NCBI GenBank assembly: GCA_002862205.1
Contig: PKCN01000406.1
Coordinates: 1 to 63,241 of the forward strand
Direction of reading: 5' to 3'
Source: Planctomycetaceae bacterium
GTDB taxonomy: Bacteria; Planctomycetota; Planctomycetia; Pirellulales; Pirellulaceae
Length of the DNA: 63,241 bases
Position numbers and translations under genes: made by a program. Shown here one piece after another: positions 1 to 63,241 of the stretch. Within the stretch, counting starts at the first letter, position 1. Each line of letters starts with the position of its first letter. The notes under the pieces were generated by a model that saw only the letters and a program-made list of their open reading frames with translations, ran no database searches and was not told where the DNA came from.

Positions 1-754
1 CCAAATGAGAACCCCGATGGCTGAACAGAATGAAGATCAGATCGACCTGATTGTCAGTTGTCTGGAGGACCCTGATTATCAGTTGTCTGCAGGACCCTGA
101 TTGTCAGTTGCCTGCAGGACAAGAGGGTCGCAACAGCGATATCGTTTAATTTCTTAGTTCAAACGTCCAGCATCGCACGGCAAAGAATGCTCGGACTTCC
201 TCGCCAGTGACGACGCATCGAGCGAAGGTCTGCGGTTCCGCAATGATGCGAGCCATGTCCGCTTCGATTCCCTGGATCTCCTCTGTATAAGTTTGCTTGA
301 CACGATCGACGCCAAGGTAACAACCGATTTCAATGGGTGGCCCGAGGCCAAGCTTGGTCTCCAGAGGTAGCCGCCATTGGAACTGATGTGGTCCTACATA
401 CAGCCATACAGCACTTCAGTTTTTACCAGTGATGACATCGAGCGATTCATCCCCGTTGATCTCACCGTCTGCCACATGAGTGCCGGCACCAGTAGGCTCG
501 GGACAAAAGATCGGCGGCATATCGCCGCCGGATGGGACGTCCTGCGACTTCACCTTCAAGCTTAAAACATCAGTGCACTGCCACCGAGGCAACAAACTTC
601 AGCGGATTTCCGGCCAATCTCATCCGCAATCCGCTTGCAGATGCACATCCGTTGCAGATAAAGTGCTTATCCTAGGCGGTTCACCCACATGCACACCGTT
701 TGCCTGTGGAACCACTTTTTCAAGCGACTGATGTTTTGCCGAAGGAGAATGAGG
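1..754. other. Left-edge stretch without a convincing gene
   Basis: Apart from the 25-bp tandem repeats at 46-120, I see no gene with a plausible start. On the minus strand an open frame runs from about 415 down to a stop at 146-148; its composition is protein-like (for example GPHQFQWRLPLETKLGL) but it has no early Met and no ribosome binding site, and I cannot assign it. A second minus-strand open stretch ends at 416-418, also without a start. These could be remnants of a decayed gene. The last 60 bases carry the leader of the ThuA-like gene. Confidence 0.5.
46..120. repeat. Tandem repeat, 25 bp x 3
   Basis: Three adjoining 25-bp units occupy 46-70, 71-95 and 96-120. They share the core cctgattgtcagttg followed by a ctg-aggac end, with one to three differences between copies. 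The unit is not a multiple of three and no supported gene covers it. It is one of a family of unrelated short arrays in this window. Confidence 0.9.
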
Positions 755-1615
755 ATGAGACAATTTTGCGCGATTTGCGCTGCGATGATGCTGCTGACTA
801 CCGCAAGTGCGAGCGAACCCGATTTGAAAGCACTGATCGTGGATGGCCAAAACAATCACAATTGGAAAGGCACAACGCCCGTCTTGAAGCAATACCTGGA
901 GCAAACCGGACTCTTTGATGTCGATGTTGCCAGTACCGGGAAAGACACGAGCGACTTCGCTCCCAGGTTCGCTGATTACTCCGTGGTTGTTTTGAACTAC
1001 AACGGCAGTGACTGGCCCAAGGAAACCCAGCAGAAGTTCGTTGAATATGTGCGTGGTGGCGGTGGAGTTGTGGTGTTTCACGCTGCCAACAATTCGTTCC
1101 CAAAATGGAAAGAGTACAACACGATTATCGGCCTTGGCGGCTGGGGTGGCCGGAACGAAAAAGATGGACCCTACATCCGTTACCGAGGTGGCAAGATTGT
1201 GCGCGATGGGTCTGCTGGTCGCGGCGGAAGTCATGGCAGGCAACACGAATACATCGTCGAGACCATTGATACTAAGCACCCAATCACAAAAGGGTTGCCA
1301 GCGAGTTGGCGACACGTATCGGACGAGCTTTATGATCGACTGCGCGGTCCCGCCGAAAACCTACACGTACTGGCCACTGCCTACTCGGATAAATCGACCA
1401 ATGGCACGGGAGAGAATGAACCGGTACTTTTCACGATCAATTACGGCAAGGGACGCGTATTCCACACGGTGATGGGCGACAATGTGCAACAGATGAATTG
1501 CGTTGGTTTTGCCGTTTCGCTGCAACGCGGCGCAGAATGGGCCGCAACTGGCCACGTCACACAGCAAATTCCCGAAAAAATGCCCACCTCTGAGACTGTC
1601 TTACGAGTGAAATGA
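755..1615 (+). CDS. Secreted ThuA-like domain protein
   Basis: A 286-residue protein with a cleavable signal peptide (about residues 1-18, ending ASASEP) followed by one ThuA-like domain of the class I glutamine-amidotransferase-like fold (PF06283). Features of the family include [12 protein letters not shown] near the N-terminus, a [12 protein letters not shown] strand, a [13 protein letters not shown] turn and a late [13 protein letters not shown] segment. Planctomycetes carry many such proteins, usually near sugar-acting genes; the substrate is unknown. In-frame ATGs lie at 689, 731, 749 and 755. I chose 755 because GAAGGAG at 741-747 is 7-8 bases away, while 749 is too close. It is followed 44 bp later by an S9 peptidase on the same strand. 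Confidence 0.85.
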
Positions 1616-1659
1616 CACAATTTATCAACCACAAATTCTTCTTTTACCTACGATAGAGA

Positions 1660-3711
1660 ATGACCATTCAATCGCCCTCCAAACTGGCGTTGGCATTATT
1701 TGCCGGCGGAGTATTCACTTGTCTTGCAATGCTTCAAACCAAAGTAACCAAAGCTGAAATACCGCTTCTGGATCGGGAGCTGTTTTTCGGAAACCCTCAG
1801 ATTTCTGGCGGCCAACTTAGCCCCGACGGCAAGTTCATCTCATTCATGAAGCCCTACAACGGGATCATGAATGTGTGGGTCAAGGAGTTCGCCGAACCGT
1901 TTGAGAAAGCTCGGCCGTTGACCGACTCAAAGCGACCGTTGTATGGCTACACTTGGACTGAAGACGGCAAGTTCATTCTTTTCGTCAAGGATTCTGATGG
2001 CGACGAGAACATGAATCTGTTCGCTGTTGATCCCAATGCGAAACCCGCGGCCGGAAAAGAGACACCCGAATCTCGCAACCTGACGCCACTCAAAGGTGTC
2101 AGGGCGCAGATCATACACGCAAGTCAGAACAATCCCGATTTGTTGTGGGTCGGACTGAATGATCGCGATAAAGCGTGGCACGACCTGTATCGACTGGAAA
2201 TTTCTAGCGGGAAACTGACCCTGGTTTACGAGAATCAAGATCGCATTACCGGCTATGAGTTTGATTGGGATGACAATCTTCGTCTGCTCAGTCAAACGGA
2301 TCCTGCTGGAAATCAGACGCTGTTACGGATAGACGGCGACAATTTGGAGCCGATTTATGAAACCAACGTGAACGAAAATGCTGGCGTCAGCGGGTGGGAC
2401 CCCAAGAATGAGTCGCTGTATTTGATCACCAATAAAGCTGATTTGGATTTGACGACTCTATACAAGATGAATCCCAAAACGAAAGAACTGGAACTCCTCG
2501 AAAGTGATCCCGAGAAGCAAGTTGATTTCGGAGGATTGCGACTCGATCGAAACACGCGGGCGGTGATTTCGACTTCGTACACCGACGATAAGACTCGGTA
2601 CTACTGGCGTGACAAGACTTGGGAAGGCAACTACAAATTTCTACAAGACAGTTTCCCGGGTCGCGAAATCGCATTCCAAAGTTCCACCAACGACTACAGC
2701 AAGTTCTTGATCGCAGTACACGGTGATAAGTACGCAGCGGAAGCCTGGTACTTTGATGCAAAGAAACGGGAGTTGATTCATCAGTACACTCCCCGCCCCG
2801 AACTTAAAGAAGTTGAAGAGCATTTGGCACCGATGATGCCCATTCGTTACGCAAGCAGTGATGGGTTGGAGATTCCCGGATACCTCACCGTACCTGCGGG
2901 TGTTGAAGCGAAAAACCTTCCTGTTGTCGTTCTGGTTCACGGTGGTCCCAAGGGGCCACGCGACAATTGGGGCTACAATTCCCTAGTGCAGTTCCTGGCA
3001 AACCGAGGCTATGCGGTTCTGCAGCCAAACTTTCGGGCAAGCGGTGGATACGGAAAGAATTTCCTTAACGCAGGTGATCTGCAATGGGGAAAGCTGATGC
3101 AGGACGACATCACTTGGGGCGTCAAGCACTTGATTCAAAAGGGTATCGCCGACAAAGATCGCATCGCCATCATGGGCGGAAGCTACGGCGGCTATGCGAC
3201 GCTTGCCGGCTTGGCGTTCACACCAGATCTTTATGCCTGCGGGGTCGATATCGTCGGGCCCAGCAATATTTTCACGCTACTCGATTCAATTCCTGCCTAC
3301 TGGGAGGCAGGAAAAGCTTTCTTGTATGGTATGGTCGGCGACCCAAAAACCGAGGAAGGCAAAGAACGCATCAGGAACGCGAGCCCACTGTTTAGCGCAA
3401 GCAAGATTTCCAAACCGCTATTGATTATCCAAGGCGCCAACGACCCAAGAGTCAAGCAAGCCGAGGCAGATCAAATCGTGATCGCTCTACGGAACAGGGG
3501 ACAGAAAGTGAGTTACCTGTTGGCCGATGATGAAGGTCACGGATTTGCCAAACCGATCAATCGAATGGCCATGTATGCCGAAATAGAAGCATTTCTTGCT
3601 GAGCAGATCGGTGGCCGTGCCCAAAAAGAAATGTCCGACGAAGTCGCCAAACGACTCGAACAACTTCACGTCGACGTCAGCAAAGTTACTCACGAACCGA
3701 GCAAGAATTGA
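1660..3711 (+). CDS. S9-family prolyl oligopeptidase-like peptidase
   Basis: A 683-residue exported serine peptidase. A hydrophobic segment (residues about 8-28) is a signal peptide or anchor. Residues about 40-390 form the beta-propeller with WD40-like/TolB-like repeats ([29 protein letters not shown]). The C-terminal alpha/beta hydrolase domain (about 410-660) has the nucleophile motif GGSYGGY with Ser508, the acid in GANDPRVKQ (Asp595) and the histidine in DDEGHGF (His627). This order and spacing fit family S9 (acylaminoacyl or dipeptidyl peptidase type). Length is usual for the family. Its neighbours are a secreted ThuA-like protein upstream and a Tat-exported isomerase-like protein 52 bp downstream, so peptide turnover outside the cytoplasm is likely. 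Confidence 0.92.
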
Positions 3712-3763
3712 GCCTCGGCCACGACCAGGCACTCAGATCAACTTGAACAACAAGGAGCATATT

Positions 3764-4714
3764 ATGAAACGCCGTGATTTCGTTACCGCTACCGCTGCAA
3801 TCGGTGCTGCAAGCCTAGCCGCAGGTTCCTCAAATGCGGTGGCCAGCCCCGATAACACACCGGAACGGCGGGAGTTCAAACTGAAGTACGCACCACACTT
3901 CAATATGTTTAAACACTCAGCCGGTGATGATCCGATCGACCAACTAAAGTTCGCTGCGGACCAAGGCTTCACTGCCTGGGAAGACAACGGAATGAAGAAA
4001 CGCGACGTTGATCTGCAATCAAAAATTGCCAAGACGATGGAGCAACTTGGAATGCAGATGGGAGTCTTCGTGGCCCATGGCTCGATCGGAAATCTGACCT
4101 TCGCCCGCAAGGACAAGGACGTCTGGGCCTCGGTGCTGAAGGACCTTGGCGATTCCATCGAAGTTGCCAAGCGAGTCAATGCAAAGTGGGTGACCGTTGT
4201 CCCAGGCAATGTCGATGAAACCGGACGAGACCGACTTGCGATGGGCTACCAAACTGCCAACGTCATCGAATTGCTCAGGCGTTGTGCCGAGATTCTTGAA
4301 CCACACAACATCGTGATGGTACTCGAGCCGCTCAACTGGTTCGCCAACCATGGTGGAACTTTTCTGAAAGGTTCACCGCAGGCCTATTCAATCTGCAAGG
4401 CGGTAGACAGTCCCTCCTGTAAGATCCTGTTCGATATTTACCACCAGCAGATCACTGAAGGTAACTTGATTCCAAACATCGGAAAATGCTGGGACGAAAT
4501 CGGCTATTTCCAATGCGGAGACAATCCGGGACGCAAGGAACCCGGAACAGGCGAAATCAACTATCAAAACGTCTTCAAGTACATACACTCACGTGGGTAC
4601 GATGGCGTGCTCGGCATGGAGCACGGCAACTCCAAAAAAGGCGCCGAAGGTGAGCAGGCCGTGATTGAAGCCTATGTCGAAGCTGACAATTTCCAGGTGA
4701 ATAGCAAAACCTAG
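3764..4714 (+). CDS. Tat-exported TIM-barrel protein, hydroxypyruvate-isomerase-like
   Basis: A 316-residue protein. The N-terminus MKRRDFVTATAAIGAA is a twin-arginine signal, ending near residue 30. The rest is an AP endonuclease 2 type TIM barrel (PF01261) of the sugar-phosphate isomerase/epimerase group. The metal-site pattern of hydroxypyruvate isomerases is visible: EPLNW (Glu), LFDIYHQQ (Asp and His), FQCGDNPGRKEPGTGEINY and a final GMEHG (Glu). The start at 3764 has AAGGAG at 3752-3757; an earlier frame opening overlaps the upstream gene and is unlikely. Export of an isomerase-like enzyme is common in planctomycetes but its substrate is not known. Hydroxypyruvate itself is only an inference from sequence likeness. 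Confidence 0.88.
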   Translation: MKRRDFVTATAAIGAASLAAGSSNAVASPDNTPERREFKLKYAPHFNMFKHSAGDDPIDQLKFAADQGFTAWEDNGMKKRDVDLQSKIAKTMEQLGMQMGVFVAHGSIGNLTFARKDKDVWASVLKDLGDSIEVAKRVNAKWVTVVPGNVDETGRDRLAMGYQTANVIELLRRCAEILEPHNIVMVLEPLNWFANHGGTFLKGSPQAYSICKAVDSPSCKILFDIYHQQITEGNLIPNIGKCWDEIGYFQCGDNPGRKEPGTGEINYQNVFKYIHSRGYDGVLGMEHGNSKKGAEGEQAVIEAYVEADNFQVNSKT

Positions 4715-4974
4715 ATTGTGGTCATACCGCGTGGCGCTACTGGAGCAACTCCACCGGAACAGGGACAGCCCATCTTCTTCGCGCTCGCCGACCACAGCGG
4801 CGAGATGCTGAAGGCTCACCTCTTACCCACAGGTTTCCCAGGAGACCGTCTTCCCAGAATCCGGATTTAGCCGCCGCTGACCATGCCATACCGGTCGCCA
4901 AAGACCAAACGCAGCGCAACGACGGTAACACTTGATCCAGCAGGTACAGAACCGTGGCAGGGAGAGGGCCATCC

Positions 4975-6420
4975 CTAATCAACTCGCGAAAAAAACACCT
5001 TCACATCCGGGTGCATGGTGTACAGTCGGAACTGCCTGCCATCATGAATCAACTGACCGCTCGAGTCGTTCGTTCGGATAATTGGATTGCCTGGATACTT
5101 CTTCCATCGAATGAGATCATCTGAAACAGCGACGCAGGTGGTCCAAGGTCCCTGTCGTTTCTCATCTGCGTTTGCATGGTAGATCGCGTAGTAACGCCCC
5201 TGAAGACGGATCACCTGGTTAAGCGCTATGGCATGGCGATCATAGGCAGACGGGCCTCTGGTTAAGACTGGATCATCTTGAATGTTCGTCCAGGTCTTAC
5301 GGTCTGTCGATGTTGCTAACCAGACAGCTTGGTCACCACGCTCGTAGAACAAATACCATGTTCCATCTTCAATCCACAGAGTCGGTGTCCCGTATGGTCC
5401 GGGTGATATTGGAGATCCATCCTGGTTCCGAACATCGAGGCGTCCTTGGTCGGTCCAGTTAATCCCATCGATCGAATTCAGCATGTGTGGGATGTCATCA
5501 CGACCTTCGGCAACCATGTAATACCTGTCGCCATGGCGCACCACATGCACATCCTCAGTCCACGACTCTCCAAAGACCGGATTGGCTGGATGACGTTTCC
5601 AAGTCAGACCATCGGAGGACGTCGCATAACCCAGCATCTTCTTGGCGGATCTTTCACCACTGTAGCCTGTGTACCACAAGTGCCACCTTTCGCCATCCTT
5701 CAAAATATAACCGCGTTCCCGAATTTTTCGGTCCCAGGTTTCAGTGCCGGTTCCAGTGAAAATTGGGTTACCAGGATGGGGTCTGAAGTTTACCAATTCG
5801 TCGGGGAATAAACCGTCATCTTCCGAGTTGGACGCGACCTTGACCGAAATTTCACCCACCGCACGTGTCGCTGCTTCCCTCTCAACCTTCGCCATCTTGA
5901 ACAACTGGACCGATCTGGCTCTGGAAGTGAGTAGTGGGACATTTGAGTTTTCAAGAGACACCCCAGAACGCGCCTTCATCGCAATCCGATAGTTACCCAG
6001 AGCGTCGGGAAAGTTTGTGTCCAAAACCGAGATTGTCTTCGACTGCTCGGCGAGAGTTACATTGGCTCGCATCAGGGCAGTCAGATGCCGATGACTCCAG
6101 CCTGCATAATCTGCCGAAACTGGTTTTAACTGCAGCGGTTTACCATCCAATTCAAGATACAATTGCTTGGCAAGCAACGGCAGAATCAAGTCTCGGTACT
6201 GATTCCACTTTTGAGAAAAATCTTTAACAGGATTCACACCATTCTTACGAAGTTCTTTCGCCAAGGTTACCTGATTCATCGCGAGTGAGTACTCGACCAG
6301 AACGCAATCAGCCTTCACAACGACTTGAACACGACGTTCAATTTCTCCATCGGGAAGCTCATGGGCATGAGCGGACGTAATTCCCAGCAACAGAATCAAG
6401 CCAAGTGACAATCGAGACAT
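4975..6420 (-). CDS. Secreted two-domain protein with five-bladed glycosidase-like propeller
   Basis: A 481-residue protein starting at 6420 (MSRLSLGLILLL), with a signal peptide ending near HAHELPDG. Residues about 20-200 form an unassigned domain (RRVQVVVKADCVLVEYSLA). Residues about 230-480 carry the repeated blades of the GH32/43/68-like five-bladed fold, with turns such as DGERWHLWYTGYSGE, YATSSDGLTWKRHPANPVF, VRHGDRYYMVAEGRD and EDGTWYLFYERGD. I cannot confirm catalytic acids from sequence alone. An upstream frame opening (6597) runs into the neighbouring gene and is rejected. It is the last gene of a four-gene minus-strand run behind three PQQ-like propellers, 143 bp after the nearest. 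Confidence 0.75.
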   Translation of the reverse strand: MSRLSLGLILLLGITSAHAHELPDGEIERRVQVVVKADCVLVEYSLAMNQVTLAKELRKNGVNPVKDFSQKWNQYRDLILPLLAKQLYLELDGKPLQLKPVSADYAGWSHRHLTALMRANVTLAEQSKTISVLDTNFPDALGNYRIAMKARSGVSLENSNVPLLTSRARSVQLFKMAKVEREAATRAVGEISVKVASNSEDDGLFPDELVNFRPHPGNPIFTGTGTETWDRKIRERGYILKDGERWHLWYTGYSGERSAKKMLGYATSSDGLTWKRHPANPVFGESWTEDVHVVRHGDRYYMVAEGRDDIPHMLNSIDGINWTDQGRLDVRNQDGSPISPGPYGTPTLWIEDGTWYLFYERGDQAVWLATSTDRKTWTNIQDDPVLTRGPSAYDRHAIALNQVIRLQGRYYAIYHANADEKRQGPWTTCVAVSDDLIRWKKYPGNPIIRTNDSSGQLIHDGRQFRLYTMHPDVKVFFSRVD

Positions 6421-6563
6421 TGCCAACCTTTTTTGTAAGAACAGGTTTTGCAGAAGCGCTGTCGCAAACATCATGGAGGTCGCATTGCAACCCTCATCCG
6501 ACAGCCCTATTGGAGTCACATCACCCTCGCCGTGGGAGGATGATGCGGAGGATTCAATCAGCG

Positions 6564-8117
6564 CTACTTGGCACTTGCGTCTTCTTCGATCACCCACAGC
6601 TTGGTTGGGCTCTCGCTCATGTAGTAAAGGCGGCCATTCGCTGCAACGGGCGTTGTACGGAGCTTTGTGCCATCATTGTGCTCAATCTCCGCAAGTAACT
6701 CCATCTCTTTACCGTGTTTGAAAACGTACATGATCCCATCGTCGTTGCCGACAAAGACCTTACCATCGGCGACACATGGCGACGACCAAGTATTGGCGAA
6801 CATGTTTTCTGTCCAATACAGCTCGCCAGTTTTAGCATCCAGACAATGAACGTGCCCGCCGAGTTCAGTGATGTAAAGAATGTCATCCATGATCGCACAG
6901 GTCGACATCGACCGGCCAAAGTAGTACGTCTCGTCAGTCGGACTTGGTTTACCCTCGAGTACTGGACCACCGTAGTGCCATATTTGTGCTGAATCAGGAT
7001 TGGGTTTTTCTTTCAGCTCGGGTTCGCGAGCCACAACCAAGGTCGGTGAGACGTCTTTGTCCTGACTTGTTGGTGTCTTTGTGATGTCGATGCAATAAAG
7101 GTGGCCAACACCGGTGTCGTGCTCGGGGTCCTGCCCGACGGCGATATAAAGCTTGTTCTTATAGACGACTGGAGTGCCAACAAAATCGTTTGCGGTACCA
7201 CGCCCGCCGAGTCTGTAAACGGCGTCTTTTGGATTGCAGTCGAATTTCCACAAAAGTTCGCCGGTCGGCGTAAAGCTGTAGATCCAACCGTCTCCACCGG
7301 GGAAGATCAGCTGTGGCTTACCGTCTGGCTGGGCATAGGTTGGATTTGACCACTGACCATGCATGATGTTTCGTCGCGATTGACCCGGCAAGTTACTGGA
7401 CCAAAGAACTTTACCGCTGTTCTTGTCAAGTGCCAGAAAGCTTGGCGAATTTTCCGAGGGAACACGTAAGTGTGCCGCATCGACCCCGTTACTGGTAACG
7501 AGAAACAACGTATCGCCAACGACCATTGGTGAGCATGTCGCAATGTTGTGTGGGAACACATTCAGCTCGCCGATCATGTCGACTTTCCAAAGGATTTTGC
7601 CAGTCTTGAGTTCAGCGCAAATCGCTTCGCAACGATTCCCGATGTACCAGAAACGATCGCCTTCAATGCAAGGTGTTGAACAAATCCCCTGTTGTGGCCA
7701 GTCCCAAACGCGGCCAGCCTTGAGTTTGTCGTGGACGATTTGCCAGATGAACTCCCCTTTCTTTTCATCGAAGCACATCATGACCCCCTTGTCGCCCTTG
7801 ATGGCAGAATCACGAGGGAACTCATTATTCGTACCGATCAGGATCCGCCCGTCACTCATTACCGGACCGCCGTAGGCACGCGAACCCAACTGAATGGAGT
7901 ACGCCACGTTTGTGCCATCTTCGATATCCCAGGATTCAGGAATTCCCTTGACCAGAGGGTTCGCAAAGTTGCGCTGTAAATGCCCGCCATACATGCGCCA
8001 GTCTTTTGGCGAAAGCTTCAGTAATTCTGGGGAATCCTGTGCCCTCACCGGGGCCAAGCACAGCAGGGTCTGCCAAGCCAGTGCCAGCAACAAGGTTCTT
8101 GTGATTGTGTTTCGCAT
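6564..8117 (-). CDS. Secreted PQQ-like beta-propeller protein (third of three)
   Basis: A 517-residue protein with a signal peptide (MRNTITRTLLLALAWQ to PVRAQD). It contains an eight-bladed quinoprotein-like propeller of the PQQ_2/PQQ_3 type, with blade motifs such as FDEKKGEFIWQIV, ELKTGKILWKVDM, LDKNSGKVLWSSN, YSFTPTGELLWKFD and LDAKTGELYWTENM. Planctomycete proteins of this type are normally not PQQ dehydrogenases; they keep the tryptophan-docked blades but lack clear cofactor ligands, and a scaffold or sensor role is possible. The start at 8117 was chosen because it opens the signal peptide; the frame extends upstream into the next gene. It lies 58 bp behind the 742-residue paralogue. Confidence 0.85.
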   Translation of the reverse strand: MRNTITRTLLLALAWQTLLCLAPVRAQDSPELLKLSPKDWRMYGGHLQRNFANPLVKGIPESWDIEDGTNVAYSIQLGSRAYGGPVMSDGRILIGTNNEFPRDSAIKGDKGVMMCFDEKKGEFIWQIVHDKLKAGRVWDWPQQGICSTPCIEGDRFWYIGNRCEAICAELKTGKILWKVDMIGELNVFPHNIATCSPMVVGDTLFLVTSNGVDAAHLRVPSENSPSFLALDKNSGKVLWSSNLPGQSRRNIMHGQWSNPTYAQPDGKPQLIFPGGDGWIYSFTPTGELLWKFDCNPKDAVYRLGGRGTANDFVGTPVVYKNKLYIAVGQDPEHDTGVGHLYCIDITKTPTSQDKDVSPTLVVAREPELKEKPNPDSAQIWHYGGPVLEGKPSPTDETYYFGRSMSTCAIMDDILYITELGGHVHCLDAKTGELYWTENMFANTWSSPCVADGKVFVGNDDGIMYVFKHGKEMELLAEIEHNDGTKLRTTPVAANGRLYYMSESPTKLWVIEEDASAK

Positions 8118-8175
8118 TGATTGATGAACTCCGATGTGTATCAAGCGGAATCGCCCGCCCAAGGTAAAGCTTGTT

Positions 8176-10404
8176 TTATTGAACGAGGATGTTGTCATAA
8201 TAAATCGTTGTGCCAGGCTTTGGCGGTTGAATACCGAGAGCCGAACCGTAAATGCCGGGTGATCCCGAGGGATTCGGATTCTCATCGGTCAGGTCCAACA
8301 TCCACTCGGATGGCTCTGCTTCGCCTTTCTTCCAAGCCTTGCCCAGAACATGAGAGTGTTCATCCTCAGCTACCACTTTTATCTTTAGCCTGTACCAGGT
8401 ATCTGGCTCCCAAGCGAAATCGATTTCCTTTGCGACCCGCGGAATGGCATCCCATGCGGATACGCGGAGCTTCTGTTCGTTGCCAACCATTTGCAAAATG
8501 TAACGATGCGCTGTCACGCCCATGTTGGGCATATTGTCACGAACTTTCTCACCCATCACATCTGCAGAAACGGTGTAGCCTTTCATGTCTGGTGTACCAA
8601 TAAACGCATACCACTGACGATAGAAAGGAACCGCAATCGTCGCGGTCTTCATCAGCACTGTGTTGCCATCATCGAGTTGTTTTGTGACATATCGCAACTG
8701 CGTGTTCGTCCACCCACCGGGAACCAAACCGGCTCCAGTGCTTTCAAAATCCTCTCGATACGGCAAGGTTGGAACCTGCCGAACACGAACGCTTGCCTGC
8801 AAATCGCCTGCGGTTGCGACGAGGCTACCACTTTGTCCGCCAGAGATCTTTGGTGCGGTGAAACTGCCACCAGCAATTTCACCCTTCAGGACTGGTCGTA
8901 TGGCATCTTTGCCGAGACCGGGCCCAGGCTTCATTGCAGCCAGCTTCAATTCGATCGGTGTTGTCCTGATGAACTGTCCCTTCGCATCAAACAAATTTGC
9001 TTCAAAGTCAACTCGTTCACCTGCTACAACAGTGACTTCCGCTGGCACAACTTGCAATTGCGCGGGCTCGCCCGACGGATTGGCCAGAGGAACGCCAGGC
9101 TGCTCTGGAATTTTGATTGGCGACTTTTTGTATTTTCCAAGACAGTAAAATTCTTCCGTCGTTCCAAAGTAAACGCAACCATTTGCGATCGCAGCTGAAC
9201 CCTGCACTTCCACGTCGAACTTCGGATCAGAAGGCTGAAAACGTTTTCGGGAGATTCTCTTACCATCGTTGTTCGCATCCAGAATATGAAAGTAGCCATG
9301 AACCGAACTAAGATAGATTTTGCCATCCCCATAAGCCGGCGAACCGGTGCAGTTGCGGCCAAACTTCGCTCGCCACAAACGCTCGCCAGTCTTTGCATCG
9401 AAACAATACAAACGGCCTTGGCGATCAGGCAGAAACAGCTTGCCCCCCTGCAACAACGGTGAAGGGTATTTGAATTCGATGCCGTCTTTCTCCCAAACAA
9501 TCTCGGGCTCTGCACCACCAATGTCGAGACAGGCGACTCTACCAACGGTTGCACGCCCGGGAATCTCTTCGCCGTGGGCCGCGTAAAGCAAGTTGCCATC
9601 CACGACAGGAGCGGGATTCATGGCCCCGTTTCCAAACTCAAAGCTCCAGACTTTTTTGCCTGTGTTGACCTGGAATGCATGCAGATTTCCATCGCCAGCA
9701 CCGCTGATCAAAATTCGCTGCCCGTTGATCGTCGTAACCACGGGAATGCAACGATAGGTATTGGATGGACGGATGCCAGTGGTACTCCACCAAACCATCT
9801 CACCGGTGGTCTTGTCGAACGCGACAAACCGGACACCTCCACCACCATGGGCACCCCAGTTGGAACTGATCATGCTGATGATCACAAGGTTACCTTCGAC
9901 GATCGGACTGGTAACGCGACCACCGTAGCCAGTGATGCGCCCAAACTCTTCGGTCATCGACTTTTGCCATTTGACCTCGCCAGTTTCACCATCAAAACAG
10001 AACAACAATCCCTGCGTTCCATGGGCATAGACATTTCCGGTCTCTGGGTCACCAACCGGCACGGTCCAACCAAGCCGAATACTCACAATCGGCGTAAAGA
10101 AAATGCCAAAGCGATGCTCCCAGATCACATCACCAGTTCTTGCATCCATGCAAATGACGCGTTCCTGTTCGTCGGCGTCTTCACCGATGCGGCTGACGGC
10201 ATAAACCTTGTCGTTCATCACGATGGGAGTCGAACGGCAACTTACATCCTTTTTCATCCACAACACATCGTCGATGTCGGAAGGTAACTCAGTCTCGCGC
10301 GAAACACCGTTCTTTTCAGGGCCACGCCAATTCGTCCAGTCGCCGGCGAAAACCGAACCAGCGCACAATACGAGAGTTGCGAATAGTACGACACTAAGTT
10401 TCAT
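8176..10404 (-). CDS. Secreted PQQ-like propeller with C-terminal jelly-roll-like domain
   Basis: A 742-residue protein with a signal peptide (MKLSVVLFATLVLCAGSVFA). Residues about 20-440 form a PQQ-like propeller that opens with DWTNWRGPEKNGVSRE, a typical first blade in planctomycetes, and repeats GEVKWQKS, GEMVWWST, GKKVWSFE, GERLWRAKF. Residues about 465-560 look like an Ig-like linker (VVPAEVTVVAGERVDFEANL). Residues about 570-742 resemble a concanavalin-like domain, with LPYREDFESTG at its start and YYDNILVQ at the end. The start at 10404 has CGGAG about 9 bases upstream. It sits between two shorter propeller paralogues, 79 bp after the first and 58 bp before the third. Confidence 0.85.
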   Translation of the reverse strand: MKLSVVLFATLVLCAGSVFAGDWTNWRGPEKNGVSRETELPSDIDDVLWMKKDVSCRSTPIVMNDKVYAVSRIGEDADEQERVICMDARTGDVIWEHRFGIFFTPIVSIRLGWTVPVGDPETGNVYAHGTQGLLFCFDGETGEVKWQKSMTEEFGRITGYGGRVTSPIVEGNLVIISMISSNWGAHGGGGVRFVAFDKTTGEMVWWSTTGIRPSNTYRCIPVVTTINGQRILISGAGDGNLHAFQVNTGKKVWSFEFGNGAMNPAPVVDGNLLYAAHGEEIPGRATVGRVACLDIGGAEPEIVWEKDGIEFKYPSPLLQGGKLFLPDRQGRLYCFDAKTGERLWRAKFGRNCTGSPAYGDGKIYLSSVHGYFHILDANNDGKRISRKRFQPSDPKFDVEVQGSAAIANGCVYFGTTEEFYCLGKYKKSPIKIPEQPGVPLANPSGEPAQLQVVPAEVTVVAGERVDFEANLFDAKGQFIRTTPIELKLAAMKPGPGLGKDAIRPVLKGEIAGGSFTAPKISGGQSGSLVATAGDLQASVRVRQVPTLPYREDFESTGAGLVPGGWTNTQLRYVTKQLDDGNTVLMKTATIAVPFYRQWYAFIGTPDMKGYTVSADVMGEKVRDNMPNMGVTAHRYILQMVGNEQKLRVSAWDAIPRVAKEIDFAWEPDTWYRLKIKVVAEDEHSHVLGKAWKKGEAEPSEWMLDLTDENPNPSGSPGIYGSALGIQPPKPGTTIYYDNILVQ

Positions 10405-10483
10405 TACGTGGTGCTCCGAGTTGGTCTGGTTCATTGATTGCAAAATTCACGGCAAATGAAAGGGGAAATTGAAATGGCTCGCT

Positions 10484-11848
10484 CTACTTGATGCGATAGC
10501 AGAAAAGCAGATCCTGGTCGCGGAGATACAGCATTCCGTTTGCAATCACGGGACGCGACCAACGCTTTGCGTTCGATGCGATCAACTTCGAGGTATCGGG
10601 AAGCGCGAAGCGGCCTTTCTCGACCCACTCTTCGGCAGACGCCTCAATCAAACTGACCTCTGCTGTCTTTTCGCCGAAAAGATACAGATGACCGTCCGCG
10701 AAAATCAATGAGCCATCGCCAACACTTTTGTTGGCGCGTTGGTACCAAGCGATGTCTCCCGTGGAAAACTCCTGGCAAACCCAGCCGCGACGAAAAGATG
10801 TCCCGAACACGTGGCCTCCATGCAAAACGAATCCACCGATCGAGTTTTTCATGTTTCGACTGCTGTAAACCTTTTCTACGTCAAATTTTTCTGACCCGCT
10901 TTTTGACACACGAATCATTTCGCAGCCGTCACCCGTGCTTGCATAAACGTAATTCTCGAAGCAAACCGGAGTCGGGATGACGACATCCGAGTAGGGTCGA
11001 TCCCGTTCGTAATACCAAAGCTTTTGGCCGTCTACTGCGCTCACCGCCGCAACCCCAAACTGTGTCATGACGATGTACTGCTTCACACCATCAATCGTGG
11101 CGACAATCGGCGATGCGTACGTTGATTCTTCATCCAGATCCTGGCTTCGCCACACAACCTTGCCGTTGGTTTTGTCAAGTGCGACGACGAGTCCCGCGCC
11201 ATCCGTGCTGCCCGGGGTGCAGATCAGATGGTCGCCATCAACCAGTGGTCCCCAGCAGAATCCCCAACCTACAGTTTTAGGCTCTCCCGCGCTCACGTTC
11301 TTGATCGAACCACCAAGATCACTGACCATGTTCAGTTGCCACTTCAGCGTGCCATCGGTCGAGGCGCACACGAGTTGTCCATCGCCAGCCAATGCAAAAA
11401 TCAAATCGCCGTCAACCGTGGGAGCAGCACGCGGTCCCGCACCCCACGAATTGCCTTCAAAATCAAAGCTCTTTTGATTGATGGGTAACGACCAAATCTC
11501 TTTACCGCTCGCAGCATCAAGGCAGAAAAGTTCAGCCTTTCCCTGTCGCCCGCCAGTGAGATAGACGCGTCCGTCAACGACAGCAGGCGAAGAGTAGCCG
11601 ACACCCGCGTTCCTGAAGGACCAGGCGAGAGTTGGACCTGCTTCTGGCCAAGAAGACAGCAGACCAAGCTCAGGCGATTGGTTGTTCCGATCGGCACCTT
11701 GGATCTGTGGCCAATCGTCGGCACAAACCCATGTGCCATGGCATACCCCCAAAAAAAGGAGTGCGATCGCGAGGACTCCTTGGGACCGAAAATGGTTTAC
11801 TCGATGCCAATCTGGAAAATATTGGTGCAATAGTTGGCCCAAGATCAT
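10484..11848 (-). CDS. Secreted PQQ-like beta-propeller protein (first of three)
   Basis: A 454-residue protein with a hydrophobic export segment (about residues 25-45, GVLAIALLFLGVCHG) and then DDWPQIQGADRNN, the common opening of planctomycete PQQ-like propellers. Blades include LDAASGKEIWSLP, STDGTLKWQLNM, LDKTNGKVVWRSQD and AVDGQKLWYYERD. It is probably the promoter-proximal gene of the four-gene run to 4975. I chose the ATG at 11848; a TTG at 11869 also opens the frame. The long N-terminal region before the hydrophobic core is unusual, and the true start may differ. It may be exported or membrane-anchored; no enzymatic residues can be claimed. Confidence 0.82.
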   Translation of the reverse strand: MILGQLLHQYFPDWHRVNHFRSQGVLAIALLFLGVCHGTWVCADDWPQIQGADRNNQSPELGLLSSWPEAGPTLAWSFRNAGVGYSSPAVVDGRVYLTGGRQGKAELFCLDAASGKEIWSLPINQKSFDFEGNSWGAGPRAAPTVDGDLIFALAGDGQLVCASTDGTLKWQLNMVSDLGGSIKNVSAGEPKTVGWGFCWGPLVDGDHLICTPGSTDGAGLVVALDKTNGKVVWRSQDLDEESTYASPIVATIDGVKQYIVMTQFGVAAVSAVDGQKLWYYERDRPYSDVVIPTPVCFENYVYASTGDGCEMIRVSKSGSEKFDVEKVYSSRNMKNSIGGFVLHGGHVFGTSFRRGWVCQEFSTGDIAWYQRANKSVGDGSLIFADGHLYLFGEKTAEVSLIEASAEEWVEKGRFALPDTSKLIASNAKRWSRPVIANGMLYLRDQDLLFCYRIK

Positions 11849-12191
11849 TTTATCGTTCCGACAAATCAAAGAAGTTCTTGAAACCAGCGTTTATGTCGGC
11901 TCGGGACATGCAATTTGCCTGAAGAATCTGAGCAACATTTAACATCTGGCAAGAGAGGTAAATTAGAGCAGAAGCACTAATGCACAACAACTGCATATAC
12001 AACATAATTGCACGAGAGTCAGTCGGCCAGCTTGTAATGGATCTCGACGATGATGATTCTGCGATCTTGCTGCCCGGCCGCCAGAGAACGCCCGCTTTAT
12101 CAACGCAAGCAAGTTGGGGTGATGAAATGAAGACCCCACCAGGCACGTTGTCATGGTTGTTGGGATTCCGCAGAAAGAGCGATCCACGGAT

Positions 12192-12255
12192 ATCCGCAGA
12201 ACGAGCAATCCGCAGAACGAGCAATCCGCAGAACGAGCAATCCGCAGAACGAGCA
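12192..12255. repeat. Tandem repeat, 16 bp x 4
   Basis: The unit atccgcagaacgagca occurs four times without change at 12192-12207, 12208-12223, 12224-12239 and 12240-12255. Degenerate half units flank it (gatccacgg before, atccacggggatccgcag after). It lies in the gene-poor stretch upstream of the COG0523 gene. Confidence 0.93.
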
Positions 12256-13207
12256 ATCCACGGGGATCCGCAGAAGCCAGCGAATTTCCACCGGGCTGGT
12301 GCCGCTGACTAAGTCAGTTTTTGCTGATACGACTGGTACACAAAAGGCTCACTGCTGACCCTTCTCTGCGGCAGTCCGCCATTGCGATCGATGCAATCCC
12401 AGCCACTGGCCGTTGGAATCCCAACTCAACTTGAGAACCTTTTGCATCAACCCTCGCATCTGCGCATGCCTTGCCGATTCCACCCACAACAATCACATCG
12501 TCCCGTCTTGTTTGCCAATTGCGATCTACCTCCCCAAGAGCTTCCACTCCAATCAGAAACTCGAACCTGTCCAATTCATTTGCCGCCGCCGCTTGATTGC
12601 ACCAAACCGGTGGAATTCAACCCCGCGTTGTCAGCTAAAACAACACCAAGTCCTCGGGGGTCTCATCCAACATCTGTGACAGTACTGAAATGATCTCAAG
12701 GCGTTTACAGAACATTGTGTTGCTCACCTGATCATTTGAAACAGGTGCCTGCGGCGGTGGACGCCATATCCTGTCAGGAATTATTAACTGTGTTGCACCA
12801 GTTGCTTCAGTTGCTTCAGGCACGCAGCCCACATCGAAGCCCGCAACCGATCGATTTTAATTCAACGCTTCCTCAAGTTGCCCGGAATGCAAATCAGATC
12901 TCCGGCTACGTTGCAATCGATGCAACCGTGGTCCGTCTCAAAGATTTCATCCTGGTTTGCAATCGCACGGCCACTAGCAACCCCGATCTCACAGAATCCA
13001 CTCTGAATCACAGCAACCCGTCGTCCACGAATTTTCGTACAAATTCAGCTCTGCAAAGTTGTATTACCGTACCCAATTGAACCAGCGAGCTCGGGGCAGT
13101 GGCATTCGTAATCGTCAGCTCAAACCACACCACAGACGGTAATTGCGAATTGGTCCGTCTGCTTCCAGCCGGTTGAATAATGCCGCTACTCAATCAACCA
13201 CCACGCC

Positions 13208-13232
13208 GAGTTGCAACTCTTGTGCAATTGCA
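13208..13232. promoter_or_regulatory. Paired perfect palindromes upstream of COG0523 gene
   Basis: Two perfect palindromes stand side by side: GAGTTGCAACTC (13208-13219) and TGCAATTGCA (13223-13232), directly followed by TATAAG (13233-13238), which could be a -10 element. The coding start lies about 135 bp further on. Paired dyads of this kind often bind a dimeric regulator, and a Fur/Zur-type repressor would fit the genes downstream. That is inference only: the sequence does not match the proteobacterial Zur box that I know. Confidence 0.3.
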
Positions 13233-13373
13233 TATAAGGCGAATCGCTTCGGCGACTACGCTGAAATCCGATTCGACTCCGAGACATCCGTCCCGCGTGA
13301 ACGGATCAGATCGGCACCGCTGATGTCGCTCAAGTTTTCAAACTGCTTCGCCCTACCTTCACCCATTGCTCTT

Positions 13374-14363
13374 ATGAGTCCAACAAACCAGAACGGCCCG
13401 CTACCAGTCACTATCCTGTCCGGGTTTCTTGGTGCCGGGAAGACCACTTTACTCAATCATGTTCTTGCGAATCGTCAAGGAATGCGAGTTGCCGTGATCG
13501 TCAACGACATGAGTGAGGTCAACATCGACGCGGCTCTCGTTCGTGACGGAGGAGCAAATCTTTCGAGAACGGAGGAGCAATTGGTGGAGATGAGCAACGG
13601 ATGCATCTGTTGCACACTCCGCGAGGACTTGTTGATCGAAGTTGCAAAGTTAGCACGCGAAGGGCGATTCGATTATTTACTGATCGAGTCAACAGGCATT
13701 AGCGAGCCGATGCCCGTTGCAGAGACTTTCACTTTCCAAGATGAACATGGAAATAGTCTGTCCCTGCTCGCACAATTGGACACGATGGTTACCGTGGTTG
13801 ACGCAGGTAACTTCTTCAAGGACTTCGGTACGTGGGAAGATCTTACTGACCGCCGCCTTGGTGTTAGCGAGGATGACCATCGCAACATCGTTGACTTACT
13901 GGTTGATCAGATTGAGTTTGCAAATGTAATCATCATCAACAAGATTGATTTGGTGACGCCTTTCGAGTTGGAACAACTGGAGCAGATCATTCGTCGTCTG
14001 AATCCGCAAGCCAAAATACTGCTTTCCCGGGAGAGCAGTGTGCCTCTCCAAGACGTCATGGGCACAGGACTCTTCCGGCTTAGCGAGGCCGAAAACTCGC
14101 CTGATTGGCTTGAAGTACCACGTGGTCAGGAACAGACCGAGACCGAGGAGTACGGCATCAGTCATTTCGTATACAGACGTAGTCGACCATTCCACGCCGC
14201 TCGGCTCGCCGATGCCATGAACGGAGGTTTTCGCGAAGGGGAGCCGATGGACGGTGTTCTGCGAAGTAAAGGTCTGATGTGGATCGCATCACGAAACAAT
14301 TGGGCTTATGACTGGTCCCAGGCTGGCTGTTCGATACGCATGAATCCCGGTGGCTTATGGTAG
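13374..14363 (+). CDS. COG0523 (CobW/P47K) GTPase, ends at an in-frame TAG
   Basis: The readable part is 329 residues. It has the full G3E GTPase domain: Walker A GFLGAGKTT (residues 17-25), the metal-binding GCICC motif (Cys77, Cys79, Cys80), LLIESTGISEP (Walker B region) and INKIDLV. These proteins are GTP-dependent metal chaperones, and a large subgroup is tied to zinc limitation. The frame stops at TAG 14361-14363, within the first strand of the CobW C-terminal domain (NPGGLW). The same frame then runs on for 90 codons with the rest of that domain. The start at 13374 opens just before the GTPase domain; an upstream frame extension to 13143 has no family likeness. A trimmed GTPase without its C-terminal domain is unlikely to work normally. 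Confidence 0.85.
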   Translation: MSPTNQNGPLPVTILSGFLGAGKTTLLNHVLANRQGMRVAVIVNDMSEVNIDAALVRDGGANLSRTEEQLVEMSNGCICCTLREDLLIEVAKLAREGRFDYLLIESTGISEPMPVAETFTFQDEHGNSLSLLAQLDTMVTVVDAGNFFKDFGTWEDLTDRRLGVSEDDHRNIVDLLVDQIEFANVIIINKIDLVTPFELEQLEQIIRRLNPQAKILLSRESSVPLQDVMGTGLFRLSEAENSPDWLEVPRGQEQTETEEYGISHFVYRRSRPFHAARLADAMNGGFREGEPMDGVLRSKGLMWIASRNNWAYDWSQAGCSIRMNPGGLW

Positions 14364-14636
14364 GCGGCCGCCCCGAAGGACGAATGGCCTGACGACAAGA
14401 AGGCGATTGCAGCGATCAACACAAAAATCACAGGAGCCTACGGTGACCGTCATCAGGAGTTGGTGTTCATCGGACATGGGATGAATGAGGCCCGCATTAG
14501 CGAAAGCCTTGATCAGTGCCTCCTGACCGATTCCGAGTACGCTCAAGGTCCAAAAACATGGGTAGGCTTTGATGATCCATTTCCAACAGTCGAGCTCGAT
14601 CTGGATGAAGATGAATCGATGGAACTGTGGCAGTGA
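14364..14636 (+). pseudogene. Detached C-terminal domain of the COG0523 gene
   Basis: These 90 codons follow the TAG in the same frame and end at TGA 14634-14636. They contain the hallmark of the CobW C-terminal domain (PF07683): GDRHQELVFIGHGMNEARI and a later LDQCLL. Relatives usually read Trp-Trp at the break, so a single TGG to TAG change explains it. There is no start codon or ribosome binding site here to make it separately. No further disruption is present, so the change is recent, a sequencing error, or subject to readthrough. Confidence 0.8.
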
Positions 14637-14787
14637 ATTCTAAATTATCCGCGGTCAATCCTCTTTTGTAATGCGTGGTCAATCAGTCGACGCTGACTAT
14701 GCGTCAGCGTTTAAGTTCTTGCCTGACAAGTGCGACCCGCCCAAGGCTATGCCAATAGTCCCACAACACACGACAAGGAACGAAACA

Positions 14788-15258
14788 ATGGGTGCATCAT
14801 CCTTCTCGGAAAGAAACACCATCGAACAGGTTGAGGAGGGAACCGAATTGGCCCCCAAGTTCGATGAGCAGGGTCTGATCCCTGTTGTCACGACAGACTT
14901 TATCTCCGGTGAAGTACTCATGCATGGATACATGAACGCCGAGGCGCTGACGCAAACGATCAAATTGAGTGAGGCTGTCTATTGGAGCCGCAGTCGCAAG
15001 TGTCTTTGGCACAAGGGCGGTACAAGCGGGCTGGTACAGCGGGTTCGCGAGATGCGAATTGACGACGATCAGGATTGCGTCTGGTTACGTGTGGATGTCG
15101 AGGGTGGTGCCAGCTGCCATGTCGGGTATCGATCCTGTTTCTACCGATCCGTGCCCGTCGGCGACCACGCCAGCCAGACTTTGGAATTCACGGAGCGACA
15201 GAAAGTTTTTGATCCGAAGACCGTGTACGGCGATGCTCCTAATCCAACTCAACTTTGA
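14788..15258 (+). CDS. hisI: Phosphoribosyl-AMP cyclohydrolase, variant zinc site
   Basis: A 156-residue HisI protein, which opens the purine ring of phosphoribosyl-AMP in histidine synthesis. Conserved segments are [26 protein letters not shown] and [12 protein letters not shown]. The canonical metal motif DCDxD reads DDDQD here (residues 92-96): the three acidic positions that bind magnesium are kept, but the first zinc cysteine is Asp93, with a Cys at 97 instead and one extra residue before Cys110 and Cys117. The start at 14788 has AAGGA at 14774-14778. It lies 151 bp behind the COG0523 gene and outside any his operon. HisI paralogues next to COG0523 genes are known as zinc-sparing copies, which is the reading I favour; a main copy elsewhere in the genome would be expected. 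Confidence 0.88.
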
Positions 15259-15377
15259 ATCTCTCATCGGCAATGAAAAACATCCTGAACTCCACGACTC
15301 AATATCAGCATGGCGGCCTCGCATCTGTCAACAATCTTGTGTCAGCAATGTGAATTCCACTGGACTGAAGAAAACAC

Positions 15378-15578
15378 ATGGAACACCTGTCGCTCTTTCT
15401 CAATTCCCTCATCATGGCGATGGCGATGTCCGCGCCGTACCTGATACTTGGGTACGTTGCGGCGGCGTTGATCAAAGAGTACATCTCGCGCGAATCACTG
15501 GCCAAGCATTTGGGTGACGAGGGCATTCGACCGATCATGAATGCGGTTGGCATTGGGGCGCTGCTATCGATCTGGTGA
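15378..15578 (+). pseudogene. N-terminal fragment of PF03773-type permease
   Basis: A 66-codon frame starts at 15378 and reads like the first two helices of the predicted permease family PF03773 (ArsP/DUF318): SAPYLILGYVAAALIKEYIS then LAKHLGDEG. Full members have 300 or more residues, and the next part should carry a Pro-Leu-Cys-Ser-Cys type motif. Here the family likeness ends at GIGALL (about 15564) and a stop follows four codons later at 15576-15578. The sequence after the break belongs to a DUF1826 gene. The fragment is probably not functional. Confidence 0.7.
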
Positions 15579-15874
15579 CCGCTTTCCTGGACCAGTTCGA
15601 CCTTCAACAGGCAAGACTGCGCATCGAGATCACTCGGACGCAATCATGCCGGAAATTCCACAGCGACAATGTTCATGTTCGACTGGTCACAACGTATCTC
15701 GGCCCCACCACAGAGTATCAGTATGCGGGCACGAATGAGATCCACACCGCTCCACTCGGCGGGCTCGTGTTCCTCAAGGGACACGGTCACCCAAACCACC
15801 GGGACACCGTGCATCATCGGTCACCGGAAGTACCCGGCGGTGAAAAACGCCTATGCGTTGCGATAGACTGCTGA
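15575..15874 (+). pseudogene. C-terminal half of DUF1826 protein
   Basis: About 100 codons match the second half of DUF1826 (PF08856): CRKFHSDNVHVRLVTTYLGP, a LVFLKGHGHP segment and VHHRSPEVPGGEKRLCVAID. Family members are about twice as long, and the N-terminal half is missing. The family-like frame can be followed upstream to about 15565, where permease sequence begins in a different frame. A GTG at 15575 could start a short product but has no clear ribosome binding site. DUF1826 genes are often found beside COG0523 genes, so this belongs to the same module. Confidence 0.65.
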
Positions 15875-16038
15875 GTAAGGATGACGAAATACGTCACCTG
15901 CTCAATCCTGCCCGGAAAATCGCAAACCGAAGTCTGATCGTTACCCCGTTGCTGGCGGACGAAAAGAAGAGTCAAGTGTTCGGACCAATCATTGCCGATT
16001 TCTTCGCCAATCATCCAAGCCAAGGCTCTCACAAATGA
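15853..16038 (+). CDS. Doubtful short ORF ahead of selO
   Basis: A 61-codon frame whose stop TGA (16036-16038) overlaps the start ATG of selO (16035), the arrangement seen in coupled genes. Its text (RSLIVTPLLADEKKSQVFGP, then IIADFFANHPSQ) looks protein-like but I recognise no family. A better ribosome binding site (GTAAGG) leads to an ATG at 15887 in another frame that ends after 18 codons. It may be the tail of a further gene removed in the deletion that cut DUF1826. Confidence 0.25.
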   Translation: MRCDRLLSKDDEIRHLLNPARKIANRSLIVTPLLADEKKSQVFGPIIADFFANHPSQGSHK

Positions 16039-17540
16039 ATCCGTCCAAGATCGCGATTTCGCTGAACCTCGAGCATAGCTACGCCGATCAGTTGGCGGAT
16101 TTTTTTGCCTCCGTTTCGCCGGCGCCGGCTCCCAAACCAAGCTTGTTGCAATTCAACAAAACACTGGCCTGCGAACTTGGTCTCGATCAACAAGAACTTA
16201 CACCGGAGGTTCTGTCACATGTCTTCTCCGGAAATGAATTGCCCCGCGATGCCCAACCGATCGCACAGGTGTATGCGGGTCACCAGTTCGGTAATTTCGT
16301 ACCACAATTGGGAGACGGTCGGGCACTTCTGCTCGGTGAATTGATCGATCAGCAAGGGAATCGGCGCGATATTGCCTTGAAGGGATCAGGGCGAACACCA
16401 TTTTCACGCGGTGGTGATGGTAAGGCCGCCGTGGGCCCTGTGTTACGGGAGTACTTGATCGGCGAAGCGATGCACGCTCTGGGGATACCCACAACCCGTG
16501 CGCTCGCTGCAGTCGCAACTGGCGAACGCGTCATGCGAGAACGTCCACTCCCGGGCGCAGTTCTCACTCGTGTAGCTGCCAGCCATGTCCGCGTTGGCAC
16601 ATTTCAGTACTTTGCTGCTCGCCGTCAAGTTGAGCATCTTCGAAAATTGGCAGACTACGTCATTCAGCGGCACTACCCCAAAGCTTCTGAATCCGAAAAT
16701 CCATACCTTGCGCTGCTGCAGGGTGTGGCTGATCGTCAGGCCGCGTTGGTTGCACGTTGGATGCTGGTTGGATTCATTCATGGCGTCATGAATACCGACA
16801 ATATGGCAATCTCAGGTGAGACGATCGACTATGGGCCATGTGCATTCATGGAATCATATCATCCCGAGACGGTCTTCAGTTCGATTGATCACGCCGGACG
16901 CTACGCCTACATCAACCAACCATCCGTCGCGCTCTGGAACCTCGCAAGATTCGCGGAAACACTTTTGCCACTACTGAGCGAGGAAGATAGCGACGACACC
17001 TTGGCCGAAGCGACCGCAGTTCTTGAAACATTCATGCCGGCATTCCAGCGACATTGGTACATCGGCGCAAAAGCCAAACTGGGATTGGCCAATCCCAACG
17101 AACCTGAAAGTGTCAGTGATTCAGAACACGAGTTGGTTGATGACTGGCTTGGCCTGCTAACAACGAACGAGGTCGACTACACCCTTGCATGGCGCCAACT
17201 GGCAGAAGCAGCGGATGGAACCGTGAGCAAGCTTGCACCTCTGTTTAGAGAGCATGATCAACTCAACGCCTGGTTAGAACGATGGAGGAGATTGCACAAC
17301 GGCATTCCAGCATCCCAGATCGCTTCTGCAATACGCGCAGCAAACCCGCTCTACATTCCCCGCAACCATCTTGTTGAAGAAGCACTCGCTGCGGCTTCCG
17401 AGAATGCCGATCTAGCACCGTTTGAAAGCCTACTGGAAGTCGTGCAGCAGCCTTTCGATGAGAAGCCTGAATGCACCCGCTACGCGATGCCGGCTCCCAC
17501 AGAATTCACAACCGAATACCAAACGTTTTGCGGAACATGA
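16035..17540 (+). CDS. selO: Protein adenylyltransferase SelO (YdiU, UPF0061)
   Basis: A 501-residue pseudokinase-fold enzyme that transfers AMP to Ser, Thr or Tyr of target proteins. Family segments are clear: IAQVYAGHQFGNFVPQLGDG, LKGSGRTPFSRGGDGKAA, LREYLIGEAMHALGIPTTR, HGVMNTDNMAISGETIDYGP with the metal-binding Asn/Asp pair, and RNHLVEEAL. The C-terminus EYQTFCGT keeps the penultimate-region cysteine that is selenocysteine in many eukaryotic members and takes part in redox control. Length is normal. The ATG overlaps the stop of a doubtful short ORF. SelO is linked to oxidative-stress response in other bacteria; nothing in the context adds to that. Confidence 0.95.
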   Translation: MNPSKIAISLNLEHSYADQLADFFASVSPAPAPKPSLLQFNKTLACELGLDQQELTPEVLSHVFSGNELPRDAQPIAQVYAGHQFGNFVPQLGDGRALLLGELIDQQGNRRDIALKGSGRTPFSRGGDGKAAVGPVLREYLIGEAMHALGIPTTRALAAVATGERVMRERPLPGAVLTRVAASHVRVGTFQYFAARRQVEHLRKLADYVIQRHYPKASESENPYLALLQGVADRQAALVARWMLVGFIHGVMNTDNMAISGETIDYGPCAFMESYHPETVFSSIDHAGRYAYINQPSVALWNLARFAETLLPLLSEEDSDDTLAEATAVLETFMPAFQRHWYIGAKAKLGLANPNEPESVSDSEHELVDDWLGLLTTNEVDYTLAWRQLAEAADGTVSKLAPLFREHDQLNAWLERWRRLHNGIPASQIASAIRAANPLYIPRNHLVEEALAAASENADLAPFESLLEVVQQPFDEKPECTRYAMPAPTEFTTEYQTFCGT

Positions 17541-17641
17541 ATCTTACGAGGAACATTCATGGAACCGAGAGGTCCCCATGACCTCGAGATCAAGCCCAAG
17601 AAACGACTGAGCCTCGACGAAAAACAAGCGTTCCCATCCCG

Positions 17642-19663
17642 CTATTCCTCAATCAGCTCAATCTGGTGCCAGTAAGCTGCCTCAAACGACCAGTCGCTGG
17701 CTCGGTTTTCCAATTCAATGTTGATCGTTGTTCCGGCGTGCTTGGTCAGATCAAAGCTGAAGTCCTGCCATTTGGAATCTTCGATGGATTCTTTCAGAAC
17801 TTCCTCACCATCAATCCGAACAACCAGCGTCCAATCTCCTTGGGCGTGATTATTGACCGCGAACCGGAGTGTACTTTTTTTCCCTGCCGGGACTTTCAGA
17901 TTGCGAGATAAGAGGCAGGGAACATCCTCGCTTTCAGGGTGTGTCAGCAACACATTACTGCGGCCCAACGATTTTCTACGCAAACCCGGTCTCATCCCCG
18001 GTCCACCCCAGTTTTTTACCTTCCATCCCGAGGCGAACTTCTCAACATCAGCTGGCAGGAGGTTCCCGGCAGCGTTTGAAACCTTGTCGGGCTTGGCAAC
18101 CCGAGCGCCCGGCGCGGGTTTTGAAGTTGCTGTTTTGGGATAGGGCATCTTGGCGTCGACTTCCTCACGCCAGTCATGGAGCATTTTTTTCAGCCGCTGT
18201 GCGAGTTCAGGTTGGGACTCCACCAAATCATGACGCTCACCAATATCATTTTCCAGGTCGAACAACTGTAACGTTCCGTTTTCATAGTACTCGAGCAACT
18301 TGTATCGACCGAGCCGAATGGCGCCACCAGGACTTTGGAAACCATGGTTACTGTAGTGCGGAAAATGCCAGTAAATCGGTCCTCGATCATACGCTTGAGC
18401 TTTCAGCGCCGGAACAAAACTCTGACCATCCACGTGCTGGTCTGGCAGTGCCGGGAGGTCCAACATTTCGAGCAGTGTTGGATAGAAGTCTGTTCCCGTG
18501 ACAATTGCCTGGGACGTGGAATTGGATTTGATTTTCCCTGGCCAATGCACGATCAGCGGAACTCGAATCCCACCCTCATAATTCCAGCCCTTGGCACCGC
18601 GAAGCGGAAGATTGGAGCTTGCGAAACGTGAATTCAACATCTCCCGTGAATGATTGATTCCACGATACTGATTCGAAGCTGCCATGCCTCCGTTGTCGGC
18701 AGTGAAGATAATGATCGTGTTTTCTTCCAGCCCCAATTCCTTGAGCTTGGCTCGAATTCGCCCCAGACTTTCATCTGTCGCCTCGACCATCCCCGCAAAC
18801 TCGACGTTATCCTGTTTTTGCTTGACCCACCAGACACGCTCATTCTGGTGTGTTGCACTGTCATCAAGTTTTTCGAGACCTTTCACTTGCTGACTCGACA
18901 AATTTGGTCCATCCGGATTGGATTCCAGAATGTAATCGGGACCTTTCTGGGGAGGCATCGTCGCCAGCTTCTTTTGGTACTTCTGGACCAGATCTTTACG
19001 TCCCTGAATGGGATCGTGAACAGAAAAATGCTCCAAGTGCACAAAGAATGGTTTGGATTTATTTCTCTCGATAAAATCTATCGCTGCATCTGTCAACTTA
19101 TCGGTGTAATAGTCACCCGGCTTGGAAGCCAGTGTTTTCTCATAAGCAGGCGAAAACGGATGATAATAGGAGCGGACCCAACCTGTGACGGCTTCATCGA
19201 ATCCATAGGTCTTTGGATCTTTACTCAGGTGAGCCTTACCGTAGTTGGCAGTGGCGTAACCATGCTCATGCAATGTCTCCGCCAGAGTCTGTTCCTCGTC
19301 GGGTAGTGCGGTCAGCTTTTCACCATGGTGCAGCTTTTCGTAGGATCTCTCAGGACGTCCTCCCAGCCATTCCGTCAAATTGGTACGGGCCGGATATTTC
19401 CCAGTCAAAATACTTGCCCGACTTGGTGAGCAGACATGACATGTCGAGTAGGCGTTTTCAAACAGAATGCCTTCTTTGGCAAGCGCGTCGATGAATGGCG
19501 TCTCATAAAACTGGCTGCCATAGCACGCTACATCCCTCTGTCCAAGATCGTCCACAAGGAAGAAAACGACGTTTAATGGTTGCTTCGCTTTTACCTCTCC
19601 ACCAACCAGCATCAATAACGTGAGAGCCAGCAAAAGCATCTTCCAGTGTCGCCTGTTTTTCAT
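17642..19663 (-). CDS. Exported sulfatase with C-terminal beta-sandwich extension
   Basis: A 673-residue type I sulfatase (PF00884). A signal peptide spans about residues 1-26. The metal site starts with FFLVDDLGQRD, and the active-site motif is CSPSR with Cys78 as the residue to be converted to formylglycine by a maturase encoded elsewhere; LTGKYPART follows. FTADNGGMAASNQY contributes later metal ligands. The last 140 residues or so (from about 530) are not part of the sulfatase fold and look like a carbohydrate-binding type beta-sandwich. It overlaps the upstream sulfatase by 4 bp (start 19661-19663 in the stop of its neighbour), so the two are surely co-transcribed. It closes the glycan operon. 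Confidence 0.94.
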   Translation of the reverse strand: MKNRRHWKMLLLALTLLMLVGGEVKAKQPLNVVFFLVDDLGQRDVACYGSQFYETPFIDALAKEGILFENAYSTCHVCSPSRASILTGKYPARTNLTEWLGGRPERSYEKLHHGEKLTALPDEEQTLAETLHEHGYATANYGKAHLSKDPKTYGFDEAVTGWVRSYYHPFSPAYEKTLASKPGDYYTDKLTDAAIDFIERNKSKPFFVHLEHFSVHDPIQGRKDLVQKYQKKLATMPPQKGPDYILESNPDGPNLSSQQVKGLEKLDDSATHQNERVWWVKQKQDNVEFAGMVEATDESLGRIRAKLKELGLEENTIIIFTADNGGMAASNQYRGINHSREMLNSRFASSNLPLRGAKGWNYEGGIRVPLIVHWPGKIKSNSTSQAIVTGTDFYPTLLEMLDLPALPDQHVDGQSFVPALKAQAYDRGPIYWHFPHYSNHGFQSPGGAIRLGRYKLLEYYENGTLQLFDLENDIGERHDLVESQPELAQRLKKMLHDWREEVDAKMPYPKTATSKPAPGARVAKPDKVSNAAGNLLPADVEKFASGWKVKNWGGPGMRPGLRRKSLGRSNVLLTHPESEDVPCLLSRNLKVPAGKKSTLRFAVNNHAQGDWTLVVRIDGEEVLKESIEDSKWQDFSFDLTKHAGTTINIELENRASDWSFEAAYWHQIELIEE

Positions 19664-21075
19664 CGCTTATTTCTCTTTGGCAGATGGGTCTTCAATTCAA
19701 GGATTGTAGCTTGGTATTGTGGGCGTGAGGCCAGATTTTTCCACTCGTTAGGATCACGGGCGTGGTCATACAATTCTTCTCCGCCATCTCCGTAACGGAT
19801 GTATCGCCAACGGGGGGTCTGAATCGCATGATTATTGAATCCAAAGGTCGTCACGACGGGATGATCCCATGTTTGCCCAGGATTTTTCAAAAGGCTTTGC
19901 AGACTGCGACCATCCAGTCCATCACGCGGAGGCAAGCCACAGAGATCGATCAGCGTGGGGTAAATATCGATCAGGCTCACGGGGCGTTCACAAACTTGAT
20001 TTTCCGCTACGCCAGCGGTTGTTTCGGACCCAAATGGCCCTGCAAAGATGAGCGGAGTTCGCGTTGAAACATTCCACAGCGCGTGTTTTCTCCAATGCTC
20101 CTTCTCACCCAGATGCCATCCGTGATCTCCCCACAGTACGATGATTGTGTTGTTCGCATGCGGACTGTCATTCAAGGCATCCAGGACGCGCCCAATCTGG
20201 GCATCAACAAAGCTAATCGTCGCTAAATACGCCTGGACAGCAATGTGCCACTGCCCGTTCGAAACGACATTGGCATGATCTCCCCCAGCTGTCGCAAAGT
20301 TCTTTTCGCCGGAAGGATCGTAGACCTCACGGGCAAGCCGTTTTCCAAACGCCGGAACATCTGCCAGATCGCCAACCACACTGGGAGGAAGTGCGATACT
20401 CTCAAGTGGATACAGATCAAAATACTTGCGGGGAACGACCCACGGCAAATGAGGCTTCGTGAATCCGCACGCCAGAAAGAAAGGTTCGCTGCTTGGCTTG
20501 TCCAATTCTGACACTGCCCAGCTGGCAACCCTGCCATCGAACATCTCTTCATCTTTCAGGTCGACTTTTCCCCAAGGCGTCCAAGCGTTCTTGGGTAAAC
20601 GCATATCACGTTGCCGACCAGCACCGCCTTTCGTTCGTCCCGGGACGAAATAATCGTCCCATGATTCCTTATCATAGGGATTTGTCCCATGAAATATCTT
20701 CCCACTCCCGCGCACGACATAACCTGATGCACGAAAGTGTTGCATCAGCGTGATCGCGTCCGGAAGTTTATCGCGCAACTTCTCACCATTCCCATAAACA
20801 CCCGAGTTTGCTGGAGCAATTCCTGTCAGCAAACTGATACGGGAAGGATTGCACAAGGGTGCCGAACAGTGCGCGTTCCCAAAGGAAACACCACGCTTGG
20901 CAAGACGATCAATATTTGGCGTCTTTGCTTGCGGATGGCCATCCAGATGGCCGACCCAATCACGCAAATCGTCCACAGCGATGAACAGCACATTGGGTGA
21001 TTCATTCGCGAATAGGGACTGGGAACACAGACCAGCGGTCAGCCACAACACAAGCGTTTTAGCAATACTTTTCAT
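19660..21075 (-). CDS. Exported iduronate-2-sulfatase-like sulfatase
   Basis: A 471-residue type I sulfatase with a signal peptide (MKSIAKTLVLWLTAGLCSQS). Metal ligands start in LFIAVDDLRDW, and the active-site motif is CNPSR with Cys75 as the formylglycine precursor, followed by ISLLTG. The segments GFTKPHLPWVVPRKYFDLYP and WGDHGWHLGEKEHWRKH are typical of the iduronate-2-sulfatase-like subgroup, but the actual substrate cannot be told. The start at 21075 gives the signal peptide; the frame opens earlier at 21108 inside the upstream gene. It lies 29 bp behind the six-hairpin glycosidase and overlaps the second sulfatase by 4 bp. Confidence 0.94.
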   Translation of the reverse strand: MKSIAKTLVLWLTAGLCSQSLFANESPNVLFIAVDDLRDWVGHLDGHPQAKTPNIDRLAKRGVSFGNAHCSAPLCNPSRISLLTGIAPANSGVYGNGEKLRDKLPDAITLMQHFRASGYVVRGSGKIFHGTNPYDKESWDDYFVPGRTKGGAGRQRDMRLPKNAWTPWGKVDLKDEEMFDGRVASWAVSELDKPSSEPFFLACGFTKPHLPWVVPRKYFDLYPLESIALPPSVVGDLADVPAFGKRLAREVYDPSGEKNFATAGGDHANVVSNGQWHIAVQAYLATISFVDAQIGRVLDALNDSPHANNTIIVLWGDHGWHLGEKEHWRKHALWNVSTRTPLIFAGPFGSETTAGVAENQVCERPVSLIDIYPTLIDLCGLPPRDGLDGRSLQSLLKNPGQTWDHPVVTTFGFNNHAIQTPRWRYIRYGDGGEELYDHARDPNEWKNLASRPQYQATILELKTHLPKRNKR

Positions 21076-21104
21076 TGAGGTTCCATGGCAGGGGAAGGTA
21101 CGGA

Positions 21105-23477
21105 TCAAGGTGAAAGCAAACGCAACTCAACCTGCGCCGAACTGCCATCCTCAAAACGAAAACCCCTGTAATCAGGAAATCTGGAATCGACAGCATCAGA
21201 TCCTTCCTCGGGTTGCCTTGTTGCAGCGACGACCGGTTTCCCCTCAGACCACGGTTCAATCGTGACTCCAAGCGGACAATCAGTGACACGAACTGTCTTC
21301 GTCGTCTCGCCACCGCGTTGTGTTCTGTCAAAGCGAATCGTGGGCCAGTGCTTCTGCAGTTGTTGTGGATTTTTTCGTGATGGTAATTCGATCGGCAGAC
21401 GAAATTCCATCCAGTCCCAGTCAGTCGGCATCGTGTCACGCACCGACAGCTGATGCTCAGGTAAAGAATATCCCAACCCAGCTAGACCCTCAATGAAAAG
21501 AAGAATTTTGCCGGCGTTAAAGTTCGAGTACTGATCACCAAATAGTTCCAACGAACGAGTGTAGGCTTCCGGTGCGACAGGCACGTTCCACTCAGGGTGA
21601 AAGTTGTACTTCTCCAGGTGCTGTAAAGTGAGTCTCCATGCTGGATCACCCAGTCCCTGCCGGAACATTCCGTCCAGAGTGAAATAGGCAGTATCAGGCG
21701 TGTAACCAAATGAGTGATCAACCGCGCTGGCAAACTTCTTCATTGCCTGACCGGACATCGCTCTGGGAAAGATTTTTCCCCGAAAACCATCATGGGTATC
21801 CAGGGCCCATGAGTTCACCGTCTTCTGGGCGTAATCCCTCGGAAAATACTTTGAACGCAGATGCCACAAACCAGTCGTCATCAGCATCCCATTTTTGGGT
21901 CCCGAAAAGAAATGCCTGTGTCCGTTGGCTTCCCAACGTTGCTCAAAGTAGATTTTCCGATCTTTGGAAGAATTACGAACCAACTGTTGCCAGTGTGTCA
22001 CATCCTCTGACGAACCGACCAGACGAGCCATTTCACTGAGTACCTCACAGACCGTGAAATGATTCCCAAAGAACGAGGGAATACCGTCCCAGAAAACTTC
22101 GCGAAAATAGCCTTGGTAACAGTCACGCAGAAATCCAATGTCCCCGGTGTGCTGATAGATCTGCCATGCACCCAGAACGTGCTCAGAATGTTCAACCCCA
22201 TACACACCGGAATGCCAGGTCGTACCTTTGTTATCAGCAAACGCAACGATGCCATTAGGTGACTTGCGATAGTTTCCGCTGGTAATCAGATGCTTCCATG
22301 TAAGAACGTTACCGTAGGCATACTTTCTCTTGCTGCCAGTCCATGCCCCAACTTTGATTTGAAACGTGGCATCATATCGATGCATGCCAAGAAAATTGTT
22401 CACAGCCGTCTGCGTATGGGGTTCCTGCTCCCACCCACTTTGCACATCGATGTAGTACATCAGATAAAGCGACCAGAGATAGTAATAGATCTCCTCAAAC
22501 TTGGGATCTGAACAACGAAACCATGGTATTTCCTGGTTGAGTTGGCGGTTCATCTCCTGTGTCTTGTCGGTCTTCCAGTCGTTGGGAGCATTCACAACCG
22601 CCTGGGCATTTCTAGCCGCCACCTCGTATTCATCATGCATGGCCCAGACCAGGGTAACTCCCGCCTGATCACACTTGAGATCAAAAGAGTACTGTTTTTC
22701 ACCATGCGGCCCATCAATGAATTGATGCGCGTCGTGGAGTCTCTGGGAAGCGGTCAAGACAGTGCTCATGCCCTGATACATGATGGGAGCAATCTTTTCC
22801 GCACGATCCGTTTCCGGCTTGCATTTTGTTGTGCCACCCTCCGTGATATGAATCGCGTTTCGCACTCGATCAAAATCGATCAAAGCCGTGCTGGTCTGAC
22901 TGTGTCGACCAAAATAACTCTGTCCCGCAATTCGCAGCGTCACAGGTTCTGACGACGTGATCACGGAACAGGCAACATCATTGCCGGCAATGAATTTCTC
23001 TTCATGCAAATGAATACCATCAAGCTCATACTCACAAACCATGCGGTCTGGTCGCCAATACATTCGATCAGGCACTGGATGACGGTAAACTTTGTCACCG
23101 ACGATCACGGTGCCGTACATCACTTGGGTATCTTTATAGAATTCCCAGCCTGAGAGATCGTTGCCCAGCCCGGTGTTCTCATCCCCGCGACCGCCACTGT
23201 CGGCGAGGCCAACACCACGACTGCGTAGGTCGTGAAAGAACGGATGAGTCAAGCCAATCGTCTCATGCTCACGAAGATTCCAACTGGCGTGAAAACCACC
23301 CACATAGTAAGTCAGATTGCCGGCAAGGAAACCATGCTTTTTACCTTGGACCTCCTGCTGCAAACGCGAACAATAGTCGGTAGCCACCGGTTCAGCAGCA
23401 ACCGGTTCAGCAGCAACCGCATTCGCGATCGCGCCCACTGCCATCAAGGACCAGGCAGTCAACGATAAACGAAACAT
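21105..23477 (-). CDS. Secreted six-hairpin glycosidase-like protein, unassigned family
   Basis: A 790-residue protein with a signal peptide followed by a short duplicated stretch (AEPVAAEPVA), which is a 15-bp DNA duplication. Residues about 30-330 look like the N-terminal beta-sandwich, and about 340-690 an (alpha/alpha)6 toroid of the kind found in MGH1-like, GH37, GH63 and related enzymes: PWFRCSDPKFEEIYYYLWSL, WEQEPHTQTAVNN, HSGVYGVEHSEHVLGAWQIY, LWHLRSKYFP. Acidic candidates for catalysis exist but I cannot pick them. I do not recognise a GH family with certainty. Position between DUF1501 and two sulfatases argues for action on a sulfated polysaccharide. Confidence 0.75.
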   Translation of the reverse strand: MFRLSLTAWSLMAVGAIANAVAAEPVAAEPVATDYCSRLQQEVQGKKHGFLAGNLTYYVGGFHASWNLREHETIGLTHPFFHDLRSRGVGLADSGGRGDENTGLGNDLSGWEFYKDTQVMYGTVIVGDKVYRHPVPDRMYWRPDRMVCEYELDGIHLHEEKFIAGNDVACSVITSSEPVTLRIAGQSYFGRHSQTSTALIDFDRVRNAIHITEGGTTKCKPETDRAEKIAPIMYQGMSTVLTASQRLHDAHQFIDGPHGEKQYSFDLKCDQAGVTLVWAMHDEYEVAARNAQAVVNAPNDWKTDKTQEMNRQLNQEIPWFRCSDPKFEEIYYYLWSLYLMYYIDVQSGWEQEPHTQTAVNNFLGMHRYDATFQIKVGAWTGSKRKYAYGNVLTWKHLITSGNYRKSPNGIVAFADNKGTTWHSGVYGVEHSEHVLGAWQIYQHTGDIGFLRDCYQGYFREVFWDGIPSFFGNHFTVCEVLSEMARLVGSSEDVTHWQQLVRNSSKDRKIYFEQRWEANGHRHFFSGPKNGMLMTTGLWHLRSKYFPRDYAQKTVNSWALDTHDGFRGKIFPRAMSGQAMKKFASAVDHSFGYTPDTAYFTLDGMFRQGLGDPAWRLTLQHLEKYNFHPEWNVPVAPEAYTRSLELFGDQYSNFNAGKILLFIEGLAGLGYSLPEHQLSVRDTMPTDWDWMEFRLPIELPSRKNPQQLQKHWPTIRFDRTQRGGETTKTVRVTDCPLGVTIEPWSEGKPVVAATRQPEEGSDAVDSRFPDYRGFRFEDGSSAQVELRLLSP

Positions 23478-23548
23478 AGTGATCTTCAAGATTGTGCAGA
23501 GCAAACCGAAAAAGTGCACTGTCTGATTTTGGATTCCAGTGAAACCAC

Positions 23549-25018
23549 TCAGGCAATGATGTCGTGAATTGGCTCGACTTCTTCGACCCCAACCAGTTTC
23601 TGATCCAGACCGCTATAGAAGAATGAAAGATGATTGGGGTCGAGTCCCATCTGGTGAAGCACTGTGGCGTGCAGATTTTTCACATGCAGTGGATTCTCGA
23701 CAGCTCGTGAACCCAATTCATCCGTTGTGCCGTAACTCATCCCACCTTTGATTCCGCCTCCGGCCATCCACATGGTGAAGCCGTAGGAATTGTGATCACG
23801 TCCGGTACCCTTGGCGTATTCTGCTGTGGGCTGCCGACCAAACTCACCTCCCCAAACGACGAGTGTTTCGTCCAACATCCCTTGCTGCTTCAGATCAGCC
23901 AGCAGTGCAGCGATGGGAAGATCAGTGTTCCCTGCGTGTTTGTTGTGATTGACTTCCAAGTCACCGTGTGCGTCCCAGTTGGCATCATTGTGTGACCCAC
24001 CACTGTACAACTGGATGAACCGTACGCCGCGTTGCACAAGACGTCGAGCCATCAGACAGCGGGTACCGAAATCACGGGTTCGATCATTGTTGATCCCATA
24101 CATCTCGAGAGTTGCAGCATCCTCTGTAGCCAAATCGACCGCTTCGGGTGCTGTACTCTGCATCTTGTAGGCCAACTCATAACTGGCAATCCGCGAAGAT
24201 AAATCACTGTTACCCTGACGCTGTGCGAGATGTTGCGAATTTGCATTCTGAATGGAATCGAGCAAACGTCGTTGCACATCCACACTCATGTCTTCGGGTC
24301 TTGCCAAGTCAAGAATCGGTGCTCCCTTGCTTCGAAAGACGGTGCCTTGGTAGGTGGCCGGCATGTACCCGCTGCTCCAGTTCTTCGCCCCACTAATCGG
24401 GCCTCCTGAAGGATCCAACATTACGACGAATCCAGGCAGGTTCTCATTCACACTGCCCAATCCATAATTCACCCAGGAACCCAGCGCAGGACTTCCTGAA
24501 AGCACTTTTCCGCTGTTCATCATCAACATGGCTGAACCATGGATCGGTGAGTCAGCAGTCATGGAGTGCAGGAATGCAATGTCATCCACATGCTTCGCGA
24601 CATTTGGAAACAACGTACTGACCGACTTTCCACACTCACCGTAGTTGTCAAAGTCCCATCTGGGCTCAACGATGCGTCCCCCGGTGCGGTGTCCGCCGCG
24701 TCCAAACGTTTTTACATCGACCGTTTTTCCATCCATGCCCTTCATGGCCGGCTTCTGATCAAAGGTATCGATGTGACTGGGGCCACCATACATGAACAGG
24801 AAGATCACCGACTTTGCTTTGGGAGCAAAGTGTGGCGGTTTGGCGGCGAGTGGATTGGCGTAGGAGGCTTCAGCCGCATTGACGGATCCATCAAAGAAGC
24901 CGTCTTTGGAGAGCATTGATGTCATTGCAGCGGCGCCGAATCCACCACCTGTTTGCCAAAGAAATTCACGACGGGTTCGTCCGCAAAAATCTCGGATGCG
25001 TTTCTTTTGGTTTGCCAT
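23549..25018 (-). CDS. Tat-exported DUF1501 protein
   Basis: A 489-residue DUF1501 protein (PF07394), a member of the alkaline-phosphatase-like superfamily of unknown function. The N-terminus has the twin-arginine motif TRREFLWQTGGGFGAAAM. Family segments include SVIFLFMYGGPSHIDTFDQK, SGYMPATYQGTVFRS, RGVRFIQLYSGGSHNDANWD, VWGGEFGRQPTAEYAKGTGR and DHNSYGFTMWMAGGGIKGG. In planctomycetes it almost always follows a DUF1549/DUF1553 gene, as here (131 bp downstream of it, with a tandem repeat array in the gap). The start at 25018 is the one that yields the Tat signal. Confidence 0.95.
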   Translation of the reverse strand: MANQKKRIRDFCGRTRREFLWQTGGGFGAAAMTSMLSKDGFFDGSVNAAEASYANPLAAKPPHFAPKAKSVIFLFMYGGPSHIDTFDQKPAMKGMDGKTVDVKTFGRGGHRTGGRIVEPRWDFDNYGECGKSVSTLFPNVAKHVDDIAFLHSMTADSPIHGSAMLMMNSGKVLSGSPALGSWVNYGLGSVNENLPGFVVMLDPSGGPISGAKNWSSGYMPATYQGTVFRSKGAPILDLARPEDMSVDVQRRLLDSIQNANSQHLAQRQGNSDLSSRIASYELAYKMQSTAPEAVDLATEDAATLEMYGINNDRTRDFGTRCLMARRLVQRGVRFIQLYSGGSHNDANWDAHGDLEVNHNKHAGNTDLPIAALLADLKQQGMLDETLVVWGGEFGRQPTAEYAKGTGRDHNSYGFTMWMAGGGIKGGMSYGTTDELGSRAVENPLHVKNLHATVLHQMGLDPNHLSFFYSGLDQKLVGVEEVEPIHDIIA

Positions 25019-25098
25019 GATCGTTCTCTTGTTGTTTTACAGCTGTCAGGGAGAGCAATGATTTTGAGACGGGTCAGACGTTCGAGTGGCTGACCCTT

Positions 25099-25160
25099 GT
25101 GACTTGCCTGGTCGATGTTGTGACTTGCCTGGTCGATGTTGTGACGTGCCTAGTCGATGA
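25099..25160. repeat. Tandem repeat, 21 bp x 3, covering a stop codon
   Basis: Units occupy 25099-25119, 25120-25140 and 25141-25160; the core is gacttgcctggtcgatgtt, the first two being identical and the third changed at a few positions. The array fills the gap between the DUF1501 gene and the DUF1549/1553 gene and contains the latter's stop (TAG, 25152-25150 on the minus strand). In the other two units the same position reads CAG. Confidence 0.92.
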
Positions 25161-27612
25161 ACAGGAATTCATTCCAATTCATGACGGTCAGACAATACAA
25201 TTCGACCGCACGCTGTCGTGATAATTTATCAGTCGTCTGCAATGTTGTGATCAATTCACTGCCACTGGCAATTTCGTCCTCGGTAGCCTCTCGTGACAAT
25301 ACGTTGGCGATCACCCGCTGGACCAAATCCTTGTTTTCGAGCTCAGCACCGCCAACCGACTCAGTCAACCGTTTTGCCTGCTCGTGAACGAATTTGCTAT
25401 TGAGCAACGCCAGCGCCTGACCCGGTTGCAACGTGACAAACCTGTCCTCGCAAGTCAGGTCAGGATCAGGGAAATCAAAGGCAGTCAGGAGAGGCGTCAA
25501 CAGGGATCGTTTCACGTGAATGTAGACCGACCGGCGATTTTTGTCCTGCTCGGATGAGTTACCCCAGCCAGCACCAGGTCGTGACTGCCCCGCCAGCACC
25601 TCACGCGACAGCGTTGGGTAGAAACTTGGTCCATAGGTTTGACGATTAAGAGATCCGTTGATCGCAAGAATGGTGTCACGTACCTCTTCAGCGCTGAGCC
25701 TTCGCGGATCGAAACGCCATAGCAAATCGTTGCCGGGGTCGGTTGCCAGACCGTCGGTTTGCCCAGCAGATGACATCTGATAGGCACGACTCGACATGAT
25801 CAGGCGATGAAAATCCTTGAGTTTCCAGTCGCCGGAAATCAGCTGCTGGGCAAGCCAATCAAGCAGGGCAGGGTGTGTCGGCGGAACCCCCAGTTTTCCA
25901 AAGTTGTTACTACTTCGGACAATACCGCGTCCAAAGTGAAACTGCCAGACGCGGTTGGCCATCACTCTGGCCGTCAAACGGTTCTCATCACTGGTGATCC
26001 AGTCTGCCAACACGCGTCGACGCCCCGCGCTCTTCTCGTTGCCTTTGAAGGCAGATGCATCCGGTGCAGGCGTCTCAAAGATGGCTGGAAAGTCAGGTTC
26101 AACAGGGTCCGAGGGTGAGTGTGGATTGCCACGAAACAGAACAAACGTCTGCTCAGGCTTTGGGGTACACTTCCCCAATCCCATCACCATTTCACGCTGC
26201 GGCAGCGACTTGCCTTCCTTGATCGTATCAGCAAGTTGCTTCTGCAAGTCTTTGTATTTTTTCCAATCATCCTCGCTGAGGTTATCCCGAAGTTTCTCTT
26301 TCAGGACACGATTTCGATCCCGCTTGGGTCCCTCGGTGGCCCGCTGGTCGGGCGCAGACATTTTGACGATACCGGACTGCTCGACGTTCCGTATTTCTGT
26401 TTCCAGGCGGCGTTTGGTTTCGTCGTTGTTGCGGTATTTCTGGTTCAGTTCCTCAGATGAGACATCAATCTGGTTATTGGAACGCTGATCACCCCGGCGG
26501 CCCCAGCGTGTCACATCTCCCATCATGGCAAGAAAGCTGTAATAGTCCTTCTGTGAAATGGGATCAATCTTGTGATCGTGACACCGTGCACAGTTCAAAG
26601 TCAAACCGAGCATTGCCTGTCCTGTCGTCATGATGATGTCGTCCATGTCGTCAAACCGTGCCAGCAATGGGTCTGCCGGCTCATCATCCCAAATTCCAAG
26701 CCGGTAGTATCCCGTGGCAGTCAATGACTCTGTCGTCACTTCATCCAGTTCGTCTCCAGCCAGCTGTTCGGTGAGGAATTGATCATATGGCTTGTCATCA
26801 TTGAACGCCTTGATGACATAGTCGCGATATTTCCAAGCGTTCGGTTTGGCACCATCGCGCTCGTAGGAATTCGTTTCAGCAAAGCGAACCAGATCCAACC
26901 AATGGCGTCCCCAACGTTCGCCGTAGTGCGGTGATTCAAGCAGCCGATCAACCACTTTCTCAAAGGCTTTCGGATCAGGATCATCAACAAACCGCTTCAC
27001 TTCGTCGGCAGAAGGAGGCAAGCCCGTCAAATCAAAGTAGGCTCGCCGAATCAGGTCAGTGCGTCCAGCCAACGGATTGGGTTTCAAGCCCGCCTCGGAA
27101 ACAGTTGCGTAAATGAACCTGTCAATCGGATTCTTGTTCCACTGAGCGTCCTGCACCGCAGGTGGCTCGGGATTCTGCATCGGCTTGAAGGCCCAGTGCT
27201 GCTGCCATTTCGCTCCCTGCTCAATCCAACGCTTCAACAAATCGACTTCTTCCGGCGATAACCGCTTACCCTCCGGCGGCATCTGCTCGTCTTCTACATC
27301 AGATGTGACTCGAGCCAGCAGAGCACTGGCCTGTGAGTCTCCGGGCACGATAGCGTGCTCACCCGAATCCGCCTCCACAAAGGCCTCTTTCTGACTCGTG
27401 AACCGAAGTCCACCCTCGGCTTCATCGGGACCGTGGCATGCGAAGCAACGTTTCGCAAGGATGGGCTGTATCTGTTTGGCAAAATCAACTTCGTTTGTCT
27501 TTCCGTCCGTCTGTGCTGAACAGGGCAGACTGCCCAGGGAAACCAGCCCCACCGAGACGAGGAGCATGACCAATCGATGAGTCGAGAGCATGTTTGAGAG
27601 CGAAGGCGTCAT
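25150..27612 (-). CDS. PSCyt1 / DUF1549 / DUF1553 planctomycete protein
   Basis: An 820-residue exported protein. After the signal peptide comes the planctomycete cytochrome-like domain PSCyt1 with the heme motif CFACH (Cys56, Cys59, His60). DUF1549 (PSCyt2) follows: NPIDRFIYATV, RAYFDLTGLPPSADEVKRFV, SPHYGERWGRHWLDLVRFAE, plus a second CxxCH in LNCARCHDHKIDPI. The C-terminal DUF1553 (PSD1) shows RVMANRVWQFHFGRGIV and LLDWLAQQLISGDWKLKD, ending in the typical NEFLFID. The biochemical role is unknown; a redox or anchoring part in polysaccharide use has been proposed for the family. Starts at 27612 and 27591 are both possible; I took the first. It heads the operon and is divergent from the XylR-type regulator. 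Confidence 0.94.
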   Translation of the reverse strand: MTPSLSNMLSTHRLVMLLVSVGLVSLGSLPCSAQTDGKTNEVDFAKQIQPILAKRCFACHGPDEAEGGLRFTSQKEAFVEADSGEHAIVPGDSQASALLARVTSDVEDEQMPPEGKRLSPEEVDLLKRWIEQGAKWQQHWAFKPMQNPEPPAVQDAQWNKNPIDRFIYATVSEAGLKPNPLAGRTDLIRRAYFDLTGLPPSADEVKRFVDDPDPKAFEKVVDRLLESPHYGERWGRHWLDLVRFAETNSYERDGAKPNAWKYRDYVIKAFNDDKPYDQFLTEQLAGDELDEVTTESLTATGYYRLGIWDDEPADPLLARFDDMDDIIMTTGQAMLGLTLNCARCHDHKIDPISQKDYYSFLAMMGDVTRWGRRGDQRSNNQIDVSSEELNQKYRNNDETKRRLETEIRNVEQSGIVKMSAPDQRATEGPKRDRNRVLKEKLRDNLSEDDWKKYKDLQKQLADTIKEGKSLPQREMVMGLGKCTPKPEQTFVLFRGNPHSPSDPVEPDFPAIFETPAPDASAFKGNEKSAGRRRVLADWITSDENRLTARVMANRVWQFHFGRGIVRSSNNFGKLGVPPTHPALLDWLAQQLISGDWKLKDFHRLIMSSRAYQMSSAGQTDGLATDPGNDLLWRFDPRRLSAEEVRDTILAINGSLNRQTYGPSFYPTLSREVLAGQSRPGAGWGNSSEQDKNRRSVYIHVKRSLLTPLLTAFDFPDPDLTCEDRFVTLQPGQALALLNSKFVHEQAKRLTESVGGAELENKDLVQRVIANVLSREATEDEIASGSELITTLQTTDKLSRQRAVELYCLTVMNWNEFLFID

Positions 27613-27977
27613 TTGAATCTTGCAACGGAGGGATACTTGCTGTCGAAGGCAGGGCAAACCACGGAATCAAAGGAAAACCTTCGTGATCCATGGGAGGGAT
27701 CATTGTGACTGGTCTGCGACGTGCTGCCAATGAGAACCAGCGTACTTCCAATTGAGAACTGTTCCGCATCATCCACTGGCTTCATGACGGTCAATTATAG
27801 AGCAATAAGTCAATAAATTCCCAACTTTATGACAAAACACAGGATTGCGGATTTCCTCAAACGAAAACCCTCGTTATTGAGAATCATCGTCTAGACTAGG
27901 TTCGAGAGATCTGATCTCGCCCGATTTGGTATCGATTCCGACAAGCCTCCTGTCACTATCAGAAAGCGCCATCTGTC
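27613..27977. promoter_or_regulatory. Divergent control region of the glycan operon and xylR-type gene
   Basis: This 365-bp gap separates the first gene of the minus-strand operon from the divergent AraC/XylR-type regulator. It includes an AT-rich core (about 27790-27885, with runs such as caataagtcaataaattccc and tcctcaaacgaaaaccctcg). I could not fix -35/-10 pairs with confidence. By analogy with other XylR-controlled loci, operators for the adjoining regulator would be expected here; none can be proven from one sequence. Confidence 0.4.
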
Positions 27978-29177
27978 ATGGTGAACCGCAAAGCAGGCAG
28001 GAAATTTCACCTCCAACCTCGCGGAAATCGACAACGACCGCATGTGTTGTTGATCGTTGAGACTGCCATGTCATTTGGACGCGGCGTACTGGAAGGGATC
28101 AGTCAGTATCTGGTCGAAAATCCACCATGGTCCGTCCAACTCGACCTGCGGGAACTGTTGGTCACACCACCCGCTTGGCTCGAAAACTGGGATGGGGATG
28201 GCATCATCACTCGATCAACCACACCGGAAATGACCGAGCTGATCGTGAAATCAGGTATTCCAACCGTGAATCTCACCGATATTTACGGTGAACAAGGGCT
28301 TCCTTCGATCTGGAATGACCATGAGGCCATCGGTCAACTCGCTGCCGAACACCTGCTGCAAAGAGGTTTGAAACGTTTTGCATTCTGTGGTTTCACCAAC
28401 CATCAATGGTCCCAAGCAAGACATCGTGGATTTGACAATCATCTGGGGCCCCATGACATCGATGTCCTTTTTCACAGTTCTGATTGGGCACAAGCCAGAC
28501 GCACTGGATGGGAAACACAACAAGCCAACATGGTGCAATGGTTGCTGGATCTTCCCAAGCCAATCGGAGTGATGGCATGCAACGACTTTCGAGGTCAACA
28601 TGTTCTCGAAGCCTGCCGTGTGGCACAAATCTCGGTTCCCGATCAGGTTGCCGTGATCGGGGTCGATAATGATCAAGTCATCTGTGATTTGTGCCAGCCC
28701 TCGCTGTCGAGTGTTATTCCAGCAGCCGATCGAATCGGCTTTGAAGCTGCACGCATGCTGGACCAATTGATGCGAAACGAGGAACCGATGGAGCGTCATG
28801 TCAAAATCGCTCCCCTCGGAATCGCAGCCAGACAATCCACCGATGTGATGGCAATTGATGACGTTGAAGTCGTCTCCGCATTGAAAATCATCCGTGAACG
28901 GGCCTGCAATGGTCTCTCAGTCCGCGAGATTCTGGAGGAAATCCCTATCGCTCGCAGTTCACTCGAGCGCCGGTTCAAGCAATTCGTCGGACGCTCACCA
29001 CAAGCAGAAATCAGAAGCGTCCAAATGAAGAGGGCGCAACAGTTACTACGAGAAACAAAATTGCCTCTGTCACAGGTCGCGAGCCTGACAGGATTCAAAC
29101 ATTCCGAATATTTCAGTGTGGTGTTCAAACGCGAAATCGGGCAAACACCAGGTCAGTATCGAGGCCGCCTTCCCTAA
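27978..29177 (+). CDS. XylR-type AraC-family transcriptional regulator
   Basis: A 399-residue regulator. Residues about 20-290 form a LacI/periplasmic-binding-like sensor domain (HVLLIVETAMSFGRGVLEGI, EHLLQRGLKRFAFCGFTNH, VMACNDFRGQHVLEACR, VPDQVAVIGVDNDQVICDL). Residues about 300-395 carry two AraC-type helix-turn-helix units (VREILEEIPIARSSLERRFK and LPLSQVASLTGFKHSEYFSV, ending in GQTPGQYR). This is the XylR architecture, in which a sugar binds the first domain and switches DNA binding. The start is the ATG at 27978. Its place opposite the sulfatase/glycosidase operon makes it the likely regulator of that operon; the inducing sugar is unknown. Confidence 0.93.
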   Translation: MVNRKAGRKFHLQPRGNRQRPHVLLIVETAMSFGRGVLEGISQYLVENPPWSVQLDLRELLVTPPAWLENWDGDGIITRSTTPEMTELIVKSGIPTVNLTDIYGEQGLPSIWNDHEAIGQLAAEHLLQRGLKRFAFCGFTNHQWSQARHRGFDNHLGPHDIDVLFHSSDWAQARRTGWETQQANMVQWLLDLPKPIGVMACNDFRGQHVLEACRVAQISVPDQVAVIGVDNDQVICDLCQPSLSSVIPAADRIGFEAARMLDQLMRNEEPMERHVKIAPLGIAARQSTDVMAIDDVEVVSALKIIRERACNGLSVREILEEIPIARSSLERRFKQFVGRSPQAEIRSVQMKRAQQLLRETKLPLSQVASLTGFKHSEYFSVVFKREIGQTPGQYRGRLP

Positions 29178-29286
29178 AGACATCAGGCATCGGTTGATCA
29201 GCCACGATGAGCCTGAATCTGCAAACTACTCGGCTTTTCGATCAGCCATCTCTCCAGTGGCGTACTCCTCAACCGGCGATCCCCAC

Positions 29287-29358
29287 GCCCTGAGTCCACG
29301 CGACGCCCTGAGTCCACGCGACGCCCTGAGTCCACGCGATACCCTGAGTCCACGCAAC
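29287..29358. repeat. Tandem repeat, 18 bp x 4
   Basis: The unit gccctgagtccacgcgac repeats at 29287-29304, 29305-29322, 29323-29340 and 29341-29358, the last two with one to three changes. The array lies 110 bp after the XylR-type gene and before the DUF374 gene. The unit length is a multiple of three, and frames on both strands stay open through it, but no gene there is supported. Confidence 0.93.
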
Positions 29359-29525
29359 CACGACTGCCACGGATTTCGGATTGGCTGGCAACCGAAATGC
29401 TAGCAACCCGGCTCTCTTGTCTCCTGGGGTTCAGCATCTTTTGATGTTCACTGCAGAAGCCTATCCGTCTATACATGGTCGAAACCCGAGAATGGGTAGT
29501 GCCTCGGCCTCTGGATACTGCTGGA

Positions 29526-30215
29526 ATGAAAAAACTGACTCCCTGGCTGGCAGGATTCTTTGTCTTAACGCTTCGACTCACCTGCCGATTTCGCTACAAC
29601 AATGACCCACGACAATTACTGAATCGTGACGGCATCAACCATCTGGTTGCAGGCTATCACGCAGTCCAAATTGCGGGTGTGCTGGGAGCCGAACCCGGTG
29701 TTGGGACGATGGTTTCACGATCCAAGGATGGTGACCTGGTCGTGCCGGGCTTGAAGTTGATTGGACACGTTCCACTGCGGGGCAGCAGTGGATCTTCAGA
29801 TAAGGGTGGTTTGGCAGCTCTACAAATATTGCGGGAGTATGTTCAGAGCGGAAAGCCAGTGATGCTCACGGTTGATGGTCCGCGGGGTCCGCGGGGCAAA
29901 GCCCACAAGGGGATCAGCCTACTGGCTCGCAAGACAAAAACACCGATTGTGGGTGTGCTGGCGATCCCAACGCGACGCTGGATTCTGTCCAACACTTGGG
30001 ATCGATTACAAATTCCAAAACCATTCTGCACCATCGATTATTACTTCAGCGACTTGATTTACCCCAAGCGTGGGGAGTCACTGAACGATCTGACTGGACG
30101 CATAGAAGTGGCGTTGGACGAGTTGGAAAAGAAGCACGATCCTGATGAGGGATATCGCGAACGCCCCAAGCGTCGATCCCGACGACAGCGCGTTGCCGAG
30201 CAACAAGCTGCCTAA
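29526..30215 (+). CDS. DUF374-type lysophospholipid acyltransferase
   Basis: A 229-residue LPLAT-superfamily protein (PF04028). A short N-terminal hydrophobic segment (PWLAGFFVLTLRL) probably tethers it to the membrane. Family marks are GYHAVQIAGVLGAE, MVSRSKDGDLVVPGLK, PLRGSSGSSDKGGLAALQ and the strongly conserved MLTVDGPRGPRGKAHKG. Proteins of this group transfer acyl chains to lipid A-like or lysophospholipid acceptors. Two starts are possible, 29475 and 29526; the second places the hydrophobic segment at the N-terminus, as in relatives. A basic tail (RRSRRQR) ends the protein. A 16-bp tandem array begins 11 bp after its stop. Confidence 0.85.
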   Translation: MKKLTPWLAGFFVLTLRLTCRFRYNNDPRQLLNRDGINHLVAGYHAVQIAGVLGAEPGVGTMVSRSKDGDLVVPGLKLIGHVPLRGSSGSSDKGGLAALQILREYVQSGKPVMLTVDGPRGPRGKAHKGISLLARKTKTPIVGVLAIPTRRWILSNTWDRLQIPKPFCTIDYYFSDLIYPKRGESLNDLTGRIEVALDELEKKHDPDEGYRERPKRRSRRQRVAEQQAA

Positions 30216-30225
30216 ATGACGTCAA

Positions 30226-30303
30226 CGTGCTGGGGTCTGTCCGTGCTGGGGTCTGTCCGTGCTGGGGTCTGTCCGTGCTGGGGTTGTCCGTGCTCGGGTC
30301 TGG
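30226..30303. repeat. Tandem repeat, 16 bp x about 5
   Basis: The unit cgtgctggggtctgtc occupies 30226-30241, 30242-30257 and 30258-30273 without change, then a 15-bp copy (30274-30288) and a degenerate fifth (30289-30303). The array starts 11 bp after the stop codon of the DUF374 gene. Confidence 0.93.
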
Positions 30304-30487
30304 GTACGACTCAAGAAATTGATAGGGGCCCCGTTTGCGTTGTTTCACCCTGCAACCTGATTTCTGCAACTTGATTTCCCTTGCCACCACCGCTGAGGGT
30401 GAGTCTCTATTTGTGCTGGGTTGAATGCGTGTGATTGATTTACCTGCCCGGCATCACAAAGGCTCGATCTTTGATATTATCCGCGTC

Positions 30488-31033
30488 ATGAACGCCTCAG
30501 AACAAACCCCCGCCACTCAAGCAGATCCAGCCATGACGATGCTGGAGGCTGCCGTTGGGCAAATTAAATTCGCCAGAGAATATTGTCTGGAGCTACTGGA
30601 TCACACACCTGATGAGGCTTGGTTCGAGATGCCAGCCGGTCTGCCGACTCACATTGCCTGGCAGGTGGGTCATTTAACAGTCAGCCAATACGGGCTATTG
30701 ATGTTTCGAATTCGTGGACGCAGCCCGGACGATCTGGATTTGATTCCAAGTCGTTTTCGCAAGGCGTACAGTCGAAGTTCCAAACCCTCATCCGATATTT
30801 CCCGACAACCAACGGTAAGCGAACTGCGTGAACGGATGGGGATTGTTTACGAACGTTCATTGACAGAATTGAAGACAATCGCACCCGAAACTCTTCTGGA
30901 ACCGGTGGACATGCCCTACGCGGCATATCCGAACAAATTGGGCGCGATCATGTTTTGTCCAATTCATGAGCACACACATATCGGGCAAATTGGCCTGTTG
31001 AGGCGGGCTCTCGGGCTGGAACCCGTTCGTTAA
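30488..31033 (+). CDS. DinB-like four-helix protein
   Basis: A 181-residue protein of the DinB/YfiT fold (PF12867). The three metal histidines expected for the family can be placed: one in THIAWQVGHLTVSQYG and two in CPIHEHTHIGQIGLLRRALG. Members include thiol-dependent transferases and many proteins of unknown function. I took ATG 30488; an upstream in-frame ATG at 30425 would add 21 residues unlike the family. No good ribosome binding site is seen for either. Its TAA stop overlaps by one base a 13-bp tandem array. Confidence 0.82.
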   Translation: MNASEQTPATQADPAMTMLEAAVGQIKFAREYCLELLDHTPDEAWFEMPAGLPTHIAWQVGHLTVSQYGLLMFRIRGRSPDDLDLIPSRFRKAYSRSSKPSSDISRQPTVSELRERMGIVYERSLTELKTIAPETLLEPVDMPYAAYPNKLGAIMFCPIHEHTHIGQIGLLRRALGLEPVR

Positions 31034-31071
31034 CCCGTCCGCTTGACCCGTCCGCTTGACCTATCCGCTTG
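31033..31071. repeat. Tandem repeat, 13 bp x 3, touching a stop codon
   Basis: Units acccgtccgcttg (31033-31045), the same again (31046-31058) and acctatccgcttg (31059-31071). The first base is the last base of the DinB-like gene's TAA. The codons just before the stop (acccgttcgtta, 31021-31032) look like a diverged further unit, so the array may have grown out of the gene's own 3' end. Confidence 0.88.
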
Positions 31072-31177
31072 GCTGCCGCGGCGCAACTGCTGACGCCATC
31101 CTTCTCACGACGTCTGGTTTCTGACAACGTGCAGTTCCCCACAACATGCATCCTATAGCTAGAAAGAGATCTGCAAG

Positions 31178-31990
31178 TTGAATTCAAATCCAGAGAACGA
31201 CTCGATCGAGACGATCAATGAATCGATCTATGATCACCCAAAATACTACGATCTTGTATTTGGTGCTGATTGTGCGGCCGAGATAAAGTTCATCCTTGGT
31301 TGTAGTGACCAATACATGGAGCGTCCTGCGAAGAAGTTTTTCGAACCTGCCTGCGGCACAGGGCGGCTTCTTTACTCACTGGCCAAGCGAGGGCACGCTG
31401 TCACGGGTTTGGATCTGAACCCCAAAGCTGTCGACTTCTGCAATGCACGTTTCAAGCGTCACGGCATCGAAGCGAATGCCTTTGTGGCAGACATGTCCGA
31501 CTTTCAGGTCCCACAGCGGCATGACATAGCGTTCAATACAATCAACAGTTTTCGACATCTTCAAACGGAAAAGGCAGCGCGATCGCACCTCGAATGCATG
31601 GGTCAGGCGATACGCGTTGGGGGTATTTATCTCTTAGGTGTCCACCTGACACCCACCGAAGTTGCTCCCAGCGAAACTGAGTCCTGGTCGGCCCGCAGGG
31701 GACACCTGTCCATCAATACTCACATGTGGACCAAAGAACGGAAAAAGGGAAGTCGAATCGAAAAATTCGGGATTCAATTCGACGTACACAATCCAACCAA
31801 AAGTTTTCGAATTCTGGATGAGCTTGTGCTTCGAAGCTATCGTCCCAAGCAGATGGACCGACTGATCGCTTCGTCGGGCTGCTGGGAAAGCATCGCGACC
31901 TACAATTTTTCGTACGACTTGGACGACCCCATTGAGGTCGATGCGGCCACCGAAGATGTGGTTTATGTGTTACGACGAACACAAGCTTGA
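31178..31990 (+). CDS. SAM-dependent class I methyltransferase
   Basis: A 270-residue Rossmann-fold methyltransferase. Motif I is FFEPACGTGRLLYSLAKRG, motif II GLDLNPKAVDFC, and an acidic DMSDF follows. The N-terminal IYDHPKYYDLVFG is typical of a group of uncharacterised small-molecule methyltransferases. There is no in-frame ATG before motif I, so I take the TTG at 31178, which has AAAGAGAT about 8 bases upstream. Substrate unknown. It stands alone between the DinB-like gene and a convergent membrane-protein gene. Confidence 0.85.
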   Translation: MNSNPENDSIETINESIYDHPKYYDLVFGADCAAEIKFILGCSDQYMERPAKKFFEPACGTGRLLYSLAKRGHAVTGLDLNPKAVDFCNARFKRHGIEANAFVADMSDFQVPQRHDIAFNTINSFRHLQTEKAARSHLECMGQAIRVGGIYLLGVHLTPTEVAPSETESWSARRGHLSINTHMWTKERKKGSRIEKFGIQFDVHNPTKSFRILDELVLRSYRPKQMDRLIASSGCWESIATYNFSYDLDDPIEVDAATEDVVYVLRRTQA

Positions 31991-32017
31991 CACACATTTT
32001 GCCCCAAGTGTCCGAAG

Positions 32018-32557
32018 TCAGGACGTGGCTGGTCTGCGGCCAAGTGCCGCAAAGCCGAAAGCGATGAGAGCCGCCAACAACCCCACAGCGGTGGAAATGA
32101 GAGCAATTCGGCCCCAACGCTGCTTTTCGTCAGCAATCCGTTTGTAGGTAAACGGCTTTCCGAGCTCGATTCCATCGCCCACCATCTGCTCGTATTCCCG
32201 GATCAATTCGGCGGAGGATCTGGTCTCATAATCTGCCCGAAGATCTGCGACATGCTGATCGGTGGTATTAAAATTGGGCATTAAACTCCAACGAATCCCA
32301 CAAAAAGCCGCCACCATGAAACCAGCAACGGTAATCAAACCGAGGGCAACGAAGGGGACAGAAACCCCGCTCTCACGCCGCATTTGCTTCTCAGAATCAG
32401 CTTCCGACGGAGTCTCAGCAAGCGGTAACTGTCGCAAGACTCCCAACTTTGGAATCGAAACTTCCATTTGACATTTGGAACATGTCACTTTGTCGCCCGC
32501 CTGTGAGGGGGTGACGGGTAGGTCAGATTGACAGTTTGGGCAAGGCAAAAGATGCAT
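32018..32557 (-). CDS. Zinc-ribbon membrane protein of unknown function
   Basis: A 179-residue protein. The N-terminus has a zinc ribbon of the CPNCQSDLPV to CSKCQMEVSIP kind (Cys6, Cys9 and a second CxxC near residue 26-29). Two transmembrane helices follow, about residues 68-88 (VALGLITVAGFMVAAFCG) and 150-170 (IALISTAVGLLAALIAFGF), with a charged region between. The start at 32557 places the ribbon at the N-terminus; the frame opens much earlier but without likeness to anything. Similar ribbon-plus-helix proteins are common and uncharacterised in planctomycetes. Confidence 0.75.
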   Translation of the reverse strand: MHLLPCPNCQSDLPVTPSQAGDKVTCSKCQMEVSIPKLGVLRQLPLAETPSEADSEKQMRRESGVSVPFVALGLITVAGFMVAAFCGIRWSLMPNFNTTDQHVADLRADYETRSSAELIREYEQMVGDGIELGKPFTYKRIADEKQRWGRIALISTAVGLLAALIAFGFAALGRRPATS

Positions 32558-33598
32558 AATAGATGAAGATTTGAAGGAGTCCCGACTAGACCGAGCGTTC
32601 TTGGTGACTAAAATTCGTAACAGCAAAAGGCACCAATCGCCACACCCGCCCGAACGTTTAACGGCGATACGAGGCAATATAACAGCGAACTGTTTTGTTC
32701 GTCCCTGTGACCGAATGAGTCGAGTCACAACCCAGGTGGTCAACTTTGCCGATTGCGGCCAGGAAGGCAAAGCCGAAAGGTTTGAAACGAACGTTCCGGG
32801 GGGAACCTCTCGATACGTCTGCGTGCCGACGAAAGTTCGCGGGAATACGCAAAGGCGGTCGGAAACACGGGTGACAACGACTACGGGGAATTCGTAGGAG
32901 GATTCATCTCGTTCTCACGATCAGTTCGATTTAATCCTTCTTCGGGAAAGGAAATGGTATCTAGCAACTTGGTGAGAAGTGAATAGCCGCGATCTGGGAT
33001 CCAGAACGCCATGCTCACAATCGCTCCGAGGTGAAAGGATGCCCCAATCCTAAAGTTTTTCCATTTACAGAGGGTGCAGGAACTCCGAGGACATCGAGTG
33101 CTAGAGTTGTTTGGTTCTCATCTCACGGTCGCCAGACGTCCGTGAAGTGGGATTTGCCAATTTCGATTGGGCAAACTTCCACCGATCAGGTCGTTCGCTT
33201 TGGAATTCCGAAAAGCATGCTTAAAAATGGGATGAATGAACGGTGCAAGATGTGCACCCGTAATTATTCTAGAGAGAGCACCAATCAAACCGACCTCCCC
33301 CTTTCCTTCTGACCCATTCCGCCCAATCATCACTCATGAACGAAAAATCTGACTGAGTGCCAACTGTTACAGGGCCCACCGCCCGCAAAGAATTCACTAT
33401 CCGTTATTGGAAAGCACGCGTTTCATCAAACAACACACTCGCTGATCATTGATTTCACTTCCATGCCGACCTTGATCTCCTGGGAAAGGAACACATCAAG
33501 CGGCCATGACTCACAGCAATCACGATCAAAATCAGCGAGTCGCGTGACCAATAATACCACACCCGAAAACTACCGCATCCGCGCGAGGAGTTCCTCCT
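32558..33598. other. 1-kb gap upstream of the sigma factor
   Basis: No gene is supported here. A minus-strand frame at 33333-33118 has protein-like text (IITGAHLAPFIHPIFKHAFR) but no ribosome binding site, and the stretch could equally be a structured RNA or a dispersed repeat. The last 100 bases form the leader of the sigma-factor gene, including GAGGAG at 33585-33590. The gap is long for this window, where most genes lie within 200 bp of each other. Confidence 0.45.
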
Positions 33599-35161
33599 TT
33601 GTTCGATACCTTACTGGATGAATTTGAAGCCGTCGCAGCACAGAGCACGGAGGCCATGACCAGTGGCTTCCGTAAGTTGCCTATCGACGACAACGAAGAC
33701 AACAACGTTGCTGTGGCCATTGCAGAGCAGGCCGACGGTCAAGTGCAGCTGGACAGTCCTGACGAACTGCTTGCTGTCGATGAAAGCGAATCATGGTCAG
33801 ATGATCCTGTCCGAATGTACCTCACGCAGATGGGAGAGATTCCTCTTCTGACTCGAAGGCAGGAAATTGAACTGGCCAAACGGATTGAAGAGACTCGGCG
33901 ACGTTTCCGGACCAAACTTCTGGAAAACCATTTCGTTCTTGTCGAAGCCTACAAAACTCTCAAGAAGGTCTATCGCAGTCAACTTCCCTTCGACCGAACG
34001 GTTCAAGTGTCGGTCACTGACCGGCTCGAGAAAGAGCAGATCATTGGACGTCTGCCTCACAATCTCCGAACCCTGCAAACCCTGCTTCGCCGCAACCGGC
34101 ACGACTGGAAAGTATCACTCAGCAAGAGTGCTTCCCAGCGTCGACGCGCTGAGGCTTGGCGTTCACTGGCTCGTCGTCGCCGTCGCGCAGTTCGTCTCAT
34201 CGAAGAACTTGGTTTGCGAACTCAGAGAATCGAAACACGCATCGATCTGCTGGAAAAGTTCTCCGTTCGGCTCGGTGAAATTGATCGTGAAATCGCAGCT
34301 CAAAAGCGTACCAAGCATGGACGCGAAGTCCGTGAGGAATTGCTGCACGAGCGTCGTCAAATCCTGACTGCCTGTCAGGAGACACCGACATCGCTTCGCA
34401 ATCGCGTGAAAATGCTGAATTCGGTTTACGCCGAATACCAACAGGCCAAGCGTGAGCTCAGCGAAGGAAATCTCCGATTGGTCGTTTCGATTGCCAAGAA
34501 GTACAGGAACCGGGGTCTTTCATTCCTCGATCTGATTCAGGAAGGAAATGCAGGACTGATGCGTGCGGTCGACAAGTTCGAATACCGTCGCGGATTCAAG
34601 TTTTGCACGTACGCCACATGGTGGATTCGTCAGGCAATCACTCGCGCTGTAGCTGATCAGAGTCGAACCATTCGTATCCCTGTGCACATGGTCGAAACCA
34701 TGAGCCGGGTTCGCAATGTTGCTCGACAACTGCTTCAGGAACTCGGACGCGAACCTACGATTGAAGAGACCGCGCGTCGCGCCGATGTGACGGTTGAAGA
34801 AGCTCGTCGCGTACTGACCATGAGCCGATTCCCGATTTCACTCGACCGGCCTGTCGGCAACAGTGAAGATAGCCAGTTTGGTGATCTTCTGCCTGACGGC
34901 ACTGCCGAAAGTCCACAAATCGGTGCCACTCAGGAAATGCTGCGAGATCGGATCAGCAACGTGCTGAAATCACTTTCCTACCGTGAGCGGGAAATCATCA
35001 AGCTTCGTTACGGGCTCGGTGATGGATACAGCTACACGCTCGAAGAAGTGGGACACATCTTCAAGGTGACGCGAGAGAGGATTCGACAGATCGAAGCAAA
35101 AGCAGTCCGTAAACTGCAGCAGCCAAGCCGTAGTCAGGACTTGGTTGGTTTCCTCGATTAA
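33599..35161 (+). CDS. RNA polymerase sigma-70 factor, RpoD-like
   Basis: A 520-residue primary-type sigma factor. Region 1.2 ([20 protein letters not shown]) is at about 62-95; a basic, coiled non-conserved region spans about 100-280; region 2 follows ([60 protein letters not shown]), then region 3 ([19 protein letters not shown]) and region 4 ([38 protein letters not shown]). Region 1.1 of group 1 factors is absent, replaced by about 60 acidic residues. The start is TTG 33599, supported by GAGGAG 8 bases upstream. A strong intrinsic terminator follows. It may be the housekeeping factor or a close group 2 relative; several RpoD-like factors are common in planctomycetes. Confidence 0.93.
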
Positions 35162-35206
35162 TCGCTCACCATGCTGTGAATCTCAGCATGCATCAATCAA
35201 AAACGC

Positions 35207-35241
35207 AAAGGCGACACGTTATTCAACGTGTCGCCTTTTTT
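35207..35241 (+). terminator. Intrinsic terminator after the sigma-factor gene
   Basis: A perfect 14-bp stem (aaaggcgacacgtt at 35207-35220 with aacgtgtcgccttt at 35225-35238), a 4-base loop and a T run to 35241. A small hairpin (catgctg/cagcatg, 35170-35190) lies just before it. It is the clearest terminator in the window, and the ribosome binding site of the next gene begins soon after. Confidence 0.93.
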
Positions 35242-35263
35242 GGTCCAAGGAAAAGGGCGAACC

Positions 35264-36697
35264 ATGTCCAACCATCAACTTCTGCTGAAACAGGGATGGC
35301 AACAACACCAAACGGGCAATCTGGATCAGGCGCAACACAAATACCAGCAGGTGATCGCTGCTGATCCCCAAAATCCTGATGCCTGGGTGTTCATGGGAAT
35401 CCTGCAGTTTGATCAGCGACAATTCGAATCGTCGACTGATTCCTACCGCAGAGCATTGAAGCTGAAAGATCATTATCCGATCGCATGGAACAACCTCGGC
35501 AATTCGCTCCGCATGCTGGGAAGCGTTGATGAGGCAGAAAAATGCTTCATTGAGGCACTCTCGCAGCAACCCAATTACCTCTCCGCATTCAAGAATCGTG
35601 GCACCCTGTGGATATGGGCAGGGGAAATTGAGAAGGGCTTGAAATGGTATCAGGAAGGTCTGAAACATCACCCGGATGAAGTCGAACTTCACCGCAATCT
35701 GGGCGTCATTCACCTCCTGCTGGGTAACTATGAAATCGGATGGTCCGAGTATCGCTGGCGTTGGAAGTTTCCGGGGATGTACCGCCCTGAGACTGATGCA
35801 CCCACTTGGAAAGGTGAACCACTGGAGAACAGGACCATTCTGATTTACCCGGAGCAAGGCCTCGGTGACGCGATCCAATTCATCCGTGTCGCAAACGAAC
35901 TCACAAAACAAGGTGCCAGAGTCTACGTTCAGATCGGCAACCGCCTGGAAGCTCTGTTTTGCTCGGCGCCGGGCATTGATCAACTGTTGAATCGTGATCA
36001 ACCGCTGCCACGTTTTGACTACCACGCTTCTTTCATCGAAGTGATCGATTATCTTTATCAAACGACTGGAGAGATTGCCTGGGGGTCAGACCTGTTTGCA
36101 AATCTTCCTGGATACCTGAGAGTTTCTGACGCCTTGGTCGATTACTGGCGTCAGTGGTTTACCCAACGCTCTGGCTTAGCTGTTCCACCTGCAGTGGCAG
36201 ACGCTGCGGCAGGAAGGAAGCGATTGAGAGTGGGAATCAACTGGCAGGGCAATCCGGATCATCATGCCGATATCTATCGCAGCATGCCCCTGGAAATGCT
36301 TGCCCCGCTGGCAACCATCGAGAACGTCGAACTGTTCAGCCTTCAATTTGGCTTTGGCAGCGAGCAGTTGACTCAAAGCCAGCTCAGCCATGCGATCGTG
36401 CAATTCCCAGCTCACGTCGATAGCGATGGCGGCGCATTCACCGATACAGCAGCGATTCTCAGTAATCTGGATGTGGTTGTGACCACGGATACATCTGTGG
36501 CCCATCTCGCAGGTGCTGTGGGCACCAAAACGCACTTGTTGCTCGGCAAAGTCCCTGATTGGCGTTGGCTCCAAAGCGGCTCCAGCACGCCTTGGTATCC
36601 CCACATGCGATTGTTCCGTCAAAGCAAACTGGGAGCGTGGGATGAGCCGGTTGCCGAGGTAGCATCACTGCTGAGAGAAACAGCCAACGCTGGCTGA
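35264..36697 (+). CDS. TPR protein with glycosyltransferase-like C-terminal domain
   Basis: A 477-residue protein. Residues about 1-165 hold four to five tetratricopeptide repeats (LLKQGWQQHQTGNLDQAQHK, AWNNLGNSLRMLGSVDEAEK, HRNLGVIHLLLGNYEIGWSE). The remainder resembles the GT-B-type domain found behind TPRs in planctomycetes and proteobacteria: ILIYPEQGLGDAIQFIR, RVGINWQGNPDHHADIYRS and VVTTDTSVAHLAGAVGTKTH. It may glycosylate proteins, as O-GlcNAc-type enzymes do, but this is inference. The start at 35264 has AAGGAAAAGGG just upstream and comes 23 bp after the terminator. No signal peptide. Confidence 0.85.
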   Translation: MSNHQLLLKQGWQQHQTGNLDQAQHKYQQVIAADPQNPDAWVFMGILQFDQRQFESSTDSYRRALKLKDHYPIAWNNLGNSLRMLGSVDEAEKCFIEALSQQPNYLSAFKNRGTLWIWAGEIEKGLKWYQEGLKHHPDEVELHRNLGVIHLLLGNYEIGWSEYRWRWKFPGMYRPETDAPTWKGEPLENRTILIYPEQGLGDAIQFIRVANELTKQGARVYVQIGNRLEALFCSAPGIDQLLNRDQPLPRFDYHASFIEVIDYLYQTTGEIAWGSDLFANLPGYLRVSDALVDYWRQWFTQRSGLAVPPAVADAAAGRKRLRVGINWQGNPDHHADIYRSMPLEMLAPLATIENVELFSLQFGFGSEQLTQSQLSHAIVQFPAHVDSDGGAFTDTAAILSNLDVVVTTDTSVAHLAGAVGTKTHLLLGKVPDWRWLQSGSSTPWYPHMRLFRQSKLGAWDEPVAEVASLLRETANAG

Positions 36698-36729
36698 CAA
36701 CAACAGGTTCATCACCGCCCTGAACGATC

Positions 36730-36760
36730 GTTTCGCCACACGCTTCTGGCTAGGCGAAAC
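36730..36760. terminator. Stem-loop between convergent genes
   Basis: GTTTCGCC (36730-36737) pairs with GGCGAAAC (36753-36760), extended by ATC/CGAT with one bulge, around a 15-base loop. It lies between the convergent TPR and lipA genes, so it could end transcription from both sides, but there is no T run. Confidence 0.35.
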
Positions 36761-36842
36761 CGATGGGCAGTTCGCACACAGTGGCTAGCCGGCGAATCCC
36801 GGGACACGATGAACCTTACTCGGCACTCGTACTTGGGCATGA

Positions 36843-37766
36843 TCAGTCGCAATCTGTTTCGGCCATGTCACGGGCATGATAACTACTGCGGACAAAGGGC
36901 CCACTGGCAACTTTTCTAAAGCCCATCTGCTTGGCTATTTCACCCAGTTCATCGAACTCCTCTGGAGGCACGAAGCGAACCACAGGCAAGTACTTTTCAC
37001 CGGGTTGCAGGTACTGTCCCAGCGTAAGAAAGTCGACATCGTGGTCACGCAGATCAGCGAGTGCTTCGAGCAATTCACCTCGCTCTTCACCCAAACCCAA
37101 CATCAAACCACTCTTGGTTTTAACCTCGGGATTGTAAGCCTTGACCTGCTTCATCATGGCCAAAGTCCACGAGTAGTCACTCTTGGGTCCGCGAACGCGT
37201 CGATACAGTCGCGGCACGGTTTCCATGTTGTGATTGAAAACATCGGGCCGGGCCTCGATCACTCGCTCCAGCGATGGTTTGCAGTGAACAAAATCAGGGG
37301 TGAGCACTTCAGTGGTTGCACCGGTCTTTTCCCGAACAGCAATAACGCAGCGGTAAAAGTGGTCAGCCCCCCCATCGGGTAAATCATCGCGTGTCACACT
37401 GGTGATCACCACATGCTTCAGGCCCAGGCGATAAGCCGCTTCGGCCACACGTGCAGGCTCATCTGACTCTGGCAATTCCGGCGGGCGCCCGCGATGCACC
37501 GCGCAAAATCCGCAGGGGCGGGTGCAAACGTTGCCAAGGATCATGAAGGTTGCAGTCTGCTGGCTGTAACATTCCATTCGGTTGGGGCATTTGGCGTTAT
37601 CGCAAACTGTTTCCAACCGCAATTCATCCAACAAACCCTGGGTCATATGGTTTGCATTCCCAGCAGGAATCGGCCTTTTCAGCCAACGGGGAAGCCTTCC
37701 CGAGGCCGAGACCTCTGCGCCATCAGGAATTTCAGGATCTGCAACTACCGGAAGTCGAAAAGCCAT
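36843..37766 (-). CDS. lipA: Lipoyl synthase
   Basis: A 307-residue radical-SAM enzyme that inserts two sulfurs into octanoyl groups on carrier proteins. The auxiliary cluster motif CDNAKCPNRMEC (Cys55, Cys60, Cys66), the radical-SAM motif CTRPCGFC (Cys81, Cys85, Cys88) and the C-terminal RSSYHA are all present. KHVVITSVTRDDLPDGGADH and DVFNHNMETVPRLYRRVRGP are typical. Length is normal. The ATG at 37766 is the only good start. It is transcribed away from smpB; no lipB lies in the window. Confidence 0.96.
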   Translation of the reverse strand: MAFRLPVVADPEIPDGAEVSASGRLPRWLKRPIPAGNANHMTQGLLDELRLETVCDNAKCPNRMECYSQQTATFMILGNVCTRPCGFCAVHRGRPPELPESDEPARVAEAAYRLGLKHVVITSVTRDDLPDGGADHFYRCVIAVREKTGATTEVLTPDFVHCKPSLERVIEARPDVFNHNMETVPRLYRRVRGPKSDYSWTLAMMKQVKAYNPEVKTKSGLMLGLGEERGELLEALADLRDHDVDFLTLGQYLQPGEKYLPVVRFVPPEEFDELGEIAKQMGFRKVASGPFVRSSYHARDMAETDCD

Positions 37767-38022
37767 TCAGCAAAAAACCAAGGTGAAAAGGACGAACCAA
37801 AGCCTGAGACGCCACATATTGTAGTGGGAAGTTCAGTCCCGGCCATGGCGGAAGCACATCTCGTCCGCAAAGACAGCAGAAGACAGCAGAGGACAGAGGG
37901 GGCGAAAGGAGATGGCGACCGAGAAAATCCGCATTGGATCGCCCTGAAAGGCCGAAAATCAACGTTTGAAATCAGAGCCCGACTACGGCGAACGGCCTCT
38001 GAAGCGTACAATCCGCTAAGTT

Positions 38023-38544
38023 ATGGGAAAGAAGAAAACCAAATCGAAAGCTTCCAGCGGGAAGAAAAAGGCTGGTGGGAAAAAAACCGAGCCAACGCTG
38101 ACGATGGTTGCTGAGAACCGGAAAGCCCGACACCGCTATGAAATCCTCGATTCCGTCGAATGCGGGATGATGATGATGGGCAGCGAAGTCAAGTCGATGC
38201 GTGATAACAAGTTGTCACTGGACGAGGCTTACATTCGTGTCAAAGGTCAGGAATTGTGGCTGATTGGTGCCGACATTGCCCATTACAGAAATGCTGGCAT
38301 GTGGAATCATGATCCAAGGCGTCCCCGTAAACTGTTGGTTCATGCGCGGGAATTTGAAAAATTCGCCGGGCGTGCCCATGAACGAAGCCTGACGCTGGTG
38401 CCTCTGCGTGTCTATTTCAATGAACGCGGAATCGCAAAATGTGTCATGGGGCTGGTCAAAGGGAAGAAATTGCACGACAAACGTGAAACACTCAAGAAAC
38501 GTGACACTGACCGCGGGCTACAAAGAGCCATGAGGCGAAGATGA
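38023..38544 (+). CDS. smpB: SsrA-binding protein SmpB
   Basis: A 173-residue tmRNA partner for rescue of stalled ribosomes. After a lysine-rich N-terminal extension of about 27 residues (KKKTKSKASSGKKKAGGKK) comes the usual fold: AENRKARHRYEILDSVECGM, GSEVKSMRDNKLSLDEAYIR, RRPRKLLVHAREFEKFAGRA and the basic C-terminal tail KKLHDKRETLKKRD. Its last four bases (ATGA) overlap the start of an ABC transporter gene. No tmRNA gene is visible nearby. Confidence 0.96.
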   Translation: MGKKKTKSKASSGKKKAGGKKTEPTLTMVAENRKARHRYEILDSVECGMMMMGSEVKSMRDNKLSLDEAYIRVKGQELWLIGADIAHYRNAGMWNHDPRRPRKLLVHAREFEKFAGRAHERSLTLVPLRVYFNERGIAKCVMGLVKGKKLHDKRETLKKRDTDRGLQRAMRRR

Positions 38545-39233
38545 CAAAACTACTCGACATCAACCAGTTAAAAAAGAGTTTTAGACAGCCCGAGGGCGGA
38601 CGGTTGGTCGTTCTGGACATTCCGGAATTTCAGATCGACAAAGGTGAGCAAGTCGCATTGATTGGCCAAAGTGGAGGTGGAAAAACCACGCTGCTACATC
38701 TGATCGCCGGTCTGCTGTCACCCGATCAAGGATCAATCCGAATTGCCGGCCATGAAATCACCGGTCTCAGTGAACAGGGTCGTGACCGCTTTCGAGCGGA
38801 AACCATCGGTTATGTTTTTCAGACTTTCAACCTGCTCCCAGCGTTCACGGCGATCGAGAATGTCCGTCTCGGCATGGCTTTTGGTTCCGGCAAGCATCAA
38901 AATGCACGAGCTGCTGATTTGCTGGATCGTGTCGGATTGAAAGATCGGTTCAATTACCGCCCCAGCCAACTGTCCGTGGGACAGCAACAGCGAGTTGCGA
39001 TCGCACGTTCGCTGGCAGGGCGTCCACAACTACTGCTGGCTGACGAGCCTACCGCCAATGTGGATCCCAGCAGCGCAGACAGTGTACTGCTGCTGATACG
39101 TGATACCTGTCGCGAAGAAGACGTTTCTTTGCTCACAGTCACTCATGATATGCAAATCGCATCAAGTTTTGATCGCATCGAAAAACTGGATGAAATCAAC
39201 CAGGTGGATCACACCCCTGCATCCTCTGCGTGA
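38541..39233 (+). CDS. ABC transporter ATP-binding protein, LolD/MacB type
   Basis: A 230-residue ATPase with Walker A (LIGQSGGGKTTLLH), Q-loop (YVFQTFNLLPAFTAIENV), signature (LSVGQQQRVAIARSL), Walker B (LLLADEPTANVDP) and H-loop (VTHD). It belongs to the group serving FtsX-like permeases such as LolCDE and MacB. The start overlaps the smpB stop (ATGA). The FtsX-type permease 64 bp downstream is the obvious partner; lipoprotein release or export of a substrate are both possible. Confidence 0.93.
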   Translation: MTKLLDINQLKKSFRQPEGGRLVVLDIPEFQIDKGEQVALIGQSGGGKTTLLHLIAGLLSPDQGSIRIAGHEITGLSEQGRDRFRAETIGYVFQTFNLLPAFTAIENVRLGMAFGSGKHQNARAADLLDRVGLKDRFNYRPSQLSVGQQQRVAIARSLAGRPQLLLADEPTANVDPSSADSVLLLIRDTCREEDVSLLTVTHDMQIASSFDRIEKLDEINQVDHTPASSA

Positions 39234-39297
39234 TCCTGGCACAGCTTTCATCACTTAAAACTGTTCACACAATCGGCACTGAATCAAGCATCCAACC

Positions 39298-40824
39298 ATG
39301 TCTCTCATTCACATCGCCTGGCGAAACTTCTGCCATCGAGCTCTCTCAAGCTTTCTGACAACCTTCTCTCTGGCTTTGGGCGTCGGCCTGGTTGTACTGG
39401 TTCTTTCCATCTATGGGGTGATCAGTGAAGCGTTCACTCGAAATGCCTCCGTGGGTTACAACCTTGTGGTTGGCCCCAAGGGCAGCCCCCTGCAACTCAC
39501 TTTGAATAGCGTTTTCTATCTCAGCCAACCGATCGAAAACCTGCCTTACACGGAATACATGGAATTCCTGCCCCAAGACGAGCGGGCGGCCATGGTGAGC
39601 CAATTTGGCGGTGACCCAGAACTTGCGAAACGCGATGGACGTTACGCTCCTTACATTGCTGGTGGATTTGCAATTCCGCTGGCGCTGGGTGATTACTTCG
39701 GCGAATTCAGGGTCGTGGGCACCACGCCTGACTTTTTTACCGAATTAAAACATGGTCCTGATGTGAATGAAGATTTCACCTTCCGCGAGGGCCGGGCCTT
39801 TCAGGATTTTTCGCCAGAACACAGTTATTTTGAGGCTGTTGTTGGAGCCCGTGTTGCAAAAGAAATGAAGGTTAATCTTGGTGACAAGTTTTACCCGACT
39901 CACGGAGACCCCTCCGGACACGGGCATGAACTGGGTTTTACCGTCGTGGGAATCCTTGATCCAACCGGTACGCCCAACGACCGGGCGGCCTTTGTGAATC
40001 TCGAGGGATTCTACCTGATGGATGGCCACGCCAAACCTGTTGAAGCAACTGAGCAATCGGAGACTGACGACGAAAACATCCTTGATGAAGCCATTGACGC
40101 CGAGGAGTCAAACGAGACCCAACCCACAACGGATACAGCTCTCAATAACAACACTCCTGCAACCAAGGGTGCAAGCCAGGGGCCGACTGAAGCGGGGACA
40201 AATGATGCAGCATCGGATTCCACTGCCAACTCCACGGATGCGAGGAGTGCGGACGAATATCGTCTCTTGTCCATCCCCGAACGCGAAGTCACGTCGATTC
40301 TTATTCGCAACGGAAACATCATGTTCGCGCCGGGCATGCAGAATGCCATCAATGAGGGAATACGCTCACAGGCAGCGGCACCTATTGGAGAAATCAACAA
40401 GCTAATGACTTTTATCGTCGGACCTCTCATGACTGCCTTGTTGGTGATCACCGTCATCACCTGCATCGTAGCGGCCGTGGGAATCCTTGTTTCCATCTAC
40501 AACTCGATGAATGATCGCCGCCGGGACATTGCGATCATGCGAGCTCTGGGCGCTCGTCGTTCAACCGTGACAAGCATCATTGTCTTTGAGAGTTTCCAGG
40601 TCGCCTTGATAGGAACCATCGCAGGCTGGCTGCTCGCCCATGCTGCCATCGTGATGTACTCTAGCCAAATCGAGGATCAAACAGGAGTTCAGGTGAGTTT
40701 CTTTACCACCAGCAACTCTGAAATTCTGGTTCTGCCATTGGTCCTGGTCTTGGCGTTGATCGCTGCTCTGCTTCCGGCTTGGGCGGCCTATCGCACGGAT
40801 GTGGGTTCCAACCTGTCAGCTTGA
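39298..40824 (+). CDS. FtsX-like ABC transporter permease
   Basis: A 508-residue permease with the MacB/FtsX layout: one N-terminal transmembrane helix ([20 protein letters not shown]), a large periplasmic domain and three C-terminal helices ([60 protein letters not shown]) with [17 protein letters not shown] before them. The periplasmic domain contains an unusual low-complexity stretch rich in Thr, Asn, Ser and Glu, at about residues 250-315. It pairs with the ATPase upstream. Its end overlaps the end of the convergent DUF255 gene by 9 bp. Confidence 0.92.
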
Positions 40825-42906
40825 TCGGTTGTCACTGAGCCATTGTTCGACCTCTTCGTTACGAAGCGGTTGATCACAGGCAAAGTTCTCGCAACGATAC
40901 AGAGTTGTTGCTCCTTCAATGGCATCCCTTCCGCGATTGAGAGCTACGACGGGACCAGATTCAGGTGCCTGTCCCACGACCCACGAAAGAGCCGCGTGAG
41001 GCCGATAGGCCGCACAGAACGCGGGCCGAATTCGAACCAATTCTTCATTGTCAGGCACCGCGAGTACTAATTGCTGATTGCCATGGTGAAAGTGATCCAG
41101 AACAGCAAGCAGAGCAGCACAGGCACCAGACTGATTCGTCATCACGGTGGTCCCGGCAACCAGGGTGCGTTCTGCCGCGTCACGAAAATCCTGTCGCTCG
41201 CACAACTGTGATAACTTCAACAAGCCGCTGGCCGCCGATGCATTCCCACTCACCAGACTTCCATCGTGCCAATCCTTGTTGCGTGCAATCAAAGATTCGG
41301 CATCATCGGCGGTGTAAAAGAATCCACCGCATTCACCATCCTCAAAATGCTCGAGCATACAATCAGCCAACTTCACCGCACGCCCGATCCATCTGGCTCG
41401 CCCAGTGGCCTCGAACAGGGCAATGAAGGCCTCGATTGTGAAAGCATAATCATCAACGTAGGCATCAACGTGGGCCTTGCCGCCCCTGAACGCATGCAGC
41501 AGTCGTCCATCATCACGCGTCATATGATTCAGAAGAAAATCTGCTGCAGTCTCAGCCACCGTCAGATAGGAAGGCTGATTCAAGACGGCACCAGCGATCG
41601 CAAGTGACTTGATCATCAAGGCGTTCCAGGCAGTCACCACCTTATCATCACGCCCCGGATGTACTCGGTGCTCCCTGGCAACACGTAGCTGCTCACGATA
41701 ACCAGCCAGCACAGCGGAGAGTTCACCTTCATTCACTGACATTTCTTCAGCCCAAGCCGAAATACTCTGCGGTAAATTGGGGATACTTTTGCCCTCAAAG
41801 TTACCCTTCTCGCTGATGTCATAAACAGTACAGAAGTCTCTCGCAGATTCTGTTCCCAGCACCTGCTCCACTTGCTCAGGATTCCAAACGTAATATTTAC
41901 CTTCGATGCCTTCGCTATCCGCATCCTCGCTGCAGTGAAATCCCCCAGCGGAGTCAATCAGCTCACGACACACATAATCGAGTGTCTCACGAGCGACTTC
42001 CGCATGGCGTTGATGTCCAGTGACCTGAAATGCACGGACATAAACCTCTGCCAACAGGGCGTTGTCGTACAACATTTTTTCGAAGTGCGGCACAAGCCAC
42101 TGTCCGTCGACACTGTAACGTGAAAATCCACCTCCAATATGATCACGGATTCCACCCGTCGCCATACGATCCAGCGTCAACTCCGCGGCTGCTAACATCG
42201 TTCCATCGCCATTCACTTGCCCCATTCGGAGCAGCAAATCGAGATCGGTAGCATGAGGAAACTTGGGAGCACCACCAAAGCCACCCCATTTTCGATCCAG
42301 CACCTCAAGCAGGTGTTCGCAAGCTGCCGCAACCAGTTCACTGCCCGGAGTTGCGCTCGCAGATGTCGTCGAGGCAGAGGCGGCATCGGATTGTCCTTCA
42401 GTCCCATCAGCCAACTGTTGCAGTGCGGCTGTAATCTGGTTTGCATGACTCACTACTTCTTCGCGACGATTGACCCAAGCTTCGGACAATGACTCCAGCA
42501 CCTGGGCAAATCCCGGCATCCCGAATTTTTGCTTTGGTGGCCAATAAGTGCCAGCGAAAAAAGGCTGTCTTTTGTGGTCCAGAAACACGCTCATGGGCCA
42601 TCCACCACGGCCTGTCATGACTTGCACAGCGTTCATATAAACCTGATCAATATCAGGTCGTTCTTCGCGATCAACTTTGATTGACACAAAATTCTGATTC
42701 AGAAGATCAGCGATGGCAGCATCTTCAAAACTTTCATGCTCCATCACATGACACCAATGGCAAGCCGCATAACCTACTGAAAGAAAGATGGGCTTGTCTT
42801 CTCGCACTGCGCGTTCAAAAGCCTCGTCTCCCCATGGATACCAATCCACTGGGTTGTTCTTGTGCTGCAGCAGATAGGGACTGAGAGAGTTGGCAAGTCG
42901 ATTCAA
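40816..42906 (-). CDS. DUF255 thioredoxin-fold protein (YyaL/spermatogenesis-associated 20 family)
   Basis: A 696-residue protein. The N-terminal thioredoxin-like domain has [18 protein letters not shown], the CHWC motif in [18 protein letters not shown] and [14 protein letters not shown]. The rest is an (alpha/alpha)6 barrel like N-acylglucosamine 2-epimerases ([53 protein letters not shown]). Function is not established. I chose TTG 42906, which precedes [15 protein letters not shown] as in relatives and has GAAGG at the right distance; ATGs further upstream would overlap gyrB. Confidence 0.9.
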
Positions 42907-42928
42907 TTTACAGGCCTTCGACGAAAGA

Positions 42929-45541
42929 TCAGATGTCCAGATTACGAACGTCCAATGCATGTTTTTCGATGAACTCACGCCTGGGCTCGACTTTGTCACC
43001 CATGAGTAATCGGAACATTTCGTCAGCAGCACCCGCATCCGTCAGATTGACTTGCAATAGCGTACGATTGGCAGGATCAAGTGTAGTTTCACGCAGTTCC
43101 TCGGCGTTCATCTCACCCAATCCTTTGAAACGTGTGACCTGCAAACCTTTCTCACCAGCCGCCCTCACCTCGGACAACAAGTCGCGAAGATCGTTCAAAG
43201 CACGGCGAACATCTTCGCCTCGAACCAATTCAAACCTTGCTGTGGTTGAACCCGTCCGCTCCGCAGGAATCAAATCGTCAACACTGAATCCCAGTGGAGT
43301 CAATTCCTTCAATCCACTATTGATGGTTCGGACTTCATGCAATTCCGTGAGATGGGCCATCGGGATCTCAACTTCTGGCTCGGCCGTCGTCTCTTCCGAA
43401 GTGCTCGCGGCTTCACTGCCAGCAGCATCCTCTGCGTTGCCTTCAGCCTCGTTGCCTTCAGCCTCGTTGCCTTCAGCCTCGTTAACCTCTGGCTCGTCAA
43501 CCTCTGGCTCATCGTCCAGTTCGGTATCCAGTGTCAACCCCTGTTCATTGAGATAACTCTCCACTTGGTCCTGAGAGTGGAACCAATGCTCTTCGTTTCC
43601 ATGCGTGATGAGTAACGACGGTAATTTGTTGGTAGTTGGATCAAGACGCATGGCATGTGCTCGAAGACTGTACCCATGCTGTTCAAGCGCCAAGATCGAT
43701 TCTTCCATCGAGGCCAGAGTGGTACAGAGAGCCCGCATCGAATCTCCTTCGACTCGCCGACCATCCTCTGCTTCGAAAATGGTGTCACTGAGCCCGCGTT
43801 CGAGCAACTGTGACTTCATCTCGCCATCAGACTGAATGTAGTACCGTTTCTTTCCCTGCTGAACACGGAATAGCGGTGGCTGAGCAACGTAGACGTGCCC
43901 GCGAGCAACCAGTTCATACATCTGCCGATAGAAAAAGCAGAGCAACAGCGTCCGGATGTGACTGCCATCGACATCGGCGTCAGTCATGATGATGATTTTT
44001 TCATATCGACGTTTGGTCAGATCCTGATCGGCACCGATCCCAGTGCCAATTGCCTGAATCATCGATTGGACTTCCTGATTCTCAAGAACCTTAGCTTCAC
44101 GGCTCTTGTACGCGTTGATGATTTTACCTCGCAGCGGCAGGATCGCCTGAAAATCCCGCATCCGCCCACCTTCGGCTGAACCACCGGCCGAATCACCCTC
44201 GACCAGGTAAAGCTCACACTCCTCCCGATTCTTGCTGATGCAATCTCGCAACTTGCCGGGCAATCCACCGCCGCCCAAGGCATCTTTTCGTTTCCTCAGC
44301 AAGTCCTTTGCCTTCCGTGCAGCCTCGCGAGCTTCTGCGGCTAAAAGACCCTTCCGAACAATCGTCTGCGCTACTCTGGGGTTCTCTTCAAAATACTTCG
44401 CCAGTTGTTCTGATACGCCACCACTGATGATTCCGTCAACTTCACTGTTGCCCAATTTGGTCTTGGTCTGACCCTCGAACTGTGGATGTGCCACTCGAAC
44501 ACTGATGACTGCTGTGATCCCCTCACGAAAATCATCACCGCCTGGTGAAACGCCTTTGAAGAGATTTTCTTTCTTGCCGTAATTGTTCAGGGTACGCGTC
44601 AATGCACTTCGAAAACCGGAGACATGGGTTCCGCCTTCGATCGTGTGAATGTTATTCACATAAGACTGCACATTCTCGGTGAACTCAGTGCTGTACTGCA
44701 TTGCGATGTCGAATTGCGTACCGTCCTTTTCACCGGAAATTTGAATCACATCACCATGCAGCGTATCACTCGCACGGTTGAGGTGTTCGACGAATTCGAC
44801 CAAGCCGCGCTCGTATTGAAAGTCTCCACCTTCTCCATTTCGTTCATCATGGTATTTGATGTGGACACCGCTATTGAGGAAAGCGAGTTCCTGCAAGCGT
44901 TTGTAGAGAGTGTCAAAGTTGTACTTGGTGACACTGAAAATTTTGTTGTCAGCTTTGAATGTCGTTTTCGTACCTGTCTTCTTGGTCGCCCGTCCCTTAC
45001 GTACCGGACCCGTGGGAACACCACGCTCATATTCCTGTGTCCACGTGAAACCATCACGACTCACTTCAGTCTCAGCCCACTGGCTCAAAAAGTTCACAAC
45101 GGTGACGCCGACGCCGTGCAAACCACCGGAAGTTTGATAGGCACCCTTTTCAAACTTGCCACCAAACTTAAGAACCGTCATCACTCCTTCGAGCGTGCTG
45201 ACCTCGCGATCCAATTCTTCAGACAGCTGCTCGTGCCTGGTAACTGGGATCCCGCGTCCATCATCCTCAACCGTCACACTGCCGTCGGTGTGCACCGTGA
45301 CAGACACCATCTTGGCGAAATCAGCCATGGCCTCGTCGATGGAATTATCAACCACCTCATAGACCAAATGATGCAGACCGCGAGTGGCCGTATCACCGAT
45401 GTACATACCAGGCCTCTCGCGCACATGCTCGAGGTCAGACAGATGCTGCAAATCCGCATCTGTGTAATTCGAGTTGGCGGCGGGAGCAGTAGAAGCGGGA
45501 GTTTCGTTGGAGGGAGAACTCGATTCAGGAGCGTCGCTCAT
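42929..45541 (-). CDS. gyrB: DNA gyrase subunit B with acidic repeat insert
   Basis: An 870-residue GyrB. The ATPase domain opens with [15 protein letters not shown] and [14 protein letters not shown] and has [15 protein letters not shown]; the transducer and TOPRIM domains follow ([36 protein letters not shown]-like segment), and the C-terminus has [20 protein letters not shown]. Between the TOPRIM core and its end lies an insert of roughly 150 residues; its centre (about 660-735) is acidic and repetitive, built from a 15-bp repeat. Gram-negative GyrB proteins carry an insert at a similar place but not this sequence. The start at 45541 has GCAGG upstream; the extra N-terminal Ser/Pro/Ala-rich 40 residues are unusual. 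Confidence 0.96.
43436..43510. repeat. In-frame tandem repeat, 15 bp x 5, in gyrB
   Basis: Three copies of gttgccttcagcctc (43436-43480) and two variants (gttaacctctggctc, gtcaacctctggctc; 43481-43510). On the minus strand they encode [10 protein letters not shown] and three EAEGN units at residues about 678-702 of GyrB. Confidence 0.92.
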
Positions 45542-45678
45542 GAAGACCTGCAGAGAAGAGGTTGAGTGAGAGTATCCGCACACCGTCGTGCGAGCCCCAA
45601 ATTCTAGCGTTTCTTACGGCTTCCCGCGATTGGGGATCAAGCCAAACACGCCTACAAAAGATGGATAAAACAGGTGAT

Positions 45679-46137
45679 TTATCGCTTTTCCAGATACTTC
45701 TGGTAAGCAGCCACCGCCAACTCATCGCAACGCTCGTTCTCAAGGTGCCCGGCATGACCTTTGACATGCTGATAATGGACCGTGTGCTGGCCCATCAGAG
45801 CATCCAACTGCTGCCACAATTCGACATTTTTGACTGGCACCAACTTGGAACCATCTTTGCGTTTCCAGCCCCTCTTTTTCCAGCCTGCCATCCAACTGCT
45901 CATCCCCTGAAGCACATAGCTGCTGTCTGCGAAAAGGGTGACTTCACAGGGTTCGTTCAATGCCTCCAAACCCCGAATCACTGCCGTCAATTCCATCTTA
46001 TTGTTGGTGGATTCCGGCTCACCATCGCTTCGCTCAAGCTCTTTTTCTGTCTTGTTGCATCGCAAGATGAAGGCCCATCCCCCGGGACCAGGATTGCCGC
46101 TACAGGCACCATCGGTGTAGAGACTGACTTGCTTCAT
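45679..46137 (-). CDS. rnhA: Ribonuclease HI
   Basis: A 152-residue RNase HI, which removes RNA from RNA-DNA hybrids. The four catalytic acids can be seen: Asp in [17 protein letters not shown], Glu in [16 protein letters not shown], Asp in [13 protein letters not shown] and Asp in [15 protein letters not shown], with the basic [11 protein letters not shown] handle between. The start at 46137 gives the usual N-terminus [10 protein letters not shown]; the frame opens 27 codons earlier without family likeness. It lies 137 bp upstream of gyrB on the same strand. Confidence 0.95.
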
Positions 46138-46448
46138 GGAGGTGACTTCGTGACGGTGAGTGAGTTTGGGACAACGATTTGGGCGAGGGAAGCTAAACGG
46201 GCAAACGGGTTCTGGCACCCGCTTCCCGACCGCTGTTCAACTTAATCCGTGAAGAACAATCAGAACACCGCCAGCTCCATCCTCCCGATGCGGGCTGTCG
46301 CTACCAACGATTCTGCTACCAACGATTCTGCTACCAACGATTCTGCTACCAACGATTCTGCTGCCAGCGATTTCGCCGCCAGCGATTCTATTGGCCCCAG
46401 CGATCAGAAATCCCTACAATGAGACGAGTTCTTGAAGGAGGAACTGAA
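46138..46448. other. Gap with tandem array before the glycine-rich gene
   Basis: Upstream region shared by the divergent rnhA and glycine-rich protein genes. It holds the 15-bp array at 46301-46390 and, at 46435-46441, the strong ribosome binding site AAGGAGG of the next gene. No other gene is seen. Confidence 0.6.
46301..46390. repeat. Tandem repeat, 15 bp x 6
   Basis: Four identical copies of ctaccaacgattctg (46301-46360) and two diverged ones (ctgccagcgatttcg, ccgccagcgattcta; 46361-46390). The array lies about 60 bp before the start of the glycine-rich protein, and the core accaacgatt occurs again inside that gene near 46500, coding for Thr-Asn-Asp. Confidence 0.93.
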
Positions 46449-47138
46449 ATGGCCCGGATCGTCTTCACTTTGATCATCGCATTTGTCTACGCATCAGCAA
46501 CCAACGATTGCAGTGGGCAAATGGTGACCACATCAGTGCCCTACAACACCAGTAGCAGCAGTTTTTTTGAAAACAACAGCATCAACTGGTCGCTACGAGG
46601 CAAGAACTGGTTTGCAAATTCGGGCGGAGCGCCTTTACCACCTTTTGGTGGAATGGCTGGCGGAGCTGCTGTTGCGGGCGGACTTTCTGGCGGCTTTGGG
46701 TTTGCTGGGGGCGGTGTTCGTGGCAGCCTCGGCTTCAATTTTTCGCAGGGAAGCAGCCGATCTTTCAGCAGCACAACACCCTCCCTGACAACGATGAATG
46801 GCTACCCGGGAAGTATTTCCTCGGGTGTACTTCAGCCGTTTGTAACTGGCTACTTTCCGGTAGTTGGAAACTACGCCGCTGCCACAGCCCCTTTGGCTCA
46901 ATCACGGCAAACGGTAATGGAAACCAGCCAACATCAAATCTCGAATCTCCGTCAAGCTCAAGCCAAAAGATACCAGGGCAAGCTGGCGCAATATCTGCAA
47001 CGCGCAGAACAGGCAGAAGCTTCGGGGAATAAACGCATGGCAAGAGCCAATTATCGTCTTGCGATCTCCATTGCAGCAGAACCACTTCGGAGTGAGCTGC
47101 AGCAGCGACTAGCACGGATGATCCATCAAACAAGATGA
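46449..47138 (+). CDS. Secreted glycine-rich protein with helical C-terminus
   Basis: A 229-residue protein that I cannot place in a family. It has a signal peptide (MARIVFTLIIAFVYASA), then a Ser/Asn-rich stretch, a glycine-rich block at about residues 60-100 (FGGMAGGAAVAGGLSGGFGF), a Ser/Thr/Pro linker, and a charged helix at about 165-229 (RQAQAKRYQGKLAQYLQRAE, GNKRMARANYRLAIS) that resembles a single TPR-like hairpin. Start 46449 is fixed by AAGGAGG seven bases upstream. Similar glycine-rich secreted proteins with a short C-terminal helix pair are frequent in Pirellulales; a surface or envelope role is possible. Confidence 0.75.
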   Translation: MARIVFTLIIAFVYASATNDCSGQMVTTSVPYNTSSSSFFENNSINWSLRGKNWFANSGGAPLPPFGGMAGGAAVAGGLSGGFGFAGGGVRGSLGFNFSQGSSRSFSSTTPSLTTMNGYPGSISSGVLQPFVTGYFPVVGNYAAATAPLAQSRQTVMETSQHQISNLRQAQAKRYQGKLAQYLQRAEQAEASGNKRMARANYRLAISIAAEPLRSELQQRLARMIHQTR

Positions 47139-47629
47139 ATCCCCCGGAAAGATCAGGCCAAGCCGAGAAAGACTGATCGATTTCCCTCCACGGCAACGCC
47201 CAGTCCTTCGAACGTAACGCCCAGTCCAATTCTGACTCACGCGCTACCGCCTCGTGCCGTATCCACCAGCGTTTGATCTGCACGCTCGGTGCGCTCACCG
47301 GCACAACTGGGCAGTCACACCGGTCCATGCAGTGAACCCATCAAGTCCCCCCCAACCTTGGCTGGCGACTGATGGATTCTCTTGCGGTCGCTACCAATCC
47401 GAGCTTTCGTAAGCGACTTCTGGCAACATGGCAAACATCATCAGGCCGCAAACATCATCAGGCCGCAAACAGCATCAGGCCGCAAACAGCATCAGGCCGC
47501 AAACAGCATCAGGCCGGCGCACACCTGATTCACACCAGATGCCTCAATTGCATGAAACATCTGAACAGTTGACTGACGCAGATAATCGACTGAATCAAAT
47601 GCCACCCAGACTCAATTGAACCAGACAAG
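47139..47629. other. 491-bp gap with tandem array
   Basis: No gene is supported between the glycine-rich protein and the Fpg/Nei glycosylase. The only structure seen is the 17-bp array at 47436-47517. A 187-codon minus-strand frame crossing into the preceding gene is a shadow of it. Confidence 0.6.
47436..47517. repeat. Tandem repeat, 17 bp x about 5
   Basis: Units of 17 bp start at 47436, 47453, 47470, 47487 and 47504 (the last partial). The core is catcaggccgcaaa preceded by cat or cag; the first two and the next two copies are identical pairs. It lies between the glycine-rich gene and the Fpg/Nei gene. Confidence 0.93.
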
Positions 47630-48415
47630 ATGCCTGAAGGACACAAAACACACTTTTTGGCCCGTGCCCATCACGAATTACTGGCCGGAGAAGGCGTCAA
47701 AGTGACCAGCCCGCAGGGCAGGTTTCGCACCGAAGCGCGGAAGGTCAGTCGCCGATACCTTGATTCGGTAAGCGCATCAGGCAAGCATTTGTTCTATGAG
47801 TTTGAGGGTGGCGCTATCGTGCATGTTCACCTGGGCAGATACGGTAAATTTCGTCAACACCCATCTCCACCGCCCAAGCCTGTCGGACAAATCCGGATGC
47901 GAATGATCGGACCGGCGGCCAGCATCGACTTAACTGGCCCGACGACATGCCGGGTGATCGACGCTGAAATCCAACAGGAAGTGGTGAATCGGTTGGGACC
48001 TGACCCCTTGGCAGGGGGCAGGAAATTGGATGTATGGAAGAACATAACCCAAAGCGGTCAGCCAATTGGGGCACTACTGCTGGACCAGTCGGTCGTCGCT
48101 GGTGTTGGCAATATTTTCCGAGCTGAAATTCTGTTCGAGGCCGGCTTGGACCCCCAGATCCCGGGTTCTTCTTTATCGCAGGAATCTTTTGACCAATTGT
48201 GGAAGTCACTCAAACGGATGATGACCGTGGGCCTGAAGTACGGGAAAATCATCGCTGTGACGGCGAGTGAAGCAGGAATGCCGCTGGCGAAAGTCCCGGA
48301 GGATCAGAGATTCAGGGTATACGGTCAAACCGAATGCCGGAGATGTTGCACACCGATCTCATCTGTCGAAGTCGGGGCCCGGCGTCTGTATCATTGCAAG
48401 CATTGCCAATCATGA
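47630..48415 (+). CDS. Fpg/Nei-family DNA glycosylase
   Basis: A 261-residue base-excision repair enzyme. Pro2 and Glu3 of MPEGHKTHFLAR are the catalytic N-terminus, GKHLFYEF supplies the beta-hairpin lysine, and the helix-two-turn-helix is in LLDQSVVAGVGNIFRAEILF. The C-terminal zinc finger is CRRCCTPISSVEV to LYHCKHC. The PEGH opening (not PELP) is typical of the Nei-type branch, so endonuclease VIII-like activity on oxidised pyrimidines is more likely than 8-oxoguanine removal. Length fits. Confidence 0.92.
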   Translation: MPEGHKTHFLARAHHELLAGEGVKVTSPQGRFRTEARKVSRRYLDSVSASGKHLFYEFEGGAIVHVHLGRYGKFRQHPSPPPKPVGQIRMRMIGPAASIDLTGPTTCRVIDAEIQQEVVNRLGPDPLAGGRKLDVWKNITQSGQPIGALLLDQSVVAGVGNIFRAEILFEAGLDPQIPGSSLSQESFDQLWKSLKRMMTVGLKYGKIIAVTASEAGMPLAKVPEDQRFRVYGQTECRRCCTPISSVEVGARRLYHCKHCQS

Positions 48416-48574
48416 CCGGGCTTGATCATAATGCGATTGCTGCACGAAAACAGCTTGAGGCCAGCTGAGCTGGCGAACAATTTCGGGACAGGGTTGTTGA
48501 ATTCCGGCAGACGCGCTAGCCTTGGTGGCTCGTGAAGCATCGAATTCGTCCTACCAAGCGTTTGAAGGCCTTTG

Positions 48575-49996
48575 ATGTCCGCCTTGAGTCTGCACCCGTG
48601 CCTTGGGTCTCTTCCGTTGCTCGCTTCCAGTGCTGAAGCAGCGCCCATCACTCCGTCATCACCATGGATCATGCTGCTATTTGCAGCCATCATGTTGGCC
48701 ACTTATATCGGAGTGGCCATCGAACCGATGCACAAGACCGTTGCTGCGTTATGCGGAGCCGTGGTCCTGATCGGATTATCACTTGCGCTGGGGCTGTTTG
48801 AATACGAAAAGATCTATGACATCCTTGAGGAAGACCTCAATATCTTTGGTGTCATCATCGGAACGGGGATTCTGGTGGACGTCATCGGCAAGAGTGGTCT
48901 GTTTCACTTTCTCAGCATGTGGATTGTGCGGTTCACTGGTGGCAGGGCATCGGCGCTTTTTTTGACGCTTTGTGGGGTCACGTTTCTCTTCGTCGCGGTA
49001 CTGACGATTGTTCCCGCCATGCTGATCCTCAGTTCGTTGGTGTTAGTGATCTGCCGTTCATTGAACTACAAACCTGTACCATTACTGTTGAGCGTCGCGA
49101 TCTGTGCCAACAGTGGCGCGATTGCCACCTTTGCCAGCGGCCTTCCAAACATCATGATTGGCACCGCCGCCAACATACCCTACGCCCAATTTCTTCAGGT
49201 TTCTCTGCCGTATGCATTGATCAGCCTGGTCATTGCTGTTGCCGGTCTGCGAATGTTCTTTCGCAAGGACCTTCCATGGAAACAAACCGCGGAAGAGCAG
49301 GCACGACTCCGCGAACAGATCGAAACGTTTGATCCTTGGGCGATGGTGGAAAATCGCAAGGTGCTATTACGCAGTGCTGTGATTCTGATGGCGACGGTAT
49401 TGGGTTTCGTATTCGCTCAACAATTGGGCGTTGGCATGGACTTTGTCGCCATGGTCGGCGCGACTGCAGCGTTGTTGTTCGCTGGCAAAGGTGTCGAAGA
49501 TGCAATTCAAAAAGTGAACTGGACCGTGATCATGTTTTTCATGGGTCTGTTCATCATTATCGGTTGCGTTAAACAAACCGGCGCGCTGGCATGGGTCGCC
49601 CAGCAAGTCATTGCATTGTCCGACAATGAAATGTCATTGCTGCTGCCTTTGTTGGGAATTTTTGCTGCGGTTGCCAGCTCCATTGTCGATAACATTCCGG
49701 TGGCAGCGACGCTGATTCCGATCGTGCGTGACATCTCGGGAAATGGGGTACCCGCCGAGCCACTCTGGTGGACGTTGATCATCTGCTGCAATCTGGGTGG
49801 CAATGGAACACCCATCGGATCCATCTCATGCGTGATTGCCATTTATGCCTTGAAACGGGAGGCGGGCGAGACGGTGGGATGGGGAATGTTTCTGAAGCTT
49901 GGTGGCATGATCATGTTGCTACAGGTGATCGGAGCGATCATTTATGTCAGCTTCATTTATCACGAAGGTTGGATTCCGCCCCTGACTGCACACTGA
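48575..49996 (+). CDS. ArsB/NhaD/SLC13-type ion transporter
   Basis: A 473-residue membrane protein with about 11-12 transmembrane helices. It fits the ion-transporter superfamily that includes ArsB, NhaD and the P protein: IFGVIIGTGILVDVIGKSGL, LTLCGVTFLFVAVLTIVPAM, CANSGAIATFASGLPNIMIG with the conserved helix-break, and the second half's VASSIVDNIPVAATLIPIV and NLGGNGTPIGSISCVIAI. The ion carried cannot be told; sodium/proton exchange is likelier than arsenite, given no ars genes nearby. I chose ATG 48575, with GAAGG upstream. A universal-stress-type gene follows 173 bp later. Confidence 0.88.
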   Translation: MSALSLHPCLGSLPLLASSAEAAPITPSSPWIMLLFAAIMLATYIGVAIEPMHKTVAALCGAVVLIGLSLALGLFEYEKIYDILEEDLNIFGVIIGTGILVDVIGKSGLFHFLSMWIVRFTGGRASALFLTLCGVTFLFVAVLTIVPAMLILSSLVLVICRSLNYKPVPLLLSVAICANSGAIATFASGLPNIMIGTAANIPYAQFLQVSLPYALISLVIAVAGLRMFFRKDLPWKQTAEEQARLREQIETFDPWAMVENRKVLLRSAVILMATVLGFVFAQQLGVGMDFVAMVGATAALLFAGKGVEDAIQKVNWTVIMFFMGLFIIIGCVKQTGALAWVAQQVIALSDNEMSLLLPLLGIFAAVASSIVDNIPVAATLIPIVRDISGNGVPAEPLWWTLIICCNLGGNGTPIGSISCVIAIYALKREAGETVGWGMFLKLGGMIMLLQVIGAIIYVSFIYHEGWIPPLTAH

Positions 49997-50169
49997 CAAT
50001 TCGATTGAATCCAGTCGTTGAAATAAAACAGCGACAAGAGCACCAGGCCATGGAAACACATGGCGAGCAGACACTTTTACGCCAATCCACGCAAACACGC
50101 ATGGTTGGGTTAAAATCAGGCAGGTCACCACTCATCCTGTCTTACGCCGGAAATTTGAAAGCGGAAAAC

Positions 50170-51123
50170 ATGAGCACAGGTTCAGAAGCGAATGAACTGG
50201 ATCGCGAAGTCGATGCATCGATGCGGATATTTGAGAAGGCGCAGGTTGGGCCTGCGGCCTCACTGAGCCCCATCAAACCTTCGCGTATTCTCGTCGTCCT
50301 GGATGGTTCATCCCAGGATGACAACTCTCTCGCCTCGGCAGCGTATCTCAGGGAGCAGTTTGATACGGAAACATTGGTACTGGACGCGCGAGACGGCAAA
50401 AGCGACCAAGACGAGGATCTCGCTGTCACACGTGCAACGCAAGTATCAGGGGCGAGGCCGATTCGGCGCCAGGATGGTGATTCCTACGATGCGATTCTTG
50501 CAGCACTGAAAGAGCTTTCGGTCGACCTGCTCATCCTGCCCAGCCCATTTGGTCGATCATTCGAAAATGTGGGCACCGATAGTGCCGGAACCGTCATGGA
50601 CGTCCTGTTGTCACGTTGCCCTGTCCCCATGATTGTGATGCGACGTGATGACCAACAACTTCGCGACTGCGTCCACCGTATCGAAATGGTGGTTGGCAGT
50701 GAGTGTGAGGTCGAATCAAGAGCAGCGGCATGGAGCTTTGGCTTGGCTGCAGGCTCCGCCAAGGTCACCCTGAACCTGGTCCTGGAAAAAGAACAATTCG
50801 AAAACATCCGCTCAATTGTTGAAGCGCTCCAACCAGATGCACAGCTCGATGTGGAACAGTTCAGCGCCGCCCTGACTAAAACACATCACGCACTGCATGG
50901 TGCGATGGCAAAAACGGCCTCAACGCTCGGTATGAGCTACGAGTTGCATCCAATTGCGGGTGAAGTCGCGCCACCAAATTCCCTGGATCAAACCAGGAAA
51001 CTGTTACTGGTGCTGCCTCTGGAAGTCGACGACCGCTTCGGACAGGGATTCGTACAGGATCGCATCCGCAGAAGTCCGCATCCTGTCCTGATCGTCTCAG
51101 GGCATGTGCCGGAAACCAACTAG
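50170..51123 (+). CDS. Universal stress protein-like protein
   Basis: A 317-residue protein with a USP-like domain at about residues 40-170 (SRILVVLDGSSQDDNSLASA, DAILAALKELSVDLLILPSP, VLLSRCPVPMIVMRRDD) and a degenerate second copy at about 175-312 (RIEMVVGSECEVESRAAAWS to HPVLIVSG). The usual ATP-binding glycine pattern is not evident. Starts at 50050 and 50170 are both open; 50170 is preferred because the extra N-terminal part has no likeness. The pairing with an ion transporter is common and suggests regulation of transport or stress response. Confidence 0.78.
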   Translation: MSTGSEANELDREVDASMRIFEKAQVGPAASLSPIKPSRILVVLDGSSQDDNSLASAAYLREQFDTETLVLDARDGKSDQDEDLAVTRATQVSGARPIRRQDGDSYDAILAALKELSVDLLILPSPFGRSFENVGTDSAGTVMDVLLSRCPVPMIVMRRDDQQLRDCVHRIEMVVGSECEVESRAAAWSFGLAAGSAKVTLNLVLEKEQFENIRSIVEALQPDAQLDVEQFSAALTKTHHALHGAMAKTASTLGMSYELHPIAGEVAPPNSLDQTRKLLLVLPLEVDDRFGQGFVQDRIRRSPHPVLIVSGHVPETN

Positions 51124-51173
51124 ACACCTTTCATCACTACTGACCGCATGAACCCGATGGCCAGAAATCACAG

Positions 51174-53459
51174 ATGACTTCCTTCGCGTTCGAACCGATT
51201 TATGGCTCACTGCTACTCACAATGGCAGTTGCGGCGGTGACTGTTGGAGTGATTTTAGCTGTCACGCCTCCAACCGAGGACCCGAAACAGCGGCGTTGGC
51301 TGATCACGCTTCGCCTGTTGGCAGCGACCACGCTGATACTGGCTGCTTTTCGACCGGCACTCTTCCGTACCGATAATCAACTGGCAGAAGCTGCCCTTGT
51401 CATTGCAGTTGATACCTCTCGTAGCATGACCCTTCCGGATGGAGATGGAAATACACGATGGAAGACCCAGATAGAGGTATGGAAACGTCTTGCGGACAAT
51501 ATCCTTGAGCTCGACCGCCAATTGGATGTACGACTTCTGGCCTATGATTCTGAAACCAGAACGGTCGCTACTCCCTCTCCTACTTCACTGGATTCAGTCC
51601 AACCATCTGGCAAGTCGACCGACATCTCTGCAGCCGCATTGGGGGCCATGCAAGCAGCACAAGGCCAACCCATCGCTGGGATCGTATTGGTCGGTGATGG
51701 CACCCAAACATCGGACCAACGAGGTTCGGGAGCCCAGCGTGTTGCTGAGACCCTGAACTCGCTCGGTGTTCCCTTATGGACGGTTCCCGTGGGTCCATCG
51801 GGAGGAGCATCCGCGTCACGTGATGCCGCAATCGAAACCCTGCCAGAAAGTTACCAGCTATTCGCGGGCAACAGATTGGACGTCAAGTTTCAATTGGCGA
51901 CACGAGGCATGGCGGGAATTGATGTTCCCGTGCGACTGACCTGGATCGACGCGAATGGACAAAGTACTGAAATTGCCAATCGACAAATCGTTCCCGCTAA
52001 CGCAACGGATGTCACCCCGGTCAGCATCCCCATTTTGACTCCGCAACCCGGAACATACCGGCTCAAGGCAGAGGCGGTTGCAGTGGACAATGAATTGATC
52101 ACCACCAATAACGCTCAGATCGCTTTTGTGGAGGTTCGTGAAGGGGGAGGAAGGATTCTTTATCTGGAGGGAAACCCCCGACTCGAGCAGAGTTTTTTGC
52201 GACGATCACTGCGACGTTTCCCCGACCTTGCACTGGATTATCAATGGATTCCAACCGACACGGTTGGCCGTTGGCCTGTGGATCTGGACGGTGCCTTTGA
52301 GCCTGGACGCTATGACATTTATATCCTTGGTGATCTGCACGCAGATGCTCTTGGCGAAGAACAATTGCAACAACTTGCCGATACCGTTGGGAAAGGTGCC
52401 GGGCTGGTAACACTCGGTGGTTCTTACGCCTATGGTGGTGGTGGTTATGCGGATTCGCCGCTGGCTTCAGTCTTGCCGGTGCGCATGGATCCGCGTCGTG
52501 CCCGGTCTGCTGGTGGCACCAGTAACCCAGTCGCTGGCAGCCAAATCGATACACCCTTGCTACCGAAACTGGTCCGTTCACATCCCATCACTGACCTTGG
52601 GGGCGAATCACCGGCCAGCGTTTGGAAACAATTGCCTCCCTTGTTGGGCGCCAATCAGCTAATCGGGCCCAAGGTGGCACCCGGCGTTCAGGTATTACTG
52701 GAAACAGAAACGGGTGACCCCTTGATGGTTGTCGGAGAATATGGCAGCGGTCGAACAGCAGCGATCGCATTCGATTCGACATGGCGATGGTGGAAAAACG
52801 GTCGTAGTGAAGTGCATCGCCGCTTTTGGCGGCAGTTGGCATTGTGGCTTCTGTCACGGGAAAACAACGCAGACAGTCAACTGGTCATCACCATGGATAC
52901 CCGAAGATTTGCAACCGACCAGTCACCTGAATTTCGAGCCCAGGTACAATCACTCAGCGAACCGATTGAGCCGCTTCCCCTGGTTGCGGAAATCGTGGAT
53001 TCCAACGGTGTCACGGTACCTTTGAATATCAATACCGAAAACAGCAGTACTCAATCCAGCCGCATCACTCAGGCGATCCGCGGTCGTATTCCCAAGCTGG
53101 CAGTTGGCTTTTACCGATTGCGAGTACGAGTGGAATCACCAGACCAAATGATGCCGCCCGAAGAGCTTGCCTTTCAGGTCATTGACGAAAGTCGAGAGTT
53201 AGCTCAACCGCTTGCGGACCCAGCTTATCTAGGGCAATTGGCGGACTTGACCACCGATCATGGAGGCGCGGCTTTTCTCCCGGAAAACATTGATGAACTG
53301 ATCACAAAGATCAAAGAACGGCGAACCCTGGCTGAAACCCCTGTCGTCGAAAAGTTTCGTCTGGGGGACGGACCATTCACTGCCTGGTTGCTATTTGGCA
53401 TTTTTGCCGGTGCCCTGTCATCCGAATGGTTTTTGCGACGGCAGTGGGGCTTGGCGTAG
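51174..53459 (+). CDS. Membrane protein with von Willebrand and amidotransferase-like domains
   Basis: A 761-residue membrane protein. Two transmembrane helices lie at about residues 12-30 and 43-61, and one near 735-755. The periplasmic part begins with a von Willebrand factor A domain holding the MIDAS-type motif VDTSRSM (about 81-87) and GIVLVGDGTQTSD. After an Ig-like section, residues about 325-560 resemble a class I glutamine-amidotransferase-like fold (ILYLEGNPRLEQSFLRRSLR, YDIYILGDLHADALGEEQL, GLVTLGGSYAYGGGGY). This architecture is shared by many planctomycete proteins of unknown role, sometimes near MoxR-type ATPases, which are not seen here. It lies 50 bp after the USP-like gene. 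Confidence 0.85.
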   Translation: MTSFAFEPIYGSLLLTMAVAAVTVGVILAVTPPTEDPKQRRWLITLRLLAATTLILAAFRPALFRTDNQLAEAALVIAVDTSRSMTLPDGDGNTRWKTQIEVWKRLADNILELDRQLDVRLLAYDSETRTVATPSPTSLDSVQPSGKSTDISAAALGAMQAAQGQPIAGIVLVGDGTQTSDQRGSGAQRVAETLNSLGVPLWTVPVGPSGGASASRDAAIETLPESYQLFAGNRLDVKFQLATRGMAGIDVPVRLTWIDANGQSTEIANRQIVPANATDVTPVSIPILTPQPGTYRLKAEAVAVDNELITTNNAQIAFVEVREGGGRILYLEGNPRLEQSFLRRSLRRFPDLALDYQWIPTDTVGRWPVDLDGAFEPGRYDIYILGDLHADALGEEQLQQLADTVGKGAGLVTLGGSYAYGGGGYADSPLASVLPVRMDPRRARSAGGTSNPVAGSQIDTPLLPKLVRSHPITDLGGESPASVWKQLPPLLGANQLIGPKVAPGVQVLLETETGDPLMVVGEYGSGRTAAIAFDSTWRWWKNGRSEVHRRFWRQLALWLLSRENNADSQLVITMDTRRFATDQSPEFRAQVQSLSEPIEPLPLVAEIVDSNGVTVPLNINTENSSTQSSRITQAIRGRIPKLAVGFYRLRVRVESPDQMMPPEELAFQVIDESRELAQPLADPAYLGQLADLTTDHGGAAFLPENIDELITKIKERRTLAETPVVEKFRLGDGPFTAWLLFGIFAGALSSEWFLRRQWGLA

Positions 53460-53528
53460 AACGAGAATCAACTTGAACTGAAGGATGGAACATGCAGGCC
53501 CCGTGTTTGGGCATTCAAGCATGGGGGA

Positions 53529-55319
53529 TCAGAAGCCAGCTGGCTGATGCAATTCAAGGAGTTCCTGTGCCGTCATTTTTTGCACTTCGCGATCATAGGT
53601 CATCAATCCGTTGACCTCGCCCTCAACATCTGTTGTCTGCGTATAAACGCCAGCAGCCACGCCTCTGCGGCGAAGCTTCATCAGTTGCTCAAAGGATCGG
53701 CGATACCGCTGCCTGTATTGCTCTCTCGTTGCAGGCAGATCGCCATATCCCCAATTCCGTATCTCAGGATTCCACTGGTGGCCAGCAACCACAAAACCGT
53801 GGCCACCAAATTCACCCACAACCTTGACATAATCATTGAACCGTCGGTCCTCCAATGGAAACATCGGTTCAGGATAATTGTGTCGATCAACAACATCACC
53901 CACTGGAAAGAAGTTTCCTCCGCTGGCAATGTTCAATAATCGTGTCACATCAAGATTTTCCATCAACTGCCCAATACGAATCGTCTCGTGTTGACCCCAT
54001 CGCTCATTGAACGGCACCCACATCACGATCGAGGGATGATTCCGCAGACTGCTTACCATCGACTTCAACTCGCTGACAAACTGTTCATGCTGCTCGGCAG
54101 GCCATTGATCCTCAACCGGATTGGGAGCTAGCTTGCTCCAAAACGGTCTTCCCCCTGTGCTTGGCATATCCTGCCAGACCATCATCCCAACTCGATCACA
54201 GTGAGCGTAAAACCGCCGTGGCTCCACTTTGATGTGCTTCCGGATCATGTTGAAACCTGCCTTCTTAAGGTAATCAACATCAAATCGCATCGCTGCGTCA
54301 CTGGGAGGCGTCAACAGTCCGTCTGGCCACCAACCCTGATCCAGGGGACCGTAGTGGAACACCACTTTCCCGTTAAGTGTCATTCGGATCTGACCCGCTG
54401 GTCCACGAACTGCGCCTATTTCCCGCATCGCTGCGTAAGACTCAACGCGATCAACCAACGTCTCACCATCAAACAACTCCATGGTGATGTCGTACAAATT
54501 GGGTTTTTTGGGGGACCACAATTTCGCATTGGGTATCCGTACACTCAAAGCAGCATCAGCAGTTCCAACCACACGCTCACCATCTCGTACTGTAATGACG
54601 ACACGCTCTTGCTTTAACGGTTCACCCTCAAGCGTTGGCAACACCCGCAACGTTCCCTCGGCAATCCGGGGCTTCATTTTCACCATTCTAAAATGCCGCG
54701 CAGGAACGTCTTCCAACCAGACAGTCTGCCAAATTCCTGAAACACGGGTGTAATAGATTCCTTTTGGCTTCAACGATTGCTTGCCCAGAGTTTGCGACGG
54801 CGCTGTTGGGTCCATCACACTGACAACCAACTCATTTTCACCCGATTGCAATGCATCCGTGATGTCGAACTTGAATGGATCGCTGCTACCTCGATGTGAT
54901 CCGATCCTGATTCCATTGAGGTAAACAGTACATTCATAGTCGACTGCCTCAAAATGCAAGTGAGTGCGATGCGCCATGGGAGTCTGATGTTGGAAGACTC
55001 GTCGGTACCACAAAGTCTCATCTGGCATCAACAGTCGCTGCACACCGCTGAGTGCTGATTCGACGGGAAAGGGGACAAGGATATCTCCCTGATAAACTTG
55101 GGGAATCTGACTCTTTTGATTGATCCCATACTGCCAAAGACCGTTCAAATTCTTCCAGTTTTCTTCACGACGAAACTGAGGCCGAGGATACTCCTGCCAT
55201 GCATTTTGGGGAGTCACTTGTTTGCCCCAGCGGGTCATCATCGTGCCGGGAGAGACCTTCCATTGACCATGGGCAACAGATGCCAGAGTCAGAAGCATCA
55301 AGCAGCAACAGTACCTCAT
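53529..55319 (-). CDS. Secreted glycoside hydrolase family 2 protein
   Basis: A 596-residue GH2 enzyme with signal peptide (MRYCCCLMLLTLASVAHG). The jelly-roll sugar-binding domain (FEAVDYECTVYLNGIRIGSH), an Ig-like domain and the TIM barrel are in the usual order. The acid/base Glu is in WVPFNERWGQHET and the nucleophile Glu in VVGEFGGHGF. Compared with LacZ it lacks the C-terminal domains and is nearer the beta-glucuronidase/galactosidase-like planctomycete group; the sugar is unknown. GGAAAGGGAG gives a good ribosome binding site for the start at 55319. It is convergent with the von Willebrand gene. Confidence 0.92.
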   Translation of the reverse strand: MRYCCCLMLLTLASVAHGQWKVSPGTMMTRWGKQVTPQNAWQEYPRPQFRREENWKNLNGLWQYGINQKSQIPQVYQGDILVPFPVESALSGVQRLLMPDETLWYRRVFQHQTPMAHRTHLHFEAVDYECTVYLNGIRIGSHRGSSDPFKFDITDALQSGENELVVSVMDPTAPSQTLGKQSLKPKGIYYTRVSGIWQTVWLEDVPARHFRMVKMKPRIAEGTLRVLPTLEGEPLKQERVVITVRDGERVVGTADAALSVRIPNAKLWSPKKPNLYDITMELFDGETLVDRVESYAAMREIGAVRGPAGQIRMTLNGKVVFHYGPLDQGWWPDGLLTPPSDAAMRFDVDYLKKAGFNMIRKHIKVEPRRFYAHCDRVGMMVWQDMPSTGGRPFWSKLAPNPVEDQWPAEQHEQFVSELKSMVSSLRNHPSIVMWVPFNERWGQHETIRIGQLMENLDVTRLLNIASGGNFFPVGDVVDRHNYPEPMFPLEDRRFNDYVKVVGEFGGHGFVVAGHQWNPEIRNWGYGDLPATREQYRQRYRRSFEQLMKLRRRGVAAGVYTQTTDVEGEVNGLMTYDREVQKMTAQELLELHQPAGF

Positions 55320-55529
55320 GATTTTCTCCCTTTCCTAAAAACAAAACATCTGCACGGGCGAAAGTCCAACACCCGATTACGAAAATTCATCTGACACCTA
55401 CCGGAGTTTCGTTTCCCTCCGGAAATTTCAATTCGTTTTGATTCTGTATTTTCACAGTCAGACACCCAGCTGCCCGATCCTGCCACCCCGGACCATGCAA
55501 ACCTGCAGACAAGTCTTCATCAGGGAATT

Positions 55530-56648
55530 TCAACCCTGCACACCGGGGGCCGGATCAGTGGTCGTTCCTCGATTGCGACGCAACTGCCCGCAAGCAGCAT
55601 CGATGTCATCTCCCTTACGTTGACGGAACTTGACATTCACGCCACCGCTTTCGAGAGTCTGCCGAAATTCGGCGATGGACGCTTTCGGAGGCGTCACATA
55701 GGGCAGACCCTCGACGGGATTATAGGGAATCACATTGAGCAAGACTGTGCGATGCCTCAACAGCTTGGCAAGCTGTCGGCCGTGATCCGGTGAATCGTTG
55801 ACACCACCAAGCAAAACATACTCAAAAGTCAGACGACGACCTGATTTTTCAAAATAGCGATCGGCCGCGTCGAGAACCTTGTCGATCCCTATCTTCTGAT
55901 TGACGGGAACAAGTTCACTTCGCAGCTGATCATTGGGCGCATGCAGACTGACAGCCAGGTTGTAGGGGGTTCCATTGCTTGCGAGTCGATCGATTGCCGG
56001 TGGCAAACCGACAGTACTGATCGTGATACGTCTGGGACTGATCCCCAACCCGTCTGCACTGCGAGCCACATTCAATGCTCCCAGCACACGATCCAGATTG
56101 GCAAGTGGTTCCCCCATCCCCATCATCACGATGTGGCTCAATCGTTCCGTCTCTTCAAGCCGGGCCTGCAACAACAGCATTTGCTCGAGAATTTCGCCAG
56201 TTGTGAGATTTCGATCCACCCCATCGAGGCCACTTGCACAGAAGACGCACCCCATCGCACAGCCAACCTGGCTGCTCACGCAGATACTTCTTCGCGATCC
56301 ATCCCTCAGCAGGACACACTCGACCTCACCCCCGTCGGGCAGACCGACCAACACTTTGTCCGTCCCATCGCGGGATTGCACCACGGCCGCCTGGGACGTC
56401 ACAAAGATGCGAAACGAGGCAGCCAACTGTGATCTCAAGGCTTTGGGCAGGTCACTCATTTCCTGAAAATCAGAAACACGACGCTGAAAGACCCAGTGGA
56501 TAATCTGCTTGGCGCGAAAGCCGGGCTGTCCGTGATCGACCAGCCACTGCTTGAGATCCTCTTGACTGAGATCGAGCAAATGCCTGCGATTATCCCCGGA
56601 TGAGGCTGCCGCCGATGCATTTGTGGAATCAATAACGGGTAGATTCAC
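55530..56648 (-). CDS. rlmN: Dual-specificity rRNA/tRNA adenine-C2 methyltransferase RlmN
   Basis: A radical-SAM enzyme that methylates A2503 of 23S rRNA and A37 of some tRNAs. The cluster motif is CAMGCVFC in SSQVGCAMGCVFCASGLDGV; the second catalytic cysteine is near the C-terminus in DIDAACGQLR. GMGEPLANLDRVLGAL, RITISTVGLPPAIDRLAS and FEYVLLGGVNDSPDHGRQLA are family marks. The start is uncertain: GTG 56648 gives 372 residues, the usual length, while TTG 56744 gives 404; neither has a good ribosome binding site. Confidence 0.93.
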   Translation of the reverse strand: MNLPVIDSTNASAAASSGDNRRHLLDLSQEDLKQWLVDHGQPGFRAKQIIHWVFQRRVSDFQEMSDLPKALRSQLAASFRIFVTSQAAVVQSRDGTDKVLVGLPDGGEVECVLLRDGSRRSICVSSQVGCAMGCVFCASGLDGVDRNLTTGEILEQMLLLQARLEETERLSHIVMMGMGEPLANLDRVLGALNVARSADGLGISPRRITISTVGLPPAIDRLASNGTPYNLAVSLHAPNDQLRSELVPVNQKIGIDKVLDAADRYFEKSGRRLTFEYVLLGGVNDSPDHGRQLAKLLRHRTVLLNVIPYNPVEGLPYVTPPKASIAEFRQTLESGGVNVKFRQRKGDDIDAACGQLRRNRGTTTDPAPGVQG

Positions 56649-56814
56649 TGTCAGTTGACACGGGTAAAGAGTAGAGAAACCTTGGATATTTTCGAGGTCC
56701 GAGCAATGATCTCGGACCAACTCGTCGCTCAGGCGACTCGGCAACAGCCGACCGATGCCTTAATTTATGTGAGCGTTCGTGACCGTTCCCTCTGCTGCTG
56801 AGTGTAACCTGCCC

Positions 56815-58008
56815 ATGACAAATAACGAAGTCAACGTTGACAATGCCCTTGACCGGTATCTGACCATTACCGCCATTCCGGGCCGAAGTGGCGACGAAGC
56901 TGCGGTTGCAGCCAAGATCGTCGAGTTTCTCCGCGAAGCCGGTGTCACGGATTCACAAATCGAATTTGATGGCGCTGAAACACGCACAAGACTTGACGGA
57001 AATTGTGGCAATTTGATCGTTTCGCTGCCTGGCAACGGAAATGGCGCCAGAACACTGCTGTCGGCACATATGGATACCGTCCCGATCTGTATTGGCAGCC
57101 AGCCCGTGGTGGAAGGCGATGAAGTCCACAGTAGCGCCCCCACCGGACTGGGAGCGGATGACAGGGCGGGCTGCGGCGCCATCCTGACAGCAATTGTTGA
57201 ACGCTTGAAACAAGGTGATGAAAATTTTCCACCCGCCGTTGTCAGTTTTCTGGTTCAGGAAGAGATCGGACTTGAGGGTGCCCGAAACCTCGATATCGCA
57301 AAAGTGGGACAGGTCGATCGTGCCTTCAATTTTGACGGTGGAACGGTCGAAAAGCTGACCATTGGTGCCATCGGTGGCGAACGGATGACCATCAAAGTCA
57401 CTGGCATTCCTGCCCATGCCGGTGTTGCACCTCAAGAGGGTGCCAGCGCGATTGTGATGGCGTCACGAGCCATCGCCGATCTGCACGCCCGCGGGTGGCT
57501 CGGAAAAGTTCAGCAAGGAGATCAAGCAGGAACTTCCAACGTGGGGGTCTTCCAAGGTGGCGAAGCAACCAATGTTATCACTCCCGAAGTCAATCTGCGT
57601 GCCGAAGCTCGAAGCCATAGTGCAGAAATGAGAACTCGCATTGTCAGCGAAATCAGGCAGGCGTTTGAACGTGCCGCTGCCGAAGTCACCAACCACGAGG
57701 GCGCTGCTGGATCAGTCGAGTTCTCCTCAAACGTAGATTACGAGTCCTTCGCTCTCGCACAAGATCACCCCTCAATCGCGGCAGCAAGTGATGCCGTTCG
57801 CGTTGTGGGCCGGGAACCCTTTCCAGAAATTTCCGATGGCGGGCTGGACGCCAACTGGCTGTTCCGGCTCGGAATCGAAGCTGTCACGCTGGGCTGTGGG
57901 CAACGTAATATCCACACTGCTGATGAACGACTGGTCATCGCTGATTATCTGGATGCCTGCAAAATTGCGACATGGCTGATCACCGAAGGTGCAGGCAATG
58001 AAGGATGA
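56815..58008 (+). CDS. M20-family metallopeptidase, PepT-like
   Basis: A 397-residue zinc peptidase. Metal ligands can be placed: His and Asp in LLSAHMDTVPI, Asp in PTGLGADDRAGCGAI, Glu-Glu in LVQEEIGLEGA, Asp in FNFDGGTVEK and His in GCGQRNIHTADER. The dimerisation domain lies between about 185 and 300 (TIKVTGIPAHAGVAPQEGAS). It resembles tripeptide aminopeptidase and PepT-like proteins without a signal peptide. ATG 56815 is taken; a GTG at 56779 adds 12 residues. Its last 11 bp overlap the start of a BFD-type ferredoxin gene, pointing to coupled translation. Confidence 0.92.
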   Translation: MTNNEVNVDNALDRYLTITAIPGRSGDEAAVAAKIVEFLREAGVTDSQIEFDGAETRTRLDGNCGNLIVSLPGNGNGARTLLSAHMDTVPICIGSQPVVEGDEVHSSAPTGLGADDRAGCGAILTAIVERLKQGDENFPPAVVSFLVQEEIGLEGARNLDIAKVGQVDRAFNFDGGTVEKLTIGAIGGERMTIKVTGIPAHAGVAPQEGASAIVMASRAIADLHARGWLGKVQQGDQAGTSNVGVFQGGEATNVITPEVNLRAEARSHSAEMRTRIVSEIRQAFERAAAEVTNHEGAAGSVEFSSNVDYESFALAQDHPSIAAASDAVRVVGREPFPEISDGGLDANWLFRLGIEAVTLGCGQRNIHTADERLVIADYLDACKIATWLITEGAGNEG

Positions 58009-58246
58009 TGATGAACTTTGTCTCTGCTTTCACGTCACCAAACGCAAGGTGATGCAATTCATCCGTGTCAATCAACCTCGGGTGCCCAGCCAACTGTCGG
58101 AGTGCTTTGGTGCCGGGACCGGTTGTGGATGGTGCAGACCGTTCTTGAAACGCCTGATGGAGCAACCGGACACAGATCCCGATTTGCTTCCTGACCCAGA
58201 TACCTACGCGACCAACCGACGGGAATATCGCAATAAGAAAACGTAG
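57998..58246 (+). CDS. BFD-type [2Fe-2S] ferredoxin-like small protein
   Basis: An 82-residue protein of the bacterioferritin-associated ferredoxin type (PF04324). The cluster cysteines are a CxC pair in ELCLCFHVTKRKVM and a CxxC pair in GAGTGCGWCRPFL, the standard BFD pattern. In other bacteria such proteins release iron from bacterioferritin or serve as domains of larger enzymes. The start at 57998 overlaps the M20 gene by 11 bp and has AAGG upstream. No bacterioferritin gene lies in the window. Confidence 0.85.
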   Translation: MKDDDELCLCFHVTKRKVMQFIRVNQPRVPSQLSECFGAGTGCGWCRPFLKRLMEQPDTDPDLLPDPDTYATNRREYRNKKT

Positions 58247-58320
58247 ACCATCAGAACGGATCCGTGCATGTACCGGCAAGCAAGCTTCGCAGGCCAGGCT
58301 GACACTTACCCTGTTGCCTG

Positions 58321-59187
58321 CTACCAAGCCAATTCCGGAGGGAAGAACTCAGCAATCAGGTCCTGATAAAACGGCTTCAAACTCTCTACATCCGGTCGCT
58401 CATCACTTTTGGAATACAGATCGTAAGGATTGAACTTGCGGACCCATTCAAAGAGTTGCTGATCCCGCTCGCTGAATAGATGCTGATAAGCGTTTTCACG
58501 ATGCCCCGGGTAAAACGAATGGTAACGGATCATGTACTGGGCTTCGATTGGCAAATGGGCTTTTGTCACGTGATACAGGTATTCATCGTGACCCCACGAC
58601 ATCATGACATTGTCCAATCCGGTTTGAGACGCATAAATCCCACACTTCGTTGAATAAACCGGATGACCCCAATCGGAATTCATGCGAAAGAATTCGTGAT
58701 AGACAATGCTTGATGAATAGGCACAACCCACCGGAAAGGTGTCGCCGACCACTGCCCATTGGGGCTCGCCAAACAAACATAAAATCTTGCCCAGATCGTG
58801 AATCAAACCGACAAGGATGAACCAGCGAGGATGCCGATCGGCACGAATCGCTTCTGCGGCCTGCAAGAGGTGCTCGATCTGCGACAATTCAGTATCTGGA
58901 TCACTTTCATCAACCAGAGTATTGAGAAACTCCATCGCTTCCCAAACACCCATCCGTCGGCGTTCCAGAGAAAGAAACTGCTTTCGCTTTTGCTTCACAA
59001 AATCGAACGTCTGGTGCTGATGGTTCAGACGATAAAACGCTTTGACCGTCGGCCGAACTTCTGCTTGATAGTTCCTGAACTCCGAAGCTGACGGCTCATC
59101 CTGTTGGGACAACGGATATCGCCGCTCAAGATCCGTTTCCCATTGATCGGGACCAGTCAGGGGATTGTTTTCATCCACGAAGAACAA
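58321..59187 (-). CDS. Inositol oxygenase (MIOX)
   Basis: A 288-residue diiron enzyme that converts myo-inositol to glucuronate. The HD-fold metal ligands correspond to those of the mammalian enzyme: His-Asp in [15 protein letters not shown], His in [12 protein letters not shown], His in [10 protein letters not shown] and Asp in [29 protein letters not shown] is also typical. Length is as in eukaryotes. The frame begins with TTG 59187; GTG 59178 is an alternative, and neither has ideal spacing from AGGAA. Bacterial members are uncommon but known. No other inositol gene is nearby. Confidence 0.92.
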
Positions 59188-59225
59188 CTTTCCTACAGCA
59201 AACGGATACTCTGAGTTACCTCACC

Positions 59226-59255
59226 TGCCAACCAAGCGACTGCCAACCAAGCGAC
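59226..59255. repeat. Tandem repeat, 15 bp x 2
   Basis: Two identical copies of tgccaaccaagcgac (59226-59240, 59241-59255) and a partial third. They lie 10 bp beyond the stop codon of the GNAT gene (59266-59268, minus strand), in line with other arrays of this window. Confidence 0.85.
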
Positions 59256-59265
59256 TGCGACTCAA

Positions 59266-59823
59266 TCAAACGCCTGCTACCTCAGCCGCCTTGAAGACCA
59301 CTTTGGCCCGCTTGAAACCGAGTCTCTCGTAAAGGCGGATAGCAGCCGTGTTATCGGTCGTCACTTCCAAGTGCATACGTTGCAGCCCAGCCTCACGAAA
59401 CCCATTCGCCGCACGTCGTAGTAAAACGGATCCCAAGCCGAGACTGCGGTGACCAGGATCAATCCCCAAGTTCTGTACCGCGCCCCACCCCTCGAATTGC
59501 AAACCCTGAATCGTTCCGATCGGCTGCATCGTACCCGAATCAGAATCGCGATACCGACATAACCAAGTCGCTTCCGGGACGAAGCCAGCTCGTGATGTGA
59601 TCTCCCGCATCAACCTCAGACAACCATCGCGTCGACCCAAACAGGGGAACACATTGGCGTCCAGTTCGCAGCGAAAACTATGAAACTTGGCAGTTGCGTG
59701 ATCACGAATCAGATCAGCAGAATAGGGTACCAGATCATACCCCAATGGCAGCGGAATGGACTGGGGTACGCCATGAGTCAGGTCGTACTCCATTCGGAAG
59801 CGTTTGAAATAAGTCAGTCCCAT
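59266..59823 (-). CDS. GNAT-family N-acetyltransferase
   Basis: A 185-residue acetyltransferase (PF00583). The acetyl-CoA binding site is in LGIDPGHRSLGLGSVLLRRA (an R/Q-x-x-G-x-G/A variant), followed by RMHLEVTTDNTAAIRLYERL and GFKRAKVVFKA. Substrate unknown. ATG 59823 is preferred; a GTG three codons earlier is also possible. It points toward the inositol oxygenase gene and away from the metal importer. Confidence 0.88.
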   Translation of the reverse strand: MGLTYFKRFRMEYDLTHGVPQSIPLPLGYDLVPYSADLIRDHATAKFHSFRCELDANVFPCLGRRDGCLRLMREITSRAGFVPEATWLCRYRDSDSGTMQPIGTIQGLQFEGWGAVQNLGIDPGHRSLGLGSVLLRRAANGFREAGLQRMHLEVTTDNTAAIRLYERLGFKRAKVVFKAAEVAGV

Positions 59824-60174
59824 GCCGGCCACCAGCGAGTAATTGTCTTTCTATAGTTTAGCACACGGCTGGAATTGCCCACGATTTCGATACATTTAGT
59901 TTTGTTCCTCGCCTTCGCTCGAACCAGCCTGATGTCGTGCAAATGACTGCCTCCACGCCTCAAACAGAGGTGAAAAACCTGTCGCAACTTGCCTAAACCC
60001 AGGCAACGCCCTCATGATCTGAATAACAAGCAGGATCAGGGGTCCAAAGCCGATTCAATTGCCAAAACTCATGGGCTAACGGCTTTTTTTTGGGCAGCCA
60101 AAGAATTATATTTGATTTGCCTCAATTCGTTCCTGTTTTTTACGTCCACATCCTCCACTGATGGGTTTCCTGCG
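59824..60174. promoter_or_regulatory. Divergent region before the metal importer
   Basis: The gap between the GNAT gene and the metal-binding lipoprotein. It holds the dyad TTGCCT-aaaccc-AGGCAA (59989-60006) and an AT-rich patch with TATATT (60107-60112), a possible -10 element. The long leader of the lipoprotein gene could carry a metal-responsive operator, but no known box matches clearly. Confidence 0.3.
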
Positions 60175-61347
60175 TTGAAAATCGCCCTGAAACAAGCCAA
60201 CCCTGCCTTCCGTCTGATCTCAGTCTTGATTCCCACCGTCGTTCTGCTTTGGTTGGCGGTCACCACTGGATGCAATCGTTCATCCGGACCACAAGCACAG
60301 GCGGGCAGTTCGAAGCCAAAAATCGTCACCACGACGGGAATGATACGGGACATGGTGCAAACGCTGGTGGGTCCCGATGCCGAGGTGACGGCGATCATGG
60401 GCCCGGGTGTGGACCCGCATCTTTATCAACCATCACGGGGTGACTCGGTTAAGTTGTTGGAAGCTGACATCGTTGTCTACAACGGCCTTCATCTGGAGGG
60501 TCGATTGGGCGAGGTTTTGGAGACACGTTCTGACTCCGATGCCGCGTCCATAGCAGTGGGCGAAATGCTGGACGAAGAGGAACTTCTTGATGCCGATGCT
60601 GGTCTCTACGATCCGCACATCTGGATGAATGTTTCGTTGTGGCGAGATGCGGCAATCAACGTCGCCAGTGCCTTGGCAGACCTCATGCCCGACCATGCCG
60701 ACTCAATTCTTGAAAGGGCGGACGAGTTGGATATTGAATTGGATGAACTTGACCAGTGGGGAGAAGCAACGATTGAATCGATCCCTGAGTCGCAGCGGGT
60801 GCTTGTCACCGCGCACGATGCCTTTCAATATTTTGGCAAGCGTTATGGTGTGGAAGTGTATGGCGTACAGGGTGTATCAACCATCAGCGATGCTGCGATC
60901 AGTGATGTGAATCGACTGGTTGACCTGATTGTCGACCGCAAGGTGCCTGCAGTCTTTTTTGAATCAAGTGTTTCACCACGGCAAGTCAAAGCGATTGTCG
61001 AAGGCGCGCAACAACGTGGCTTGGATGTCTCCAGTGACTCAACCCTGCTCAGTGACAGCATGGGTGCAGATGGAACACCTGAGGGTACCTATGTCGGCAT
61101 GATGCGCCACAATTTCGAAACGATCGCCGTAGCTTTGGGTGGCCAAGTCACCGAGCCAGATGCGGCCGCAGAAAATGATGACGACGCAGATCAGGATGAT
61201 GACGATGCAGATCAGGATGATGACGATGCAGATCAGGATGATGACGACGCAGATCAGGATGATGAATCAGCGACCACCATCAACGAAGGAACCGATACGG
61301 TTGACACCGATGCCGTGGGCCAGGCCGTCGATGGAGGCGTCAATTGA
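60175..61347 (+). CDS. Zn/Mn-type ABC importer substrate-binding lipoprotein
   Basis: A 390-residue cluster A-I binding protein (ZnuA/TroA/PsaA family). The signal peptide ends in the lipobox TTGC. Likely metal ligands are His in GPGVDPHLYQPS, His in YDPHIWMN, Glu in AVFFESSVSPRQ and Asp in STLLSDSMG. A His-His-Glu-Asp set is the manganese/zinc type rather than the three-His ZnuA type. The usual His-rich loop is missing; instead residues 334-361 form a (DDDADQD)-like repeat in the C-terminal tail, coded by a 21-bp tandem repeat. No in-frame ATG precedes the signal peptide, so TTG 60175 is taken. The stop overlaps the next gene. Confidence 0.9.
   Translation: MKIALKQANPAFRLISVLIPTVVLLWLAVTTGCNRSSGPQAQAGSSKPKIVTTTGMIRDMVQTLVGPDAEVTAIMGPGVDPHLYQPSRGDSVKLLEADIVVYNGLHLEGRLGEVLETRSDSDAASIAVGEMLDEEELLDADAGLYDPHIWMNVSLWRDAAINVASALADLMPDHADSILERADELDIELDELDQWGEATIESIPESQRVLVTAHDAFQYFGKRYGVEVYGVQGVSTISDAAISDVNRLVDLIVDRKVPAVFFESSVSPRQVKAIVEGAQQRGLDVSSDSTLLSDSMGADGTPEGTYVGMMRHNFETIAVALGGQVTEPDAAAENDDDADQDDDDADQDDDDADQDDDDADQDDESATTINEGTDTVDTDAVGQAVDGGVN
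61174..61257. repeat. In-frame tandem repeat, 21 bp x 4, in the binding-protein gene
   Basis: Four 21-bp units (61174-61194, 61195-61215, 61216-61236, 61237-61257) built on gatgacgatgcagatcag. Each codes for DDDDADQ (the first for NDDDADQ). They extend the acidic tail of the metal-binding lipoprotein without changing the frame. Confidence 0.94.
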
Positions 61348-62090
61348 ACTCGAAAGGATCCATCGGGGTTCCTCCTCTTGCAGCCTTTCAGGTGACGGTT
61401 GCTTACCGCAACACACCCGTTCTTACCGACTTGAATTTTGAAGTCCCTGCAGGCACATTGACTGCCATTGTCGGACCCAACGGAGCGGGCAAGAGCACGC
61501 TCATCAAAACCGCCCTTGGGCTCGTCCAACCCCTGACAGGGCATTTTGAATTTTTCGGTCAATCGTTCCGTGAAGTCGACGGACGAGTCAGCTATGTCCC
61601 ACAGCGAACCAGCGTGGACTGGGATTTCCCGGTCACGGCGTTGGATGTGGTTTGCATGGGCCTTTACCGGAAAATCGGGTGGTTCCGCCCAGTTCGCGCG
61701 CGTCACCGCAAGCGGGCGATGGAAGCTTTGGCCGAGGTTGGAATGCAAGACTACGCCAAGCGTCAGATCAGCCAGCTTTCAGGAGGCCAGCAACAGCGTG
61801 TATTTCTAGCCAGAGCATTAGTTCAGGATGCCGAGCTATTTCTCATGGACGAACCACTTGCTGGTGTCGATGTTGCAACAGAAAAAACGATTATCAATAC
61901 ACTGCATCGCTTACGCGATCAGGGACGCACAGCGATGGTGGTCCATCATGATCTGGACACGGTCAGTGAGTACTTTGACCGGGTACTGTTACTCAATCAG
62001 CACATCATTGCAGAGGGTTCATCCGAAGAGGTGATGACCCCGGAACATCTGAAACAGGCCTACGGTGGCAAACTGCTTATTCTGACCTAG
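61344..62090 (+). CDS. Metal ABC importer ATP-binding protein
   Basis: A 248-residue ATPase of the ZnuC/MntB type: Walker A TAIVGPNGAGKSTLIK, Q-loop VSYVPQRTSVDWDFPVTALD, signature QISQLSGGQQQRVFLARALV, Walker B ELFLMDEPLAGVD, H-loop VVHHD. The sequence after the Q-loop (SVDWDFPV) is characteristic of the Zn/Mn importers. Start TTG 61344 overlaps the upstream TGA (61345-61347) and has GGAGG just before it. Co-transcribed with the binding protein and permease. Confidence 0.94.
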   Translation: MNSKGSIGVPPLAAFQVTVAYRNTPVLTDLNFEVPAGTLTAIVGPNGAGKSTLIKTALGLVQPLTGHFEFFGQSFREVDGRVSYVPQRTSVDWDFPVTALDVVCMGLYRKIGWFRPVRARHRKRAMEALAEVGMQDYAKRQISQLSGGQQQRVFLARALVQDAELFLMDEPLAGVDVATEKTIINTLHRLRDQGRTAMVVHHDLDTVSEYFDRVLLLNQHIIAEGSSEEVMTPEHLKQAYGGKLLILT

Positions 62091-62112
62091 TTTTTTTCCA
62101 GTCCACAGCGCC

Positions 62113-63033
62113 TTGAATCATTTTGAAGTCATCTTTGCGTACAACACACTCGTCGTTCTGGCTGGAACGATGCTGTTGGGGATTGCTGCTGGAATCACCG
62201 GCACCTTTCTGATGCTGCGGCGGCGTTCGCTGGCAGGAGATGTGATTGGGCATGCTGCATTACCGGGCGTTGCGATTTCGTTCCTGATTTACGCTGCAAT
62301 CGCACCTGACGCGGGGAAGAGCCTGCCTGTGATGCTGCTGGGTGGTGGCATTGCCAGTGCGTTGGGGATGCTTGCGGCACTTTGGCTGCGCAACGTAGGC
62401 CGGCTCCCGGAAGATGCTGTCATGGCGATCGTACTGAGCACATTTTTTGGTATGGGCGTCGTCCTGCTCTCAGTCGTGCAAGCCTCGCCCACCGGAGCGC
62501 AAGCGGGATTGAGAGACTTCATATTCGGGCAAGCTGCGGCCATACGCATCAGCGACGTGACCCTGCTGGCGACCATCACGATCGGGACCATTGTGATCAG
62601 TAATTTATTGATGAAGGAATGGGCTTTGATGTGTTTTGATGAGGGCCTGGCTGGCGTTCTGGGATATCCCGTACGCACCTTGGACTTTCTCTTGATGGCC
62701 CTGGTGGTCGCCGTGTGCGTTGCGGGAATGCAGGCGGTCGGGCTGTTGTTGATTGTCGCTTTATTGATCATCCCGCCGACATCAGCGCGATTCTGGAGTG
62801 ACTCCATCGGTCCCAATATATTTCTTTCCGCCATCTTTGGCGCAGTTTCAGCAACCACCGGTGGCATTGCAAGTGCGTTGGTACCAAAGCTGAGTACCGG
62901 GGCGATCATCGTGGTGGCAGCGGCATTTTTCCTTGTGTTCAGTATGTTCCTGGGTTCAAAACATGGTTTGTTGTTACGCTGGCGTGCTCGCCGCGTCATG
63001 CGACACGACGCACAAAATACACCGGCTGCGTGA
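62113..63033 (+). CDS. Metal ABC importer permease
   Basis: A 306-residue membrane protein of the ABC-3 family (PF00950), about eight to nine helices. Family segments are SLAGDVIGHAALPGVAISFL, IVLSTFFGMGVVLLSVVQ, MCFDEGLAGVLGYPVRTLDF and GLLLIVALLIIPPTSARFWS. The start is TTG 62113, 22 bp after the ATPase gene; no ATG fits before the first helix. A basic tail of about 25 residues follows the last helix. It completes a three-gene importer. Confidence 0.93.
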   Translation: MNHFEVIFAYNTLVVLAGTMLLGIAAGITGTFLMLRRRSLAGDVIGHAALPGVAISFLIYAAIAPDAGKSLPVMLLGGGIASALGMLAALWLRNVGRLPEDAVMAIVLSTFFGMGVVLLSVVQASPTGAQAGLRDFIFGQAAAIRISDVTLLATITIGTIVISNLLMKEWALMCFDEGLAGVLGYPVRTLDFLLMALVVAVCVAGMQAVGLLLIVALLIIPPTSARFWSDSIGPNIFLSAIFGAVSATTGGIASALVPKLSTGAIIVVAAAFFLVFSMFLGSKHGLLLRWRARRVMRHDAQNTPAA

Positions 63034-63161
63034 CCTCTTCTGCGATCTTGACGACCTGTTTCTGGTCAGAATTCCCCATCGTTTGGCTATCACCCCAGAT
63101 GATCAGCTTTGGCGGTCTAGTGCTTCAGGCGAAACTAAGTAGAATCTTAAGCATCCAACAC

Positions 63162-63235
63162 GCATCCGTAGCTCAACTGGATAGAGCATCGGTCTTCGGA
63201 ACCGAGGGTTGGGGGTTCGAATCCCTCCGGGTGTA
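63162..63235 (+). tRNA. tRNA-Arg, anticodon UCG
   Basis: A 74-nt cloverleaf: acceptor GCATCCG/CGGGTGT (63162-63168, 63228-63234), D arm with GCTC/GAGC (63171-63187), anticodon arm TCGGT-CTTCGGA-ACCGA (63189-63205) with anticodon TCG at 63196-63198, T arm GGGGG-TTCGAAT-CCCTC (63211-63227) and discriminator A63235. It reads CGA codons. CCA is not encoded. TAGAAT at 63140-63145 may be its -10 element. Confidence 0.93.
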
Positions 63236-63241
63236 CTCTTT

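Follow-up and report, generated by a model that had tools for sequence, protein, structure and literature searches.

Does a row of partly broken genes in a planctomycete record the decay of a zinc-limitation operon, and was the zinc-sparing response lost with it, as an initial annotation of this DNA had proposed? The window analyzed here is a 63,241-nt stretch of contig PKCN01000406.1 from the draft assembly GCA_002862205.1 of a Planctomycetaceae bacterium (genome label G000).

Layout of the locus

A Pfam profile search of the window matched cobW, hisI, a PF03773 remnant, and a DUF1826 remnant, in this order on the + strand, and thus recovered all four members of the single-strand row (COG0523 GTPase, HisI, PF03773 permease, and DUF1826) that had been read from the letters alone. 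The features discussed below are as follows.

12847..13089, - strand: degenerate cobW fragment (PF02492 positions 5-86, two TGA stops)
13211..13227, + strand: operator-like palindrome (11 of 12 positions of TTGCAA-N5-TTGCAA)
13374..14363, + strand: COG0523 (ZigA-like) GTPase gene (P-loop, CICC, NKID), ending at an early in-frame TAG (14361-14363)
14364..14636, + strand: rest of the cobW frame past the TAG (rest of CobW_C), ending at a TGA (14634-14636)
14788..15258, + strand: hisI2, intact phosphoribosyl-AMP (PR-AMP) cyclohydrolase gene (156 aa counted from the likely ATG)
15378..15578, + strand: N-terminal remnant of a PF03773-type permease gene (about 65 of 393 aa)
15568..15574, + strand: deletion junction at the 7-nt repeat CGATCTG (about 3.8 kb absent relative to the related genome G017)
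15575..15874, + strand: C-terminal remnant of a DUF1826 gene (99 of 183 aa; profile positions 89-202 of 202)
16035..17540, + strand: SelO gene, open frame, neighbor of the module
59989..63033, + strand: ZnuA-type metal importer (binding protein, ATPase, and permease; intact frames)

The cobW fragment at 12847..13089 is probably an older relic lying outside the operon. This fragment, the palindrome, and the loss of p237 and cysS2 (see below) go beyond the initial annotation.

Judging from the comparisons that follow, a zinc-limitation operon, probably under a Zur-type Fur-family repressor, quite likely once stood here and decayed in G000. When complete, it would have encoded a zinc chaperone of the ZigA-like COG0523 type, a HisI whose metal site is altered, the PF03773 permease, the uncharacterized protein p237, CysS2, and DUF1826. 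With plentiful zinc, a Zur-type Fur-family regulator would repress the operon. Zinc scarcity would induce it; the GTPase would then direct the little zinc available to the enzymes it serves, and HisI2 and CysS2 would stand in for two zinc-dependent enzymes. In G000, the TAG in the GTPase gene and a deletion between 7-nt repeats would leave HisI2 as the only member of the set that is made whole, and redundancy with paralogues may have allowed this decay.

The same locus in two genomes of the genus

Two genomes of the same genus, G017 and G005, keep the locus, each with other deletions. Locus DNA identity to G000 is 94 to 96% for G017 and 90 to 97% for G005, and we take this shared high-identity block to reflect past exchange between species. 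None of the copies found carries the whole module intact; the order cobW-hisI2-permease-p237-cysS2-DUF1826-selO was assembled from the three broken loci (G000, G017, and G005). The initial annotation had named a comparison with related strains, to find the ancestral gene order, as a check, and the outcomes that it listed as refuting did not occur: G017 and G005, the two relatives found with this locus, are arranged differently from G000, and metal genes adjoin the same families elsewhere. One probable zinc-limitation module has thus been broken in three ways in three species in which paralogues remain. SelO was matched at full length in G005 and is largely deleted in G017.

The last two genes of the row had been described as fused by a deletion, and their remnants indeed join at CGATCTG. 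The permease and DUF1826 genes of G017 each contain a single copy of this heptamer, 3,779 nt apart; by comparison, G000 lacks most of the permease gene, the p237 and cysS2 genes, and the first half of the DUF1826 gene. It follows from the combined order that the deletion in the window also took a second cysteinyl-tRNA synthetase. What is left of the permease (66 aa) matches PF03773 with an E value of 1.9e-6 and 27.7 bits (cutoff, 32.3 bits), and the last 99 aa of DUF1826 alone match PF08856 with an E value of 8.8e-21. For p237, no match was found in Pfam (E values up to 0.1) or NCBIfam (E values up to 0.01). CysS2 is a distinct paralogue, present only in G017 among the four genomes searched, each of which has one other CysS match that is 38 to 39% identical over about 240 to 260 aa.

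The breaks might instead be assembly or sequencing errors, with the locus intact in the cell. The assembly is a draft of 451 contigs with 2.88% contamination, and a single-base stop such as the TAG is the kind of error that happens. However, the 3.8-kb deletion junction is clean and lies at a heptamer found once per parent gene in G017, and the other deletions of the same locus in G005 and G017 include a GTPase deletion in G017 that also falls at a repeat, of 9 nt. We therefore consider errors a very unlikely explanation.

The COG0523 GTPase gene and its stop codon

Members of the COG0523/ZigA group are marked by a GTPase P-loop, a CxCC metal motif, an NKxD motif, and a complete CobW_C domain. 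The window gene matches cobW (PF02492) with an E value of 5.7e-58, and its GFLGAGKT, CICC, and NKID motifs all precede the TAG. The cut reported in the initial annotation was confirmed: the TAG is in frame, the reading frame continues beyond it without interruption to 14636, and the gene ends 91 codons early. Past the stop, the frame still matches CobW_C positions 62-94, so that the break falls at position 62 of the 94 in the domain profile. The window gene is accordingly a broken gene, and we infer that its ancestor was a COG0523/ZigA member. Its best NCBIfam family is that of the zinc metallochaperone ZigA (NF038288), a likeness in sequence; because of the truncation by the TAG, which sets the gene apart from ZigA, the score (495.7 bits) lies below the cutoff (600).

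Rather than decaying, the locus may have been reduced to a working core, in which the truncated GTPase acts, hisI2 and the shortened chaperone suffice, and selection keeps the rest. The position of the GTPase motifs before the TAG would suit such a core, as would the dN/dS of hisI2 (0.06) and that of the codons past the TAG, which shows no clear relaxation (0.17, not raised, although with little power from 90 codons and 10 changes). However, 12 of the 89 columns past the TAG are invariant among 13 aligned sequences, so a conserved part of the GTPase was lost. Moreover, the GTPase is broken differently in the relatives, lacking its middle in G017 and its end in G005; therefore, no common core was kept. 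A working core thus appears unlikely, and decay is the preferred reading; the low-powered value of 0.17 also fits the proposal that the loss was recent.

HisI2 and its altered zinc site

The description of hisI as intact but altered at its zinc site was accurate. The product of the open frame at 14788-15258 matches the PRA-CH family (PF01502; E value, 7e-29; 99.9 bits versus a cutoff of 27) and NCBIfam NF000768 (150.7 versus a cutoff of 126), and it keeps the SRS, W-x-KG, and CH...C motifs that place it in PRA-CH. In HisI2, DDDQDC replaces the DCDxD of other HisI proteins, and CHVGYRSC is kept. At the position of the first zinc-binding cysteine of the usual three, all 25 HisI2-type sequences have Asp, whereas all 32 other tree rows (one gene counted twice) have Cys; a partial HisI2-type match (68%) in L105 (Prosthecobacter), which stops before the metal site, was left out of the 25. 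HisI2 thus lacks the canonical three-cysteine zinc site of PRA-CH. The fold family (by sequence), SRS, W-x-KG, three Asp residues, and the CH...C ligands are shared with the canonical enzymes 1ZPS and MtHISN2, whereas Cys126 of MtHISN2 is Asp in HisI2. The HisI metal site sits between two chains.

As a candidate for a compensating cysteine, the last residue of DDDQDC was rejected: this position is Cys, Thr, and Ala in 8, 9, and 8 of the 25 HisI2 sequences, respectively, and this variability means that there is no conserved replacement cysteine. In the accessible part of one report, the zinc cysteines of PR-AMP cyclohydrolase are called universally conserved (PMC8102479). A literature search, which covered its sources in part, returned no paper announcing a HisI with this Asp; we do not claim that it is unreported.

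HisI2 is carried by 16 genomes known here, in 12 of which (nine of them in one genus) it is the sole PF01502 match. This distribution suggests that HisI2 is active, and it led us to reject, as a general rule, a role purely as a zinc-starvation paralogue. In the 4 of 16 genomes that also have an ordinary HisI, HisI2 lies near COG0523 genes. We tentatively raise the possibility that HisI2 forms a separate subfamily of PR-AMP cyclohydrolases that works without the usual three-cysteine zinc site, which might hold another divalent metal at Asp-Cys-Cys and serve as a zinc-sparing backup beside COG0523 genes and as a full replacement of the zinc enzyme in other planctomycetes. It poses a testable question, namely, whether a PR-AMP cyclohydrolase can work, and spare zinc, with one zinc cysteine changed to Asp. 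A second hisI tied to zinc limitation is also described, in the text available, for Pseudomonas protegens, where hisI2 is among the zinc-limitation genes (PMC6103462).

An upstream palindrome and possible Zur-like control

By its sequence, the palindrome at 13211..13227 is a predicted operator; none of 300 first-order Markov shuffles yielded one as good. It overlies a TTGCAA/TATAAG pair with 16-nt spacing that reads as promoter-like, and an 11-column gap comes right after TATAA in the alignment of G000 with G017 and G005. Matches at 10 or more of the 12 positions were found upstream of 14 of 21 first cobW genes (3 of the 14 being the same locus in G000, G005, and G017) and 2 of 9 second cobW genes; the palindrome had first been noticed in these very regions, and the other 7 first cobW genes lack it. 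These 30 regions leave out the second cobW gene of L171, the match of which starts at residue 35. With a stricter pattern, the whole G000 genome yields a single match, in front of an open reading frame (ORF) 60 to 65% identical to thioredoxin-like ORFs that adjoin cobW in two relatives. Across the window, a search allowing up to 3 mismatches found 17 palindromes versus 13.1 expected, which is not above chance, and listed no match in front of the ZnuA-type importer.

Three palindrome sites lie near a Fur-family gene at G000:C132, a number reached in 0 of 100 first-order Markov shuffles; they are less conspicuous beside genuine sequence, as 15 other loci totaling 275,561 bases contain 13 sites. 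One of the three precedes a prepilin-peptidase-like gene, and the Fur-family gene itself has weak PerR/Fur matches in NCBIfam, below the cutoff. The Zur signal predicted for Desulfovibrio, ATGCAACNNNGTTGCAT (PMC545781, in the part available), shares its half-site core and its spacing with the palindrome that precedes planctomycete cobW genes, but it comes from another phylum, and both sites are known as predictions.

Related clusters and the metal involved

A published pattern of zinc clusters combines COG0523 genes with DUF1826 and paralogues of CysRS and HisI, as given in the accessible portion of Haas et al. 2009 (PMC2770081), whose Figure 4 legend names DUF1826. The present locus shares the COG0523 GTPase and the HisI and CysRS paralogues with these Zur-regulated clusters and differs in that one HisI zinc cysteine is Asp and the window copy is broken. 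The Zur-type operon content (COG0523, zinc-enzyme paralogues, and DUF1826) is present in G000, G017, and G005 taken together and in part in the window alone.

At other loci, ZnuA-type importer genes adjoin the same families. In L121 (Planctomycetaceae), genes for ZnuA, an ABC ATPase, and ABC-3 (Pfam) are followed by DUF1826 and COG0523 (tblastn), and L094 has the same gene order (ORF reading and tblastn). In G096, from the same phylum, a single strand carries znuABC, a Fur-family gene, a FAD oxidoreductase gene, p184, hisI2, and two COG0523 genes. Among relatives of HisI2 on alphaproteobacterial plasmids, a COG0523-like match lies within 6 kb in 7 of the 8 loci taken from 15 records at 60 to 80% identity, and several of these loci also have DUF1826, Fur, FolE, ThrS, or metal ABC genes.

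These clusters bear on whether the module serves another metal or oxyanion, such as copper, arsenic, or manganese. The permease family PF03773 is named ArsP_1, and in NCBIfam the G017 permease is matched best by a Cu/Zn efflux family and by SaoE, neither of which reaches the cutoff. The published zinc pattern and the adjoining importer genes in L121 and G096, all of them evidence from loci other than this one, argue against such a metal, which we regard as quite unlikely, and for zinc limitation.

Zinc-related genes left in the G000 genome

The proposal of a zinc-limitation module in decay thus stands, supported by the related loci, but extending it to the disappearance of the zinc-sparing response overstates the case. 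The gene content does not support a loss of the entire response to zinc: paralogues, Fur-family genes, other HisI genes, and an importer remain, and hisI2 is intact and conserved. The Zn/Mn-type importer noted 44 kb away does have intact ZnuA, ABC ATPase, and ABC-3 frames. The genome-wide check proposed in the initial annotation turned up two further complete HisI genes, an ordinary HisI among them, three Fur-family genes, and two COG0523 paralogues whose frames are uninterrupted; upstream of the first lies a palindrome matching at 10 of 12 positions.

A broken operon, differently damaged in three genomes

The locus is a real, broken operon that most likely served zinc limitation; this is a known kind of system, here in a new state. 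More interesting than the breakage is the one intact gene, which encodes a predicted HisI (PR-AMP cyclohydrolase) subfamily with a changed zinc ligand (HisI2). The gene row and breaks described in the initial annotation were borne out by profile matches, the TAG, and the permease/DUF1826 fusion. The window corresponds to contig C13 of the 7.77-Mb draft genome G000 (451 contigs) and holds the following features.

12847-13089 (-), strand opposite to the module: degenerate cobW fragment interrupted by two TGA stops
13374-14363: COG0523 GTPase gene (cobW), strong PF02492 match extending into CobW_C, ended by an in-frame TAG (14361-14363)
14788-15258: hisI2, most likely from ATG 14788 to a TGA ending at 15258
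After hisI2: 66 codons of a PF03773 permease gene, fused to the final 99 codons of DUF1826, which are in a different frame
Downstream of the DUF1826 remnant: SelO gene, open frame

Past the TAG, the cobW frame stays open for 90 further codons, which match the remainder of CobW_C. The degenerate fragment is probably an older relic, because it lies within the stretch aligning with two related genomes, G017 and G005. By GTPase sequence, the nearest named loci belong mostly to Pirellulaceae-type planctomycetes. In a set of 40 genomes comprising G000 and 39 relatives, the GTPase had matches in 14, G000 among them (E values up to 1e-40), and DUF1826 was found in two, G000 and G017.

On contig C4 of G017, the module locus has 94 to 96% DNA identity to the window; its HisI2 is 97% identical in protein sequence, and further genes encode the permease (393 aa), an unknown protein (p237; 237 aa), a cysteinyl-tRNA synthetase (CysS2; 510 aa), and DUF1826 (183 aa). 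The G017 GTPase gene has lost 537 internal nt, in frame, at the repeat GAGCCGATG, and most of its selO has been deleted at the repeat CCTCGA. On contig C92 of G005, the GTPase is kept to residue 279 (97% identity), where a deletion has fused the gene with the end of DUF1826; hisI2 is absent, and the SelO match spans the whole length. The window deletion lies between two CGATCTG repeats and spans 3,779 nt; it took away p237 and cysS2 as well as most of the permease gene and the first half of DUF1826. Combined, the three genomes give the order cobW-hisI2-permease-p237-cysS2-DUF1826-selO. The GTPase gene is broken in all three copies, differently each time, and no unbroken module was found in any genome searched.

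The three species share a block of about 95% identity at window positions 1 to 16072 (to about 22.4 kb against G005), with flanks at 75 to 80%. Against G017, the high identity covers positions 96 to 16072 and falls to about 77% from 17607 on; against G005, it is mostly about 95% up to about 22.4 kb, with a dip to 84 to 91% between 11.5 and 13.4 kb, and then about 80%. Identity between G017 and G005 is about 75% left of the window and climbs to 92% inside it. The gene at 10484-11869 is 96% identical in G005 and 73% identical in a single genome from a different genus, and its remaining matches among the 22 genomes searched (a set without G017) were short and weak. The best reading of these patterns is that at least 16 kb of DNA was exchanged between species, with separate losses afterwards.

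Between the window and G017, dN/dS was 0.06 for hisI2 (dS, 0.185; dN, 0.011), 0.11 for the first 113 GTPase codons, 0.17 for the 90 codons beyond the TAG of the window (6 synonymous and 4 nonsynonymous changes), 0.20 for the DUF1826 remnant, 0.32 for the permease remnant (from two changes only), and 0.18 for an intact neighboring gene. The broken parts thus do not yet appear relaxed, which fits recent breaks, though the changes are few. A loss of the zinc-sparing response as a whole, as first proposed, is not supported: two COG0523 paralogues with uninterrupted frames (440 and 409 aa; the first carrying a 10/12 match to the palindrome described below) remain on contig C15, and the GTPase function is therefore probably backed up.

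Evidence for a probable role in zinc limitation

Three lines point toward zinc: the best NCBIfam score of the GTPase (ZigA), related loci, and an operator-like palindrome. In one related locus (L121), genes for ZnuA, an ABC ATPase, ABC-3 proteins, a 124-aa ORF, DUF1826, and COG0523 lie on one strand; in L094, the order is identical as judged solely from ORF reading and tblastn. In G096, znuABC, a Fur-family gene, an FAD oxidoreductase gene, p184 (no assigned function), hisI2, and two COG0523 genes lie on one strand.

The palindrome, TTGCAA-N5-TTGCAA, was matched at at least 10 of 12 positions in 16 of 30 upstream regions, those in which it was first noticed: 14 of 21 first (more similar) cobW genes, three of which are one locus in G000, G005, and G017, versus 2 of 9 second cobW genes. 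The window site matches at 11 of 12 positions, and none of 300 Markov shuffles gave one as good. In a 2004 comparative study (PMC545781), the predicted Zur signal of Desulfovibrio is ATGCAACNNNGTTGCAT, with identical core half-site and spacing. On G017 contig C71, a Fur-family gene is divergent from cobW across the palindrome region, with a weak site (9/12). Around a Fur-family gene on G000 contig C132, three sites of at least 11/12 occur within 15 kb (shuffle mean, 0.15; three sites in 0 of 100 shuffles); real sequence gave a milder contrast (13 sites in 275,561 bases of 15 other loci), and one of the three precedes a prepilin-peptidase-like gene. Counting against the zinc reading, no palindrome match was listed in front of the window's importer.

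When the pattern was made stricter, including a promoter-like tail, the whole genome gave one match, on contig C55, about 290 nt upstream of an ORF with 60% and 65% identity to thioredoxin-like ORFs of L172 and L166 that adjoin second cobW genes. These are thioredoxin-like lipoprotein ORFs (L180:1816-2337 on C55; L172:8691-9182, minus strand; L166:7548-8015, minus strand).

CysS2 scores 375 bits against NCBIfam cysS (cutoff, 340). Among four genomes searched, it was present only in G017; the other CysS gave one match per genome, at 38 to 39% identity over about 240 to 260 aa. In alignment to a solved CysRS, C, C, H, and E are conserved at positions that we take to be the zinc ligands, and CysS2 thus seems to keep its zinc site. 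According to PMC2770081, CysRS paralogues of such clusters likewise retain it.

Other proteins recur at these loci. A Pyr_redox_3 FAD oxidoreductase lies near COG0523 or hisI2 genes (L011:8939-10069; L206:8149-9282; L207:11044-12162, minus strand), and ORFs of similar appearance are present in L168 and L172. Related unknown proteins lie beside COG0523 genes of planctomycete clusters (L207:10375-10929, minus strand; L168:12148-12813; L172:10731-11345), with 59% identity between L168 and L172, 25 to 29% to L207, and no Pfam match in the two scanned. Two MerC-family membrane proteins share 54 to 55% identity: one, with a Pfam MerC match, is encoded near the C132 Fur-family gene with palindromes (L208:9942-10628, minus strand), and the other adjoins a cobW gene in G016 (L166:10342-11106, minus strand). 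The window's ZnuA-type binding protein has Asp runs near its C terminus (aa 397 to 420 of 452; 61177-61248), possibly a metal-binding tail.

HisI2 and its altered metal site

According to PMC8102479, the catalytic zinc of MtHISN2 is held by Cys126, Cys142, and Cys149, called universally conserved, and Asp85, 87, and 89 of 1ZPS correspond to its Asp125, 127, and 129. Aligned with 1ZPS under this numbering, HisI2 of the window has Asp at the first zinc position, whereas MtHISN2 has Cys126. DDDQD and CHVGYRSC are kept in all 25 HisI2-type sequences (16 from the phylum, one from a Chthoniobacterales contig, and 8 from alphaproteobacterial plasmids), which were selected for similarity to the window protein; the tally is therefore that of a clade. 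Directly after DDDQD stands Cys (8 sequences), Thr (9), or Ala (8), and the additional Cys of the window is therefore not a general replacement. A 49-row tree places the 17 nonplasmid HisI2 sequences on one side of a branch (support, 100/98); the remaining 32 rows, among which one gene appears twice, all have DCDxD. Because the bootstrap had not converged and long branches were flagged, the position at which the clade joins other HisI is uncertain.

HisI2 matched (E values up to 1e-45) in 12 of 392 genomes of the phylum, own counted. A check of all HisI in 17 genomes (16 HisI2 carriers and G005) found HisI2 as the sole HisI in 12, nine of them of one genus; both kinds in four (G000, G017, G096, and G103); and ordinary HisI only in G005. 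Some genomes would thus seem to rely on HisI2 alone. In all four genomes with both kinds, HisI2 adjoins a COG0523 gene or lies no more than 5 kb from one. Around HisI2 in the 12 HisI2-only genomes, tblastn (E values up to 1e-6) found no COG0523 in stretches of 12 to 20 kb for G029, G031, G035, and G087; for the remaining eight, the stretch covered was just 3.5 kb.

HisI matches were present in 750 plasmid records, 15 of which showed 60 to 80% identity. Eight of these 15 were examined, and seven had a COG0523-like match within 6 kb of the HisI2 relative. The annotated plasmid loci carry, among others, DUF1826, Fur, FolE, ThrS, and metal ABC genes. In Psychrobacter, a HisI encoded close to a COG0523 gene shows the ordinary DCDxD; zinc-linked HisI therefore exist in both kinds, consistent with PMC2770081 for its set. 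In addition to hisI2, three other HisI genes occur in G000 (contigs C99, C152, and C353), two of them complete and one truncated at a contig end; these may be paralogues or contamination.
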